Positions 1-51,559 of a DNA stretch of 51,559 nt are shown here, piece by piece. Under the pieces are notes generated by a model. The model ran no database searches. It was not told the DNA's origin and worked only from the letters and a program-made list of their open reading frames with translations. Positions within the stretch are counted from its first letter, which is position 1; each line of letters opens with the position of its first letter. The DNA is from Verrucomicrobium sp. BvORR034 (GTDB lineage: Bacteria > Verrucomicrobiota > Verrucomicrobiia > Verrucomicrobiales > Verrucomicrobiaceae): contig NZ_BATQ01000018.1 in NCBI RefSeq assembly GCF_000739635.1, positions 1 through 51,559 on the forward strand, in the 5' to 3' direction. The translations under genes and the position numbers were made by a program.

Positions 1-94
1 CGTAGGTACCCAGGGTTGACTCGCTTAGAGCTCGTCCAACCACTGGGCTGTGCTAGAAATCCCCTTCGGGGATTAACTGCGGACTGAGCAGGAG

Positions 95-279
95 TTGGTT
101 CGTTCTCCTCACGTCGACAACTACGGCCGGTGTTGGGGGGTGCACGGCAGAAGGAATCCTCAAACACCTTCTGTATCCGCACCCAGCCCGATGGCTCACG
201 CCCCAACTCCCGCCCACTGGTGCTTGATCACCAACCACCCAGCGCCCCTGTAGTTGTCGACGTGAGGAGAACGCACCAA
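95..279. repeat. Inverted-repeat element with 30 bp arms
   Basis: Arms at 95-124 and 250-279 are reverse complements with one mismatch (100 against 274). The inner 23 bp are perfect, and each arm contains the palindrome GTCGAC. The arms enclose 125 bp with no convincing gene. The layout resembles a MITE or other miniature inverted-repeat element. No target-site duplication was recognised. No second copy was noticed in the window. Confidence 0.75.
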
Positions 280-310
280 ACGCGCGACCGACCTGCACAC
301 GGGTGTTTTT

Positions 311-455
311 GGGGAGCGCAGGCGGCTCGCCTGCCACAAGGGCGGCCCCGCCCGCGTAGCACATCGTTATCCGGTGGAGGCCCTCTTTTTGTTCCAGCCA
401 CCTCACCTGCCCGGCGGGCCGCCGGGCTGAAGCAGGCGAGCCGCCTGCGCTCCCC
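311..455. repeat. Inverted-repeat (REP-like) element with 24 bp arms
   Basis: Arms at 311-334 and 432-455 are perfect reverse complements. Each arm is itself nearly palindromic, with core GCAGGCGAGCCGCCTGC. A further perfect palindrome lies inside (409-427, GCCCGGCGG / G / CCGCCGGGC). Very GC-rich nested palindromes of this kind resemble REP elements. The family assignment is an inference. Confidence 0.7.
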
Positions 456-695
456 TTCGCGAATCCGTTGCTAGGGGGGAATGGTGATGGTCTGACTGCC
501 TACCGCACCGCGAGGTTCCTTGGCAGGCACTAGCCGAAGCGTCTGCAAGTTTCGCCTCTCTCCGATGGTGCCAAGTTTCGACAGATTCAGGCACCATTGA
601 TCCGCCCTTCCCTTTCCACCTTGGCTTGGGAAACCCGACGACAAACCCAAGCTCCTGTGCGAAAAACGTCTGGCCACCCTTTCCGTCTTCGCCTT

Positions 696-1238
696 ATGAA
701 AATCACTCTTGTGAGCGGCACGAACCGCCCCGGCAGCAACACCCGAAAAATCGTCAGCCAAGTCGCCAGCCTCTACGCTGAGCTGGGCCAGCCGGTGGAC
801 ATTCTCGATCTCGCCGAGCTTCCCCCCGAGATTTTCCATCCCTCTTCCTACGCCAGCAAGCCTGCCTCCTTCTCCCGGTTCAGCGACGCCGTCCTGGCCA
901 GCGACGGCCTTCACGTGGTGACGCCGGAGTACAACGGCAGCGTTCCTGGCGTGCTAAAGTATTTCATCGACATGCTGAAGTTCCCCGAGAGCTTTCAACA
1001 TCGCCCTGTGGCCTTCACCGGACTCGGTGCGGGCATGTGGGGAGCCCTTCGCCCCGTGGAGCAACTCCAGGCCATCTTTGGTTACCGCAATGCCTTCGTG
1101 TTCCCGGAGCGGGTCTTCATGCCCGGCGTGAACTCGCTGCTCGGCGATGATGGCACGGTGATCGATCCCGATGTGGTCGCCCGCCTCAAGTCCCAGGCTC
1201 AAGGCTTCTTGAACTTTGTCACCAAGCTCAAGGCCTGA
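696..1238 (+). CDS. NADPH-dependent FMN reductase family flavoprotein
   Basis: The 180-residue protein has a flavodoxin-like fold. It starts MKITLVSGTNRPGSNTRKI, the FMN phosphate-binding loop of NAD(P)H-dependent FMN reductases. It carries the family signature VTPEYNGSVPGVLKYFID around residues 75-92. Such enzymes are cytosolic, bind FMN and reduce FMN, quinones or azo compounds with NAD(P)H; the substrate cannot be read from the sequence. The open frame extends upstream to 597, but the ATG at 696 is chosen because the flavin loop begins there and the extra residues look like intergenic sequence. A DoxX-type gene follows on the same strand 114 bp later; DoxX proteins often accompany redox genes, so co-expression is possible. 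Confidence 0.88.
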   Translation: MKITLVSGTNRPGSNTRKIVSQVASLYAELGQPVDILDLAELPPEIFHPSSYASKPASFSRFSDAVLASDGLHVVTPEYNGSVPGVLKYFIDMLKFPESFQHRPVAFTGLGAGMWGALRPVEQLQAIFGYRNAFVFPERVFMPGVNSLLGDDGTVIDPDVVARLKSQAQGFLNFVTKLKA

Positions 1239-1352
1239 TCGCCGCGTGATTCTCGAACCTCGTCTTGATGGCAAGACTGGGCCAACTTTTTGGAATAAAG
1301 GCCTGCTAATGGGTCACCAACCCACTACCCTCGAACGTAAGCACTCCCACCT

Positions 1353-1769
1353 ATGAAATTCCTTCAGCTCAACTTCATTCCCCGCAGCACCGATCTCGGC
1401 CTCCTGGTCCTCCGACTCTGGCTCGGTCTTTCCATGGGAGTGCTTCACGGCCTCGTCAAAGCCCAGAACTTTGACAGTAGCCTGTCCCAGTTCAAATCCG
1501 TGATCGGCCTGGGGGCCAAACCAGAGCTCATGCTGGCCCTCTTTGCCGAACTGGTCTGCTCCGTGCTGCTGGTCTTGGGACTCTTTACCCGCGTGGCCGC
1601 AGTGTTCCTGATCGTCACCATGGCCGTGGCCTTCTTCGTGGCCCATGGAGCCGTGCTCTCCGGCGCAGGCAGCGGCGAGCTCGCCTTTATCTACCTCGCC
1701 GGATTTGTGACCCTCTTCTTCACCGGCGCTGGCAAGTTCTCGGTGGACTCCAAGCTGGGCGGGCGCTGA
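1353..1769 (+). CDS. DoxX family membrane protein
   Basis: A 138-residue integral membrane protein with four predicted hydrophobic segments, at about residues 14-34, 58-78, 83-103 and 108-124. The first segment carries the DoxX-like pattern LLVLRLWLGLSMGVLHGLVK. DoxX relatives are small inner-membrane proteins linked to quinone or thiol redox systems; the exact activity of this one is unknown. It follows the FMN reductase gene on the same strand and is closed by a clear terminator hairpin at 1792-1828. Confidence 0.85.
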   Translation: MKFLQLNFIPRSTDLGLLVLRLWLGLSMGVLHGLVKAQNFDSSLSQFKSVIGLGAKPELMLALFAELVCSVLLVLGLFTRVAAVFLIVTMAVAFFVAHGAVLSGAGSGELAFIYLAGFVTLFFTGAGKFSVDSKLGGR

Positions 1770-1791
1770 TTCTCGCGATCCTCTTCAAACG

Positions 1792-1828
1792 AAAAACGCC
1801 GGTGGCTGCAGACCACCGGCGTTTTTTT
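1792..1828. terminator. Bidirectional Rho-independent terminator
   Basis: A perfect stem AAACGCCGGTGG / CCACCGGCGTTT with a 7-base loop is followed by seven T on the plus strand and preceded by an A-run that serves as T-run on the minus strand. It lies between the convergent DoxX gene and the minus-strand secreted-protein gene and probably ends both transcripts. Confidence 0.9.
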
Positions 1829-1863
1829 GTGAATGGGTTTCGGGAAAGAACCGCGTTGGGAAG

Positions 1864-2439
1864 TTACTTTTTCTTCACCGCGGAGAACACACGGGCCACG
1901 GGGTCAAACACGCAGGTGAAGTCTTCCACCTCGAACCGCTTGCCATTGAGCGTGCCTTTGCCGCTGATCGCCAGGAAGGCTTGCGGACCGTCTTTGCTCC
2001 AGCCCACGCAGCGCAGGTAGCTCCGGTCCAGAAAGGTGTCCTTGATCTCCTTGCCGCCCTCGATCTGTGCGGCCAGGCGCTGCACGGCGAAGTCAAAGTC
2101 GAACTCCTTCACCTCCTTGTAGGTGAGGCCGGTGGAACGCTTGAAGAGGCGCACCGTCGTTCCCAGACTGCTGCCGCCATCGGTGACGAAGAGCCAGCGG
2201 TCATCGGAGGAGAAGTGCACCTTCAGCGCGCCCAGCCCTACCAGGTCGGCCACCTTGGCACCGGTGCCGCCATGCGCCCAGGAGACGAAGAGTTCGCCGC
2301 CATCGCTGGTGGAGCGGGCCACCCATACCAGATCTTTGGTGGAGGATTTGCCATCGACGGTATCAGCCTGCACCTGGACGGGCAGGAGAGCAGAGAGAAC
2401 CGCAGCAGCGGCCATCGCAAAAAGGGAGAGTGTTTTCAT
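1864..2439 (-). CDS. Secreted protein of unknown function
   Basis: 191 residues beginning with a signal peptide (MKTLSLFAMAAAAVLSALLP, likely cleaved after VQA near residue 25). The mature part alternates short beta-like stretches (KDLVWVARS, LFVSWAHG, DRWLFVTDGG), which suggests a small beta-propeller-like or sandwich fold, but I recognise no family. It is rich in lysine at the C-terminus (AVKKK). It follows the M20 dipeptidase on the same strand by about 93 bp, with a 10 bp inverted repeat in the gap. The function is unknown. Confidence 0.75.
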   Translation of the reverse strand: MKTLSLFAMAAAAVLSALLPVQVQADTVDGKSSTKDLVWVARSTSDGGELFVSWAHGGTGAKVADLVGLGALKVHFSSDDRWLFVTDGGSSLGTTVRLFKRSTGLTYKEVKEFDFDFAVQRLAAQIEGGKEIKDTFLDRSYLRCVGWSKDGPQAFLAISGKGTLNGKRFEVEDFTCVFDPVARVFSAVKKK

Positions 2440-2483
2440 GGATCAGTCGGGATGATGTGAAGAGGGGGACAAGCTCTGATTGT

Positions 2484-2520
2484 GCAACGCAGGCCCTGTG
2501 TGACAAAAAACCTGCGTTGC
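2484..2520. repeat. Hairpin-forming inverted repeat between two minus-strand genes
   Basis: Perfect 10 bp arms GCAACGCAGG (2484-2493) and CCTGCGTTGC (2511-2520) surround a 17-base loop that holds an A6 run (T6 on the minus strand). It lies just after the M20 dipeptidase stop and before the secreted-protein gene. It could attenuate or process the joint transcript. It is not a classical terminator because the T-run is inside the loop. Confidence 0.6.
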
Positions 2521-2532
2521 CATCCTCGACGA

Positions 2533-3861
2533 TCATTTGGCCAGTTCGCGCAGCAGATGCTGGTTGAGCCGGATGCCTGCTTCAAAGTTTGCCACCGGAT
2601 AGTTTTCATTCGGCGCATGAGCCTGGCAGTCGGGCAGCGCCAGACCCAGCAGAAGGGTATCCACGCCCAGTACATCGCGGAAGGCCTGCACGATAGGGAT
2701 GCTGCCGCCTTCACGGATCAGGGCGGGTTTGCCTCCAAACGTGGCTTCCAGGGCGTTCTGTGCGGCCTGACCAAAGGGAGAAAAGGGATCCATCAGGTAC
2801 GGCTGGCCGGTATGACCCAGCTCGATTTCCAGATTCACACCGGGAGGGGTGTGCTGGCGAAGGTGGGCTTCTACTTTGGCAAGAATGTCCTCTGGGTTCT
2901 GATCAGGTACCAGACGGAAGCTGAATTTGGCAAAAGCGGATCGCGGGATCACTGTCTTCGAGCCTTCGCCCTGATAACCTCCCCCGATGCCATTGATCTC
3001 GGCTGTCGGCCGCGCCCAGCGGCGCTCCATGTCAGAATAGCCCGCTTCCCCAAAGAGCTCCGGCACTCCGGTCAGCTTCTGCGTCTCCGCGGCGGAGTCT
3101 CCCAGCTTGGCCCAGGACTCCCGTTCCCAGTCGGCCAGCGGTCGCACGGCGTCGTAGAAGCCCTCCACCGAGACCCTGCCTTCAGGATCGTGGAAGGTGG
3201 AGAGGATCCGAGCCAGCGCCATGTTGGGGTTGGCCACCGCTCCGCCAAACAGGCCGGAGTGCAGGTCAATCCCGGGACCGCGCACCGTCACTTCCACGCA
3301 GGCAATGCCCCGCAAACCATATGTGAACGTGCCCTTGCCCTTCGCCACCATCCCTGTGTCGGAGATGGCCACCACATCGCATTTGAGCAGTTCCTTGTTG
3401 GCCAGCAGGAAGGGTTTGAGGTTGGGGCTGCCAATTTCTTCCTCACCTTCAATGAGAAACGTCAAGTTGACGGGCAGGTCGCCGTGCTCCCGCAAGGCCT
3501 GTTCCACTCCGCACACATGGGCCATGAACTGACCCTTGTTATCAGCGGATCCGCGGCACATGATGCGGTCGCCTACCAGGGTGGGTTCGAAGGCCGGAGT
3601 CCGCCATTCGCCCAAAGGCTCTGCTGGCTGCACGTCATAGTGACCGTAGATCAACACCGTGCGGCGGTCTGGGCGATGTTCGTTCTGGGCGATCACCACC
3701 GGATGCCCTGGGGTCTCATGCAGACTGGTCTTCAGCCCCATGCGGCTCAGCTTTTCCACCAGCCAGTTGGCGCAGGCGCGGGTGTCATCACGCCGGGAGG
3801 AGTCGGTGGAGACGCTGGGGAAGCGCAATACCGTGAAAAGATCTTCGAGGGGAGTGCTCAT
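2533..3861 (-). CDS. M20 family zinc dipeptidase
   Basis: 442 residues matching M20 dipeptidases of the CNDP/PepV-like type. All metal and catalytic landmarks are visible: YGHYDVQP (H74, D76), the bridging Asp in GSADNKGQ (D107), the catalytic pair in EGEEEIGS (E140/E141), SDTG (D168), the dimerisation-domain His in HSGLFGG (H201), and a C-terminal metal His in the HAPNE motif. These cytosolic enzymes cleave dipeptides or related amides using two zinc or manganese ions. The length is normal for the family. The start at 3861 gives the usual short N-terminus. The downstream M50 gene start is divergent in role but lies on the same strand, 38 bp upstream. Confidence 0.93.
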   Translation of the reverse strand: MSTPLEDLFTVLRFPSVSTDSSRRDDTRACANWLVEKLSRMGLKTSLHETPGHPVVIAQNEHRPDRRTVLIYGHYDVQPAEPLGEWRTPAFEPTLVGDRIMCRGSADNKGQFMAHVCGVEQALREHGDLPVNLTFLIEGEEEIGSPNLKPFLLANKELLKCDVVAISDTGMVAKGKGTFTYGLRGIACVEVTVRGPGIDLHSGLFGGAVANPNMALARILSTFHDPEGRVSVEGFYDAVRPLADWERESWAKLGDSAAETQKLTGVPELFGEAGYSDMERRWARPTAEINGIGGGYQGEGSKTVIPRSAFAKFSFRLVPDQNPEDILAKVEAHLRQHTPPGVNLEIELGHTGQPYLMDPFSPFGQAAQNALEATFGGKPALIREGGSIPIVQAFRDVLGVDTLLLGLALPDCQAHAPNENYPVANFEAGIRLNQHLLRELAK

Positions 3862-3899
3862 GGAAAGGTAATGGTAGAAGGGCGGCAGCCGGGACGGAA

Positions 3900-4547
3900 T
3901 CAGTTGGGGTAAAGCATACCTGCGGGGCGGTCACCGCGATAGCGCTGGAAGTTTTCGTACGCCATCATGCCAAGCAGGAGGGTGGTGAAGGTACTGCCAC
4001 GGGACAGCATCCAAAGTGCGAGTACGGCGGCTCCGATGATGCCGACCAGATAGGTGACTTTTTCCATGCGGGGTCCAAGGAAATGCAGCAGCACCTTGCC
4101 ACCATCCATTGGATAGATGGGGAAAAGATTGAAAACGCCCCAGACGATGCTGACCCACGCGAACGCCTTCAGGAAATCGACGACAAACTGCGAGTCTCCA
4201 CTGCTCATCTTGAGGAGTTTCCATGCGAGGAGCCCCAGGAGTATCTGGATGACGGGACCGGCCAGGCTGATCTTGATGTGCTGAGGGCGGGAGAATCCAC
4301 GGTCCGAAATCGCGAGCCCACCAAGGGCTACAAGCATGATCTGCACCCTGCCGCCGTACCGGCGTTGCAGGAAGGCATGGCCCAGTTCGTGGATGATGAT
4401 GGAGATCAGAGCTGCCAGGACAAAAGCGAGCAGGTACTGGAAATCCTCCGGCGACTTGGCCAATGGCTTGCCGCTCAAAAACACTGCCGTCACCCAGAAC
4501 ATCCAGTGAATGGCAATCGGGAATCCAAATAGGGAAAATCGAATCAT
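3900..4547 (-). CDS. Site-2-protease-like M50 family zinc metallopeptidase
   Basis: 215 residues, nearly all membrane-embedded. The zinc ligands are H53 and H57 in HELGH, and D148 in [12 protein letters not shown], which matches the NxxPxxxxDGG signature of group III site-2 proteases. Such enzymes cut transmembrane segments of anti-sigma factors or other membrane proteins. No PDZ or CBS domain is attached, so this is the minimal rhomboid-sized form. No obvious substrate gene is adjacent. The start at 4547 begins [15 protein letters not shown], a typical N-terminal strand plus helix. It shares a divergent promoter region with msrB. Confidence 0.9.
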
Positions 4548-4599
4548 AGTTGAACCTCAAAAGGATGGCTACGAATGCAACCAGATTGCGGCCATGGGC

Positions 4600-4618
4600 A
4601 ATATTCCTTGGGAATATT
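4600..4618. promoter_or_regulatory. Palindromic operator candidate between the M50 gene and msrB
   Basis: AATATTCC (4600-4607) and GGAATATT (4611-4618) form a perfect inverted repeat with a 3-base spacer. It lies in the 181 bp gap between divergent genes. A dyad of this size and position suggests a regulator site, but no matching regulator is recognised. Confidence 0.5.
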
Positions 4619-4728
4619 CCACCGTTCGTTCGTCTTACAGGGGTAGAGCAGGGATGCTAAGCGCGGTTTGTTTGAACCGCCGGCTTGCAATCCCGATCAG
4701 AACCAGTTCATCCTTTCGTATTCTACCC

Positions 4729-5412
4729 ATGTCCACTGTTCGCCCATACCCCATCGCCGCCGTCCGGGGCAGTGTCCTCGCTCACGCCGCCCGCGCCCTG
4801 ACCCTGGTTGCCGGCCTTTCCCTCGCCACCATGTCCCAAGCTGCAGAACCTGAGAAAAAGGAAGAACCCAAGTCCGAAGCCGCCGCCAAACCTGACGCCG
4901 CCGGACCCCGCGCCCCCCTTCCGACCAAGGAAGAGCTCAAGCAGAAGCTCACCCCCGTCCAATTTGCCGTCACCCAGCAGAGCGGCACGGAACGCCCGTT
5001 CACGAACGAGTATGACCATCACTTCGAGGAGGGCATCTACGTGGACATCGTCTCCGGAGACCCGCTTTTCTCCTCCAAGGACAAGTTCGACTCCGGCTGC
5101 GGCTGGCCTGCATTCACGAAGCCGATCAACGACAAAGAGGTCAAGGAACTCGCAGACAACACCCACGGCATGGTCCGCACCGAAGTCCGCTCCAACCGCG
5201 CGGACTCCCACCTGGGTCATGTTTTCAATGATGGCCCCAAGGACAAAGGTGGCCTTCGTTATTGCATCAACTCCGCCTCCCTGCGCTTCATCCCCAAGGC
5301 CAAAATGCAGGAGGCTGGTTACGGTGGGCTGCTCCATCTGTTTAATGACACCAAGCCCAAGACGGAAGCCACGGCGGCAGCTGCCAAGACCGAGGAAGAG
5401 AAGAAGAAGTAA
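4729..5412 (+). CDS. msrB: Exported peptide-methionine (R)-S-oxide reductase MsrB
   Basis: 227 residues that reduce methionine-R-sulfoxide in proteins. The SelR domain spans about residues 66-195. It contains [10 protein letters not shown], whose C124 is the usual resolving cysteine, and [12 protein letters not shown] with catalytic C179. The zinc-binding CxxC pairs found in many MsrB proteins are absent, so this is the non-zinc type. An N-terminal signal peptide (about residues 12-38, ending MSQA) points to the periplasm. It is followed by a Lys/Glu/Pro/Ala linker, and the C-terminus is a charged Ala/Lys/Glu tail. The frame is open upstream to 4510, but the ATG at 4729 places a signal peptide at the N-terminus and is preferred. 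A terminator follows at 5446-5480. Confidence 0.92.
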
Positions 5413-5445
5413 CGCGTTCCCTGGGGTGTTTCCCCACTGATCAAG

Positions 5446-5480
5446 GCCCTGTCGTGCTCTCAGCATGATGGGGCTTTTTT
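5446..5480 (+). terminator. Rho-independent terminator after msrB
   Basis: A 13-base stem (GCCCTGTCGTGCT with AGCATGATGGGGC, including G-U pairs) and a CTC loop are followed by six T. It is 33 bp after the msrB stop. Confidence 0.85.
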
Positions 5481-5546
5481 GGTTTATGCCTTCGGCATGG
5501 TGACGCACCTGCTGGCGGATCCGACAGGCTATGCTACGGTTTTGCC

Positions 5547-6137
5547 ATGAGATCCGAGATCAAGGAGCCGCCAAGTGGAGAATTGGTGCTGCGTTCTCCC
5601 TTGCCGCCGGAAGTTTGCGTGGCGCGCATCAAGCAGTTGATCTGTACAGACTGGGCGGGCTGGGCCGATGGCCCGGAAGCCCTGAAGCGCCAGCCCTTCA
5701 CTGGCTCGATCAATCTCCGGTGATTTCGTCTCGCCAAGAGGCTCACTTATCAAAACTCCTTTAACCCTGTGTTCATTGGCACCCTAACACCGGATGGCAA
5801 AGGCACGGTGATCCGGGGTACGGTGGGTTTGGATCCGGGATCGGCTGCCATGTTTCTGCTCCTTGGGCTGGGGGCTGGGGCTGGGGCGGGGGCGCTCTTG
5901 ATCTTTGCAGTGCGTCAGTTCCTCGAGGGCCATCGGGTGGCGGGAACCCAGTTGGCGGCTGCCGCCTTTCTGCCCGGGGTCTTCGCCTTTGCGGGAGTCG
6001 CCCTTGCGCGGGTTCGCTATAGCCCGGAGACAGGGGAGGCGGTTTTTATTCTGGACTGTCTCTCACAGCATTTGGAAGCCGATGCCAGTGCCGGTGTTGA
6101 GGATGGCACGGTGGCGGATTCAGCAGTGCGGCGGTAA
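5547..6137 (+). pseudogene. Membrane-protein gene interrupted by an in-frame TGA
   Basis: Reading from the ATG at 5547 gives 58 codons and then TGA at 5721. The same frame then stays open without another stop to TAA at 6137, so the full frame would be 196 codons. Both sides look like one protein. The soluble N-terminal part has LVLRSPLPPEVCVARIKQL. After the stop comes FRLAKRLTYQNSFNPVFIG, then two hydrophobic segments (about codons 97-121 and 130-150). I recall small Verrucomicrobiota proteins with the pattern FRL-x-R-x-x-YxNSFxPxFxG, and the stop falls directly before that motif; this recall is an inference. The options are a nonsense mutation, a sequencing error, or translation of the second part alone from GTG 5769. 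The function is unknown. Confidence 0.6.
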
Positions 6138-6290
6138 TCGAACGGAGAAACTCATTACCGTGTCACAATCGCTGGCATTTTCCGATGCATGTCTTGTCGG
6201 GGGAGATCCCCGTCTGCCAACGCCGTGCTTCCATCCCGCTCAATTGACTCCTCTGCGCCGCTGCCTCTGGCAGAGGGCGACCGTATCGCC

Positions 6291-7529
6291 ATGCGTCCTG
6301 GCTGGCATGCCAGGTTTCACCGGTTGATCGCCTGGCTCTATTTCGACCGCGTCACTGTGACAGGGCGGGAACATCTGCCCGGATCTGAGGAAGGCCCTGT
6401 GTTGTTTCTGTGCCTGCACCGGAACGGCGCGGTGGATGCATTTGTCTATCACGCCCTCCTGGCCCCCACCCGGTTCATGGTATCGGTGCAACTGTGCCGG
6501 AGCTGGTTTGGGCGGCTGTTCTTTTCCGGGATCGAAGTGGTGAGGGACAAGGATCGGGCCAAGACGCCGGACGCAGACCGGATCAACCAGCAGGCCATGC
6601 AGGAATGCCAGGACCTGCTTGCGCGAGGGGGGCGGCTGACGATTTTCCCAGAAGGCACCAGCACGCTCGGCCCCCGGCACCTTCCCTTCCGGGCGGGGGC
6701 TTCACACCTGATCCTGGAGCACTTAAAAGCAGGGCGCAGTGACCTGAAGATCATCCCCTTGGGCATCCACTATGAAGAGCCCAGCCTCTTCCAGCGCCGC
6801 GTCGAGGTGGTCATCGGGCCGCCAGTGTCGCTGGATTTCGAGGAGTCAACTTCAGACCGCCGCCGGCTTCTCGCCATCAAGGAGCGTACCTCGGCCGCTC
6901 TGGAAGTCGTTGGCATCAATGTCGCGACGGAGCAGGAACAGGAGGATGTTCAGCACATCGCCTTCGCCCTCACCTTGGGGACGCAGCACGAGTACTTTGC
7001 CATGATGAAGCGGCTGGAGCGCGGCATCCCGGCCCCGATGCTGGAAGCCTGGCGTGCTTTTCAGCAGGCCATCCGCGACCGGCAGGCCGCCATGCCCGGC
7101 CTGCCGTTGGTGTTGTATCAAGGCATACCTCTTTTCCCCATCAAACCTGTGCCGGTGTACGTCACCGCGTTCTTCCTCTTTGGCACGCTCTGGTTCCCAG
7201 GGGTGTGGCTCAATCTTCCACCGTTGCTGCTGGGGTGGCTGGCCGCCCGGAAAATGGCCGATGATCTCAATGTGGTCAGTCTGTGGAAGATCATGGTGGG
7301 TGTGCCCGCCTTCCTCCTTTGGGGTGCCCTGGTGGTGCTGATCGCCCTGCTCAGCGGGCACCCAGCCTTTGCTCTGATGTACGTCGTGGCAACCCTTGTT
7401 TCCCAACAACTCACCCATCGTTTTCAGAAGGTGGCCATCGCCGTCAACAATGCCCTCCGGCATCCGGAACTGCGACGCCAGGCGCTTGTGTTTCACGAAC
7501 AATTGATTCGGGAGGTTGACCGCTCATGA
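6291..7529 (+). CDS. PlsC-type 1-acyl-glycerol-phosphate acyltransferase family protein
   Basis: 412 residues. The N-terminal half is a PlsC acyltransferase domain: LCLHRNGAVDA (H43, D49), an acceptor-site stretch around FFSGIEVVRD, and IFPEGTSTLG (E121, G122). These enzymes acylate lysophosphatidate or a related lipid on the inner face of the membrane. The His and Asp here are separated by five residues rather than the usual four of HX4D. The C-terminal half adds two or three hydrophobic helices (about residues 285-365). An alternative ATG at 6189 would add 34 residues without recognisable domain content; 6291 is preferred because a purine-rich GAGGGCGA lies before it. The stop overlaps the start of the PAP2 gene by 4 bp, which suggests translational coupling. 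Confidence 0.82.
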   Translation: MRPGWHARFHRLIAWLYFDRVTVTGREHLPGSEEGPVLFLCLHRNGAVDAFVYHALLAPTRFMVSVQLCRSWFGRLFFSGIEVVRDKDRAKTPDADRINQQAMQECQDLLARGGRLTIFPEGTSTLGPRHLPFRAGASHLILEHLKAGRSDLKIIPLGIHYEEPSLFQRRVEVVIGPPVSLDFEESTSDRRRLLAIKERTSAALEVVGINVATEQEQEDVQHIAFALTLGTQHEYFAMMKRLERGIPAPMLEAWRAFQQAIRDRQAAMPGLPLVLYQGIPLFPIKPVPVYVTAFFLFGTLWFPGVWLNLPPLLLGWLAARKMADDLNVVSLWKIMVGVPAFLLWGALVVLIALLSGHPAFALMYVVATLVSQQLTHRFQKVAIAVNNALRHPELRRQALVFHEQLIREVDRS

Positions 7530-8425
7530 CCCGGCTGGATTCCTGGAGAATCCTTCCCCATGAAATCGCCTTCGCCCTGTTCTGGATTTCTGGAACCGTG
7601 CGGCTGGTGATGAGGCAGGGGTGGGGGGGTGATGCGATTCTCTTTACCAGCCTTTTGCTGGTCAGCGGCGCGTTGATCCTGTTGTCACTCCGGCTGCCGC
7701 ACCGGCGGTGGACCATGTACCTGAGGCTCCTCTATTTCCCCCTGGCGATCAATCTGACCTATGCGGCCATCCGCACGGCTGTGCCTGCCATGACGACCCG
7801 TCGCTGGGACCTGGCTTTGCAAAAGTGCGATGAAACACTCCTCGGTGGGCACCCCTCCCTCTGGCTCCAGTCCTGGGTGAACCCTTGGGCTACGGAGATC
7901 CTCAGTTTTTGCTACCTCACCTTCTTCGCGGGCCTGCTGCTGAGCTGGATCCACTATTATCGTCGGGATCTCGGCCTTGCCCGCCTTTTCACGGCGGGAT
8001 TTTTCACCGTGTACGGGCTGGGATTTCTAGGTTATACCCTCATTCCTGCCGCTGGACCGCATTTGGACCCCGCTTTTGCCGCCCGCTACACCGTGCCGCT
8101 GGAGGGCTGGGTGTTCACCAAGTGGAATGCTGCCCTCGTGGAGGCGGGGAGCAACCGGGTGGATGTTTTTCCCAGCCTCCACACGGCGGTGACGGCATTT
8201 CTCCTGGGGTTTGACCGTCGCTTTGCACCCGGCCGATTCCGTCTTTGGCTGGTGCCTACCGTTGGCCTCTGGCTCTCCACCATCTACCTCCGCTACCACT
8301 ATGTAACGGACGTGATGGCTGGGTTTGCCCTGGCCGGCTTTGCCATCTGGCTGACCCGATACCTTCATGCCCCCGACCCACACCCGACATCCTCACGCCG
8401 ACATGAGCCTGCTGCTTCCATTTGA
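7526..8425 (+). CDS. PAP2-family membrane phosphatase/phosphotransferase
   Basis: 299 residues with about six transmembrane helices. The PAP2 active-site motifs are visible: VFPSLHTAVTAF (phosphate-binding PSxH with catalytic His), and RYHYVTDVMAGF, in which the second His and Asp complete the relay. The spacing and the wide first half resemble the PAP2_3 / inositol-phosphorylceramide-synthase-like group rather than small soluble PAP2 enzymes. Likely substrates are phosphatidate, prenyl phosphate or a head-group donor. The start overlaps the stop of the acyltransferase gene (ATGA), and its own end overlaps the next gene by 23 bp, so the three are very probably one transcript. Confidence 0.85.
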   Translation: MTRLDSWRILPHEIAFALFWISGTVRLVMRQGWGGDAILFTSLLLVSGALILLSLRLPHRRWTMYLRLLYFPLAINLTYAAIRTAVPAMTTRRWDLALQKCDETLLGGHPSLWLQSWVNPWATEILSFCYLTFFAGLLLSWIHYYRRDLGLARLFTAGFFTVYGLGFLGYTLIPAAGPHLDPAFAARYTVPLEGWVFTKWNAALVEAGSNRVDVFPSLHTAVTAFLLGFDRRFAPGRFRLWLVPTVGLWLSTIYLRYHYVTDVMAGFALAGFAIWLTRYLHAPDPHPTSSRRHEPAASI

Positions 8426-10919
8426 CGATCAACGCGCCACCCGGGTGGATCTCTGCGGGGGTAAAGGAGCCAACCTTGCCCTGCTCACGCAGAACGGGTT
8501 CCCGGTGCCCGCAGGCATGGTGGTGACCACCCTCGCGTACCAGGAGTTTGTATCAGGATTGGGGGAGGTGCTCGCCCAGGCCGCGGATCTCTCCGCCGAG
8601 GATCCGGTTCGCCTCCAGCAGGGCAGTGCACGCCTTAGGGAAGAGCTGTCCCTGGCACCTCTCCCGGAGGCCGTGGCAGCTGAGGTGCGCGAGGCCCTGG
8701 CCGCCCGCCCGGCAGGGCAGGCGTACTCGGTGCGTTCCTCCTCCAACCTGGAGGATCTGGCCAGTGCGGCCTTCGCCGGTCAGCACGACACCTTCCTCAA
8801 TGTGATTGGGCCAGACGAGGTGCTGGCGAAGATCAAGGCTTGTTTCCTCTCCCTCTGGCATGACCGCGCCATCGCCTACCGGCGGGAGCACGGCTTTGAC
8901 CACACGCACGCGAGCATGGCGGTGGTGATCCAGCAAATGGTCCCCTGCGACGTTGCCGGCGTGGCCTTCAGCATCAATCCTGTGAACGGCGATCTCGGCA
9001 CGATCGTGGTGGATGCCAACTACGGGCTGGGGGAGTCGGTCGTGAGCGGAGAGGCGGAGGTGGATCACTTTGAACTCGACAAAGCAACAGGTACGGTGAA
9101 GTCCCGCACGGTGGCCACCAAGTCCCACATGGTGGTTTCCTCAGACCAGGGCACGGTGGATCGTGTGGTGGACGGGGCCGCCGCATGTTGCGCCTGCTTG
9201 AGCGATGCGCAGCTTGCCGAGCTGGCGGCGCTCCTGGTCCGTGTGGAGCGGCACTACCGCTTTCCGCAGGACATCGAATGGGGCTTGCTCGGCGGCACGC
9301 TGCACCTGCTCCAGTCCCGACCCATCACCACCATCCCACCCAAGTGGACCCGGGACGAGTCCGCCGAGCGCTTTCCCAACGTCATCACGCCGCTCACCTG
9401 GGATTTTGTGGATGCCGGTTTCCACGAATCGCTGCACTATTCCTTCCGCCTCATGGACTACCCGGCGTTCCGCGGGAAGTGGTTCGCCAGCTTCGGCCAC
9501 TACATCTATGGCAACCAGAATGCCGTGCGGCTCTATGCGGGACGTACCCCTTTCCACTTCACCAACCTGGAGGATCTGCTGGGTCAGATGCCCCGGCTCC
9601 GGGAAGAATACCGTTGGGTACAGGAACTGCCGGTGACCTGGATGCGGGATCTCGATGGCTACCTCATCCGTTTGGGCGTGTTTTCCATGGTACCGCTTCA
9701 GGAGATGAACGAGACCGCGTTGTGGACGCATGTGAAGGAGGTAGTGGCGCATGGTGCGACCTACTTCCGGCCCAACATCGCCATCTCCATCACCCAGTCG
9801 GTGCTGTGCCGTCTGCTGCTGAAGCTGCTTGCTTACGTGGTCGGTGAGCAGGACGCGCGGCCCATGTTCGACACCCTCATGTCCTGGTGTGAGACCAAGA
9901 CCGGTCAGATCAATCGGGAGCTGTTTGAGCTGGCGCATCGAGCCCAGCAGAAGCCCACTCTGGCAATCTTGCTGAAGGAGGTTCCCTCGCGCGAGATCAT
10001 CGAGGACCATCTGCTCGAACCGTTCGAGGAGTTTAACGCCCAGTTTGAGCGCTTTCTCGAGAACCACGGACACCGTGAAATCGACTTTGATGCCTATCAG
10101 CCTCCATGGCGTGAGGCACCGTGGGTGGTCCTGGACAACCTCAAGATCATCCTTGCCTCACCCATGCATGCGGCTCCGGTGAAAAAGGAGCGGGAAATCA
10201 AGGTGGCGGCACAGCAGGCGGAGTTTCGTTTGTTCAGCAAGCTCCCGCAGGAGGCCCACTACTTCTTCTCTGAGATCCTCCGCCTGGCGCGGGCTTACAC
10301 AAGCCTGGATGATCTGGAGCACTACCAGACCACCCGGCTCAACCAGCCTTTGCGCATGGGATTGCGGGCGCTGGGGGATCGGCTCGTGGCGCGCGGCGTG
10401 TTGGAAGAGCCCATGGACATCTTCTATGCGCATGAGGCGCAGATTGAAACGGCGGTGCATGCGGGTAGCGGTACCGCCTGGCGACTGTTGGGAGAACAGG
10501 TCCGTGATCAAAAAGCCGCCTGCATGGCGGATGCCGCACGGGAGCCGGAGTGGAATCTGGGAGAGTCGGCTCCGGAACCTCTGGAAGACTCTGGTGACAT
10601 GACCGGCCTCGCTGGCAGTCCGGGAGAGTCAGAGGGCGAAGTCTTTCGCGTGTTGTCGGCTGACGACTTCGCGAAGTTTCCCAAAGGCGCGGTGTTGGTC
10701 GCTCACACCACGAGTCCGACCTGGACCCCGCTCTTCTATCTGGCCAGCGCGGTTATCACGGCCAGTGGTGGTCCGCTGTCCCACGGGGCGGTCACCGCCC
10801 GGGAGATGGGCATCCCGGCGGTCATGGCCGTGCGTGAGTGCCTCTCGCGGCTGACCAACGGGCAGCGGGTGCGGGTGGATGGTTCTCGAGGTCGCGTCAG
10901 GCTGGTGCAGGAAACTTGA
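8403..10919 (+). CDS. PEP-synthase-like dikinase with rifampin-phosphotransferase architecture
   Basis: 838 residues. Residues 1-315 are a PPDK-type ATP-binding domain: GGKGANLALL, YSVRSSSNLEDLASAAFAGQ, YGLGESVVSGE, and EWGLLGGTLHLLQSRPI. Residues about 320-740 are a largely helical middle region. Residues about 755-838 are the swivelling phosphohistidine domain with GGPLSHGAVTAREMGIPAV; the phospho-acceptor is H794. The C-terminal PEP/pyruvate TIM barrel of true PEP synthase is missing, and the His sits near the C-terminus. This is the order known for rifampin phosphotransferase (ATP domain, substrate domain, His domain). The enzyme would therefore transfer the beta-phosphate of ATP to a small molecule bound in the middle region. 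ATG 8403 is preferred over 8367 because the domain starts there. The substrate is unknown; genomic partners suggest a lipid or envelope compound. Confidence 0.85.
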   Translation: MSLLLPFDDQRATRVDLCGGKGANLALLTQNGFPVPAGMVVTTLAYQEFVSGLGEVLAQAADLSAEDPVRLQQGSARLREELSLAPLPEAVAAEVREALAARPAGQAYSVRSSSNLEDLASAAFAGQHDTFLNVIGPDEVLAKIKACFLSLWHDRAIAYRREHGFDHTHASMAVVIQQMVPCDVAGVAFSINPVNGDLGTIVVDANYGLGESVVSGEAEVDHFELDKATGTVKSRTVATKSHMVVSSDQGTVDRVVDGAAACCACLSDAQLAELAALLVRVERHYRFPQDIEWGLLGGTLHLLQSRPITTIPPKWTRDESAERFPNVITPLTWDFVDAGFHESLHYSFRLMDYPAFRGKWFASFGHYIYGNQNAVRLYAGRTPFHFTNLEDLLGQMPRLREEYRWVQELPVTWMRDLDGYLIRLGVFSMVPLQEMNETALWTHVKEVVAHGATYFRPNIAISITQSVLCRLLLKLLAYVVGEQDARPMFDTLMSWCETKTGQINRELFELAHRAQQKPTLAILLKEVPSREIIEDHLLEPFEEFNAQFERFLENHGHREIDFDAYQPPWREAPWVVLDNLKIILASPMHAAPVKKEREIKVAAQQAEFRLFSKLPQEAHYFFSEILRLARAYTSLDDLEHYQTTRLNQPLRMGLRALGDRLVARGVLEEPMDIFYAHEAQIETAVHAGSGTAWRLLGEQVRDQKAACMADAAREPEWNLGESAPEPLEDSGDMTGLAGSPGESEGEVFRVLSADDFAKFPKGAVLVAHTTSPTWTPLFYLASAVITASGGPLSHGAVTAREMGIPAVMAVRECLSRLTNGQRVRVDGSRGRVRLVQET

Positions 10920-10945
10920 GCATCAGGCACCCAAGTCTTGCAATC

Positions 10946-10975
10946 CCGGAAGGGGCGGGGCAGTATCCCTTCCGG
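10946..10975 (+). promoter_or_regulatory. Hairpin immediately before a start codon
   Basis: CCGGAAGGG (10946-10954) and CCCTTCCGG (10967-10975) are perfect complements with a 12-base loop. The stem ends one base before the ATG at 10977. It has no T-run, so it is not a classical terminator. In RNA it would hide the start region of the GYF_2 gene. Confidence 0.5.
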
Positions 10976-10976
10976 C

Positions 10977-11309
10977 ATGAACTGGTATTACTCAGTCGAG
11001 GGTCACGCGCTGGGGCCCGTAAACGAGGAGGCGCTGGAAAAGCTCGCCCTTGAAGGCGCGTTGGTGAAGGACACCTTGGTCTGGCGGCCGGAACTTGAGG
11101 AATGGGCTCCCTTGCAGAAACTGCATCCGGACCTGCTTGAGCGTGTGCGCCAAGCCCAGGAAAAGCCCGTGCCTGTGACAAAGGCCACCGCTCCAGTCCC
11201 GCTGAGCACGCCCTCCTCCAATGCTGCCGCAAACGGGGGTGCTCCAGGAGAATCCCACAAGGAGAAGCCGGGTCTCTTTGGACGACTTTTCGGACGCGAA
11301 AGGAATTGA
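10977..11309 (+). CDS. GYF_2 (DUF4339) domain protein, short
   Basis: 110 residues. Residues 1-55 are a GYF_2 domain: MNWYYSVEGHALGPV, then LVWRPELEEWAPLQKL. GYF-like domains bind proline-rich peptides in other organisms; in bacteria the role of DUF4339 is unknown and it is usually attached to membrane domains. Here the domain is followed only by a Pro/Ala/Ser-rich linker and a basic tail GLFGRLFGRERN. The N-terminal half is clearly paralogous to the next gene (MNWFYSENGQQKGPI...), pointing to local duplication. ATG 10977 is chosen because the domain begins there. Confidence 0.8.
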   Translation: MNWYYSVEGHALGPVNEEALEKLALEGALVKDTLVWRPELEEWAPLQKLHPDLLERVRQAQEKPVPVTKATAPVPLSTPSSNAAANGGAPGESHKEKPGLFGRLFGRERN

Positions 11310-11408
11310 GGATCAGGGCAGGTTTTTTGCTTTTCTCCACGGCTTCTCTCAGCGAGGGTGCATCCGCTCTTCACGCTTCTCCCAACCCAAGACAGATCCC
11401 GCCGACAC

Positions 11409-12272
11409 ATGAACTGGTTTTACTCTGAAAACGGACAACAAAAGGGCCCGATCTCCGACATGGAACTGACCACGCTGGTGCGTGGTGGGACCATTCCGAC
11501 CAACACGCTGGTTTGGAGGGAAGGTCTGCCAGACTGGCAGCCGCTCTCCCAAGTGCGGCCTGACCTTACTCAGGTGAGCCCCGCCACCCCCACCCTCGGT
11601 GGCGTGCCGGTGTATGACAAAGGGCTCCTCCTCCAGCAGATGCGGGAAGGCGTGGTCACCGAGGCCACCCATCCTGGGGCGATGGAGTACGTCGGCTTTT
11701 GGTGGCGCTTGCTGGCCCGGTTCATTGACTACATCGTGGTTTCCGTGGGGAGTTGCCTGCTTTTCCTGCCCATCGCATTTGGCTTGGGCATGGCGAGTGC
11801 CACTGGAGGAGACTCTGCCGGGACGGCAGGGATTCAGATCGTTGGGCAGCTGGTCATGAATTTCCTGCAACTGGTCATCTGGGCGGGCTACTACACCTGG
11901 ATGACGGGCAAATACAGTGCCACGCTAGGCAAGCTGGCTCTGGGCTTTAAGGTGGTCAATGCTGACGGTACCAAGCCGTCCTACCTCCGGTCGCTCGGGC
12001 GTTTTGCGGCGGACTATCTGCTCAGTGGCTTGATCTTGGGCATTGTGGTCTTCGTCTTGCTCATGCTGGTCATGGCCTTGGGTTTTGGCGGCTTCAGATC
12101 CCTCATGGAAAGCAATCGGGAAGCTTTCGCCGGCGGAATTGCCTTCGGCATGTTCGCTTCCATGTTCGTTGGCTTTCTGTTGGGTTCCTTCCCATGGTGG
12201 ATGGCGGCGTTCGATCCCGAGAAGCGTGCGTTGCATGACCGGGTCTGCGCGACCCGCGTGGTGCGCAAGTAG
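11409..12272 (+). CDS. GYF_2 plus RDD membrane protein
   Basis: 287 residues. An N-terminal GYF_2 domain (about 1-55, MNWFYSENGQQKGPI, LVWREGLPDWQPL) is joined to an RDD domain (about 95-285). The RDD part starts GFWWRLLARFIDYIVV, where the conserved Arg and Asp (R-x-x-D) are visible, has four hydrophobic helices, and ends with the family pattern ALHDRVCATRVV. RDD proteins are inner-membrane proteins, some tied to ion or solute transport; a specific function cannot be given. It is part of the membrane cluster that runs to 17599. Confidence 0.87.
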   Translation: MNWFYSENGQQKGPISDMELTTLVRGGTIPTNTLVWREGLPDWQPLSQVRPDLTQVSPATPTLGGVPVYDKGLLLQQMREGVVTEATHPGAMEYVGFWWRLLARFIDYIVVSVGSCLLFLPIAFGLGMASATGGDSAGTAGIQIVGQLVMNFLQLVIWAGYYTWMTGKYSATLGKLALGFKVVNADGTKPSYLRSLGRFAADYLLSGLILGIVVFVLLMLVMALGFGGFRSLMESNREAFAGGIAFGMFASMFVGFLLGSFPWWMAAFDPEKRALHDRVCATRVVRK

Positions 12273-12319
12273 CGCCGACCCTACTCCGGCCCTCCAAAGA
12301 AAAAACCCCGGCAGTGATC

Positions 12320-12973
12320 ATGGCCACCCTCCGCTGTACCAGTTGCGGCTACGCCATCCCCCAAGAAGCCTTCAAGGGGCGCGAAAGCGCCCCCTGTCCG
12401 CTCTGTGGGCGGGTGTCGCAGGCATGGGTCCTCCCGGCTTTGACTGCGGGTGCGGGAGTCAACCTCGCCGCCCCCCGGCCACCCTCGCTGCCGGATGATC
12501 CTCCCGGTCCGGGGGACAATGTTTGTTTCTACAACCCCGAGCGCCGGGCCACCACGTCCTGCAGCCACTGCGGTGTTTTCATTTCCGATGCCTGGGCAGC
12601 CCAGTGGGGAGGGGAGACCGTCTGTTTCAAGTGCCTGGACAATCTCCGGCTCAAGCGGCAGGACTCCCGTTTCCAGTCACGGCGCGTCCTTTGGGACAAC
12701 ATCGCCCTCCTGACGACCCTGGCCCCCTTCCTCCTCTGCATCCCATTGCTGCTGCTGGGACCGGTCGGGGTGGCGTTCATCGCCATGTGCGTCATGGTCA
12801 GTCTCATCACGGCCCCTACGGGATTGGGCTTGGCGATCTTCGCCTGGGGCAAGCCTCGCAGTCTGGTGCCTCGCGGCCGGGGGCGGGTAGTGTGGGCCGG
12901 GTTGTTGAGCCTCCTTCAGTGCGCGGCTTGGGTGGTGCTCTTCATCGCGCTTGTGTCCAAGAACTTTGATTGA
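12320..12973 (+). CDS. Double zinc-ribbon membrane protein
   Basis: 217 residues. The first zinc ribbon has C6-x-x-C9 and C26-x-x-C29 (RCTSCGYAI, CPLCGRV). A second, B-box-like cysteine cluster follows at about residues 70-115 (VCFYNPERRA, CSHCGVFI, VCFKCLDN). Two or three hydrophobic helices fill residues about 130-217. The layout of a cytoplasmic zinc module and a membrane anchor is shared with the gene at 14113. The function is unknown. The start is ATG 12320; an upstream GTG in the same frame adds two residues. Confidence 0.75.
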   Translation: MATLRCTSCGYAIPQEAFKGRESAPCPLCGRVSQAWVLPALTAGAGVNLAAPRPPSLPDDPPGPGDNVCFYNPERRATTSCSHCGVFISDAWAAQWGGETVCFKCLDNLRLKRQDSRFQSRRVLWDNIALLTTLAPFLLCIPLLLLGPVGVAFIAMCVMVSLITAPTGLGLAIFAWGKPRSLVPRGRGRVVWAGLLSLLQCAAWVVLFIALVSKNFD

Positions 12974-12981
12974 GTTGGCCG

Positions 12982-14079
12982 ATGAAGCAGTCATTTGACG
13001 ATTACAAACATCTGGCCGGCGGCACCGGCGGCAAGGGCAGCCTCTGGCAGGGGCCCGACCACCTGCTTGTGGTCGAGGGGCGGGGATTCATTCTCCCGTT
13101 TAGTGAGGTGTACCGCCGGGTGGACTATGACAAAATTCAAGCCCTGACTCTGGTCACCACGAAGTCTTACATCTGGGCTTCCATCGGCATGGGGCTCGCG
13201 GCGGTGTTCTTTCTTGGGCTGGCGTTTCTCAGTCGTGATGAGGAGCCGTTTCTCCCGATTTCTCTGGTCATCCCGGGAGTGATGCTCACGGTTCTGTTGC
13301 TGATCAATATGTTCCGCGGGCGCACCTGCCGTTGCTCCCTCCAGACGGCCGTGCAGGTCCTGCGGTTGAAGCCACTGGTCCGCGTGCAAAAGGCGGAACC
13401 CGTCATGCGTCTTCTGGAGGATCTCTGTCGCAGGCAGCAGAGCAATCTGGTGTCCGCCTCGTTTTTCCCAGCCCAACCCGGTGCGGAGTCTGCAGCCGCT
13501 TTGCCTCTGCCTCCTCCCTTGCTACCAGGGGCCTCCATCCCGGGCGGCAAACCTCCCTGGCAGGGCAGCAACTGGACCTTTTTCACCGGGCTCCTCATGC
13601 TCCTGTGGGGACCCGCGCTGGCAGCAGAGCTTTTTGTTCCGGGGCTGGCGCTCACCATCTCCAGCGTGGTACTCGGCACCCTGATCACGGTCTTGGGCAT
13701 CATCGGCCTCGTTCACGCGTCCCGCTACCGGACCCCTGGCACCTTGCTGACGTGTCTTTGGGCGAATCTCGTGGTGGATTTGCTGGCCGGGTTGGGCATG
13801 TACATTCTGGCGATCGCGGCGGTCATGCACCAGGGGATGAACAATCCCGAAGATATGTTTGGCAAGAAGGCGGTTGGCAACGAGCGCATCCTCTCTTTCC
13901 TGGCCGACTACTCCATGGAGCAGTGTGAGCCCTGGGGCTGGGGTCTGGTGATGTTGGGGGGCTTGATCCTCATTTTGGGCTTGAGTATTGTCGTGTACGG
14001 TGGGCGGGGTCGCCGGCTCGCTCCGGAAGCTCTCGCCACTCCTCCTCCGGTGCCGCCCCCCTTGGATCCAGCTGCCTAA
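12982..14079 (+). CDS. Multi-pass membrane protein of unknown function
   Basis: 365 residues. An N-terminal soluble part (about 1-55, LLVVEGRGFILPFSEVYRRV) resembles a PH-like beta domain. Two helices follow at about 60-110, then a Pro-rich linker (about 170-195), then four more hydrophobic helices to residue 350 and a Pro-rich tail ending VPPPLDPAA. No family was recognised. The ATG at 12982 is 8 bp after the preceding stop, so the genes are probably translated from one mRNA; a TTG at 12970 is a less likely start. Confidence 0.7.
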   Translation: MKQSFDDYKHLAGGTGGKGSLWQGPDHLLVVEGRGFILPFSEVYRRVDYDKIQALTLVTTKSYIWASIGMGLAAVFFLGLAFLSRDEEPFLPISLVIPGVMLTVLLLINMFRGRTCRCSLQTAVQVLRLKPLVRVQKAEPVMRLLEDLCRRQQSNLVSASFFPAQPGAESAAALPLPPPLLPGASIPGGKPPWQGSNWTFFTGLLMLLWGPALAAELFVPGLALTISSVVLGTLITVLGIIGLVHASRYRTPGTLLTCLWANLVVDLLAGLGMYILAIAAVMHQGMNNPEDMFGKKAVGNERILSFLADYSMEQCEPWGWGLVMLGGLILILGLSIVVYGGRGRRLAPEALATPPPVPPPLDPAA

Positions 14080-14112
14080 GAGTCCGGTCTCTCCTGCAAA
14101 TCCCTCTTTCCC

Positions 14113-14424
14113 GTGTCCAACGCCATCTGTCTCAATCATCCCCTCCGGGAAGCAGCGGCCCGTTGCACTTCCTGTGGGAACACCTTCTGTCGTGAATGCA
14201 TCACGGATCTGGAGGGGCGCATGGTGTGCGTGGCCTGTCACCGGGAGAAGACCAGCGTCAAGGACAAGCCCAAGCGGGATTGGTTCCTGGTGACCGCTGG
14301 CCTACAGGCGGTACTGGGGGTTGCGATCCTGTGGTTCACCACCTGGGCAGTGGGGCGTATCCTGCTGAACATCCCCGCCGAGGTGCATGAGGGCACCATC
14401 TGGATGAAATTCTCCGGTATGTAG
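14113..14424 (+). CDS. Small B-box-like zinc-binding membrane protein
   Basis: 103 residues, starting with GTG. Residues 1-42 hold a B-box-type cysteine/histidine pattern: CLNHPLREAAARCTSCGNTF, then CRECITD and MVCVACHRE. A single hydrophobic helix follows (about 58-80), then a short polar tail. The zinc module resembles the second module of the protein at 12320. In bacteria such modules are often fused to rhomboid or transport domains; here the protein is just a zinc head and an anchor. The function is unknown. Confidence 0.75.
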   Translation: MSNAICLNHPLREAAARCTSCGNTFCRECITDLEGRMVCVACHREKTSVKDKPKRDWFLVTAGLQAVLGVAILWFTTWAVGRILLNIPAEVHEGTIWMKFSGM

Positions 14425-14463
14425 CCGGATCGCCACAGACACTCCCTTCCCGAGTTCCCCCCC

Positions 14464-16137
14464 ATGGCCCACCGCCAGCCATCCACCCTGCCGACCCTCA
14501 TCACCTTGTTGGAGGAGGCCACCCACCTGCTGAGACGATCCCCGTCGTCGGCGTGGCTGACCTACTACGCCTCGACCATTCCGTTCGCGCTCTACTTGTT
14601 TTTTTTCCTCAATGACATGTCCCGCTCAGCCAGTGCGGGAGCCCATGTCATGGAGTCTTCCCTGGTGCTTGCCCTCCTCTATGGGGTGATGAAGATCGGT
14701 CAGGCACTGTATTGCGACCAGCTGGAGGCCGTCGTGCAAGGCAGGCCGCCATCGGGGGCCCTGCCGTTTCGCGGGTGGTGCCGCCTCGTGGCCTCCCAGA
14801 TGCTTATTCACGCGACCGCTCCTTGGGTGCTGGCCATTGCGCTTCTGGCCATGCTGCCGTTCCCGTGGACTTACGCGTTCTATCACAACGTGACCATTCT
14901 GGCGGTGGATCATTTCCGCAAGGGCGGCACCACGAGAGAACTGGTCCGCATTGCCGCCCGGCAGTCTCATTTGGAGTGGCTTCAGAACGCGACCACCATC
15001 GGCATCATCAAGCTGGTGGCCTTCCTGATGTATCTCAATGTTTTCATCGGATTCGGCATGGGGGCCATGCTGCTGAAGTCCTTCACAGGCATTGAGAACC
15101 CTTTCAGCATGAACTGGACGCTTCTCTTCAGCACTGGCATTCAGGGTTTGCTGGTGATGATCTGCTATCTGGGGATCAATCCCCTGGTGAAGAGCATCTA
15201 CATTCTCCGGTGCTTCTATGGCGAATCCCGCACCACAGGGGCCGATCTCTCGGTCATCCTGCGGCGCATCATCTCTCTGCGGGCGGCCACGGCGGGGGTG
15301 ACCCTGTTGCTGGCGCTTTGCTCCTTCGCAGCGGCAACTCCGGTGGCGGCTCAGTCCACGGCTCCAGCCTCGGCCCCTGCCGCAGCGCCCGAGCGTGGCG
15401 GCGAGCTGTCGCAGAACATCGAGAGCGTGCTGCAAGGTTCAGAATACCAGTGGCGCATGCCGCGGGACGGCGGTCCGAAAGTGGAGGAGGAGAGCTCCTG
15501 GCTCGCAAGCGGGTTCAAAGATCTGGGAGCCTGGATCAACAGCATGCTGGAGCACATCGGCAATGCCATCGGGGATCTCATTGACTGGTTGTTTGGCGGG
15601 AAGGAGATGCCCGACATGCCCACTGACGCCCCCACGGGATCGGCCTGGATGGCCATGATGCCCAAGATCCTGATCGTGCTGGCGGTGGTGCTGGTCCTCG
15701 GGGTACTCTGGCTCTTCTACCGCAACTGGCGTCAGTCGCGTCTCACCCAGGTGGTGGAGGCCGCAGCTGCCCCGGCGGAAATCGACCTGGAAAGCGAGCA
15801 CGTCGTGGCGACGCAGTTGCCGGAAAACGAGTGGCTACGCATGGCTCGTGAGAAAATGGAGGCCGGGGAGCTCAGGCTGGCCCTGCGTGCCCTCTTCCTC
15901 GCAACGTTGGCGCATCTCGGCGAGAAACGCATGCTCCAGATCAGCGGCACCAAATCCAACGGAGACTATGTGCGGGAGATCAACCGCAAAGCCCGGGGGC
16001 ATGAGGACGTGCAGGCCAGCTTTCTGCGTCAGGTTCGCACCTTTGACCGGGTCTGGTACGGCTGGCACGACGTCACACAGGAACTCATGACCAGCTTCCA
16101 GGAGGAACACGAGCGCATCACCCGCCATGCAGCGTAA
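14464..16137 (+). CDS. DUF4129 domain membrane protein
   Basis: 557 residues. The N-terminal half (about 30-300) has about six or seven hydrophobic helices. A Pro/Ala-rich stretch follows the helix that ends near residue 300 (TPVAAQSTAPASAPAAAPE), then another helix at about 397-420 (ILIVLAVVLVLGVLWLFY). The cytoplasmic C-terminus (about 445-555) is a DUF4129-like domain with LRLALRALFLATLAHLGEKR and YVREINRKARG. DUF4129 proteins usually occur with DUF4350, MoxR-type ATPase and DUF58 genes in envelope-associated clusters. Here DUF4350 follows directly and overlaps by 11 bp, but the ATPase and DUF58 are not in this window. Confidence 0.82.
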   Translation: MAHRQPSTLPTLITLLEEATHLLRRSPSSAWLTYYASTIPFALYLFFFLNDMSRSASAGAHVMESSLVLALLYGVMKIGQALYCDQLEAVVQGRPPSGALPFRGWCRLVASQMLIHATAPWVLAIALLAMLPFPWTYAFYHNVTILAVDHFRKGGTTRELVRIAARQSHLEWLQNATTIGIIKLVAFLMYLNVFIGFGMGAMLLKSFTGIENPFSMNWTLLFSTGIQGLLVMICYLGINPLVKSIYILRCFYGESRTTGADLSVILRRIISLRAATAGVTLLLALCSFAAATPVAAQSTAPASAPAAAPERGGELSQNIESVLQGSEYQWRMPRDGGPKVEEESSWLASGFKDLGAWINSMLEHIGNAIGDLIDWLFGGKEMPDMPTDAPTGSAWMAMMPKILIVLAVVLVLGVLWLFYRNWRQSRLTQVVEAAAAPAEIDLESEHVVATQLPENEWLRMAREKMEAGELRLALRALFLATLAHLGEKRMLQISGTKSNGDYVREINRKARGHEDVQASFLRQVRTFDRVWYGWHDVTQELMTSFQEEHERITRHAA

Positions 16138-17599
16138 CAACGCAGTCCCTGTCGTCATCCTTGTTTTGCTGGGGTGCTTTGCCGTCTGGTGCCTCTCCAG
16201 CATCATCGGCCGTCGCTTCTCGGCGGGCAATGCCTATCCCCCTTATTCCTCACTGCGCAGTGATCCTCTGGGATCGCGGGTGCTGTTTGAGTCCCTTGAC
16301 CGTCTGGATGGCACACAAGCACTGCGCAACTACCGCAGCCTCGACAAGCTCGAGGGCGGCCCCGGCCAGACCCTCATGCTGCTGCGCCTGACCCCGGAGG
16401 TGTTTGCTTCCAGGGAGTTCAATGGCAAGGACGTGCAGGCCTTTGCCGCCCGCGGCGGCCGGGTGGTGATCACGCTGGACGGCCAGGTCGGCAACTGGAA
16501 GGAGATGGAGAATCGCGTGGACAAGCGGCGCGATGAGAACGCCGAGCGACGCGAGCGCGAACAGCGGGAAGAGCGCCGGAAGGAAAGGGAGAAGAAGCGG
16601 GAACGCGAGCAGGCTGCGAAAAAGGATGCTCCCGCTCAACCAGCAGACAAGAAGGGTGAGGATCAGCGCAAGCTTGAGGAGTTGAAGGAGCAAATGGCCT
16701 GGCTGCTGAAGTCGAGATCCTTGAAGGAGGTACTCGGTTTAACGGTGGACCGGCAGAACTTTGTCATGACGGCGAAGGGAGCGATTGAACTGGAGAAGTC
16801 CCCCCAACTGCCTTTGAAGGACGGCGAGCTGCCGGCGTGGTACAGCCGGACGTCCCTCAAGTTCGAGGAAATCCCCGAGAAAAAACCCGCATTGGATGAC
16901 AAGGCGGAGGATAAGGGGGAAGACAAGGCGGAAGCCGGGAACAAGGACGAGGAGAAAGACGAAAAGCCGGTGTCCACCTCCGACCGCTGGACGGCCCTTG
17001 CCGCGGCTAATGGTTCCATCATGATTGCGGAGCAACGCATCGGCCAGGGGAGCGTGGTGGTGGCCACGGACAGCTACTTTGCCAGCAATGAAGCTCTGCT
17101 GAAGGAGCGGGCCCCGCAGTTCCTGGCCTGGCTAGTAGGCCCCTCGCGTGAAGTGATCTTTGACGAGTTTCATCTGGGCACGGTGGAGACTCCCGGCATC
17201 ATGACGCTCGCCCGTCGTCTGCACCTTCAGGGCCTCTTCATCGGTGGTCTGGTTCTGTTCGGCCTTTTCATCTGGCAGAGCAGCTCCAGCCTGGTGCCTG
17301 CGGAGGATGTCGCGAGCAAGGAAGCGGAATCCGTGGTCTCCGGTCACGGAGCCACCGCAGGTTTGATCAGCCTGCTGCGGCGTGGTATTCCTCGCGGCCA
17401 GTTGCTCACCCGCTGCTTCGAGGTGTGGGAAAAATCCGCGCGCCAGACCGGGGCGGCAGCTTCACGCGTGGCTGCCGCGGAACAAGTGATGACGCCTGTG
17501 AAAGGCATCAAGCTCCCGGTTCGACAGGTGGCGGGTGTGTATCGCCAGATTTGTGAAGCCGTGCACACCGGGCCCCGTCGCAAGCAGGGTGGTGCGTAA
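16127..17599 (+). CDS. DUF4350 domain membrane protein
   Basis: 490 residues. A signal-anchor helix lies at about 8-27. The following domain (about 30-120 and 285-355) has the DUF4350 features LGSRVLFESL and a conserved VIFDEFHLG before a second membrane helix (about 366-385). Between the halves are two highly charged inserts: Arg/Glu/Lys-rich at about 130-185, likely coiled coil, and Lys/Glu/Asp-rich at about 255-285. These inserts are longer than I expect for this family. The C-terminal cytoplasmic part is about 100 residues. It overlaps the DUF4129 gene by 11 bp, and its stop lies 3 bp from the end of the convergent serine-hydrolase gene. Confidence 0.82.
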   Translation: MQRNNAVPVVILVLLGCFAVWCLSSIIGRRFSAGNAYPPYSSLRSDPLGSRVLFESLDRLDGTQALRNYRSLDKLEGGPGQTLMLLRLTPEVFASREFNGKDVQAFAARGGRVVITLDGQVGNWKEMENRVDKRRDENAERREREQREERRKEREKKREREQAAKKDAPAQPADKKGEDQRKLEELKEQMAWLLKSRSLKEVLGLTVDRQNFVMTAKGAIELEKSPQLPLKDGELPAWYSRTSLKFEEIPEKKPALDDKAEDKGEDKAEAGNKDEEKDEKPVSTSDRWTALAAANGSIMIAEQRIGQGSVVVATDSYFASNEALLKERAPQFLAWLVGPSREVIFDEFHLGTVETPGIMTLARRLHLQGLFIGGLVLFGLFIWQSSSSLVPAEDVASKEAESVVSGHGATAGLISLLRRGIPRGQLLTRCFEVWEKSARQTGAAASRVAAAEQVMTPVKGIKLPVRQVAGVYRQICEAVHTGPRRKQGGA

Positions 17600-17602
17600 G
17601 TT

Positions 17603-18793
17603 TCAGAGGCCCGCTCCGCCCGTCAGCACATACCCTGCGGCCTGGGCGGAGAGCGTGCCCATCCGCTCATAGATGGAAAGGATGTTGGTGCGCCCTTTGG
17701 TGCCGTGCAGCCGGCTGGAAAGGAAGATGTAGAAACTGCCGGATGCCGGATCGATCCAGAGACACGTGCCGGTGAATCCCGTGTGGCCGTAGGAACCATC
17801 AGGAAACAACATGCCCCGGGGGCGGCTGTAGCTGGAGTTCAGATCCCAGCCAAGCCCCCGCTGGTCGGCCATGGCGGGCGGCGATTGCACAGAGGTCATC
17901 AGTTGTACCGTCTCCGGGCGCAAGACCCTGGCACCCTCCAGCTCCCCCTGCCGCAGCATCATGCGCGCGTATCTGGCCAGATCACCGATGGTGCTGAACA
18001 GCCCGGCATGACCCGTCACCCCGCCCATGCGACGGGAGGTGGGATCGTGCACGACGCCACGGAGGAGCTGGCCGTTCTCGTCATTTTCCGTGGGGGCGAT
18101 GCGTGGTTTCAGCGCATCTCCCGGCACATACGTGGTGTCCTTCATCCGCAGGGGATCAAAGACATGCTGTCTGGCAAACTGGTCCAGTGGCTGTTTGGCC
18201 ACGCGGCTCACCAGCTCTCCCAGCAGCAGGAAATTGATGTCACTGTAGCGGAACTCGGCATCTGGGAGATGAAACGGCTCCGTGGTAGTGATCAGTTGAA
18301 ACCCGGCCGCCCAGCCCGTCCAGGGCGGGTTGAGTGGGATGCCTGGTCGCAGTCCCGAGGTGTGGGTCATCAGTTGTTTGACCGTGATGAACTCCCGGCC
18401 GCTCCCGGTGAATTCCGGCAAGTGGCGGCAGACCCGGTCATTGATGTCCAGCTTGCCCTGTTCATACAGCAGCATCACCGATGGTGCCGTGGCCACCACT
18501 TTGGTAAGCGAAGCGAGGTCGAAAATCGTGTCCGCGGTCAGCGGCTCCACGGCCGGGACGCGGGCTCGCGATCCGTGAAAGCCCGATGCCACGACGCCTT
18601 GCCTCTCGATCCACCATTCGGCACCAGGGAGCTGTCGGTTTTTAACGGCATCTTCCACCATTGCCTGAATCTCCGCGAGGCGTCCGCGTACCAGCGGCTG
18701 GGGGGTGGGAGACGCCGGAAGCGCCCACGCCTGGCTCCAGGGGGCCAGGGCGGCAGTCTGAAGCCAGCGGCGGCGACTGAACGGCATCGGCAA
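17603..18793 (-). CDS. Tat-exported serine hydrolase (class C beta-lactamase fold)
   Basis: 396 residues. The N-terminus carries a twin-arginine signal (SRRRWLQTAA, cut near WALPA at about residue 27). The beta-lactamase/DD-peptidase fold motifs are present: S95-LT-K98 (nucleophile and base), Y183-S-D (the YxN/YSD element) and GHTG near residue 340. This group includes esterases, D-aminopeptidases and penicillin-binding-protein-like enzymes, so the substrate is uncertain; an antibiotic-degrading role is not implied. It is convergent with the DUF4350 gene. The start at 18793 gives a complete Tat signal. Confidence 0.88.
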   Translation of the reverse strand: MPMPFSRRRWLQTAALAPWSQAWALPASPTPQPLVRGRLAEIQAMVEDAVKNRQLPGAEWWIERQGVVASGFHGSRARVPAVEPLTADTIFDLASLTKVVATAPSVMLLYEQGKLDINDRVCRHLPEFTGSGREFITVKQLMTHTSGLRPGIPLNPPWTGWAAGFQLITTTEPFHLPDAEFRYSDINFLLLGELVSRVAKQPLDQFARQHVFDPLRMKDTTYVPGDALKPRIAPTENDENGQLLRGVVHDPTSRRMGGVTGHAGLFSTIGDLARYARMMLRQGELEGARVLRPETVQLMTSVQSPPAMADQRGLGWDLNSSYSRPRGMLFPDGSYGHTGFTGTCLWIDPASGSFYIFLSSRLHGTKGRTNILSIYERMGTLSAQAAGYVLTGGAGL

Positions 18794-18942
18794 ATTCTAA
18801 CGGGAAATTCCGGGAAGGGAATCCTTGTCTGAAATTTTCGCAGGGCGTCCGCCTGGCGGTGTCGGGTGGAACAGATGTTCTATGGTGGCTGCTCCCGGCG
18901 TGGGCTAGCATGACTGCCGCAGAGTTGCGGACACTGGTGAAA

Positions 18943-20598
18943 ATGATGTCGATGCCCCGGCCTTCGGTCTGGCTGGCCATGGTGGCTGGTTTGTTCTGCC
19001 ATGCCTTGCCGCTGCCAGCAGAAGACGTCGCGGTGTGGCAATGGTCTGCTCCGGTAGAGGGGATCGTTTCCCCTGAGACTCAAGCCGCTCCCCGCGTCTA
19101 TCTGTGGATCCCGCCGACCTGTCAGAAGCTGCGGGGCGTGTTGCTGGGGCAGCACAACATGGAGGAGGAGCCCATCCTGGAGCACCCCGGATTTCGCAAA
19201 GCGCTGGCAGACTTGCAGTTCGCCGCCGTCTGGATCACTCCACCACTGGGCCTGGACCTCCAGGCGGATACGGTCTTGGGTGGGAGGTTCGAGGGATTTC
19301 TCAGCGCCTTGGGCGCGATGTCCGGGCACACCGAGCTGAGCACGGTGCCTGTGGTCCCCATTGGACACTCGGCTGCGGCCTCCTTTCCCTGGTCCTTTGC
19401 TGCCTGGAAGCCAGAGCGGACTCTGGCGGCCATTTCCATCAGCGGGCAGTGGCCGTACGCCACGAATCCTGGCATTCCCAAACTGTCAGGGGATGCCCTC
19501 AACGGAGTGCCGGGGCTGGTGACTCTAGGAGAGTATGAATGGGCCTCGGATCGGGCGGGAGAGGGCCTCAAACAACGTCGCGCACATTCCCGGCTGCCGC
19601 TCACCTTTCTGGCGGAGCCGGGGGGCGGGCACTTCGATGTCTCCGAGGCCAAGGTGGAGTTCTTGGCGTTCTATCTGCAAAAGGCGGCTCAGTATCGCTT
19701 GCCGATTAAAGAAGGGCAGCCTCTGGTGGCACTGGATCCCAGTCGCGAGGGGTGGCTGGTGGAACGCTGGCGACGTGATCAATCTCGCAAGTCAGCGGCT
19801 GATCCAGTGGCTCAGTACAACGGGGATCGTGAGCAGGCGTTCTGGTGCTTCGACCAGGAAACCGCTCAGAGAATCGAGGCCTTCGGTCACGAGCGCGAGA
19901 ACAAAAAAGCCCAACTGGTGGGCTATGAGCAAGCTGGCGTCACGGCGGGGCAGGACAAGAACACTCATCAGCAGGTCACCTTGCCGTTCTTACCTGAACC
20001 AGATGGCGTCACCTTCAAGCTGCGCGGCACTTTCCTTGATTCCGTGCCAGAGGGGAGACCTGTTAAATGGACCCAGCTTCCCGCTGGTGCGGAGATCGGT
20101 CATGCCTCCAGTGGTGGGCCAGTTGTCATCCAGAGAATCTGCGGCCCGGTGACCCAACTCGGCCCCGAGACTTTTCAAATTGCCTTTGGGCGGCTTGGTT
20201 TCGACAACCCACGCCGTTCGGGGGAAATCTGGCTGCAGGCAAGCCATCCGGGAGATGGAGAGTACAAACGCGCCGTGCAGCAGGCGCTTCTGAAGATCCC
20301 GGTGCGCAACACTTCCGGCCCTGCCCAGCGCATCACCTTTGCCCCGCTTTCCAATCAAAAGTCCGAAACAACCACGGTGCCCCTGATGGCCACCGCAGAC
20401 TCCGGAGAGAAGGTGCGATTCTATGTGCGCGAGGGGCCCGCCTGGGTGGACGGGGACACCCTGCATCTCACCCCGCTGCCACCCCGCGCCCGGTTTCCGG
20501 TGAAGGTCACCGTGGTGGCCTGGCAGTGGGGCCGGTCTATCGAACCCAAACTCCAGAGCGCCGAGCCGTTGGAGCGGTCTTTTGAAGTGGTGCGTTAG
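18943..20598 (+). CDS. Secreted alpha/beta-hydrolase-like protein
   Basis: 551 residues. The signal peptide is within the first 26 residues (SVWLAMVAGLFCHALPLPAED). The N-terminal half (about 35-275) resembles an alpha/beta hydrolase: VLLGQHNMEEEP, a nucleophile-elbow-like IGHSAAAS (S143), and a possible catalytic His in GGGHFDVSE near residue 260. The C-terminal 250 residues contain beta-rich segments of unknown type. It may be an exported esterase or a degenerate homologue. ATG 18943 is chosen because the signal peptide follows it directly; ATG 18946 and 18952 are equally possible, and the open frame to 18859 adds sequence before the signal. Confidence 0.7.
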   Translation: MMSMPRPSVWLAMVAGLFCHALPLPAEDVAVWQWSAPVEGIVSPETQAAPRVYLWIPPTCQKLRGVLLGQHNMEEEPILEHPGFRKALADLQFAAVWITPPLGLDLQADTVLGGRFEGFLSALGAMSGHTELSTVPVVPIGHSAAASFPWSFAAWKPERTLAAISISGQWPYATNPGIPKLSGDALNGVPGLVTLGEYEWASDRAGEGLKQRRAHSRLPLTFLAEPGGGHFDVSEAKVEFLAFYLQKAAQYRLPIKEGQPLVALDPSREGWLVERWRRDQSRKSAADPVAQYNGDREQAFWCFDQETAQRIEAFGHERENKKAQLVGYEQAGVTAGQDKNTHQQVTLPFLPEPDGVTFKLRGTFLDSVPEGRPVKWTQLPAGAEIGHASSGGPVVIQRICGPVTQLGPETFQIAFGRLGFDNPRRSGEIWLQASHPGDGEYKRAVQQALLKIPVRNTSGPAQRITFAPLSNQKSETTTVPLMATADSGEKVRFYVREGPAWVDGDTLHLTPLPPRARFPVKVTVVAWQWGRSIEPKLQSAEPLERSFEVVR

Positions 20599-20683
20599 TT
20601 GCTGTCAGGCTGGCAAATGAGGATTCCTCGGCGGTCGCAGGTTGCGCGTGACGGTGGGTGGGATAAAGAAATCCCTCCGTCGT

Positions 20684-23353
20684 ATGAAGCCCGCCGCCCC
20701 CTCCAATTCCCCGGCCCCATCCGCCACAGACAAGGTGCGCAGCCTGTTGAGTGCCAAGCAGTGGCGCAAAGCTCGTGATGAGGCGAAGCAGGGTTGCAAA
20801 GCAGACAAAGCGACATTCCTGCCGTTGTTGATTGAGGCCAATACGGGGTTGGCCTTGGAGATGATCTCCAAGAAGCAGATTTCGGAAGCGGAACAGGTGA
20901 TTTCCTACCTCGCAACGATCGCTCCCAAGGAGATCGTCGATTTACTGAAGAAGGAAATTGTCGCGCAAAAGGAGAGCCTGGCGGGAGCGACTCCTGCCCC
21001 ACCGCAGGCTTCCGCATCGGTTCGCCTTCCCACATTGGATGAGGTGACAGCACTGGCCTCAAAACTCAGTTCAGGAGAGGAGATTGCTTCTTCTGATTGG
21101 AACCGTATTGATGCCTGGGTGGCAGAGGCGCTGTCGAGGAGTCTCCCGACCCTGAAGGAGGGTTCCTCCCAGATTCTTCAGGATTTGATTGCGATAGGGC
21201 GCGCAGTGGAGGCCGTGGGCAACGGTGACTTTCCCGCAGCGCAGGATCTCTTGCGTCCTCTGTCGCTGAAGTCTGCGTTGCAGCATTGGAAGTCGTTCCT
21301 GCGGGCGGTCGTCTTCACGCACCAGGGAGAGAACGAAAAAGCCATCAAAGGATTCAGCACGCTGACGGCTTCCGCGTTGCTGACCAAGGCCTCAGTGCCT
21401 TACCTCTCCCTATTGAAGGCACCGGCGGCGGAGGGTGCCAAGCCGTCTGATGAGCAGCTTGCATTTGGCCTCCTCGCTCTGACGGGAGGGGACCCCGGGT
21501 GGGCCCCTTCCGTGGCAAAGGCGGAATCTCACTGGATCAAAGGCGAAGCGTCCCGCGCGTATCATGCTCTGCGCAATGGCGCGAAAGGCAAGTTTCCGAC
21601 CATTGTTCCGAATGTGGCCGGCACGCTCACGGATCAGGTGTTTGCCACCGGGGAGCTAAGTGATGATCGGCGGGATCAACTGCTGGTTGCAGTTTTGGAT
21701 GACCTGCCAAAGGCGCTTGTCCGTCCCAAGGAGGCCTTGGCCTTGCTGCGGAGTGTCATGTTGAACTTGGACTTCCTGAAGGAAACTGACATTCCGACGG
21801 TTTTCGAGACCTATGTTCGGGTCTGGAAGGCCGAGGGAGGGTTGTCGCCTGAGACTGAGGCTCTGGCCCGGGTATGGATGGCAGAGAAGTGGGCGGATGA
21901 GGCCATGGTGCCATCGCAGATTCCCGGTCAATTTAGAATTCTGATGCGCAACCCCAAGGCTGCCCACGCCGAGTTTGAAAAGGCCATTCGGCTCCGGCCG
22001 GATTGGGTGAAGCCCTATCTGGGGTTGTGCCGGGTCTTGGAGAGGGTAGAGGGAGATTCTTTCAAGCGGCAGGAGCTTCTTGAAGGGATGTGCCAGCGGT
22101 TCGAGGAAGACAAGGGCGTGCTGGTGCTGGCTGCTGAGTTGGACCTGGAGTTGAAGAACTTCTCGAGGGCGCTGGCCAGTCTGGAGAAAGCGCTGCGGTT
22201 GGATCCCCTCGACACCCGTCTGCAGGAAGATGTGGTGTTTGCCAGGGCGGGTTACATCATAGATAGAGAGGGGAAAGCCTCTCCAGATGAATGGGCCGGT
22301 GTGGAACCTCTTTTGGTGAACGAGGCCAAGGTCCAGACGCGGTCCCGGTGGTGCATGCGGTTAATCCAAGGGGCAGGCCATCAACGGGGCAGCTTCGCGG
22401 CGGTCCGTGAAGAGGGCATAGCCCTGGCACCCCATCCTCTGGTGGCGGTCTATTTCGAGCAGATGTTCTGCATTTGCTTCGTTTTACCTGCGCCCAAGGA
22501 CAACGCCGCGCGCTGGAAGGCGGCGCTCCCTACTGTGAAGTCTGAAACCATCATCCAGTTGCTGGATGTCTTTGAGTATTGGGTCTTGCGACGCAAGTCT
22601 CCCGGCACGATGGGGCAGCTTCGGAAGCCTCTGGAGGCTGCCATGTCAGCAGTGAAATTTAAAACGGAGTCCCCCGAAGCCGTGCTGAGACTGGCTGATG
22701 CCCTGGTGTCGCACGTGACCAGAGACAAGAAGGATGACAAGTTCAAGGAGCTGTGCGACTACCTGATTTTCCTCCTGCACAAGCGTTTCCTTTCGAAAGA
22801 GCACAGGCCAAAAGCAGACCCTCGCTTGAGACTTGCTGTAGCTGTCCTGGACGATTTGCGTTGTTTCAGCGGAACGGTTTACGAGCCGGAATTTTATCTG
22901 GAACAGCTGGCGAACGATGCCACTGCGGCAGGTCTGCCGGTGGTGGCTGAGAGGGCTCGCAAGCTGCGGCACAAGGTGGAGGAGCTTCACTCCAAAAGAA
23001 GGGGAGGCTTTGACGATCCGATATTCGAGGTCATTCCGTCAGGACCGGACGGCTATGAGGATGACGGGGGGCTTTCCAATGACGACATCCGTGGGTTTAT
23101 GGATATCATCCTCCAGATCAAGGGTACCCATCCACGCGATGTTGCCGCCTTCCGGAAGCGGGTGATCAAAGAGGGCGTGATACCGGTCGAGATGTTTGAC
23201 TTGCTGGTTGACTTCGCCAAGCATAGCTCAGACGAGGAACTCGCCGAAATCATGATGGGTGGGGACGACGATGAAGATGAGTCCGACCCTCTGCCCAGCA
23301 AGCCGAAGGGGCGTGGAAAGGTCGCCCATCCTGACCAGCTCGACTTGTTCTAA
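20684..23353 (+). CDS. Large TPR-like protein, first gene of an Hsp70 operon
   Basis: 889 residues, almost entirely helical. TPR-like helix pairs are clearest at about 430-530 (AHAEFEKAIRLRPDWVKPYL, and FSRALASLEKALRLDPLDTR). The C-terminal region has an acidic stretch (DDDEDESD) and ends in DQLDLF. QLDLF is a perfect match to the consensus of bacterial sliding-clamp-binding peptides, although this may be chance. The next gene, a J-like protein, starts 23 bp downstream. The role is probably as an adaptor or client-recruiting factor for the downstream Hsp70 (inference). ATG 20684 (MKPAAPSNSPAPS) is preferred over 20642. Confidence 0.72.
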   Translation: MKPAAPSNSPAPSATDKVRSLLSAKQWRKARDEAKQGCKADKATFLPLLIEANTGLALEMISKKQISEAEQVISYLATIAPKEIVDLLKKEIVAQKESLAGATPAPPQASASVRLPTLDEVTALASKLSSGEEIASSDWNRIDAWVAEALSRSLPTLKEGSSQILQDLIAIGRAVEAVGNGDFPAAQDLLRPLSLKSALQHWKSFLRAVVFTHQGENEKAIKGFSTLTASALLTKASVPYLSLLKAPAAEGAKPSDEQLAFGLLALTGGDPGWAPSVAKAESHWIKGEASRAYHALRNGAKGKFPTIVPNVAGTLTDQVFATGELSDDRRDQLLVAVLDDLPKALVRPKEALALLRSVMLNLDFLKETDIPTVFETYVRVWKAEGGLSPETEALARVWMAEKWADEAMVPSQIPGQFRILMRNPKAAHAEFEKAIRLRPDWVKPYLGLCRVLERVEGDSFKRQELLEGMCQRFEEDKGVLVLAAELDLELKNFSRALASLEKALRLDPLDTRLQEDVVFARAGYIIDREGKASPDEWAGVEPLLVNEAKVQTRSRWCMRLIQGAGHQRGSFAAVREEGIALAPHPLVAVYFEQMFCICFVLPAPKDNAARWKAALPTVKSETIIQLLDVFEYWVLRRKSPGTMGQLRKPLEAAMSAVKFKTESPEAVLRLADALVSHVTRDKKDDKFKELCDYLIFLLHKRFLSKEHRPKADPRLRLAVAVLDDLRCFSGTVYEPEFYLEQLANDATAAGLPVVAERARKLRHKVEELHSKRRGGFDDPIFEVIPSGPDGYEDDGGLSNDDIRGFMDIILQIKGTHPRDVAAFRKRVIKEGVIPVEMFDLLVDFAKHSSDEELAEIMMGGDDDEDESDPLPSKPKGRGKVAHPDQLDLF

Positions 23354-23376
23354 ATCTTCCAACCCCCTGTTGACTC

Positions 23377-23679
23377 ATGAATCCCTATCTTGAACTGGGT
23401 GTCACCGAAAACGCGGGTGACGAGGAAATACGCCTCGCGTATGTGAAAGGCATCCAGACGCGTTCTCCAGAAAACGATCCGGAAGGTTTTCAGCTGCTGA
23501 ACGCGGCTTATGAACGCATCCGCACGTCTGAGCTGAGGGACATGTGGCGGCTTTTCCGGGACGCTGCCCCGGGGGCTTCGCTCTTGGATGCCCTGGCCCG
23601 CTACCTTCAACAACCCGGAGTGGCCCGGCCCATGCCCGCCGCCCAGTTCAAGCAGTACCTCCGTCTTTGTGCCAAATGA
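23377..23679 (+). CDS. J-domain-like protein lacking the HPD motif
   Basis: 100 residues. Residues 3-50 follow the J-domain helix pattern: NPYLELGVTENAGDEEIRLA, then YVKGIQTRS, then GFQLLNAAYERIRT. The HPD tripeptide that triggers Hsp70 ATP hydrolysis is absent; the equivalent loop reads RSPENDPEGF (about 29-38). The last 50 residues are a small helical extension. The position between a TPR gene and a grpE gene supports a co-chaperone role. The stop overlaps the start of the grpE gene (ATGA), which indicates translational coupling. Confidence 0.75.
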   Translation: MNPYLELGVTENAGDEEIRLAYVKGIQTRSPENDPEGFQLLNAAYERIRTSELRDMWRLFRDAAPGASLLDALARYLQQPGVARPMPAAQFKQYLRLCAK

Positions 23680-24401
23680 ATCCTTCTTTTCCCCTTCCTC
23701 ACGGATCCGATGTTGATCCGGAAAGTTCCTCTGCTGGTGTCGAGTGGAAGTCGGCCCTGCGTGCGGAGTTCGAAACCTGGCTTGAGTCTGTCGATCAATT
23801 GGCTGAGCCGGAGGCGGATGACATTGCAGCTGCTGAGGAGGCACCCAGCCTGAGATCCTTCTACGAGCAACTCACCACTGCAACCACGGAGTGGCGTCGC
23901 TCGGGGCGCCGCACGGCTGATGTGCTCGCCCGGCTGGGCGACTCGCTCTCCGCCCTGGGTGAGGAGACCCGCCAGTTGCGTTTGCAACGATCTCAGGAGG
24001 AGCAGGGAGATGCGCTCCCCTCAGACTGGTGTCTGGCGCTGATCGAGACGGCCGACAAGATCCGGCGCATCCAAACCGCTTTCGATAGCCCTCCTCAAGT
24101 GTCTCCCACCTGGTGGCCTTCCGCCCGTGCCGGCCTGCAGACCTGGCGCAATGCGTGGCAGGTCCAGGGCGAAGCCTTCGCGATTCTGTCCGGGCATGTG
24201 GACGGACAGTTGAGGAAGGCCGGGCTGGAAAGGATCGTCACTCAAGGCCGGATCCTTGACCCAGCCGTGATGACCGCCGTCAGCGTGACTGTGGACGGAT
24301 CGGTGCCCGATCAGACGGTGATCGAGGAAATATTACCCGGTTACCAGAGGGGCGGTCAGCTTGTCCGCGCCGCCCAGGTCCGGGTCTCCCGCTCCGCATA
24401 G
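23676..24401 (+). CDS. GrpE-type nucleotide exchange factor
   Basis: 241 residues. The N-terminal 100 residues are acidic and predicted helical, as expected for the GrpE stalk. The C-terminal beta domain has the GrpE landmarks: GRILDPAVMTAVSV (compare FDPxxMxAV), VPDQTVIEEILPGY, and LVRAAQVRV. GrpE proteins release ADP from Hsp70. It is divergent from canonical GrpE in the middle segment and may be specific to the Hsp70 encoded next. The start ATG 23676 overlaps the preceding stop. The gene ends 22 bp before the Hsp70 start. Confidence 0.82.
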   Translation: MNPSFPLPHGSDVDPESSSAGVEWKSALRAEFETWLESVDQLAEPEADDIAAAEEAPSLRSFYEQLTTATTEWRRSGRRTADVLARLGDSLSALGEETRQLRLQRSQEEQGDALPSDWCLALIETADKIRRIQTAFDSPPQVSPTWWPSARAGLQTWRNAWQVQGEAFAILSGHVDGQLRKAGLERIVTQGRILDPAVMTAVSVTVDGSVPDQTVIEEILPGYQRGGQLVRAAQVRVSRSA

Positions 24402-24423
24402 AACCCCTCAGGAAATTTACATC

Positions 24424-26184
24424 ATGTACGAAGTTATTGCAGGCATTGACCTTGGAACCACGAACTCCGCCGTTTGCGTGGTGGAAGACGGCGCGCCTCG
24501 AATCCTTCCCGTTCACGGCCAGCCCACGATGCCAAGTGCCGTGGGGCTGGACCCCACCGGGAAACTCATCGTGGGGCAGGCCGCCAAGAATCAGCAGATC
24601 TCTGCTCCAGAGCGCACCATCACCTCCATCAAGAGGCTCATGGGAGAGGACACGAAGGTCACGCTGGGTGACCGGGAGCTTTCTCCAGAGGAGGTCAGTG
24701 CGCTGATCCTTAAGGAGCTGAAGCTGGCCGCTGAGACAGAGCTGGGGGTGCCGGTGAAAAAGGCGGTGATCACGGTGCCGGCGTTCTTCAATGAGCGCCA
24801 GCGCAAGGCCACCCAGGTTGCGGGGGAGCTGGCCGGTCTGGATGTCGTCCGGATCATCAACGAACCCACTGCGGCAGCGCTCGCCTATGGGGCCGGCCGT
24901 CAGGAAGGGGAGACCATGCTGGTTTATGACCTGGGCGGCGGCACCTTCGATGTCTCTCTGGTGCGCGTGGAATCCGGGGTGGTCGAGGTGAAGGCCAGCC
25001 ATGGAGACACCCATCTGGGCGGCGATGACTTTGATGAGGAGCTTGTCCGGCTTGCCTCGGAGCGTTTTCGCTCGCGGCACCGCACGGAAGGCGAGCTCCC
25101 TGATCTGGTGCGGAGGCGGCTGAAAGGCACCATGGAGTCCGCCAAGATCCGCCTGTCTGAAGAAACCTTTGTTCAAGTGCAGGAGGAGTATTTGCAGGCC
25201 GGTCAGCACCTCGACACAGAGGTGTCACGCGCTGAGTACGAGGAAATGATCGAGCCCTGGCTGGAGAAGACGCTGACCTGCCTGCACAGCACGTTGCGTG
25301 ACGCGGGCATGACCAGCGCGGAGGTGGGCAAGATCATGCTTGTGGGCGGAGCCACACGGACGCCGGCGGTGCAGGATTTGCTCAGAGAGCGGCTGGGACT
25401 TGAGGCTCATTTTGAGATCAACCCGGATCTCATCGTCGCCATGGGGGCGGCTGTCCAGGGGGCCATCATCGCCGGGCAACCGCAGCGGGCCATTCTGGTG
25501 GACATCACTCCACATAGCTACAGCGTGGCGGTGCTGGATCAAAACGTGCAGCACAGCTTGGTCTGTGATCCGATCGTGAATCGGAACACGCCTCTTCCCG
25601 CAAAGCGGGCCAAGACTTTCTACACCCTGATCCCCGGCCAGAAAGAGGTGAATGTGGAGGTGTATCAGGGGGAGAGCGCGTTGCCCGAGGGCAATCTCCT
25701 CGTGGGAGATTTCGTTGTGTCCGGGCTTTCTCCCACTGCCCCGGAAGACAGTCCCATCATTGTAGAGTTTCACCTGGACCTCAACGGGATGCTCAAGGTC
25801 ACCGCCACGGAGAAAAGCACGCGGCTTGCCAAGACGGTGGTGCTGGATACGCGAGGACAGCACCTGCTCGACCTGAAAGCTGCCCGGGCCAATCTGGAGA
25901 GTTACTATGACGCAATCGCTGGAGATTCCGCCGAAGAGGATGGGCACTTCGACGGCGCAGACGAGGAGGACAGCGATTTGAATCAGGCGTCCTTGCTTGC
26001 TACGGCAAAATCCCTTCAGCAGCGCGCTGAGTTGCTATTGGACAAAGGTGTGTCCGATGATGACGCCGGTGAGATCCGACGCCTGCTGGATCTCATTGGT
26101 ACCGCGATCACAGGCCAGGAGTGGAGTCTGCTATCGAAGCATTCTGACGCCTTGGGCGACGTCCTGTTTTACCTCGAAGATTGA
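24424..26184 (+). CDS. HscC-like Hsp70 chaperone
   Basis: 586 residues. The ATPase domain (1-360) has the Hsp70 signatures GIDLGTTNSAV (7-17), LVYDLGGGTFDVS (166-178), NEPTAAALAYG and MLVGGATRTPAV (305-316). The substrate-binding beta domain follows (about 370-490). The C-terminal lid is short and acidic, and the EEVD-like tail of DnaK is missing. Length and lid shape fit HscC-type Hsp70 rather than DnaK. An AGGAAA ribosome-binding site lies 8 bp before ATG 24424, unusually clear for this window. It is the core of an operon with its own TPR, J-like and GrpE partners. Confidence 0.9.
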   Translation: MYEVIAGIDLGTTNSAVCVVEDGAPRILPVHGQPTMPSAVGLDPTGKLIVGQAAKNQQISAPERTITSIKRLMGEDTKVTLGDRELSPEEVSALILKELKLAAETELGVPVKKAVITVPAFFNERQRKATQVAGELAGLDVVRIINEPTAAALAYGAGRQEGETMLVYDLGGGTFDVSLVRVESGVVEVKASHGDTHLGGDDFDEELVRLASERFRSRHRTEGELPDLVRRRLKGTMESAKIRLSEETFVQVQEEYLQAGQHLDTEVSRAEYEEMIEPWLEKTLTCLHSTLRDAGMTSAEVGKIMLVGGATRTPAVQDLLRERLGLEAHFEINPDLIVAMGAAVQGAIIAGQPQRAILVDITPHSYSVAVLDQNVQHSLVCDPIVNRNTPLPAKRAKTFYTLIPGQKEVNVEVYQGESALPEGNLLVGDFVVSGLSPTAPEDSPIIVEFHLDLNGMLKVTATEKSTRLAKTVVLDTRGQHLLDLKAARANLESYYDAIAGDSAEEDGHFDGADEEDSDLNQASLLATAKSLQQRAELLLDKGVSDDDAGEIRRLLDLIGTAITGQEWSLLSKHSDALGDVLFYLED

Positions 26185-26191
26185 ATGCCCC

Positions 26192-26512
26192 ATGCCTGTG
26201 CGCTCCATCACCTGCCCTGCCTGTGGCAAGTTCAACGAGATCGAGGATGCCAACCTCGCCTGCCGTCGTTGCAGTACGGACTTGGAGCCTCTCCTGAGCC
26301 TGGATGCTGCGGCCGCAGGATTGCGACTTCTGGGAGCCCAGGCCCTCCGCCAGCAGCAGCCTGAAGAGGCTCTTGCGCTGGCGGGGCAGGCGTGGGAATT
26401 GAGCCCCAGCCGCGCCGCCGCCCAGGTGGCAATCCTCGCGTCGGTGGGATGCCGGGACTGGGAGGGGCTGATGTGCTGGAGACAGCGTCTCGCAGCCCTG
26501 TCAGGTGCTTAG
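26192..26512 (+). CDS. Zinc-ribbon protein with TPR-like tail
   Basis: 106 residues. A zinc ribbon is formed by C8-x-x-C11 and C24-x-x-C27 (TCPACGKFNE, LACRRCSTDL). The rest is helical with Ala/Leu-rich repeats (GAQALRQQQPEEALALAGQA) resembling one or two TPR units. It starts 7 bp after the Hsp70 stop, so it is probably the last gene of the chaperone operon. The function is unknown; a metal-bound adaptor is a reasonable guess. Confidence 0.75.
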   Translation: MPVRSITCPACGKFNEIEDANLACRRCSTDLEPLLSLDAAAAGLRLLGAQALRQQQPEEALALAGQAWELSPSRAAAQVAILASVGCRDWEGLMCWRQRLAALSGA

Positions 26513-26530
26513 AGCTGGCGGGGATCCCTT

Positions 26531-27304
26531 TTACAGCCGCACGGGGATGCCCTTGCTGGCCAGGTGGCGCTTCACATCGCCCACCGTGTACTCACCGAAG
26601 TGGAAGATGCTCGCGGCGAGCACGGCGTCAGCCTTGCCCTCCTGGAGGACATCCACCATGTGATCGAGATTGCCTGCGCCGCCGCTGGCAATCACGGGGA
26701 TGGTGACGGCTTCGCTCACGGCCCGGTTCAGGGGGAGGTCGTAGCCTGCCTTGGTGCCGTCAGCGTCCATGCTGGTGAGGAGAATTTCGCCCGCACCACG
26801 GCGGCAGGCCTCGGCGGCCCATTCCACGGCATCGATTTCCTGGCCATCCCGCAGGGCCAGTTTGCGTCCACCGTGGGTGTACACGGACCATGAACCCCGG
26901 TCATTGCGCTTGGCGTCGATGGCGACCACGAGGGCTTGGCAGCCGAAAGCGGCAGCGCCTTCGTCGATCACACCCGGATTAAAAAGCGCTGCGGTATTCA
27001 AACTGACTTTGTCGGCACCTGCCAGCAGCATCGTGCGCATGTCAGCCACGGTGCGGATGCCTCCGCCCACGGTAACGGGCATGAAGCAACGCTCGGCGGT
27101 GCGTTCTACCACATCAATGATCGTGCGTCTTTCATCACTGGAGGCCGTGATGTCCAGGAAGACCAGTTCGTCCGCCCCCTGGTCATTGTAGGCCACCGCA
27201 CACTCGACCGGGTCCCCGGCATCACGCAGTTCCAGGAACTTGGTGCCTTTGACGACGCGGCCGTTGTTGACGTCCAGGCAGGGGATGATGCGCTTCGTGA
27301 GCAT
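26531..27304 (-). CDS. hisF: Imidazole glycerol phosphate synthase cyclase subunit HisF
   Basis: 257 residues, a normal HisF length. The TIM barrel begins [20 protein letters not shown] with catalytic D11. The second catalytic Asp is D129 in [10 protein letters not shown]. Phosphate-binding segments [10 protein letters not shown] and [13 protein letters not shown] are complete. With HisH it converts PRFAR plus ammonia to imidazole glycerol phosphate and AICAR, in histidine synthesis. No other his gene lies next to it. The open frame runs 57 bp further upstream, but the conserved start is MLTKRI at 27304. Confidence 0.97.
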
Positions 27305-27393
27305 GAGAGACGGGTGGGAAAAGGGGAAAGGTTGAATATCTTGGTTAGACCAGATTGGCAAAAAAGCGAATCCTGCGAGAAGATGGGGCCGTC

Positions 27394-28350
27394 ATGGCCA
27401 CCGCTGTCCCCAGAAAGTCAGGCAAAAAAGAGGCTCCTACCCGTCGGGTGCCTGAGGGCATGGAGCGGTCGGAACTGGAGATGGACTTTCTCACATTCAT
27501 GGAGGTGGAACGGTCAGCCTCTCCCAAGACGTTGGAGAACTACCGGCATGCCATGAGTACGTTCCGGAAGAGTCAGCCGGCGAGCATGACGTGGGAGGCG
27601 CTCACCCCGGACGACTTTCGCCTTTATCTGTTTGAGCAGATGAAGGCGGAACTGGGCCGTTCCACCATCCGTCTGCACTTCGCCGCCCTACGGTCATTCT
27701 TCAAGTTTCTGACGCGCCGTCGGGGCCTCATCAAGAATCCTCTCCTAGAGGTGCAACTTCCCAAGCTCGAGAAGAAGCTGCCGGTGGTGCTGACGTTGAG
27801 CCAGGTGGAAACGCTGCTGAATCTGCCCCTGAACACTCCTCGTGAAAAGCAGGCTCCTGCGTGGGCTCCAGAGCGGGATGCGGCCATTCTGGAGCTGTTC
27901 TACAGCACCGGTGTTCGTATCAGTGAGCTGGCCTCCCTGAACGTGGAGGACGTGGATGTGTACTCGGAGACCCTTCGAGTGATCGGGAAGGGCAGGAAGG
28001 AGCGCATCTGCCCCGTGGGTGGTCCCGCCATCCGGGCGATGCAGCGGTATCAAAGCCGTCTGGGAGTGTATTCAGGCCCTCTCTTTCGCAGCAAGGTGGG
28101 CAAGCGCATGACGAATCAGGCCATCAACAACGTGGTGGAAAAGTACTGGAAACTCTCCGGTCTGCCCGTGCAGGTGACGCCTCACAAGCTACGGCACAGC
28201 TTTGCCACGCATTTGCTCAACAATGGCGCGGACCTGCGCAGCGTGCAGACCCTCCTGGGTCATGCCAGCCTGAGCACCACGCAGATCTACACTCACGTCA
28301 CCACTGAGCGGATGAAAGAAGTGTACGAAGATGCTCATCCTCGGGCATAA
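27394..28350 (+). CDS. XerC/XerD-type tyrosine recombinase
   Basis: 318 residues. The N-terminal SAM-like core-binding domain is at about 24-115. The catalytic domain has all six expected residues: R175 (STGVRISEL), K199 (GKGRKE), H264 and R267 (HKLRHSFATHLL), H290 (LLGHASLSTT) and nucleophile Y299 (QIYTH). The length and sequence fit host XerC/XerD, which resolve chromosome dimers at dif, better than phage integrases. XerC and XerD cannot be separated here. It is divergent from hisF with a 90 bp gap. The ATG at 27394 is preferred over TTG 27355, which would make the N-terminus longer. Confidence 0.9.
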   Translation: MATAVPRKSGKKEAPTRRVPEGMERSELEMDFLTFMEVERSASPKTLENYRHAMSTFRKSQPASMTWEALTPDDFRLYLFEQMKAELGRSTIRLHFAALRSFFKFLTRRRGLIKNPLLEVQLPKLEKKLPVVLTLSQVETLLNLPLNTPREKQAPAWAPERDAAILELFYSTGVRISELASLNVEDVDVYSETLRVIGKGRKERICPVGGPAIRAMQRYQSRLGVYSGPLFRSKVGKRMTNQAINNVVEKYWKLSGLPVQVTPHKLRHSFATHLLNNGADLRSVQTLLGHASLSTTQIYTHVTTERMKEVYEDAHPRA

Positions 28351-28459
28351 TGTGCTGGCTCCACAGTCTGAAGGCATTTCCGGGCAAAAACGTCACGGAC
28401 TTTTCCTGTCCAGCCCGGCTGAAAATGGGTGTTTGTAGGATGCCCATGCAGATTTTCCC

Positions 28460-28500
28460 GGGGTCAAAATGCAAGTGTACACTTGCAACTGTTTGACCCC
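28460..28500. promoter_or_regulatory. Strong palindromic operator upstream of the efflux genes
   Basis: The core TGCAAGTGTACACTTGCA (28470-28487) is a perfect 18 bp palindrome. It is flanked by a second inverted repeat, GGGGTCAAA (28460-28468) and TTTGACCCC (28492-28500). The nested dyad lies 86-126 bp before the adaptor start. Its form fits a TetR-family repressor site, but no TetR gene is present in the window. Confidence 0.65.
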
Positions 28501-28585
28501 TTCGGACGTACAGCCATTACCCCGCTTTCGCTGGATGGCGGGTGGTCCAACCTGCAGGGCTGGCAAAATACCCCACGAATTTCAC

Positions 28586-29791
28586 ATGATCCAACGCGCT
28601 CCATTGTTCCTTCTCGCGGTTGCAGGCCTGTCTGGCCTGGCCATCACCTCATGCCAGAAAAAGGCCAGCGGCACAGCTGGCGCGGCATCCACCCCCAAGG
28701 TCACCGTGGCAGCACCGGTCGTGAAGAAGATCATGGAGTGGGACGAGTTTGTGGGACGTCTGGAGTCGCCCAAGATGGTGAACCTGCGCGCCCGCGTGGG
28801 CGGCTATCTGGAGAAGATCCATTTCAAGGAAGGTGCTGAGGTCAATGCTGGCGATCTGCTGGTGACGATCGACCCCCGACCCTACGAAGCCGCCGTGGAA
28901 GGTGCCAAAGCCGAGCTGGACCGCAATCGGACCCGTTCGGAACTGGCCCGCAATGAATCCAAACGGGCGGAAACGTTGATCAAATCCCGCGCCATTGCGG
29001 CAGAGGACTATGATTCCCGGCTCAAGGCCGCCGCCGAAGCCGATGCCGCCGTGCGGGTGGCGGATGCAGCGCTCAAAACGGCCCAGCTGAATCTGGAGTT
29101 CACCAGCGTGCGCGCGCCCATCAGCGGCCGCATCAGCAATGCCCCTGTCACAGAAGGGAACCTCGTGACCGGCGGTGAGAAGGATTCCACGCTGCTGACG
29201 ACGATTGTTTCCTTGGACCCGATCTATTGTTATATCGAGGTGGATGAACAGAGCGCGCTGAAGTACCGCCAGCTCTACCGCGACGGCAAACGCCGCAGCG
29301 CGATCTTTGAAACCGTGGAAGCCCAGATGGGCCTCTCCAACGAGGCCGGATTCCCACGCAAGGGCATCATCGACTTCGTGGACAACCAGCTCCGCCCTGA
29401 CACCGGCACCATTCGGTCTCGCGGTGTGTTTGCCAATGCCGACAAGCTGATGGCCCCCGGCTTCTTCGCCCGTGTCCGCATCCCAGGTTCAGGAGAATAC
29501 GAAGCCTTCCTGGTGCGCGACAACGCCATCGGCAATGATCAGGGCCGCACCTATGTCTTCGTCATCAACGGCGAGAACAAGGCCGAGTACCGCCCCGTCG
29601 AGGTGGGTCCGATGGAAGACGGCCTCCGCGTCGTCCGCTCCGGCCTGAAGGCGGGTGAGAAAGTCGTCATCAACGGCCTCATGAACATCCGCAACGGCGT
29701 GAGCGTAGCCGCCACCGAGGAGCCGATGGCGCTGCCGGGTGCTGGTTCTCCCAAGGCAGAAGTGACCGCATCAGCGGCGCCTAAAAATTAG
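28586..29791 (+). CDS. RND efflux periplasmic adaptor lipoprotein (AcrA-like)
   Basis: 401 residues. A lipoprotein signal ends at LAITSC, with C23 as the likely lipidated residue. The barrel-sandwich and hairpin region follows: RARVGGYLEKIHFKEGAEVN and GDLLVTIDPRPYEAAV, then a coiled-coil hairpin (about 95-165) and TSVRAPISGRISNAPVTEG. The C-terminal membrane-proximal domain is complete (GLKAGEKVVINGLMNIRNG). It links the inner-membrane pump to an outer-membrane channel. The start at 28586 is chosen for the lipoprotein signal; longer frames lack one. The permease gene follows after 83 bp. No outer-membrane factor is encoded nearby. Confidence 0.92.
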   Translation: MIQRAPLFLLAVAGLSGLAITSCQKKASGTAGAASTPKVTVAAPVVKKIMEWDEFVGRLESPKMVNLRARVGGYLEKIHFKEGAEVNAGDLLVTIDPRPYEAAVEGAKAELDRNRTRSELARNESKRAETLIKSRAIAAEDYDSRLKAAAEADAAVRVADAALKTAQLNLEFTSVRAPISGRISNAPVTEGNLVTGGEKDSTLLTTIVSLDPIYCYIEVDEQSALKYRQLYRDGKRRSAIFETVEAQMGLSNEAGFPRKGIIDFVDNQLRPDTGTIRSRGVFANADKLMAPGFFARVRIPGSGEYEAFLVRDNAIGNDQGRTYVFVINGENKAEYRPVEVGPMEDGLRVVRSGLKAGEKVVINGLMNIRNGVSVAATEEPMALPGAGSPKAEVTASAAPKN

Positions 29792-29819
29792 GAATTCTGA
29801 ATTAGGAATTAGGAATGAG
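29787..29819. repeat. Short AT-rich tandem repeat in the adaptor-permease gap
   Basis: Three imperfect units of AATTAGGAATT-like sequence start at the adaptor stop codon, which itself is in the first unit. It is conspicuously AT-rich in GC-rich surroundings. No function is assigned. Confidence 0.6.
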
Positions 29820-29874
29820 ATCCGACACGTGGTGCTGACACCGCGGATCGCAAAAATTACCCCTCTCTTATTTC

Positions 29875-32800
29875 ATGAATTTGCCGAAGTTTTTCGTAGA
29901 CCGCCCCGTGTTTGCGGCCGTGGTGAGCATTGTCATCACGCTTTTGGGTGGACTGGCTTATTTCCAATTGCCCGTTTCTCAGTATCCGGAAGTGGTCCCT
30001 CCTACGGTGGTGGTGAGTGCAACCTATCCTGGTGCCAACGCTGAGGTGCTTGCGGACACGGTGGCGACACCACTGGAACAGGAAATCAACGGGGTGGAGA
30101 ACATGTTGTATCTCTCCTCGTCTTCGACCAGTGACGGTCGATTGTCGATCACCGTGACCTTCAAGCTGGGTACGGACTTGAACCAGGCACAGGTGCTGGT
30201 GCAGAACCGTGTGAATGCGGCGCTGCCGCGTCTGCCGGAAGAGGTTCGCCGACTTGGGGTGACGGCTCTCAAGCGGTCGCCAGATTTGACGATGGCCATT
30301 CAGTTCTACTCGCCCGATGACACGCGAGATGTGTTGTATTTGGCGAACTATGTGAACCTGCAGGTGCAGAACCGCATTGCCCGTGTGCCCGGCGTGGCGG
30401 AGGCCTCCACATTAGGCGGCCTGGACTTCACGATGCGCATCTGGCTGGATCCGGAGAAGCTGGCGGTGCGCAATCTGACGGCGGGTGATGTGGTCAGTGC
30501 CATCCGCGAGCAGAACGTGCAGGTGGCTGCGGGCCAGTTGGGTCAACCGCCTGCTCCCAGCGGACTGCAGTTCCAGTACACGCTCACTACGCAGGGACGT
30601 CTGCGCAGCGCGGAGCAGTTCGGTCGTATCGTGTTGCGTACGGGGGGCAGTGGGGATGTGATCCGTCTGCAAGACGTGGCCCGTATCGAGCTGGGTGGGA
30701 AGGATTATGCCGTGAAGAGCTATCGCGACGGCAAGAACTCGGTCTCACTGCGGGTGTTCCAGCTTCCCGGTACGAACGCGCTCCAGACCTCTGACGCCGT
30801 GTATGCGGCCATGGAGGACATCAGCAAGCGCTTCCCGCCTGGTGTGGACTACAGCATCAACTACGACCCGACGAAGTTCGTGCGCTCCTCCATGAAGGCG
30901 GTGCTTCACACCCTGGTGGAAGCCGTGCTGCTGGTGGTGCTGGTGGTGGTGGTCTTCCTGCAGAGCTGGCGCGCTTCTGTGATTCCGCTCCTTGCCGTGC
31001 CGGTGTCGCTGGTGGGTACCCTGGCGGTGATGTCAGCCTTCGGGTTCTCGTTAAACAACCTCTCTCTTTTCGGTCTGGTGCTGGCCATCGGGATTGTGGT
31101 GGATGATGCCATCGTGGTGGTGGAAAACGTGGAACGGTATCTGGCCAAGGGCTTCACACCCCGAGAGGCCACCCTGAGGGCCATGAAGGAAGTGACCGGC
31201 CCTGTGGTGGCCATCGCCCTGGTGCTCTGCGCGGTGTTCGTGCCGACCGCCTTCCTGGGCGGCATCACGGGTGAGTTCTACCGCCAGTTCGCCCTTACCA
31301 TCGCGGCGTCCACGGTGATCTCCGCGATCAACTCGCTCACGCTTTCCCCGGCGCTGGCCGCGCTGCTCCTCCGGCACCACGAGGCCAAGCCGGACATCAT
31401 GACGAGGATCATCGAAGGGCTCCTGGGCTGGTTCTTCCGCATCTTCAACCGGGTCTTCGGCGCCATGTCGGAGATGTATGCCAAGAGCATCGCGAAGGTC
31501 ATCCGTCATGCCATCCTGTCCTTGCTGATCTATGGTGGCTTGATCGCCTTTGCCGTACACGCTTTCAAGAAGGTGCCCACCGGCTTCATTCCGGCCCAGG
31601 ACATGGGTTATTTCATGACGGTGATCCAGCTGCCGGACGGGGCCTCCTTCGAGCGCTCTGACGAAATCGTGCGCCGGGTGGATGCCCTCGCTCGCGAGAC
31701 TCCCGGGGTGGCCCACACCTTCGCCATCTCCGGCTACTCGAACGTGCTTCAGGCCAACCAGAGCAATCTGGGCGCCTGCTTCATCATTCCTGATGAGTTC
31801 GAGAATCGCACCGATCCCTCGCTCAGTGCCGATGCTCTGATGGCCACGCTGCGCAAGAAGTTTGCCGATATCCAGGAAGCACGTGTGCTCGTCCTTCCGC
31901 CGCCGCCGTTGCGTGGTCTCGGTAACGCCGGGGGCTTCAAGCTCCAGGTGGAAGACCTGAACAACGCCGGTCTGCCCGCCCTGGAAGCTGCCACGCGCAA
32001 GTTCCTGGACGCCCTGACCGCCGAACCTGGGTTCTCCTCCATGATCACCGGCTTCCGGTCGAACAACCCGCAGTTTAACCTGGTGATCGATCGCGAGCGG
32101 GCCAAGACGATGAACGTCTCCATCTCCGCAATCAACGACACCCTCCAGACCTATCTGGGCTCGACGTATGTGAACGACTTCAACCTCTTCGGCCGCACCT
32201 GGCAGGTGATGGCTATGGCGGAGCCGGCGAATCGTATGAAGCCGGAGGATATTGGGCGTCTGCGCACCCGGAACATGAACGGGGAAATGGTGCCCCTGGG
32301 AGCCCTGGTGAAGGTGGAGCGTATCGGCGGTGCGGATCGTGTGCAGCGGTACAACATGTTTGTCTCGTCCGACATCAGCGGCAGCACCTCGGCGGAAATC
32401 AGTTCGGGGGAGATGATCCAACGGGTGGACGAGCTGGCCAAACAGCATTTGCCGGAGGGCTTCGATTATGAGTGGACCGACCTCACCTATCAGCAGATCC
32501 TGGCGGGGAACTCCATCGTGTACATCTTCCCGCTGTGCGTGCTGTTTGTCTTCCTCGTGCTCTCTGCCCAGTATGAGAGCTGGGCCCTGCCGCTGGCGGT
32601 GATCTTGATCGTGCCGATGTGTCTCCTCAGCGCCATCGGCGGGGTGTGGATTTCGGGCATGGACAATAACATCTTCACCCAGATCGGTCTGGTGGTGCTG
32701 GTGGGTCTGGCGTCGAAGAACGCCATTCTCATCGTGGAGTTCGCGCGACAGCAGCAGGACCTGGGCATGTCCCGGTTCGATGCGGCAGTCGAGGCCTGCC

Positions 32801-33078
32801 GACTGCGTCTCCGTCCCATCTTGATGACGAGCTTCGCCTTCATCCTCGGTGTGTTGCCACTCGTGCTGGCCAAGGGGGCTGGCGCGGAAATGCGTAACGC
32901 GCTGGGGACGGCCGTGTTCTACGGCATGCTCGGGGTCACCTTCTTCGGCTTGATTTTCACCCCGGTCTTCTACGTGGTGATCGCCAAGTTCATGAAGGAT
33001 CGCAAGGAGATCAAGGACACCCCAGAGTCCCTGAAGCTGCCCCACACGGTGCCTCATGGTACTCCTGAGGGGGCGTAA
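29875..33078 (+). CDS. RND multidrug efflux permease (AcrB-like, HAE1 family)
   Basis: 1067 residues, the normal size of AcrB-type pumps. The N-terminus MNLPKFFVDRPVFAAVVSIV and the repeated 6+6 helix layout with two large periplasmic loops are typical. The proton-relay aspartates are present in GIVVDDAIVVVENVERYL, and the matching Lys is in GLASKNAILIVEFARQ. Such pumps export drugs, bile-like compounds or lipids using the proton gradient. The specificity cannot be inferred. It is co-directional with the adaptor gene. A strong stem-loop lies after the stop. Confidence 0.95.
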   Translation: MNLPKFFVDRPVFAAVVSIVITLLGGLAYFQLPVSQYPEVVPPTVVVSATYPGANAEVLADTVATPLEQEINGVENMLYLSSSSTSDGRLSITVTFKLGTDLNQAQVLVQNRVNAALPRLPEEVRRLGVTALKRSPDLTMAIQFYSPDDTRDVLYLANYVNLQVQNRIARVPGVAEASTLGGLDFTMRIWLDPEKLAVRNLTAGDVVSAIREQNVQVAAGQLGQPPAPSGLQFQYTLTTQGRLRSAEQFGRIVLRTGGSGDVIRLQDVARIELGGKDYAVKSYRDGKNSVSLRVFQLPGTNALQTSDAVYAAMEDISKRFPPGVDYSINYDPTKFVRSSMKAVLHTLVEAVLLVVLVVVVFLQSWRASVIPLLAVPVSLVGTLAVMSAFGFSLNNLSLFGLVLAIGIVVDDAIVVVENVERYLAKGFTPREATLRAMKEVTGPVVAIALVLCAVFVPTAFLGGITGEFYRQFALTIAASTVISAINSLTLSPALAALLLRHHEAKPDIMTRIIEGLLGWFFRIFNRVFGAMSEMYAKSIAKVIRHAILSLLIYGGLIAFAVHAFKKVPTGFIPAQDMGYFMTVIQLPDGASFERSDEIVRRVDALARETPGVAHTFAISGYSNVLQANQSNLGACFIIPDEFENRTDPSLSADALMATLRKKFADIQEARVLVLPPPPLRGLGNAGGFKLQVEDLNNAGLPALEAATRKFLDALTAEPGFSSMITGFRSNNPQFNLVIDRERAKTMNVSISAINDTLQTYLGSTYVNDFNLFGRTWQVMAMAEPANRMKPEDIGRLRTRNMNGEMVPLGALVKVERIGGADRVQRYNMFVSSDISGSTSAEISSGEMIQRVDELAKQHLPEGFDYEWTDLTYQQILAGNSIVYIFPLCVLFVFLVLSAQYESWALPLAVILIVPMCLLSAIGGVWISGMDNNIFTQIGLVVLVGLASKNAILIVEFARQQQDLGMSRFDAAVEACRLRLRPILMTSFAFILGVLPLVLAKGAGAEMRNALGTAVFYGMLGVTFFGLIFTPVFYVVIAKFMKDRKEIKDTPESLKLPHTVPHGTPEGA

Positions 33079-33104
33079 GGGCTTCCCGGGGATTGAATTT
33101 GTGC

Positions 33105-33138
33105 CGGTTGCTGGCAGCTTAGTTGCTGCCCGCAACCG
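33105..33138 (+). terminator. Stem-loop after the efflux permease gene
   Basis: A 14 bp stem with one mismatch (CGGTTGCTGGCAGC against GCTGCCCGCAACCG) and a 6-base loop begins 27 bp after the stop. No T-run follows, so it may be a transcript-protecting hairpin or an atypical terminator. Confidence 0.5.
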
Positions 33139-33225
33139 CTCGGCAGGCCGAAAGAACGGGCACTGGCGTGCGTATCCTATATCCGTGGCCGCCCGTTTCT
33201 CACTCTGCTGCGGAATCCCCTCCCG

Positions 33226-36200
33226 ATGGCCCAAACATTCTCCATTCGCACCCTTCTGGGCGGCCTGATTGCCGCTGCTCCTGGACTTTTGGCTGCGGCG
33301 GAAGCCCAGCCGACGTTTTCTGGAGATCAGATCGAGTTTTTTGAGAAGAACATCCGGCCCATTCTGGTGGAGAGCTGCCAGGACTGCCATGGTGGGCACC
33401 GGCACGAGAACGGCCTCCGGCTGGACTCCCGGGCCGCGATCTTGCGAGGCAGCGACTACGGTCAGATCGTGGTGGCGGGCAATCCCGAGGGGGGCAAGCT
33501 GCTCAAGGCCGTGAAGCACGCTCCGGGCGTGGAGGCCATGCCTAAAAAAGGGGACAAGCTGAGCGCCTCCCAAGTGGCCTCCCTGGAGAAATGGGTGGCG
33601 ATGGGTCTCCCCTGGCCTCAAGAAAAAGAACAGGCCGTGGGGCATCATGACAAGCCCTCCTGGCAGGAGCATTGGGCCTTCCAAAAGGTCACGAAACCAG
33701 CTGAGCCCGCCCTCACCAAGCTCAAGGGCGAGGTGAAGAACGACGTGGACAAGCACGTGGCCGCCAAACTGGAGGAGGCTGGAATGGCCTTTGCCCCGGT
33801 GGTAGACCGAGCCACGCTGGGCCGTCGCATCTATCTGGACCTCACCGGTCTGCAACCGACGTTTGAAGATCTGCAGAAGTTTGTGAACGACAAGTCGCCC
33901 GATGCGGTGGCGAAGCTGGTGGATCGGTTGCTTGATTCACCCCGCTATGGCGAGCGCTGGGCACGGCATTGGTTGGATGTCGCTCGTTATTCGGACGTGG
34001 ACGGCTACCGTGCCGGCGGCGTGGACAACCGGTTCCCGTACTCCTACACCTATCGTGACTGGGTGGTGCAGGCGCTGAACAAAGACCTGCCGTATGATCA
34101 GTTCATCACCCAGCAGCTGGCGGCGGACAAGCTTCTGCCCCCCGCACAAGGGCAGGCTGATCCGTCTCTGGCAGCCCTCGGCTTCCTCACCATCGGAGAT
34201 TATTTCCTCGGGGACAGGTTGTTGCAGAATGATGACCGCATTGACGTGGTGAGCCGCGGCATGCTGGGGCTCACTGTTGCCTGCGCCCGCTGCCACGACC
34301 ACAAGTACGACCCCATCCCGAGCAAGGACTACTATGCGCTGTACAGCGTCTTCAACTCCAGCGAGACGCCGGACAAGCTGCCGGTGATCGGGGAAGCGAC
34401 CGACAAGGCGGCTGCCGAGGACTTCAAGAGCAAGGTGGCGGCGATCGAGAAGGAGATGCAGACCTTCCGTCAGGAGGTCTATGGCGACATCCGCAACAGT
34501 GCCCGGTTGAAGGAGTATCTCGTGTTCGCCCGCAAGGCGCTGGAGCTTCAGAGCGAACAGTTCCGCGGCGAGGCGGGCAAGGCCAAGCTGCGTGACCGCT
34601 ATGCAGACGGACTGCGCGACATGGTGAAGCGCAACGCCTATGTGGCAAAGCCGCATCCTGTGATGCTGGCGTGGAAGAAGCTCTCCGACCTGCCAGATGG
34701 CGAATTCGCCGCGAAGGCCCCTGCATTGGTTCAGGAGCTCACCAGACCAGAGAGCCCGGTCAATGCGGTGGTGAAGAACGAGCTGGCCAAGCGGCCTGCG
34801 CCCAAGACTTTCGACGATGTGGCGGGTCTTTACAGCGATGTGTTTGTGACCTGCATCACTGGCAAGGAGCCCGACAACGCCGACTGGCAGGCGGTGCGCG
34901 CGATGCTGATGGATGGCAAGTCTCCCATGTCGGTGCCGGTGGAACAGATCGACCGTTTCTTCACCCGGAAGGACCGGGAGCACATGACCCAGCTGGAGAA
35001 CAAGATCACCAAGCTGGAGTTGACCTCCGAAGGAGCCCCGCAGCGCGCCATGGTGATGCTCGACAAGGAGAAGCCCGCGGATGTGAAAGTGATGATCCGT
35101 GGGAATCCCGGGCGTCAGGGTGAGCCAGCACCGCGTGGTTTCCTCACTGCGCTGGGTGGCCAGAAGTTCAGCGAAGGCAGCGGACGTCTTGAGCTCGCCA
35201 AACTGATCGCCAGCAAGGACAACCCCCTGACTGCGCGTGTCATCGTGAACCGCGTGTGGATGCACCACTTTGGCAAGCCACTCGTCAGCCAGCCCACTGA
35301 CTTCGGCGTGCAGACGCCCAAGCCGGATCAGGCCGCCCTTCTGGACTACCTCGCTGCGACCTTCATGGAGCAGGGCTGGTCTTTGAAGAAGCTTCACCGC
35401 CTGATCCTGACCTCCCGCACCTACCAGCAGAGCTCTGCCACCACGCCGGAGAAAGAGCTCAAGGATGCGGAAAACAACCTGCTCTCCCACTTCAACCGCC
35501 AGCGCATGGACTATGAAAACATGCGGGACAACCTCCTGCAGGTCAGCGGGGCTTTGAATGTGGCCAAGGCGGGCGGGCGCTCCACCCTGCCCGAGACCCC
35601 GGACGCCGACAGCCGTCGCAGCGTGTACTTGTTTGTGAACCGGTACGAGCAGGCCACCGTGCCCGCCACATTTGACTTTGCGAACCCTGATACGCTGAGC
35701 CCGCAGCGCTTCGTCACCACCGTGCCGCAGCAGACGCTCTTCCTCATGAACAGCCCGTTCATGAAATCCCGGGCCGACCAGGTGGCGCAGAAGGTGCCTG
35801 CGAACAACAGCGGCATCGATTCGGAGAGCCTGAAGGTGCTCTATCGGCAGGTGTTGCTCCGCGAACCTTCCCCTGATGAGGTGGAGTTGGCCGGCCGTTT
35901 CGTCAATGATGCGACCTCTCTCCAGAGCAACAGCCCCTTCACCTGGGCATACGGATACGGCAATGTGAAGCGCGACACCCCCAACGGCCCGGTGCAGGTG
36001 CAGTTCAACGCCTTCAAGAAATTCTTCAACGACAAGAAAATGGGCATTGTCTGGCAGGGTGGAGACAAGGTCCCTGATCCGGTTTCCAACTACACCTTCG
36101 CCCGCCTTTCAGCCGGCACGATCACCAGCCACGTTGGCGATGGTGACATGGCGAACATCATTCGCTGGGTGGCTCCATCGGACGCTGTCATTCGCATCTC

Positions 36201-36588
36201 CGGCACGCTCCAGCATGGCAGCCCGAATGGCGACGGTGTCACGGGCTGGATCGTCAGCAGCCGCACCGGGTTGGTGAAAGAGGCCCCAGTTGCCCCCAAC
36301 ACGGGCCGCAACATGGGTGTGGACCGCCTGGAAGTGAAGGCCGGTGAGGTGCTGGACTTCTGTGCCACGGCTGGGCCGAAGAGAGACAATACCAACGACG
36401 GCTACCGCTGGACTCCGCGCATTGAGCGCCAGGACTCCGCCGCCACCGGTTTCACGGTCTGGACTGATTCCGGTCGCGATTTCGTCGGCCCCGGCAACTG
36501 GCCGCTCAATCTCGCCCGCCCCCAGAGCCCCCTTTCACAGCTCGCCCACGTATTGCTTATGAGCAACGAGTTCCAATTTGTCGAATAA
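33226..36588 (+). CDS. PSD1 and planctomycete cytochrome C domain protein
   Basis: 1120 residues with an N-terminal signal (about 1-26). The PSCyt1-type segment contains ESCQDCHGGH, a CxxCH heme motif (C51, C54, H55). A DUF1549 (PSCyt2) region follows, with GERWARHWLDVARYSD and ACARCHDHKYDPIPSKDYYA, which holds a second CxxCH. The C-terminal DUF1553 (PSD1) region begins near residue 640 (LELAKLIASKDNPLTARVIV, VNRVWMHHFGKPLV). A final beta domain of about 150 residues (about 950-1100) has no family I recognise. Such proteins are common in Planctomycetes and Verrucomicrobia and are predicted to be exported and linked to polysaccharide use, but the activity is unproven. The DUF1501 gene follows, as usual for this pair. 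Confidence 0.92.
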   Translation: MAQTFSIRTLLGGLIAAAPGLLAAAEAQPTFSGDQIEFFEKNIRPILVESCQDCHGGHRHENGLRLDSRAAILRGSDYGQIVVAGNPEGGKLLKAVKHAPGVEAMPKKGDKLSASQVASLEKWVAMGLPWPQEKEQAVGHHDKPSWQEHWAFQKVTKPAEPALTKLKGEVKNDVDKHVAAKLEEAGMAFAPVVDRATLGRRIYLDLTGLQPTFEDLQKFVNDKSPDAVAKLVDRLLDSPRYGERWARHWLDVARYSDVDGYRAGGVDNRFPYSYTYRDWVVQALNKDLPYDQFITQQLAADKLLPPAQGQADPSLAALGFLTIGDYFLGDRLLQNDDRIDVVSRGMLGLTVACARCHDHKYDPIPSKDYYALYSVFNSSETPDKLPVIGEATDKAAAEDFKSKVAAIEKEMQTFRQEVYGDIRNSARLKEYLVFARKALELQSEQFRGEAGKAKLRDRYADGLRDMVKRNAYVAKPHPVMLAWKKLSDLPDGEFAAKAPALVQELTRPESPVNAVVKNELAKRPAPKTFDDVAGLYSDVFVTCITGKEPDNADWQAVRAMLMDGKSPMSVPVEQIDRFFTRKDREHMTQLENKITKLELTSEGAPQRAMVMLDKEKPADVKVMIRGNPGRQGEPAPRGFLTALGGQKFSEGSGRLELAKLIASKDNPLTARVIVNRVWMHHFGKPLVSQPTDFGVQTPKPDQAALLDYLAATFMEQGWSLKKLHRLILTSRTYQQSSATTPEKELKDAENNLLSHFNRQRMDYENMRDNLLQVSGALNVAKAGGRSTLPETPDADSRRSVYLFVNRYEQATVPATFDFANPDTLSPQRFVTTVPQQTLFLMNSPFMKSRADQVAQKVPANNSGIDSESLKVLYRQVLLREPSPDEVELAGRFVNDATSLQSNSPFTWAYGYGNVKRDTPNGPVQVQFNAFKKFFNDKKMGIVWQGGDKVPDPVSNYTFARLSAGTITSHVGDGDMANIIRWVAPSDAVIRISGTLQHGSPNGDGVTGWIVSSRTGLVKEAPVAPNTGRNMGVDRLEVKAGEVLDFCATAGPKRDNTNDGYRWTPRIERQDSAATGFTVWTDSGRDFVGPGNWPLNLARPQSPLSQLAHVLLMSNEFQFVE

Positions 36589-36633
36589 GCACGCGAGCAT
36601 TCCGCTTTCCGAACTCCCCCTTCCGCAATCCCT

Positions 36634-38082
36634 ATGTCCCACCACGGTTTCAATCCAGAACACTCCTTCCTGACCCGCCGGCAGATGCTGAATCGCATCG
36701 GCATGGGGTTTGGCACGATGGCGCTGGGTCAGTTGTTTGGCGGTATGGCGTCTGCGGCGGTGAGCAATCCCCTGGCCCAGCGCAGTTCCCAGTATGCCCC
36801 CAAGGCCAAGCGGGTGGTGCATCTGTTCATGAACGGGGGGCCGTCTCATGTGGACACGTTTGATCCCAAGCCCATGCTGACCAAGTATGATGGCAAGGTC
36901 CTTCCGAACACGTTGCGCACGGAGCGTCCCACGGGCGCAGGGTTGAAGTCTCCCTTCGAGTTCAGGAAATATGGTCAGAGCGGTCTGGAGGTGAGCGATC
37001 TGTTCTCCCACACGGCCCAGCATGCGGACGACATGTGCGTGATCCGATCGATGCACGCGGATGTGCCGAACCATGAGCCTTCGTTGGGGCTCATGAACTG
37101 CGGCGAGTCGCGTCTGAACCGTCCAAGTCTCGGATCCTGGATCACCTACGGTCTGGGTTCGGAAAACCAGAATCTGCCGGGTTACATTGCCATGTGCCCG
37201 GGCGGCATGCCCATCCGCCGCACCAAGAACTGGCAGTCGGCCTTCCTTCCCAGCGCCTATCAGGGGACCTACATCAACACCAACAATGAAGAGGTGGAGA
37301 AGCTGGTTGAGTTCATCAAGAACCCCTCGCTGGACTTCAAACAGCAGCGCCGCCAACTGGATCTGCTGACCCAGCTCAACGAGCGCCACCTCGCCGAGCG
37401 TCAAAAGGACCAGCAGCTGGAGGCGCGGGTGCAGAGCTATGAACTGGCCTATCGCATGCAGATGGAGGCCAGCGACGCCTTTGACATCAGCAAGGAACCC
37501 CAGTGGGTGATCGACATGTACGGTGCCAAGCCGGGCCGGGAACACGCCTTTGCCCGTCAGTGCCTCATTGCCCGTCGTCTCCTGGAGCGCGGGGTGCGTT
37601 TCCTGCAACTCTGGACCGGCGACGGCCAGCCTTGGGACAACCACGATGAGATCCTGGAACACCAGAAGCTCGCCGAGCGCACGGACAAGCCAATCGGCGC
37701 ACTCATGACCGACTTGAAGATGCGCGGGTTGTTTGATGAAACCCTCCTTTTCTGGGGCGGTGAGTTCGGCCGCACTCCGTCCGTGGAACTGCCTACTCCG
37801 GGCTCCAACGCCGGCAAACAGCGCGGTCGTGACCACAACCACTACGGCTTCAGCATGTGGATGGCTGGTGGCGGGGTGAAAGGCGGCCAGGCCTACGGCG
37901 CCACTGACGAGTTTGGCTTCCAGGCCGTGGAGAACAAGATGCACGTGCGCGACCTGCACGCCACCATCCTCGCCCTGCTCGGTTTCAACCACGAGAAGTT
38001 CACCTACAAATACGCCGGTCTCGACTTCCGCCTCACCGGGGTGGAGGATGGTCCGAAGGTTGTGCGTGAGCTGATGGCGTAG
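36634..38082 (+). CDS. DUF1501 (sulfatase-fold-like) exported protein
   Basis: 482 residues. The N-terminus has a Tat-like signal: SFLTRRQMLNRIGMGFGTMA. The body carries DUF1501 landmarks: HLFMNGGPSHVDTFDPKP, TDLKMRGLFDETLLFWGGEF, RGRDHNHYGFSMWMAGGGVK and LDFRLTGV. The fold is related to alkaline phosphatase and sulfatase enzymes, and conserved Asp/His residues in these motifs could bind metal. The real substrate is unknown. It is 45 bp after the PSD1 gene and certainly functionally linked to it across these phyla. Confidence 0.92.
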   Translation: MSHHGFNPEHSFLTRRQMLNRIGMGFGTMALGQLFGGMASAAVSNPLAQRSSQYAPKAKRVVHLFMNGGPSHVDTFDPKPMLTKYDGKVLPNTLRTERPTGAGLKSPFEFRKYGQSGLEVSDLFSHTAQHADDMCVIRSMHADVPNHEPSLGLMNCGESRLNRPSLGSWITYGLGSENQNLPGYIAMCPGGMPIRRTKNWQSAFLPSAYQGTYINTNNEEVEKLVEFIKNPSLDFKQQRRQLDLLTQLNERHLAERQKDQQLEARVQSYELAYRMQMEASDAFDISKEPQWVIDMYGAKPGREHAFARQCLIARRLLERGVRFLQLWTGDGQPWDNHDEILEHQKLAERTDKPIGALMTDLKMRGLFDETLLFWGGEFGRTPSVELPTPGSNAGKQRGRDHNHYGFSMWMAGGGVKGGQAYGATDEFGFQAVENKMHVRDLHATILALLGFNHEKFTYKYAGLDFRLTGVEDGPKVVRELMA

Positions 38083-38126
38083 AGGCACGGGACTCTGGCC
38101 CTTTATCCTGTTGGCACCTCAAAGAT

Positions 38127-38320
38127 CGCGGCAGCGTCATGGAGTGCTGGCGGCTTGACGCCGCTTTCGCCGGGCGATGGAGGCTGGTTGGTGCCTTGAA
38201 CCTGGGTCCGGCCGGTTGACGTTCGCGGTGATGTTGGGCTTCGATTGTGCGTTGTCGTTCTTCACGCACGATTACGGTTTGAAAACGGTGTCGAGCCACC
38301 GTACTCCAAGACGCTTCGCG
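38127..38320. repeat. Interspersed 193 bp-type element, copy A
   Basis: This copy is nearly identical to 47427-47619; I count about nine mismatches over roughly 180 aligned bases plus one base inserted in the left end. The right terminus ACTCCAAGACGCTTCGCG (38303-38320) matches copy B exactly, while the left terminus is degenerate. It sits between convergent genes (DUF1501 and DUF3999). Open frames crossing it on the minus strand are considered chance. Confidence 0.85.
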
Positions 38321-38488
38321 ACGGTTGGAGGTGGGGGTGAGTTGCTGATGATAGTTTGGATGTTCCTGGGCTTCGCATGGCGACGCACCGAACCCGGAGG
38401 GTTCTCCTCCAACACCCATGGACCTCGCAAACTCCGCCCTCCACCTCGCAGCGGTAGACCTATCGCGTTGCCGGATCCCTGACTGCCA

Positions 38489-40489
38489 TCACGCGGACGC
38501 ACTCCCGCCACCCGGTTGTTCAGGCAACAACTTCACCACCACCCACAGCAACCCGCCCGCGACGGCGGCGAGGGCCGCCCACAGAAAGACAGATCCGGCA
38601 CCGGATTCGTCTTCTGCTTTGCGTTTGCCCGGCGCGCCGGCCTCCTCAGGCCCCAGGGTCGCGGTGGAGGGGGTGGCCAGATTGAGCTCACGCTCCACGA
38701 GCCGCAGGTCATAACGCGGGGCCGGTACCGACGGGTTGTCGTAGTACAAATACACGGGAGCCCCGCTAGGCAGGGCCTGGAACTTCAATCGGGCCACTTG
38801 ATAAGCTCCTCGCACGGCGCTGATCTCCATGGGCGTGTTGTCCCCATTGTCCGTCTCGATCCAAATCTCCCTGCCTGCCGCCCGGGTGTTCAATGGCACG
38901 GTGACGGATTTCCCCTCCTCACGATTTCTCACCGTCACGTTTCCCAGGATGGCGGAATAGTATTGCGACGAGCCGGAACGGTTGGGGCGTCTTTCCAGGA
39001 TGTTCAAAGTTCTTTCATAAACCCGGGATGGAGTGTCGATTTCCAGCCGTTGCATCGAGAGATCTTCAAAAGGCAGTTCCAGCTTCCACCGTGACCAGGT
39101 GGGGCGCTTGGGATCCCGTGCGAGGGTGGCCGGCATGGAAATCGTGCGGGTGACGCGCTCCGGGAGCACCAAGTAGGGCAGTTGACGCCCGTCCTGAACG
39201 AGGCGTAGATCATCGAAATCATGATGACAGGTTGCCTCAAGGTCGAGTTCGAGGAGTTGCACACCAGGTTGCGTGATCAGCACCGGCTTGCGTCGCCGCC
39301 AGCCGTTGGTGTCGATGGCGCTGCCTGATTCGGCAAACTGGCCGAGTACACCATCCTTACGGTAGCCGGGGTTGGCCTGGAGCTCCCCGATTGTCGCGAT
39401 GTTGGTTTGGGCCGACTGCAAATGAGAGGAAAGCGCAGCGAGATCATAGTACGGCGCGATGGCCAGCGGGTTGCCGCTGTACAGCTTCCAGGCGCCCAAG
39501 TCCTGGGCAGCAAAAAGCAGGTGCACCGGATAGCGGGTGGCCTGGACGCCGTCGATCTTCAGTGGCGGGCTGTTCCCGTTCTCAATGTCCAACACCAGTT
39601 GATCCCCCAATGCCTGACGATGCACGGGGATTTCCAGTGAGGCGGCGTTGAGTTCGTCTGCTTGCAGTCGGAACACGGTGCCATCTGCGAGGGGGGAGCC
39701 GGCCCCCTCAGGCGAGGTGCCCGCGCTGCGAACCACCACCTTCCGGCTGAAAACCGTATCCGCTGTTTGCAGACGGAGCATACCCAGCCAGGCTTGCGGT
39801 GTCTGTAGAGTCAGATGGAGACGGGTGATGCCGGGGAGTTCCTCTGTCTTTGTCAGCGTGACGTCTTCCTTGATGGTGGACGAGGCGGTCTGCGGCAGTT
39901 CCACGGTGGCACCTGTGAAAGCCGCGGGTGGCGACTTCCGGTCATCGAGGGCGGCACGGAGTTGTTTCCAAGATCCGGCTGGAAAGGCAAGACGAAGCCG
40001 GCTGCTGCCATCACGCTGGCGGAACAAAATGCCAGGTTCACCGATTGGCTGCCAGGTGGTTCCGTCCTGGGAACCCTCCAGCGTCACGGCTTTGAGGAAG
40101 GTGGCGTTGGCTGTCTCCAGGGTGAGCGCGCGGATGGATTCACCGGGTGGCGGCACCATCTCCAGGTAGGTCTTGTCACCTTCGAGGCGAGCCCGAAATC
40201 CGGAAACTGCCCGCGTGGTGACGGTGTCTTGTTGGGGCCACTGCAGCAGGAAAGGGGTTTCCACTCCCGAGGGGTTGATGAGGCGGAGATCACTCAAATT
40301 CTGCTGGGCGCCGCCGTGGGTGTTGGAGGGGATCTCGATTCGCACAAGGCCCGCCGCGGCGGGTGTGACGCTTTGCACGTGACGCCAGTCAGCCAGCGGC
40401 GGTGTGTTTTCCTGTGCCTCGGCGGAAGCCACGGTCAGCATCAGAGCGAGAGGCAGCCACCGCGTCAAAATGGAAGACTGGGTTTTCAT
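38489..40489 (-). CDS. DUF3999 family exported protein
   Basis: 666 residues. The signal peptide ends near residue 25 (TVASAEAQ). The body is beta-rich and repetitive, with conserved bits such as VRIEIPSNTHGGAQQNLSDL, LRLINPSGVETPFLL and VYLYYDNPSVPAPRYDL, matching DUF3999. One transmembrane helix lies near the C-terminus (LWAALAAVAGGLLWVVVKLL). It is probably anchored in the inner membrane with a large periplasmic domain. The start overlaps the stop of DUF2339 by 4 bp, and this pair commonly occurs together. The function is unknown. Confidence 0.87.
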   Translation of the reverse strand: MKTQSSILTRWLPLALMLTVASAEAQENTPPLADWRHVQSVTPAAAGLVRIEIPSNTHGGAQQNLSDLRLINPSGVETPFLLQWPQQDTVTTRAVSGFRARLEGDKTYLEMVPPPGESIRALTLETANATFLKAVTLEGSQDGTTWQPIGEPGILFRQRDGSSRLRLAFPAGSWKQLRAALDDRKSPPAAFTGATVELPQTASSTIKEDVTLTKTEELPGITRLHLTLQTPQAWLGMLRLQTADTVFSRKVVVRSAGTSPEGAGSPLADGTVFRLQADELNAASLEIPVHRQALGDQLVLDIENGNSPPLKIDGVQATRYPVHLLFAAQDLGAWKLYSGNPLAIAPYYDLAALSSHLQSAQTNIATIGELQANPGYRKDGVLGQFAESGSAIDTNGWRRRKPVLITQPGVQLLELDLEATCHHDFDDLRLVQDGRQLPYLVLPERVTRTISMPATLARDPKRPTWSRWKLELPFEDLSMQRLEIDTPSRVYERTLNILERRPNRSGSSQYYSAILGNVTVRNREEGKSVTVPLNTRAAGREIWIETDNGDNTPMEISAVRGAYQVARLKFQALPSGAPVYLYYDNPSVPAPRYDLRLVERELNLATPSTATLGPEEAGAPGKRKAEDESGAGSVFLWAALAAVAGGLLWVVVKLLPEQPGGGSASA

Positions 40490-43400
40490 GCTTCGTCAGT
40501 GGGATGGCTGCGGTCCAGAAACTTCTGGTAGAGGAATGAGGCGGCAAGCGCGATGAGAGCCACGATGATGAGGGCTCCAATGCGGTAGATGCTGCCGATG
40601 TTGGCGAGGTCGTGGAAGAAGAGCTTCAACAAGGTGATCGCGAGCAGGCCGATGCCGGCGTAGCGGGTCGCCGCCGTGCGCAGCCAGAAGCCGAGCCCGA
40701 GCAGGCCGAGGGCGAACAGACCCCAGGAGATGCTGGTGGTCATGTCGCGGCCGAAGTTCCCGTCGAAGTTGAAGACGATAAATCGCTGGCCGGGTGCGGT
40801 GAAGTAGTCGGCGATCTCAATATTCAACAGCAGGAAGAGGAGCACTCCGCCCAGGGCGCAGAAGAGGCTGCGCAAATTGAGATCCCCCAGCTTGTGCCGC
40901 GGCGGAGCCAGCCACCAGGCAGCGAGGATGAGCGCGGCGGCGGCCAGGCCGTAGGTGTAGAGGTGCCAATTCAAGATGGGCGTCTCACTGCGCGGGTAAT
41001 AGGTAAGTACCGCAGGATTGAGGGCCAGGCGGACGAAGGCGGCGATGAGCAGACCGGCTCCGGTGGCGCGAAGCCCGCCATGAGGCACACGGCGATAGAG
41101 CCAGCAGAGGGCAGCCCCTTCAAAGGACCAGCCGAGGGTGATCCACTGTCTGTCGAACTGGATCGGGAAGATGAGGGTGATGAAGAAGAGTCCCACGGCG
41201 CCGTACCAGGCGAGTTGCGAGAGACGTGCGGGATTGGCGGCATCGTGACGCTTCAGGACCATCACCAGACTCAGCAGTGGCGCCACGGCAAAAGCGGCGG
41301 GCAGCAGGCCCATCACGTTGTTGGGCCAGGTGATTCTCACCAGATCATGAACCAGCAGGAAGGCGCCGACTCCGGAGAGGGCTGCAGCGGCCCAGGGGAG
41401 GATCGCCCGCTCAAAGACCTGGCGGAAGATGAAGGGATAGAGCGTGAACAGGAGATAGAAGCCCAGGTACCAGAAGAGCGGCTGCCAGGGGGAACTGATG
41501 TCAAAGCGGTGCACATGCCAGGAGATCTGCAGGCCCAGGCTGCACAGCATGGCCACGGGTGGAAGGCTGCCAATGCCGCTGACCCGGGTGAGGCCAAGCA
41601 TGAAGAGAGTCAGGACCAACGCTGCGCCAAAGACCGGCGCCGGATTCGGCATCGGAATGTGAAGCGACGCCATGATGAGAAGCAGGAATGGCAGCGTGGC
41701 CGAGCTGATGGGCAGCCATTCGGCGAGACTGTTGGGAAGCAGGTCGCGATCTCCAATCTGATTGGGCTGGGTGGCCAGGATCCGGCGCGAGAGGAAACAA
41801 CTGGCGGCGATGAAGACCACGGCGAAGCCGCAAAGAATGGTGAGGAAGCCGGGCATGCTGCCAGTGGTGGCAGGCAGGCGGAGCAGCCAGGCCAGGGTGG
41901 TGAAGAGCGTGAGGACGATGGCCGTCAGCACCGGCAGCAGGGCCCGGGTCACTACGGCGAGGCCGATGATGAGTAGATTCACCAACAGGAGAGCAGGCCA
42001 GAGCAGGAAGGGCACTGCCGGGAGCCTCAGCACAGGAAGAATCATGAGGAGCAGCGCCACGACAGGCACGAAGCCCGCAATGGTCTGTGGTGTTCCGGGA
42101 TGGCGACGTGCCCACACCACACTGAAGGCAGTGTGCATGAAGCCAAACACCAGATAGATCGCCAGCGCGGCTGGCAGCATCTCAGCCGTCAACTCATGCG
42201 TGCTCCAGATCGAGAGGTGGGTAAAGGTGAGCAGTCCGACGATGGCCTGAGCGGCGCGGACTCGGGGTTCGATCCAGACGGTTGCCAGGACGGCCACATT
42301 CACCAGCAGCACCAACGTGTAGAGCAGACCGGGGCGCTGGAGGATTTCTGTGTGGTCAAAGAAAGAAAAGGCAATGATGAGGGCGCTGCCGCAGAGCGCA
42401 AGGGCCGAGCCCACTGGATAGAGGTCCTCGCCGTCACGACGCTTCGACCACCAGGCTCCGGCGGTGAAGAGGAAGGCAAACCACAGGAACACTCCCACTG
42501 TGATCCAGGTCTTGGGCCCGTACATGTAGCCCTCGGCGGCGAAGAACTTCGTATCCCAGCCCAACTGCATGAGGATCGTCCCCGCAGCCCCCAGTGCGGT
42601 GAGGTAGAGCCAGCGTTTTTTCTTGGCCACGGCAATCAAACCCAGGTCAAGCAGCGTGATGTAACCGAACAATCCCCAGGGGTTGTCCTGGCCGGTGGAG
42701 CACAGGATGGGAGTGAGGAAACCACCCACCATGCCCAGCACCGCCACCACCATGGCATTCATCCGCACCGCCAGCAGGAACCCCACAGCCGTGATCAGAG
42801 TCATGACTCCAAAGGTGGTGACGCTGTCGAACTGTTTGAATTCGTATATTGAGTGGGCGGCAAACGTCACGCCATACAGTACCAACACCCCGGTGGCGCT
42901 GAGCGTGTGTGCCAGGACCGTATAGGTCTTCTTGGCGCTTAACTTCAATCCTCCCACAGTGAGTCCGATGCCGAGCACAAATCCGATGGCGGTGCGCACG
43001 GACGGCGGGATCAGGTTCTGCTCAAACGCATACTTCACAAAGAAGACGATGCCGAGGAAAAGGGCCAGACCACCCAGCCAGGCGAAGAGCTTCACTCCCA
43101 TGAATTGCTCCAGCGTGAAGGCGGGTTTTTCCTGAACCGGCTTCCGGGCCGCAGAGGGCAACGGCATGGGCGGAGGCATGACAGGCGTCGTGGATTCGCG
43201 GGTGGACACCGGTGCCAGTGTCGAGGCTGGAGGCAGCGGAGGAGGAGCAAGCGGTGCGGGGACGGCTTCTTCCGCCGCGGCGGGAACCGGAACGGGTTCC
43301 AGCGTTTCCGCCAGCACAGGCTCTGGTGATACTTGCTCCTGGGGCGGAGGCGGAGGCGCTGTTGAGGGTTGGGAAACTATCTGGAGTTCTGGGGAGACCG

Positions 43401-43647
43401 GAGGTGCTGCCGCCTGGTCGGCCTTGACGGATGGGGTGGCACCATCTCGGAGTTGACCCTCCAGCTCGCCGATGCGCTGGTTCATCTGGTACTGCTGATC
43501 GGTCAGGCGGGAGATAGCCTGTCGCAACTGCTCCTCAAGCTGAGCGGTTTTGTCCCGCGCAGCGCGTGAGACGATGGCCGCCCGAATGGGCAGGACGAAG
43601 ACCAGCACCACAAAGGCGAGGAAAAAGAGAAGGCCAATGACTTCCAT
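40486..43647 (-). CDS. DUF2339 family multi-pass membrane protein
   Basis: 1053 residues. An N-terminal helix (2-22) is followed by a coiled coil (about 28-65) and a Pro/Ala/Val-rich linker to residue 165. From about residue 175 onward the protein has more than 20 hydrophobic helices, e.g. LFAWLGGLALFLGIVFFVKY, the usual DUF2339 core start. A typical Phe/Phe/His pattern closes the C-terminus (LKLFFHDLANIGSIYRIGAL). The biological role is unknown; the shape suggests a transporter-like or envelope-assembly protein. Its promoter region is shared with the divergent LysR gene; a GC-rich hairpin (43656-43671) sits just before the start. Confidence 0.9.
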   Translation of the reverse strand: MEVIGLLFFLAFVVLVFVLPIRAAIVSRAARDKTAQLEEQLRQAISRLTDQQYQMNQRIGELEGQLRDGATPSVKADQAAAPPVSPELQIVSQPSTAPPPPPQEQVSPEPVLAETLEPVPVPAAAEEAVPAPLAPPPLPPASTLAPVSTRESTTPVMPPPMPLPSAARKPVQEKPAFTLEQFMGVKLFAWLGGLALFLGIVFFVKYAFEQNLIPPSVRTAIGFVLGIGLTVGGLKLSAKKTYTVLAHTLSATGVLVLYGVTFAAHSIYEFKQFDSVTTFGVMTLITAVGFLLAVRMNAMVVAVLGMVGGFLTPILCSTGQDNPWGLFGYITLLDLGLIAVAKKKRWLYLTALGAAGTILMQLGWDTKFFAAEGYMYGPKTWITVGVFLWFAFLFTAGAWWSKRRDGEDLYPVGSALALCGSALIIAFSFFDHTEILQRPGLLYTLVLLVNVAVLATVWIEPRVRAAQAIVGLLTFTHLSIWSTHELTAEMLPAALAIYLVFGFMHTAFSVVWARRHPGTPQTIAGFVPVVALLLMILPVLRLPAVPFLLWPALLLVNLLIIGLAVVTRALLPVLTAIVLTLFTTLAWLLRLPATTGSMPGFLTILCGFAVVFIAASCFLSRRILATQPNQIGDRDLLPNSLAEWLPISSATLPFLLLIMASLHIPMPNPAPVFGAALVLTLFMLGLTRVSGIGSLPPVAMLCSLGLQISWHVHRFDISSPWQPLFWYLGFYLLFTLYPFIFRQVFERAILPWAAAALSGVGAFLLVHDLVRITWPNNVMGLLPAAFAVAPLLSLVMVLKRHDAANPARLSQLAWYGAVGLFFITLIFPIQFDRQWITLGWSFEGAALCWLYRRVPHGGLRATGAGLLIAAFVRLALNPAVLTYYPRSETPILNWHLYTYGLAAAALILAAWWLAPPRHKLGDLNLRSLFCALGGVLLFLLLNIEIADYFTAPGQRFIVFNFDGNFGRDMTTSISWGLFALGLLGLGFWLRTAATRYAGIGLLAITLLKLFFHDLANIGSIYRIGALIIVALIALAASFLYQKFLDRSHPTDEA

Positions 43648-43729
43648 ACAACGTGCCGGGGGTTGCCCCGGTATAGAACCCTAGTCTGGGACGAAGCGAC
43701 GACGAATGGAAATTGATAAAGTTTGACCG

Positions 43730-43750
43730 TGTATTGATGGACTGAATACA
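43730..43750. promoter_or_regulatory. LysR-type operator candidate
   Basis: TGTATT (43730-43735) and AATACA (43745-43750) form a perfect inverted repeat with a 9-base spacer and contain the T-N11-A pattern (T43734, A43746) typical of LysR-type sites. It lies 27 bp before the lysR-type start and in the divergent gap with DUF2339. Confidence 0.6.
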
Positions 43751-43776
43751 GTGGGCCATCCCCAGACCGACCCTGC

Positions 43777-44655
43777 ATGAACGTCCACCATCTTGAGCTG
43801 TTTTTCTATGTGGCCCGGCATGGCGGGGTGAGCGCGGCCGCCCGGCACATCCCCTACGGCATCCAGCAACCGGCCATCAGTGCACAGATATTGCAATTGG
43901 AGGACAATCTCGGTGTCACCTTGTTTCGCCGGCGCCCTTTCCAGCTCACGAGGGAAGGGCAGGTGCTGTTTGCCTATATAGAGCCTTTCTTCGCGGGTTT
44001 GGATGACATGGCCCGGCGTTTGCGGGGTGGGGTGGACAATCGGCTCCGCATCGCGGCTCCAGAAATTGTGCAGCGGGAGTACCTGCCGGAACTCCTGGTG
44101 CGCATGAAACAGCGCGTGCCAGGGTTTCATTTTACCCTCACCCAGGGGCGGCAGCAGGAAATCGAGGCTCTCCTGGAGTCTCAGGAGATCGATCTGGGCC
44201 TTTCGGTGCTGACGGACAAAGCAGGGCCCAACATCCAGATTCGCGAGGTGGCCACCCTTTCCATGGTGCTGCTGGTCTCCGAATCGAGCGGCATCCAGCA
44301 TGCCCAGGAGGTGCTGGAGCAGGATCGCATCGAGCTGCCCCTCATCACCCTCAGCTCCTTCGAAGGCGTCAGCCGCACGTTTCAAGCCTACCTTCGTACG
44401 CGGGGGGTGGACTGGCTGCCCAGTCTGGAACTCGGTGGGTTGGATCTGGTGAACCGGTATGTGGAGGGCGGGTTCGGTGTGGGGCTCAGTCTCCAGCTGC
44501 CGAAGATGAAGATAGCGCCCGGGGTGAGGGAGCTGCCTTTGCCGGGTGCGCCGCCGGTCACTTTCGGCGCACTTTGGGCGGGTAAACTCACGGCTCCGGC
44601 GGAAGTCTTCGTGCGGGAGGCCGAGTTGCTGGCTGGCGAGTTGTTTTCAAGATGA
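43777..44655 (+). CDS. LysR family transcriptional regulator
   Basis: 292 residues. An N-terminal winged helix-turn-helix (1-62) has the LysR layout: LELFFYVARHGGVSAAARHI, then QPAISAQILQLEDNLGVTLF, then RRRPFQLTREGQ. The rest is a periplasmic-binding-like effector domain. It is divergent from the DUF2339-DUF3999 genes, which are its most likely targets (inference). The small membrane-protein gene follows closely. Confidence 0.93.
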   Translation: MNVHHLELFFYVARHGGVSAAARHIPYGIQQPAISAQILQLEDNLGVTLFRRRPFQLTREGQVLFAYIEPFFAGLDDMARRLRGGVDNRLRIAAPEIVQREYLPELLVRMKQRVPGFHFTLTQGRQQEIEALLESQEIDLGLSVLTDKAGPNIQIREVATLSMVLLVSESSGIQHAQEVLEQDRIELPLITLSSFEGVSRTFQAYLRTRGVDWLPSLELGGLDLVNRYVEGGFGVGLSLQLPKMKIAPGVRELPLPGAPPVTFGALWAGKLTAPAEVFVREAELLAGELFSR

Positions 44656-44705
44656 ATTCAAGGCTGGACGCCCGCCGCGTTTTGCCTTTAAACTTCAATT
44701 CTGCC

Positions 44706-44915
44706 ATGCGTTTTTTCGCCCGTATTCTCTGGATCGTCGCGTTCTTGCTGGCCACCTACTCTTGGATGGTGGCCTTCGAGCACGGCTTCGGGTGGGCGGG
44801 TTTTCGCGATGGGTTCAAGGGTGAATGGCGCAATCTTGCGGCATTCGTCACTGGCAAGCCCGTAGGGCCGCAGCCAGTTACCCCTGCCATGCCGGCTGCT
44901 CCGGCGGCAAAATAG
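44706..44915 (+). CDS. Small single-pass membrane protein
   Basis: 69 residues from the ATG at 44706. One hydrophobic helix (about 3-24, FARILWIVAFLLATYSWMVA) is followed by a Gly/Phe/Trp-rich part (HGFGWAGFRDGFKGEW) and a Pro/Ala-rich tail. An upstream ATG at 44652 overlaps the LysR stop and would add 18 residues; the later start puts the helix at the N-terminus, which I prefer. No family was recognised. Confidence 0.55.
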   Translation: MRFFARILWIVAFLLATYSWMVAFEHGFGWAGFRDGFKGEWRNLAAFVTGKPVGPQPVTPAMPAAPAAK

Positions 44916-44974
44916 CTCCCCTCACGCTCCCTTATTTTACAACGTCAAAACTTCACGAGACTCCCATCAATTCC

Positions 44975-46357
44975 ATGACAGAAGCCGATCTTGCCCCTCA
45001 GCAGAAAAACTTGTGGCTCAAAGGTGTCAGTGCCTATCAGCTAAAGAACTTTGACTACGCCATCAGTCTTGTGCTTACCGTGGTCAAGCAGGCCCCAGAG
45101 TTCCTGGACGGGCGCAAATTGCTGCGCCGCGCCGAAGGTGAAAAATTCCGTAGCCAGAAAAAGGGCCTCTTTGGTGGCGGCCTGAGCATGGGCGGCATCA
45201 AGCTGGGACCCGCCTCCAAGAAGGATCCGTGGGAACAGATTGCTGATCTGGAGGAGAATGTTTTCCAGAAGGATCCCTACAATGCGGCAGCCAATCAGAC
45301 TCTGTATGATCTGGCCATGCGTCTGGGACAGAACCATCTGGCCTCCCTGGCGTTGGAGACCATCAAAGAGGGGCAGCCGACGAACACGCGGAACATGCAC
45401 CAGCTGGCCCTGCACTATATGGCCATCGATGAGCCGGAGAAGGCCAGCGAAACGTATCGCCAGGTCCTGAAGCATGATCCGACCGACATGGACGCCATCA
45501 AGGGCGAGAAGGATGCGGCGGCCAAGACTTCCATGATGCGCCAGGGTTGGCAGCAGGAAGGCGGATTCGACAAAGCCAAGCGCGACAAGGACCAGTCCAA
45601 CCGTGACGAGGCCCTCGCCCGCCAGGGGATGACCCCCGAACAGATGCAAGCCCTTCTGGTGCAACTGGCCGGCGACTACGAAAAGGATCCGAACAACGTC
45701 AACGTGGTCAAAAAGATCGCTGATCTCTATGACCGCATGGATGACTTGGAAAGTGCCATGAGCTACTACGACTGGGCTGCACAGCTGGCCCCGGGCGACG
45801 TGGCCCTGCAGGCCCGTATTGAGCAAGTGCGCAACAAGGCCGGTGAGAAGCACATCCAGCAGATGGAAGCTGAGATTGAGGCTAATCCTGACGCCGAAGA
45901 CATTGAGGAGAAGCGGGAGACCATCCGCGCTACCAAGCGCGAGCGTCTTTCCACCCTCCTTCTAGAGGCCAAATCCAAGGTGGACCGCAACCCCACGGAC
46001 AAGCAGTATCGTTTCGACTACGCCACGATCCTCTTCCAGGCAGAGCAGTACCGCGAGGCCATCCCTGAGCTTCAGCAGGCCAAGAGCAACCCGCACATTC
46101 GCAACAAGGCGCTGCTCATGCTGGGCAAGTGCTTTGAGAGGCTCAACATGAACGACTTGGCCATCAATGCGATGACCGAGGCCGTGAAGGAAATTCCTGC
46201 CTTCAACAACGAGAAGAAGGAGATCCTCTACGAACTGGGCAAGACCTACCAGAAGGTGGGCAAGGCCGACGACTACCTCAACTGCATGAAGGAGATCTAC
46301 AACAACGACTACGGTTACAAAGACGTGGCGTCCCGTGTGGAGTCGTCTTACGCCTAA
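44975..46357 (+). CDS. TPR-repeat protein
   Basis: 460 residues with no signal peptide or membrane helix. TPR-like pairs are visible from residue 10 (WLKGVSAYQLKNFDYAISLV) and at about 140-175 (MHQLALHYMAIDEPEKASET). They recur at about 240-275 (IADLYDRMDDLESAMSYYDW) and 345-440, and a long charged helix occupies about 280-325. Such proteins usually act as scaffolds. The product is probably abundant: no codon peculiarity was seen, but the gene is closed by a strong terminator. The ATG at 44975 is chosen because the first TPR starts right after it. Confidence 0.85.
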   Translation: MTEADLAPQQKNLWLKGVSAYQLKNFDYAISLVLTVVKQAPEFLDGRKLLRRAEGEKFRSQKKGLFGGGLSMGGIKLGPASKKDPWEQIADLEENVFQKDPYNAAANQTLYDLAMRLGQNHLASLALETIKEGQPTNTRNMHQLALHYMAIDEPEKASETYRQVLKHDPTDMDAIKGEKDAAAKTSMMRQGWQQEGGFDKAKRDKDQSNRDEALARQGMTPEQMQALLVQLAGDYEKDPNNVNVVKKIADLYDRMDDLESAMSYYDWAAQLAPGDVALQARIEQVRNKAGEKHIQQMEAEIEANPDAEDIEEKRETIRATKRERLSTLLLEAKSKVDRNPTDKQYRFDYATILFQAEQYREAIPELQQAKSNPHIRNKALLMLGKCFERLNMNDLAINAMTEAVKEIPAFNNEKKEILYELGKTYQKVGKADDYLNCMKEIYNNDYGYKDVASRVESSYA

Positions 46358-46388
46358 GATCACAAACTGTCCTCAAACTGAATGCTTT

Positions 46389-46419
46389 AGGCCGGTTTCC
46401 GCAAGGAAGCCGGCCTTTT
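46389..46419 (+). terminator. Rho-independent terminator between the TPR gene and rex
   Basis: AGGCCGGTTTCC and GGAAGCCGGCCT form a 12 bp stem with one G-U pair and a short loop, followed by TTTT-G-TTT. Confidence 0.85.
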
Positions 46420-46435
46420 GTTTGTGTGGGGTTCC

Positions 46436-46469
46436 TTGACAAAGCCGATTCCTTTGTGAAATTTCACAA
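46436..46469 (+). promoter_or_regulatory. Promoter -35 and Rex-box-like palindrome upstream of rex
   Basis: A consensus -35 TTGACA lies at 46436-46441. The perfect palindrome TTGTGAAATTTCACAA (46454-46469) ends one base before the rex start codon. Its halves match those of known Rex operators (TTGTGAA / TTCACAA), but the spacer is 2 bp instead of 4. It covers the position expected for the -10 box, so bound repressor would block its own promoter. No clear -10 was identified. Confidence 0.7.
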
Positions 46470-47090
46470 GTGACAAGAATCGAAATCCCCCGGAAAACTG
46501 TCTACCGCCTCTCGATCTACCAGCGATGCCTCCAGAGACTGAAGGACAACATGATGGAGACTGTCTCCTCTGAGGCGCTTGCCAAAGCGGCGGGGGTGAA
46601 GTCCACGCAGTTGCGCAAGGACCTGACGTACTTCGGCCAGTTTGGCACCCGTGGTTTGGGCTACAATGTGGCCGGCCTGAGCGGCGCGATTGGAGAGGTG
46701 CTGGGGCGATCACGCCTTCAGCCTGTTATCTTGGTGGGAGTTGGGAACCTGGGCGCAGCGTTGCTTCGCTACGGTGGCTTCCAGAAAGAGGGCTTCGAGA
46801 TCGTGTCCGCGTTTGACGTGCGTCCTGATCCCAAACGGATGAAGGGCCTCAAGATCCCCTTGATGGATGCAAAGGAGCTTTCTTCCTTCATCCGGGAAAA
46901 CCATATCAAGATGGCCATCCTGACCGTCCCGGCGACGCACGGGCAGGAGGTGGTGAATGAGATGGTGGAAGCCGGGATTCAGGCCATCCTGAATTTCTCG
47001 CCTGTGGTGCTGGATGTCCCCAAGAACGTCGTGGTCAACAACGTGGACCTCGCCGTGGAGCTGGAGAATCTGAGCTACTTCATCCGATAG
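46470..47090 (+). CDS. rex: Redox-sensing transcriptional repressor Rex
   Basis: 206 residues starting with GTG. The N-terminal winged helix (about 5-75) contains AGVKSTQLRKDLTYFGQFGT and RGLGYNV, typical of Rex. The Rossmann domain starts PVILVGVGNLGAALLRYGGF with the NADH-binding G90-x-G92-x-x-G95. Rex senses the NADH/NAD+ ratio and represses fermentation and respiration genes. The start lies directly after the palindromic operator, so the mRNA may have almost no leader. No other Rex target operator was noticed in the window. Confidence 0.95.
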   Translation: MTRIEIPRKTVYRLSIYQRCLQRLKDNMMETVSSEALAKAAGVKSTQLRKDLTYFGQFGTRGLGYNVAGLSGAIGEVLGRSRLQPVILVGVGNLGAALLRYGGFQKEGFEIVSAFDVRPDPKRMKGLKIPLMDAKELSSFIRENHIKMAILTVPATHGQEVVNEMVEAGIQAILNFSPVVLDVPKNVVVNNVDLAVELENLSYFIR

Positions 47091-47159
47091 TGAGGCAAGG
47101 GCATTCGCGGGCTGGTTTTGATGTTTGACGGAGTCCGTCACCCGTTGGATGTAGGTGGC

Positions 47160-47372
47160 ATGGACCGCCCAGCCGCTATTGCCCAGATCCGGGAAGCCTG
47201 TAAGAACATCGCCCTCCAGTTTATGAAGCTTCATCCGGCCCTGCCCGGCCTGAATGATGCGGAGACGATGAGTGATTGCATCAAAGCGATTCACGAGATG
47301 ACCGTGCAGCTTGAGACCATCAAAAAGAAGGTCGGCAAGCTGGAACGTGCGGATGACAGCACGGTGCTGTAA
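47160..47372 (+). CDS. Small helical protein downstream of rex
   Basis: 70 residues from ATG 47160, with a purine-rich GGTGG before it; an in-frame ATG at 47121 would add 13 residues. The sequence is soluble and helical, with a C-terminal coiled-coil-like part (VQLETIKKKVGKLERAD). It lies 69 bp after rex on the same strand. No family was recognised. Confidence 0.6.
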   Translation: MDRPAAIAQIREACKNIALQFMKLHPALPGLNDAETMSDCIKAIHEMTVQLETIKKKVGKLERADDSTVL

Positions 47373-47426
47373 GCGCGAATGTTTGTGGTAGGCGGGGCCG
47401 GTTCCGTTGCCCAGTGTTTCCAATCG

Positions 47427-47619
47427 CGCGAAGCGTCTTGGAGTGCTGGCGGCTTGACGCCGCTTTCGCCGGGCGATGGAGGCTGGTTGGTGTCTTGAAC
47501 CTGGGGCCGGCCGGTTGACGTTCGCGGTGGTGGTGGGCTTCGCTTGTGCGTTGTCGTTCTTCACGCGCTATTGCGGTTTGAAAACGGTGTCGAGCCACCG
47601 TACTCCAAGACGCTTCGCG
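47427..47619. repeat. Interspersed 193 bp element, copy B, with 18 bp terminal inverted repeats
   Basis: The termini CGCGAAGCGTCTTGGAGT (47427-47444) and ACTCCAAGACGCTTCGCG (47602-47619) are perfect reverse complements. The interior has further short dyads. No protein-coding potential is convincing. The element is shared with 38127-38320 and again lies between convergent genes. It may be a MITE or a bulky REP-type element; no transposase was found here. Confidence 0.85.
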
Positions 47620-47700
47620 ACGGTGGGAGCGGTGGGATAGGATTTCAATGGGGGAGGTTGGGCGTATCTGAAGGGCGCGGAGCGGGAGCAAGTCTCCCAA

Positions 47701-47736
47701 CAAAACGGCCGCCACAGTGGTTCACTGCGGCGGCCG
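47701..47736 (-). terminator. Rho-independent terminator after the HerA-like gene
   Basis: A 14 bp stem with one mismatch (47706-47719 against 47723-47736) with a 3-base loop is followed on the minus strand by TTTTG. It is 24 bp after the minus-strand ATPase gene. Confidence 0.85.
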
Positions 47737-47760
47737 ATAGAACGAGCTAAATCCACCACG

Positions 47761-50220
47761 CTACTCTGCGACCCAGAGGATGCCGACAGCGCTGGGGGTG
47801 ATGTTCTTCTTGAGCGGGTTAAGCTGAACGGTCTCCAAAACCAGGGCCGTCGGATCGTACTGGTCGCGGATCTTTTGGATCTCATCCGTGAGCTGTTTGT
47901 CCAGGTCCCGGAGTTCCTGGTCATAACGCTCCACTTCATCCTCCGCGGCGGAGGCTTCTTTGGACTCCCGCCAGGCGGAGCCCACCTTGTTCACTGTGGT
48001 GCTGCTGAAGGCGCTGCTCTTGCGTCCGAACAAGGCTCCCAGCAATCCTCCGCCGATCTGCATGACGGTGGAGAGTTTGGCGCTGCTGGCCTGGGCCTTC
48101 TGGGTCTCCAGCTTTTGCTGGGCCCGGGCCATCTTTTCCTGGATGGCCTTGGCCTGCTTGGTCATCCTGGCGCGAAGATCCTCCACTGCCTGATCGCGCA
48201 ATTCACGGGCAGTCTGGTCCACGCGAACCCGGAAGTCTGCCACCGCTTCGCCGAATTTGGAGTAGGCGTCCAGCAGGGGGCTGTAGAGCAGTTCAAACAC
48301 CTCATTGGAGTACACCCAGTTGATGAAGTCCTTGGAGATGGTTTTGTAGGTGGCCGCCTTTTGGGCCACGCTCGGAAGCTCGCCGAAGGCCAGGCTTTCG
48401 TCGGGCTCGGTCTGCAGGGTGGCGAGGTCCAGGTCCTTGGGAATTTCCAGGAACTTGTCCCAGAGCACCTTGGCTTTGGCAGAGTCGATCTCGTTGGCTA
48501 CGGTCACGGTGAGGCGGCCGTTGATCTTCTTCTTGGGATCGTTGAACTGCACCGTGGCAGAGCGCAGCAGCGCTGGCGTATAACTGGTGCCGCCGCCATC
48601 GGCCTTGAAGTATTCGGCCACGCCGTCGGGAAGTTTCGGTCGGATCGAGGAGCCAACGGGTGCGCCCTCTTCATCGTCATCGCCGCCGCCGGGTGGCAGG
48701 AAGCCGCTGTCCTCTGTCGGAGTCGCGGCCTTGGCGGCGCGGGGCTTGCGCGATGAGGCGGCGGAGGAGATGCGGGCGGTGTTGGCGAACTCGGCCCGTT
48801 TCGGGTCCATGAGCTGCTTGATCTGGTTGCGGCCCAGCGGACCTCTCAGGTAGGTCATGACCCAGCGCACGTTGAACACCACGGGGTGCTCCTCATGCAC
48901 GTTGTTCATCAGGAAGATGCGGTTGCCCAGGCCAGAAAGGAGCTTCTCCATGTCGGAGCGGTCAAACCTGGCGTTCTGGGAGGAGGCCGCGCCTTCCAGG
49001 CCATCCAGCACGCGGGCCTTGTCGCGCTCCGTCTGCAGGCGGCCAAGCCACCAGGTGCCGATGTTGGAGAGCGCCTTGTAGTCCAGATCCACCGGGTTCT
49101 GGGTGGCCAGCAGAATGCCCAGGCCGAATGCACGCGCCTGCTTGAGCAGGATCATCATGGGCTTCTTGGACGGTGGGTTGGCTGTGGGGGGCAGGTACCC
49201 GAAGATCTCATCCATGTAGAGCATGGCCCGCAGGCTGGTGGTGCCAGACTGTGCTCTCATCCAGCCCAGAGTCTGGTTGAGCAACAGGCTCACAAAGAAC
49301 ATGCGCTGCGCGTCGCTGAGATGGGCGATGCTGAAGATGCTGACGCGGGGCTTGCCCTCGGGCGTGTAGAGCATGCTCTGGATGTTGAGCGGCACCCCCT
49401 CCAACCAGCTCGCAAAGCTGGGCGAGGCGAGGAGGTTGTTCAGCTTCATCGCCAGATCCGTGCGCTTCTTTTCGGAGAGGAACTCGTCCACAGTCATCAC
49501 GCCCACCTTCTGAAAAGGGGGTTGCTGGGCGAGTTGCACCAGGTTTTCCAGCGTCAGGTTCTGCCCCTTGGCCCAGCAATGGGAAAAAATGTTCGCCAGG
49601 AGGATGTGCTCTGGGGACTGCATGGGGTCGCCTTCCACGCCGGCCAGACTGAGCAGGCTGGTGGCGCAGCTCTCCACCCGCTCGTGGAATATTTCCTCGT
49701 CCTCGAGCACTTCCGCAGGGGGGGCCTCCAGGGAGGCGACGATGGAGACGGGAATGCCGGCGTTGCTGCCAGGGGTGAAGACCGTGATGTCCACGTTGTC
49801 CCGTAGTTTCCTGATCCGCTCGGCGCTCTGGCCCCACTCACCCAGGCCCTTCTTCCACATTGCGGACTGGCTCTCTGCGTACTCGGCGGTGCTCTGGCCC
49901 TTTTTGCGGGCGTCCTCCTCGTTCACCCAGGGCTCGAAGTCGGAGCCGGCCAGGTCCGGGAAGGTGAGCAGGAAGTTCGCGATGTCGCCCTTGGGATCAA
50001 TGGCGATGATGGGGATGCCGTCCATGGCGGCCTCCTCCAGCACCGCGAGGCAGAGGCCTGTCTTCCCGGAGCCCGTCATTCCCAGCACCACGCCGTGGGT
50101 CACGAGGTCCTTGGAATCATAGAGCACCAGATCATCTTCCAGCTTGGATGACACGGGATCATAGGTGCGGCCGAGGTAGAAGGTGCCGGGCTGTTCGTAG
50201 ATTTCGGGTTTGATTTCCAT
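47761..50220 (-). CDS. HerA/DUF87-like P-loop ATPase
   Basis: 819 residues. The ATPase core (about 1-460) has Walker A GMTGSGKTG (47-55), a following DPKGDIANF, Walker B LYMDEIFGY and a sensor-like LATQNPVDLDY. This is the HerA/FtsK-type DNA-pumping fold. The C-terminal part (about 560-819) has a flexible acidic linker (GGGDDDEEGAP), two long coiled-coil segments (about 650-700 and 750-790) and a short beta end (AVGILWVAE). No NurA-like nuclease gene is adjacent. Its role may be in DNA processing or conflict systems, but this is not proven. Confidence 0.85.
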   Translation of the reverse strand: MEIKPEIYEQPGTFYLGRTYDPVSSKLEDDLVLYDSKDLVTHGVVLGMTGSGKTGLCLAVLEEAAMDGIPIIAIDPKGDIANFLLTFPDLAGSDFEPWVNEEDARKKGQSTAEYAESQSAMWKKGLGEWGQSAERIRKLRDNVDITVFTPGSNAGIPVSIVASLEAPPAEVLEDEEIFHERVESCATSLLSLAGVEGDPMQSPEHILLANIFSHCWAKGQNLTLENLVQLAQQPPFQKVGVMTVDEFLSEKKRTDLAMKLNNLLASPSFASWLEGVPLNIQSMLYTPEGKPRVSIFSIAHLSDAQRMFFVSLLLNQTLGWMRAQSGTTSLRAMLYMDEIFGYLPPTANPPSKKPMMILLKQARAFGLGILLATQNPVDLDYKALSNIGTWWLGRLQTERDKARVLDGLEGAASSQNARFDRSDMEKLLSGLGNRIFLMNNVHEEHPVVFNVRWVMTYLRGPLGRNQIKQLMDPKRAEFANTARISSAASSRKPRAAKAATPTEDSGFLPPGGGDDDEEGAPVGSSIRPKLPDGVAEYFKADGGGTSYTPALLRSATVQFNDPKKKINGRLTVTVANEIDSAKAKVLWDKFLEIPKDLDLATLQTEPDESLAFGELPSVAQKAATYKTISKDFINWVYSNEVFELLYSPLLDAYSKFGEAVADFRVRVDQTARELRDQAVEDLRARMTKQAKAIQEKMARAQQKLETQKAQASSAKLSTVMQIGGGLLGALFGRKSSAFSSTTVNKVGSAWRESKEASAAEDEVERYDQELRDLDKQLTDEIQKIRDQYDPTALVLETVQLNPLKKNITPSAVGILWVAE

Positions 50221-50335
50221 GGGAGAGGGAAGGGGTGGAACCCAATGCGGTTAAACCATGAAGCAGGTGAAAAGACAATGGGCAATGAATGGGAGACGGA
50301 ACTTCATCCGGCCTTGGCCAGCAGGACGACGTCGT

Positions 50336-50372
50336 GAAAAAGAAAAGGCGCGGCAGTATTGCCGCGCCAGTA
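50336..50372 (-). terminator. Rho-independent terminator after trxA
   Basis: A perfect stem GGCGCGGCA / TGCCGCGCC (50347-50368) with a GTAT loop is followed on the minus strand by a T-rich tract (TTTTCTTTTT). It lies 57 bp after the thioredoxin stop. Confidence 0.85.
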
Positions 50373-50424
50373 AATGCTTGTCAGATGGACCGGTGTTGTG
50401 ACCGGGAGATCAGAGCAAATTCAA

Positions 50425-50751
50425 TCAGAGAGCTTCCAGCTTGCGGCTGAGAGCATCCTTGGACTGAACGCCCACCACGACGTCCTTGGCCTGGCCATCC
50501 TTGAAGAACACCAGCATGGGGATGGAGCGCACGTTGAACTGAGCGGCGAGGTTCTGGTTGTCGTCCACGTTCACCTTGCCGATTTTCACTGCGCCTGCCT
50601 TGTCCTTGGCCAGGTCTTCAAGAATCGGGGTGAGCATGCGGCAGGGTCCGCACCACTCGGCCCAGAAGTCCACGATCACGGGCACCGTGGAGTTTTGCAC
50701 TTCGGCGGTGAAGTTTTCTTCGGTCAAGGTGACCAGGGTTTCGCTAGCCAT
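50425..50751 (-). CDS. trxA: Thioredoxin
   Basis: 108 residues, standard thioredoxin size. The active site is WAEWCGPCRM (C34, C37), with a cis-proline in RSIPML (P78) and the buried Asp in VDFW. It reduces protein disulfides in the cytosol with electrons from thioredoxin reductase. No reductase gene is nearby. It has its own terminator. Confidence 0.97.
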   Translation of the reverse strand: MASETLVTLTEENFTAEVQNSTVPVIVDFWAEWCGPCRMLTPILEDLAKDKAGAVKIGKVNVDDNQNLAAQFNVRSIPMLVFFKDGQAKDVVVGVQSKDALSRKLEAL

Positions 50752-50854
50752 AGTATTAGGGTGTGGAAAGATTTACGCACGCATCGTGGCGAGGGGATGC
50801 GGCGAATCAACCGGAATCGCAGAGCAACGCGGGGCTGGCTGCCGGACGAGGGCA

Positions 50855-50887
50855 CAAAAAAGGCGCGACCGGAGTCGCGCCTTTTGA
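50855..50887 (-). terminator. Rho-independent terminator after the 27-residue gene
   Basis: A perfect stem GGCGCGAC / GTCGCGCC with a CGGA loop is flanked by an A-run that reads as TTTTTT on the minus strand. It closes the transcript of the small membrane-peptide gene. Confidence 0.85.
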
Positions 50888-50914
50888 GTAGAAGGGAAGT
50901 GCTACGGGTGCAGT

Positions 50915-50998
50915 CTAGCTGCCGATCTGACTCTTGGTCAGGATGTTGATGGCAAGGACTGCGATCGAGAGCAGGAAAAGGATCCAGGCGAGAGGCAT
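50915..50998 (-). CDS. Small membrane peptide, 27 residues
   Basis: The ATG at 50998 opens a 27-residue frame ending at TAG (50915). It begins MPLAWILFLLSIAVLAINIL and ends in a short polar tail (TKSQIGS). Almost the whole peptide is one transmembrane helix. It starts 24 bp after the stop of the gene at 51023 and is followed at once by a terminator, so the transcript boundaries support it as a real gene. No Shine-Dalgarno was seen. The function is unknown. Confidence 0.65.
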   Translation of the reverse strand: MPLAWILFLLSIAVLAINILTKSQIGS

Positions 50999-51022
50999 GG
51001 GAACAGGAGGAACGAGTTGGGA

Positions 51023-51559
51023 TTACTGGTTGTAGAGGTCCGTGATCTTCTTGAGCGTGCTGTTGAACTCGTTCTTGAAGGTGCCGGTGTTCGGATCGCG
51101 AACTTCCCAGGCTGGGTTGTCAGCGGCAGGAACCATGAAGGAGCTGGTTTCTCCTGGGGCGGCGGCGAAGGCTTTGTCGGAACCAAGCAGGTTCAGGAGC
51201 ATTACGGCCACGGCGAGGACCGTGCAGAGAATCGCGAGGGGGGCGAGACCGGCTTCCGGATCGGTTTCCTCATAGAGAGGAGCGTTGTCGGCGGCCTGAG
51301 TGCGCTTCACTGGGGCGCTCGGAGGCGTCACGGGGCTGGCGGCCTTGGCCCCTGCTGCGCCTGCGCCTGCACCGGCCATCGGACCAGTGCCTTTGGCGAG
51401 CTGGACAGTCGCTTTGGGAAGCTGTTGGGTCGGACCTGCACCGGACTTGGCCATGGGCGAGGTGCCCGTGCCGCCTGCTGCGCCCGGGGGCTTCGGCGGC
51501 GCGCCGGGGGACTTGGTGAGAGGAACGGTCGTGGCACCAGCCTCAACCTTGGCTCCGGG
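51023..51559 (-). CDS. Pro/Ala/Gly-rich single-pass membrane protein, 5' end outside window
   Basis: The frame is open to the window edge, so only 178 residues are seen. The N-terminal visible part is rich in Pro, Ala, Gly, Thr and Lys, with a repeated motif ATTVPLTK and ATVQLAK, and is likely unstructured. One hydrophobic helix follows (LAPLAILCTVLAVAVMLLNL), then about 55 polar residues ending TLKKITDLYNQ. No family was recognised. Methionines at the ATG complementary to 51454 are internal, because coding-like sequence continues upstream. It is immediately followed by the 27-residue peptide gene. Confidence 0.7.
   Translation of the reverse strand, partial: PGAKVEAGATTVPLTKSPGAPPKPPGAAGGTGTSPMAKSGAGPTQQLPKATVQLAKGTGPMAGAGAGAAGAKAASPVTPPSAPVKRTQAADNAPLYEETDPEAGLAPLAILCTVLAVAVMLLNLLGSDKAFAAAPGETSSFMVPAADNPAWEVRDPNTGTFKNEFNSTLKKITDLYNQ

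Follow-up and report, generated by a model that had tools for sequence, protein, structure and literature searches.

The five adjacent genes at positions 20684 to 26512 of the window (the whole stretch of 51,559 nucleotides of Verrucomicrobium sp. BvORR034 that was analysed) encode one dedicated Hsp70 machine, for which the TPR protein would be the scaffold; that they form such a machine is well supported. In its account of bacterial Hsp70s, a review from 2021 distinguishes three types, namely DnaK, HscA, and HscC (PMC8215388). Judged from their sequences, the Hsp70s of the present cassette look like a fourth type, scattered among bacteria, with a full set of partners of its own and a J-domain motif that lacks its histidine. 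In part of its range, this fourth type is predicted to carry a hook to the replication clamp.

The five-gene cassette and its conservation

According to the ORF list and Pfam, the five open reading frames lie head to tail on the + strand and encode, in this order, TPR, J-domain, GrpE, Hsp70, and zinc-ribbon proteins. The successive junctions are a 23-bp gap, a 4-bp overlap (ATGA), a 22-bp gap, and a 7-bp gap. A sequence-only reading of this DNA had proposed these same-strand genes, with short gaps and overlaps, as an Hsp70 system complete in itself, with a J protein and GrpE of its own; the layout is confirmed by the ORFs, Pfam, and profiles, and the self-contained character is borne out by profile searches and gene order. 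Pfam scores above the cut-offs were obtained for TPR_2 (30.5 bits, 3e-7), GrpE (51 bits), and HSP70 (462 bits). The first gene (20684..23353, + strand) encodes the large TPR solenoid protein of 889 residues that is the proposed scaffold. An upstream TTG at 20642 is an alternative, longer start for this ORF. The last gene (26192..26512, + strand) encodes a zinc-ribbon protein of 106 residues with weak TPR similarity, in which C-x2-C...C-x2-C is present and for which the Pfam matches are weak only.

Cassette-type GrpE was found at 42 loci spread over seven bacterial groups. The complete set of five genes is present at 28 of these, from five of the seven groups (at one, L204, the TPR and Hsp70 genes are each split in two pieces), showing that the gene order is conserved beyond the window and across phyla, as the earlier reading had proposed to check. 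For the loci recovered through the GrpE profile alone, also 28 in number, the TPR gene was found upstream in 25, the J gene in 27, the Hsp70 gene within 3.5 kb in 23, and the zinc ribbon in 21. The C-x2-C...C-x2-C pattern occurs within 150 bp past the Hsp70 gene at 30 of the 42 loci versus none of 158 control ORF ends, and the former count is a lower bound because L222 was missed by the script though it has one. When the window TPR protein was used as a direct query against 288 genomes, only the protein itself was matched. Three further GrpE-profile matches in the same phylum are short and C-terminal (52-57 bits) and were not counted as cassettes; two of them neighbour a full-length dnaJ and the third a J-domain ORF. 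In addition, each of the six seed genomes examined contains a weaker GrpE that is presumably the housekeeping protein.

The Hsp70 and its J-domain and GrpE partners

The Hsp70 gene (24424..26184, + strand) encodes a protein of 586 residues ending in DVLFYLED, which Pfam, the tree, and residue counts place in a clade apart from DnaK/HscA and HscC. The 31 cassette rows form one group (support 90/84, 93% of 200 bootstrap trees), and 12 HscC rows, including E. coli HscC, separate at 100/100 in the same tree. Long branches (L076 and E. coli HscC) make the deepest placements uncertain. The tree and the residue counts leave out a near-copy (L041), two incomplete sequences (L220 and L202), and the loci without exactly one Hsp70 ORF (L068, L204, L212, L221, L223, L224, L226, and L227). 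The marks of the superfamily are retained, with the nucleotide-binding domain present and K70, T199, and the linker aspartate D393 found in all 31 rows. Residues that contact the J domain are also largely kept (R167 in 26/31, N170 in 29/31, T173 in 31/31). Other DnaK contacts are partly lost, with E264 replaced by R in 23 rows and R56 by N in 28, and positions 31, 34, 187, 206, and 326, which we take to be DnaK contacts, are variable. The loop that bears the GrpE signature (DnaK 288-296) has its full length in 25 of the 31 cassette rows and 5 of 9 positions in the other six, the window protein among them; all 12 HscC rows have 2-3 of the 9 positions. DnaK residues 76-101 are deleted in every cassette row, and the same deletion is seen in 9 of 17 DnaK rows. 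The first loop region of the substrate-binding domain spans 34-35 positions in 27/31 cassette and 11/12 HscC rows, versus 26 in all 17 DnaK rows. A disordered tail of DnaK length after the lid is found in none of the 31 cassette Hsp70s, which sets them outside DnaK. The sequence-only reading had called this Hsp70 HscC-like, a label that is ruled out by the tree and by the GrpE-signature loop, since this loop is kept in the cassette proteins and missing in HscC.

The J gene (23377..23679, + strand) encodes a short protein of 100 residues, for which the Pfam DnaJ score is 22.6 bits, below the cut-off of 27.8. Compared with solved J domains, the profile of the cassette family gives a best E-value of 9e-12, and 3e-8 for the DnaK-bound E. 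coli J domain (5nro_B). The AlphaFold model of the window protein has the J-domain helices, with pLDDT above 90 over residues 1-50, and Foldseek with this model returned mostly J domains among the 50 matches listed, with a weak best E-value of 0.29 and probabilities of up to 1.00. The J domain is therefore real although its Pfam score lies below the cut-off. In the window, the alignment places S-P-E where the H-P-D motif is expected (23464..23472, + strand). The histidine of this motif is missing in all 40 J proteins that could be aligned there (one further row is gapped). The first position is P in 28, S in 11, and T in 1, the second P in 31 and A in 9, and the third E in 18, D in 13, and H in 9; the pattern [PST]P[DE] is found in 31 of the 40, and D or E stands at the equivalent of D35 in 31 of the 40. 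In the cyanobacterial branch, the D35 equivalent is H, and R167 of the Hsp70 is Q in the three rows measured, while J proteins with D or E accompany a retained R167 in 25 of 27 cases, the other two being Myxococcota rows that combine Q167 with D. The joint change may be a single event, because it is confined to one clade. The J protein had been described as degenerate; it resembles the DjlB/DjlC type and is not merely degenerate.

The third gene (23676..24401, + strand), which shares the ATGA overlap with the J gene, encodes a nucleotide exchange factor of 241 residues. The Pfam GrpE match (51 bits, cut-off 25.8, E 1.8e-13) covers residues 102-238, corresponding to the beta domain and the C-terminal portion of the helix, and the cassette-family profile matches the solved GrpE structures 4ani (3e-23) and 1dkg (9e-17). 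By its sequence, the co-encoded exchange factor belongs to the GrpE family. The matches to solved structures thus uphold the family identity of both the J protein and GrpE, on which the earlier proposal had been made to depend. The protein families, their gene neighbourhood, and the contact positions that are in part retained suggest that the J protein would load and stimulate the Hsp70 and that the co-encoded GrpE would eject ADP from it. The TPR protein would act as the scaffold, holding the machine and selecting its site of action, and the zinc-ribbon/TPR protein may be an accessory adaptor.

The TPR protein and its C-terminal tail

Comparison by hhalign shows that the window TPR protein and cassette TPR proteins from other loci are homologues (99.2% and 98.3%). 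Its AlphaFold model is all-helical and of low confidence (mean pLDDT 57). Residues 859-889, the tail, have pLDDT below 50, but so do 412 of the 889 residues of the whole protein, and the predicted disorder of the tail lends weak support because the model is poor throughout. Foldseek gave largely TPR scaffolds among the matches listed, with TM-scores normalised to the window protein of at most 0.23, which suggests a TPR solenoid and nothing more specific.

The protein ends in ...HPDQLDLF, and the codons of QLDLF (23336..23350, + strand) encode a peptide predicted to be of the type that binds the beta sliding clamp. The motif of clamp ligands has been given as Q-phi-x-[LM]-(x)-[FL], with QLDLF as the strongest known binding peptide, LQLELDF as the commonest in phage display, and several motifs located in C-terminal tails (PMC11139829). 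The window tail fits this motif. Within the last 12 residues, the published motif was found in 8 of 41 cassette TPR tails (from the upstream ORFs) versus 2 of 1409 control ORFs, where three of the eight come from one genus and the controls, ORFs of 150 aa or longer picked greedily from all loci of 5 kb or more, include spurious ORFs. The matching tails include QLDLF, QLELF, QLTLDF, and QLILDF, and they occur across lineages whose TPR proteins share only about 17-25% identity. The idea of a tail motif itself came from the data, and the pattern counted is the published one. An extended motif, with F or I at position 4 and a final I, is found in the last 12 residues of 13/41 tails versus 6/1409 controls (15/1409 controls for the last 20), but, like one other pattern, it was shaped after the tails had been viewed, and the weight rests on the published form. 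In the 8.6-Mb genome, the pattern QL[NDSG]LF-stop has one match, which carries no weight on its own, since three matches arose by chance with the reversed pattern.

The motif is not a feature of the whole family. The published form is absent from 33 of the 41 tails, including Moorella, both Paracraurococcus copies, and all nine cyanobacterial ones, which terminate in GFQELF or a similar sequence; many others end in nothing alike. The tails of L193, L194, and L199 have neither version, though the extended one (QLEIEF) is present in L198, a close sibling of theirs. No relocation of the motif to another subunit was seen in a search of the C-terminal 20 residues of the J, GrpE, Hsp70, and zinc-ribbon proteins, none of which contains the published form there.

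The TPR protein and the zinc ribbon had both been proposed as putative target selectors. For the TPR protein, the clamp-type C-terminal peptide, absent from that earlier proposal, now provides a concrete candidate for how it might select. In the window lineage and some others, the presumably flexible C-terminus would dock in the peptide pocket of DnaN, the sliding clamp, and the machine would therefore be placed on DNA that is being replicated or repaired, where it may remodel clamp-bound proteins or the clamp complex. From the tail motif, seen in a minority of loci, we infer such a tether; that a dedicated, TPR-scaffolded Hsp70 machine is held to the clamp by its tail in the window and some other lineages has, in our judgement, an even chance of being correct. 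The fuller proposal falls slightly short of that; in it, the scaffold tail recruits to the clamp an undescribed clade of Hsp70 machines, equipped with their own J protein, GrpE, TPR scaffold, and zinc-ribbon adaptor, which remodel replication or repair proteins bound there. Other branches, the cyanobacteria for example, have a different tail and probably another target.

The same TPR-scaffolded machine could instead use its QLxL(D)F tail to bind its own Hsp70, the zinc ribbon, or a client, with no link to DNA replication. We consider this less probable than the clamp, yet a serious competitor, given that the motif is missing at most loci despite the kept genes and that the genes neighbouring the cassette in the window show no clear link to replication. 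The Hsp70 C-termini are also conserved, with [LIVM][FY][YF] within the last 12 residues in 32 of 37 (the five misses include four broken or cut ORFs). In eukaryotes, TPR proteins dock on the EEVD terminus of Hsp70, and a conserved Hsp70 C-terminus beside a TPR protein resembles this arrangement, which makes docking peptides inside the machine plausible. Against this reading, the tails fit the published clamp consensus, the preferred pentamer and hexamer included, in lineages with such divergent TPR proteins.

It is unlikely that the cassette, instead of being a cellular housekeeping or stress system, is a mobile or conflict module, which might for instance protect or manipulate the replication of plasmids or phages. 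Its distribution is sporadic across the bacteria in which it was found, plasmids of Nostoc and Acaryochloris carry copies of which some have broken frames, and the window genome contains a further Hsp70-GrpE cluster, this one accompanied by a NACHT NTPase and a double-GTPase. However, three species of the window genus carry the cassette at the same site with the same neighbours, and cyanobacterial contigs of several megabases also have copies (L222 and L225 with the Hsp70, L223 without). A known anti-phage defence system was rejected, since PADLOC assigned no model and gave only two weak partial matches (E 1.8e-4 and 6.8e-3) among 8 proteins.

If the hook to the clamp is real, this would be the first case, to our knowledge, of a chaperone machine that is stationed at the sliding clamp. 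It would also give a direct route to asking what a specialised Hsp70 does.

Comparison with known systems

E. coli HscC, which confers resistance to UV and cadmium by a mechanism given as unknown in the 2021 review (PMC8215388), works with the HPE-type J proteins DjlB/DjlC. An HscC-type stress chaperone operon acting in that way is very improbable, despite the shared J signature xPE...DP.GF..L..AYE (HPETDPQGF versus SPENDPEGF) and the shortened Hsp70 with the 76-101 deletion and the longer first loop region, because the cassette Hsp70 forms a separate clade with a GrpE loop and a dedicated GrpE, while HscC, according to that review, is believed to work without GrpE (PMC8215388), because the deletion also occurs in DnaK rows, and because HscC-with-J two-gene units occur in the same family and constitute another type of locus. 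The cassette J protein also differs from DjlB/DjlC in being short and confined to the J domain, with S, P, or T for the histidine, and the E. coli HscC locus has Sel1-repeat and DUF1266 genes in place of a TPR scaffold and a zinc ribbon.

The canonical grpE-dnaK-dnaJ operon likewise co-encodes an Hsp70, a J protein, and GrpE, but in another order, with an Hsp70 of another clade, a full-length DnaJ with HPD, and a long-tailed DnaK. DnaK2 of Myxococcus xanthus, which has a GrpE of its own (MXAN_6671/6672), is also a paralogous bacterial Hsp70 adjoining a GrpE gene, and the two are described as a two-gene unit (PMC11019930). The DnaK1-DnaJ3-GrpE system that serves type IV pilus motors in cyanobacteria offers a parallel for a specialised Hsp70-J pair at one cellular machine, though its source does not describe it as such a cassette and says that the genome holds a single GrpE (PMC9239167). 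The beta-clamp ligands Pol II, Pol IV, and Pol III alpha have a clamp-binding peptide in the C-terminal tail (PMC11139829), where the window TPR protein has its putative one; those ligands are DNA polymerases, whereas the carrier here is the TPR protein of a chaperone operon, for which clamp binding is predicted.

The five genes and their distribution

The cassette at 20684-26512 of the window consists of five open reading frames on the plus strand, in the order TPR, J, GrpE, Hsp70 and zinc ribbon, separated in turn by a gap of 23 bp, a 4-bp overlap, and gaps of 22 bp and 7 bp. All five of the co-directional, closely spaced genes proposed in the sequence-only reading are present, the widest gap being 23 bp. 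The TPR, GrpE and Hsp70 proteins have safe Pfam and NCBIfam assignments; in these databases the J protein, at 22.6 bits, stays below the curated threshold, and the zinc ribbon has only weak matches. The earlier proposal depended on the J-like and GrpE proteins belonging to those families, and this is now settled, given that profiles built from both families match solved J domains (E 9e-12; 3e-8 for 5nro_B, the E. coli J domain in complex with DnaK) and solved GrpE (3e-23). The AlphaFold model of the window J protein has the expected helices, with pLDDT > 90 over residues 1-50, and the 50 Foldseek matches listed for it are mostly J domains, although the top E-value is 0.29.

Among 59 sampled genomes of the window's family, four carry an Hsp70 at least 55% identical to that of the window: the window's own, two congeneric (97% and 92%) and one from a different genus (56%). 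The TPR-J-GrpE-Hsp70 order is kept in all of these loci, and the two congeneric ones additionally share the zinc ribbon and the flanking genes. Two neighbours named by reading of the sequence, a hisF-like gene on the minus strand (26531-27361) and a gene for a XerC-like recombinase (27355-28350), follow the cassette in the window and are both present again at the two congeneric loci. At L042, the locus from the different genus, the Hsp70 is not followed by a zinc ribbon.

Outside the family, all five genes stand in identical order on a Nostoc plasmid; an Acaryochloris plasmid has TPR, J, GrpE and Hsp70, its TPR and Hsp70 being split into two ORFs apiece. A scan of the genome collection with two short patterns as query, which gives at least these cassettes and not a census, returned cassettes at ranks 1-5 and 7 among the matches listed, from Paracraurococcus, a Magnetococcales, Moorella stamsii, a Myxococcota, a Desulfobacteraceae and a Parachlamydiaceae. 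With a profile of ten GrpE rows (A5; cassette-type at E of at most 1e-28) and phylum labels taken from the named seed records, the genomes with cassette-type GrpE numbered 16/398 in the phylum of Paracraurococcus (2 being seeds), 5/198 in that of the Desulfobacteraceae seed (1 seed), 4/188 in that of the Myxococcota seed (1 seed), 1/199 in that of Moorella (the seed itself) and 6/194 in that of a Gastranaerophilales genome, which we take to be the cyanobacterial phylum of GTDB. An earlier four-row GrpE profile gave no convincing match beyond the window's own genome among 387 genomes of its phylum. The second, weaker GrpE in each of 6 seed genomes is presumably the housekeeping one.

The 42 loci with cassette-type GrpE have an ORF of 450 aa or more upstream in 36 cases, a J protein in 41, an Hsp70 in 37 and a C-x2-C...C-x2-C protein at most 150 bp past the Hsp70 in 30, the same zinc-ribbon search giving 0/158 at the ends of other ORFs in these loci. 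Gene order, the conservation of which the sequence-only reading had left to be checked, is preserved with all five genes at 28 of the 42 loci, in the window's genus, the cyanobacteria and the phyla of Paracraurococcus and of the Myxococcota and Desulfobacteraceae seeds. No zinc ribbon is present at the Moorella locus, and no long TPR gene on the Parachlamydiaceae contig. A less biased subset is formed by the 28 loci recovered by the GrpE profile alone (L187-L204, L209-L212, L222-L227), with TPR in 25, J in 27, Hsp70 in 23 and zinc ribbon in 21; it includes a seed genome's second copy (L204) and two loci cut by contig ends (L202, L212). Among its cyanobacterial members, L223 and L224 have TPR, J and GrpE, with no Hsp70 in the stretch analysed, L227 has J and GrpE only, and about 2 kb separates GrpE from Hsp70 at L222.

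Several of these genomes show further features. Paracraurococcus has two cassettes, the TPR and Hsp70 ORFs of the second (L204, G440:C467:1-11000) each being in two pieces. One Acaryochloris strain has three plasmid copies (L068 on pMB01, L220 on pMB03, L221 on pMB02), and in each of them some of the ORFs for TPR, GrpE or Hsp70 are broken up or not full length; these copies are possibly decaying. In the Myxococcota cassette L073, a 1388-aa ORF (6358-10524) lies 3 bp after the zinc-ribbon gene.

The Hsp70 and its J protein

In a tree of 65 rows, the 31 cassette Hsp70s group together with support of 90/84 (93% of 200 bootstrap trees), separate from DnaK/HscA (100/100) and from HscC (100/100), the latter comprising E. 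coli HscC and 11 Hsp70s of HscC-like loci from the window's family; the deepest placements are unsure, given the long branches of L076 and E. coli HscC. The description of the window Hsp70 as HscC-like did not hold as membership of that subfamily, since it falls outside the HscC clade. The substrate domain shares with HscC a longer first loop region. The GrpE-signature region (DnaK 288-296) is nearly absent in 12/12 HscC rows; of the 31 cassette Hsp70s, 25 have it at full length and the other six, the window included, keep 5/9 positions. HscC is thought not to use GrpE (PMC8215388), and the signature fits a cassette Hsp70 that, unlike HscC, would work with the neighbouring gene's GrpE.

All cassette Hsp70s have K70 and T199. 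A simple DnaK-like picture is disfavoured because E264 is replaced by R in 23/31 and R56 by N in 28/31, and positions 31, 34, 187, 206 and 326 are variable. The DnaK-like tail is also missing; 32 of 37 C-termini have [LIVM][FY][YF] within the last 12 residues (VLFYLED in the window), and four of the five exceptions are broken or cut ORFs.

The cassette J is a J-only protein. All 40 alignable sequences lack the HPD histidine, with P in its place in 28, S in 11 and T in 1; at the third position E stands in 18, D in 13 and H in 9, the last being the cyanobacterial branch (PAH). The Hsp70 residue equivalent to R167, which in DnaK contacts the HPD aspartate, is Q in 3/3 measured cyanobacterial proteins and R in 25/27 where J has D or E. 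This covariation is suggestive and carries no statistic, because both changes fall within one clade. The window J (SPENDPEGF) resembles E. coli DjlB/DjlC (HPETDPQGF), whose HPE seems, according to a review, to be the sole tolerated HPD variant (PMC13254874).

Other Hsp70 clusters occur in the same family. L043-L046, L048-L053 and L058 are a separate unit in which genes for an Hsp70 and a J protein adjoin. Of the Hsp70s, ten were included in the tree, where they fall in the HscC clade, and all five J proteins inspected have R-P-[DE] (e.g. HRPDQDPEGF). The window's genome has a second special Hsp70 cluster at L054 (G000:C171:55000-69702; 1806-12424, minus strand), with a NACHT NTPase, a GrpE-family protein, two divergent tandem Hsp70s, a 999-aa double-zinc-ribbon protein and a double-GTPase (DO-GTPase2); it resembles a conflict-type cluster that has a GrpE of its own. 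On the minus strand of L055 (G000:C160:77000-94000; 6712-13167), an Hsp70-like protein of 516 aa is immediately preceded by an FHA protein of 1633 aa, whose C-terminus matches GrpE weakly, below the cut-off.

The C-terminal tail of the TPR protein

The TPR proteins are very divergent yet homologous (hhalign 99.2% and 98.3% for the window's group against two other groups). The C-terminus of the first four is poorly conserved apart from a final DQLDLF or DQLELF; the likeness to beta-clamp peptides was spotted on these four tails, and further members were then set as its test. According to a review, the clamp motif is Q-phi-x-[LM]-[FL] or Q-phi-x-[LM]-x-[FL], sits in some cases in C-terminal tails, and has QLDLF as its strongest peptide and LQLELDF as the commonest in phage display (PMC11139829). 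The published pattern occurs in the last 12 residues of 8/41 cassette TPR tails versus 2/1409 control ORFs (4/1409 in the last 20 residues), where the rate within TPR bodies predicts 0.15. The matching tails are those of the window genus (3), L042, L071, L189, L190 and L195. A relaxed pattern (F/I also at place four, I also last), picked post hoc with the tails already known, gives 13/41 versus 6/1409. Residues 859-889 of the window TPR have pLDDT < 50 in an AlphaFold model that is poor overall (412/889 residues < 50). A clamp tail as a general rule is disfavoured, given that among the 41 tails scanned the motif is absent from those of cyanobacteria, Paracraurococcus, Moorella and several others, and none was found at the C-termini of other cassette subunits.

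A proposed private Hsp70 machine and the nearest known systems

In the proposed mechanism, J and GrpE would drive the cassette Hsp70, the TPR protein may serve as scaffold and the zinc-ribbon protein as adaptor, and the TPR tail would bind DnaN in lineages carrying the motif. From the observed gene set, order, families, clade and motif together with these putative roles, the most likely reading of the cassette is a private Hsp70 machine brought to a site by its scaffold, the site predicted here being the sliding clamp. Neither the five-gene set nor a clamp-binding chaperone was found described in the open-access literature searched. The nearest systems there are DnaK2 of M. xanthus, which has a GrpE of its own (PMC11019930), and, in cyanobacteria, the DnaK1-DnaJ3 system that acts on pilus motors (PMC9239167).
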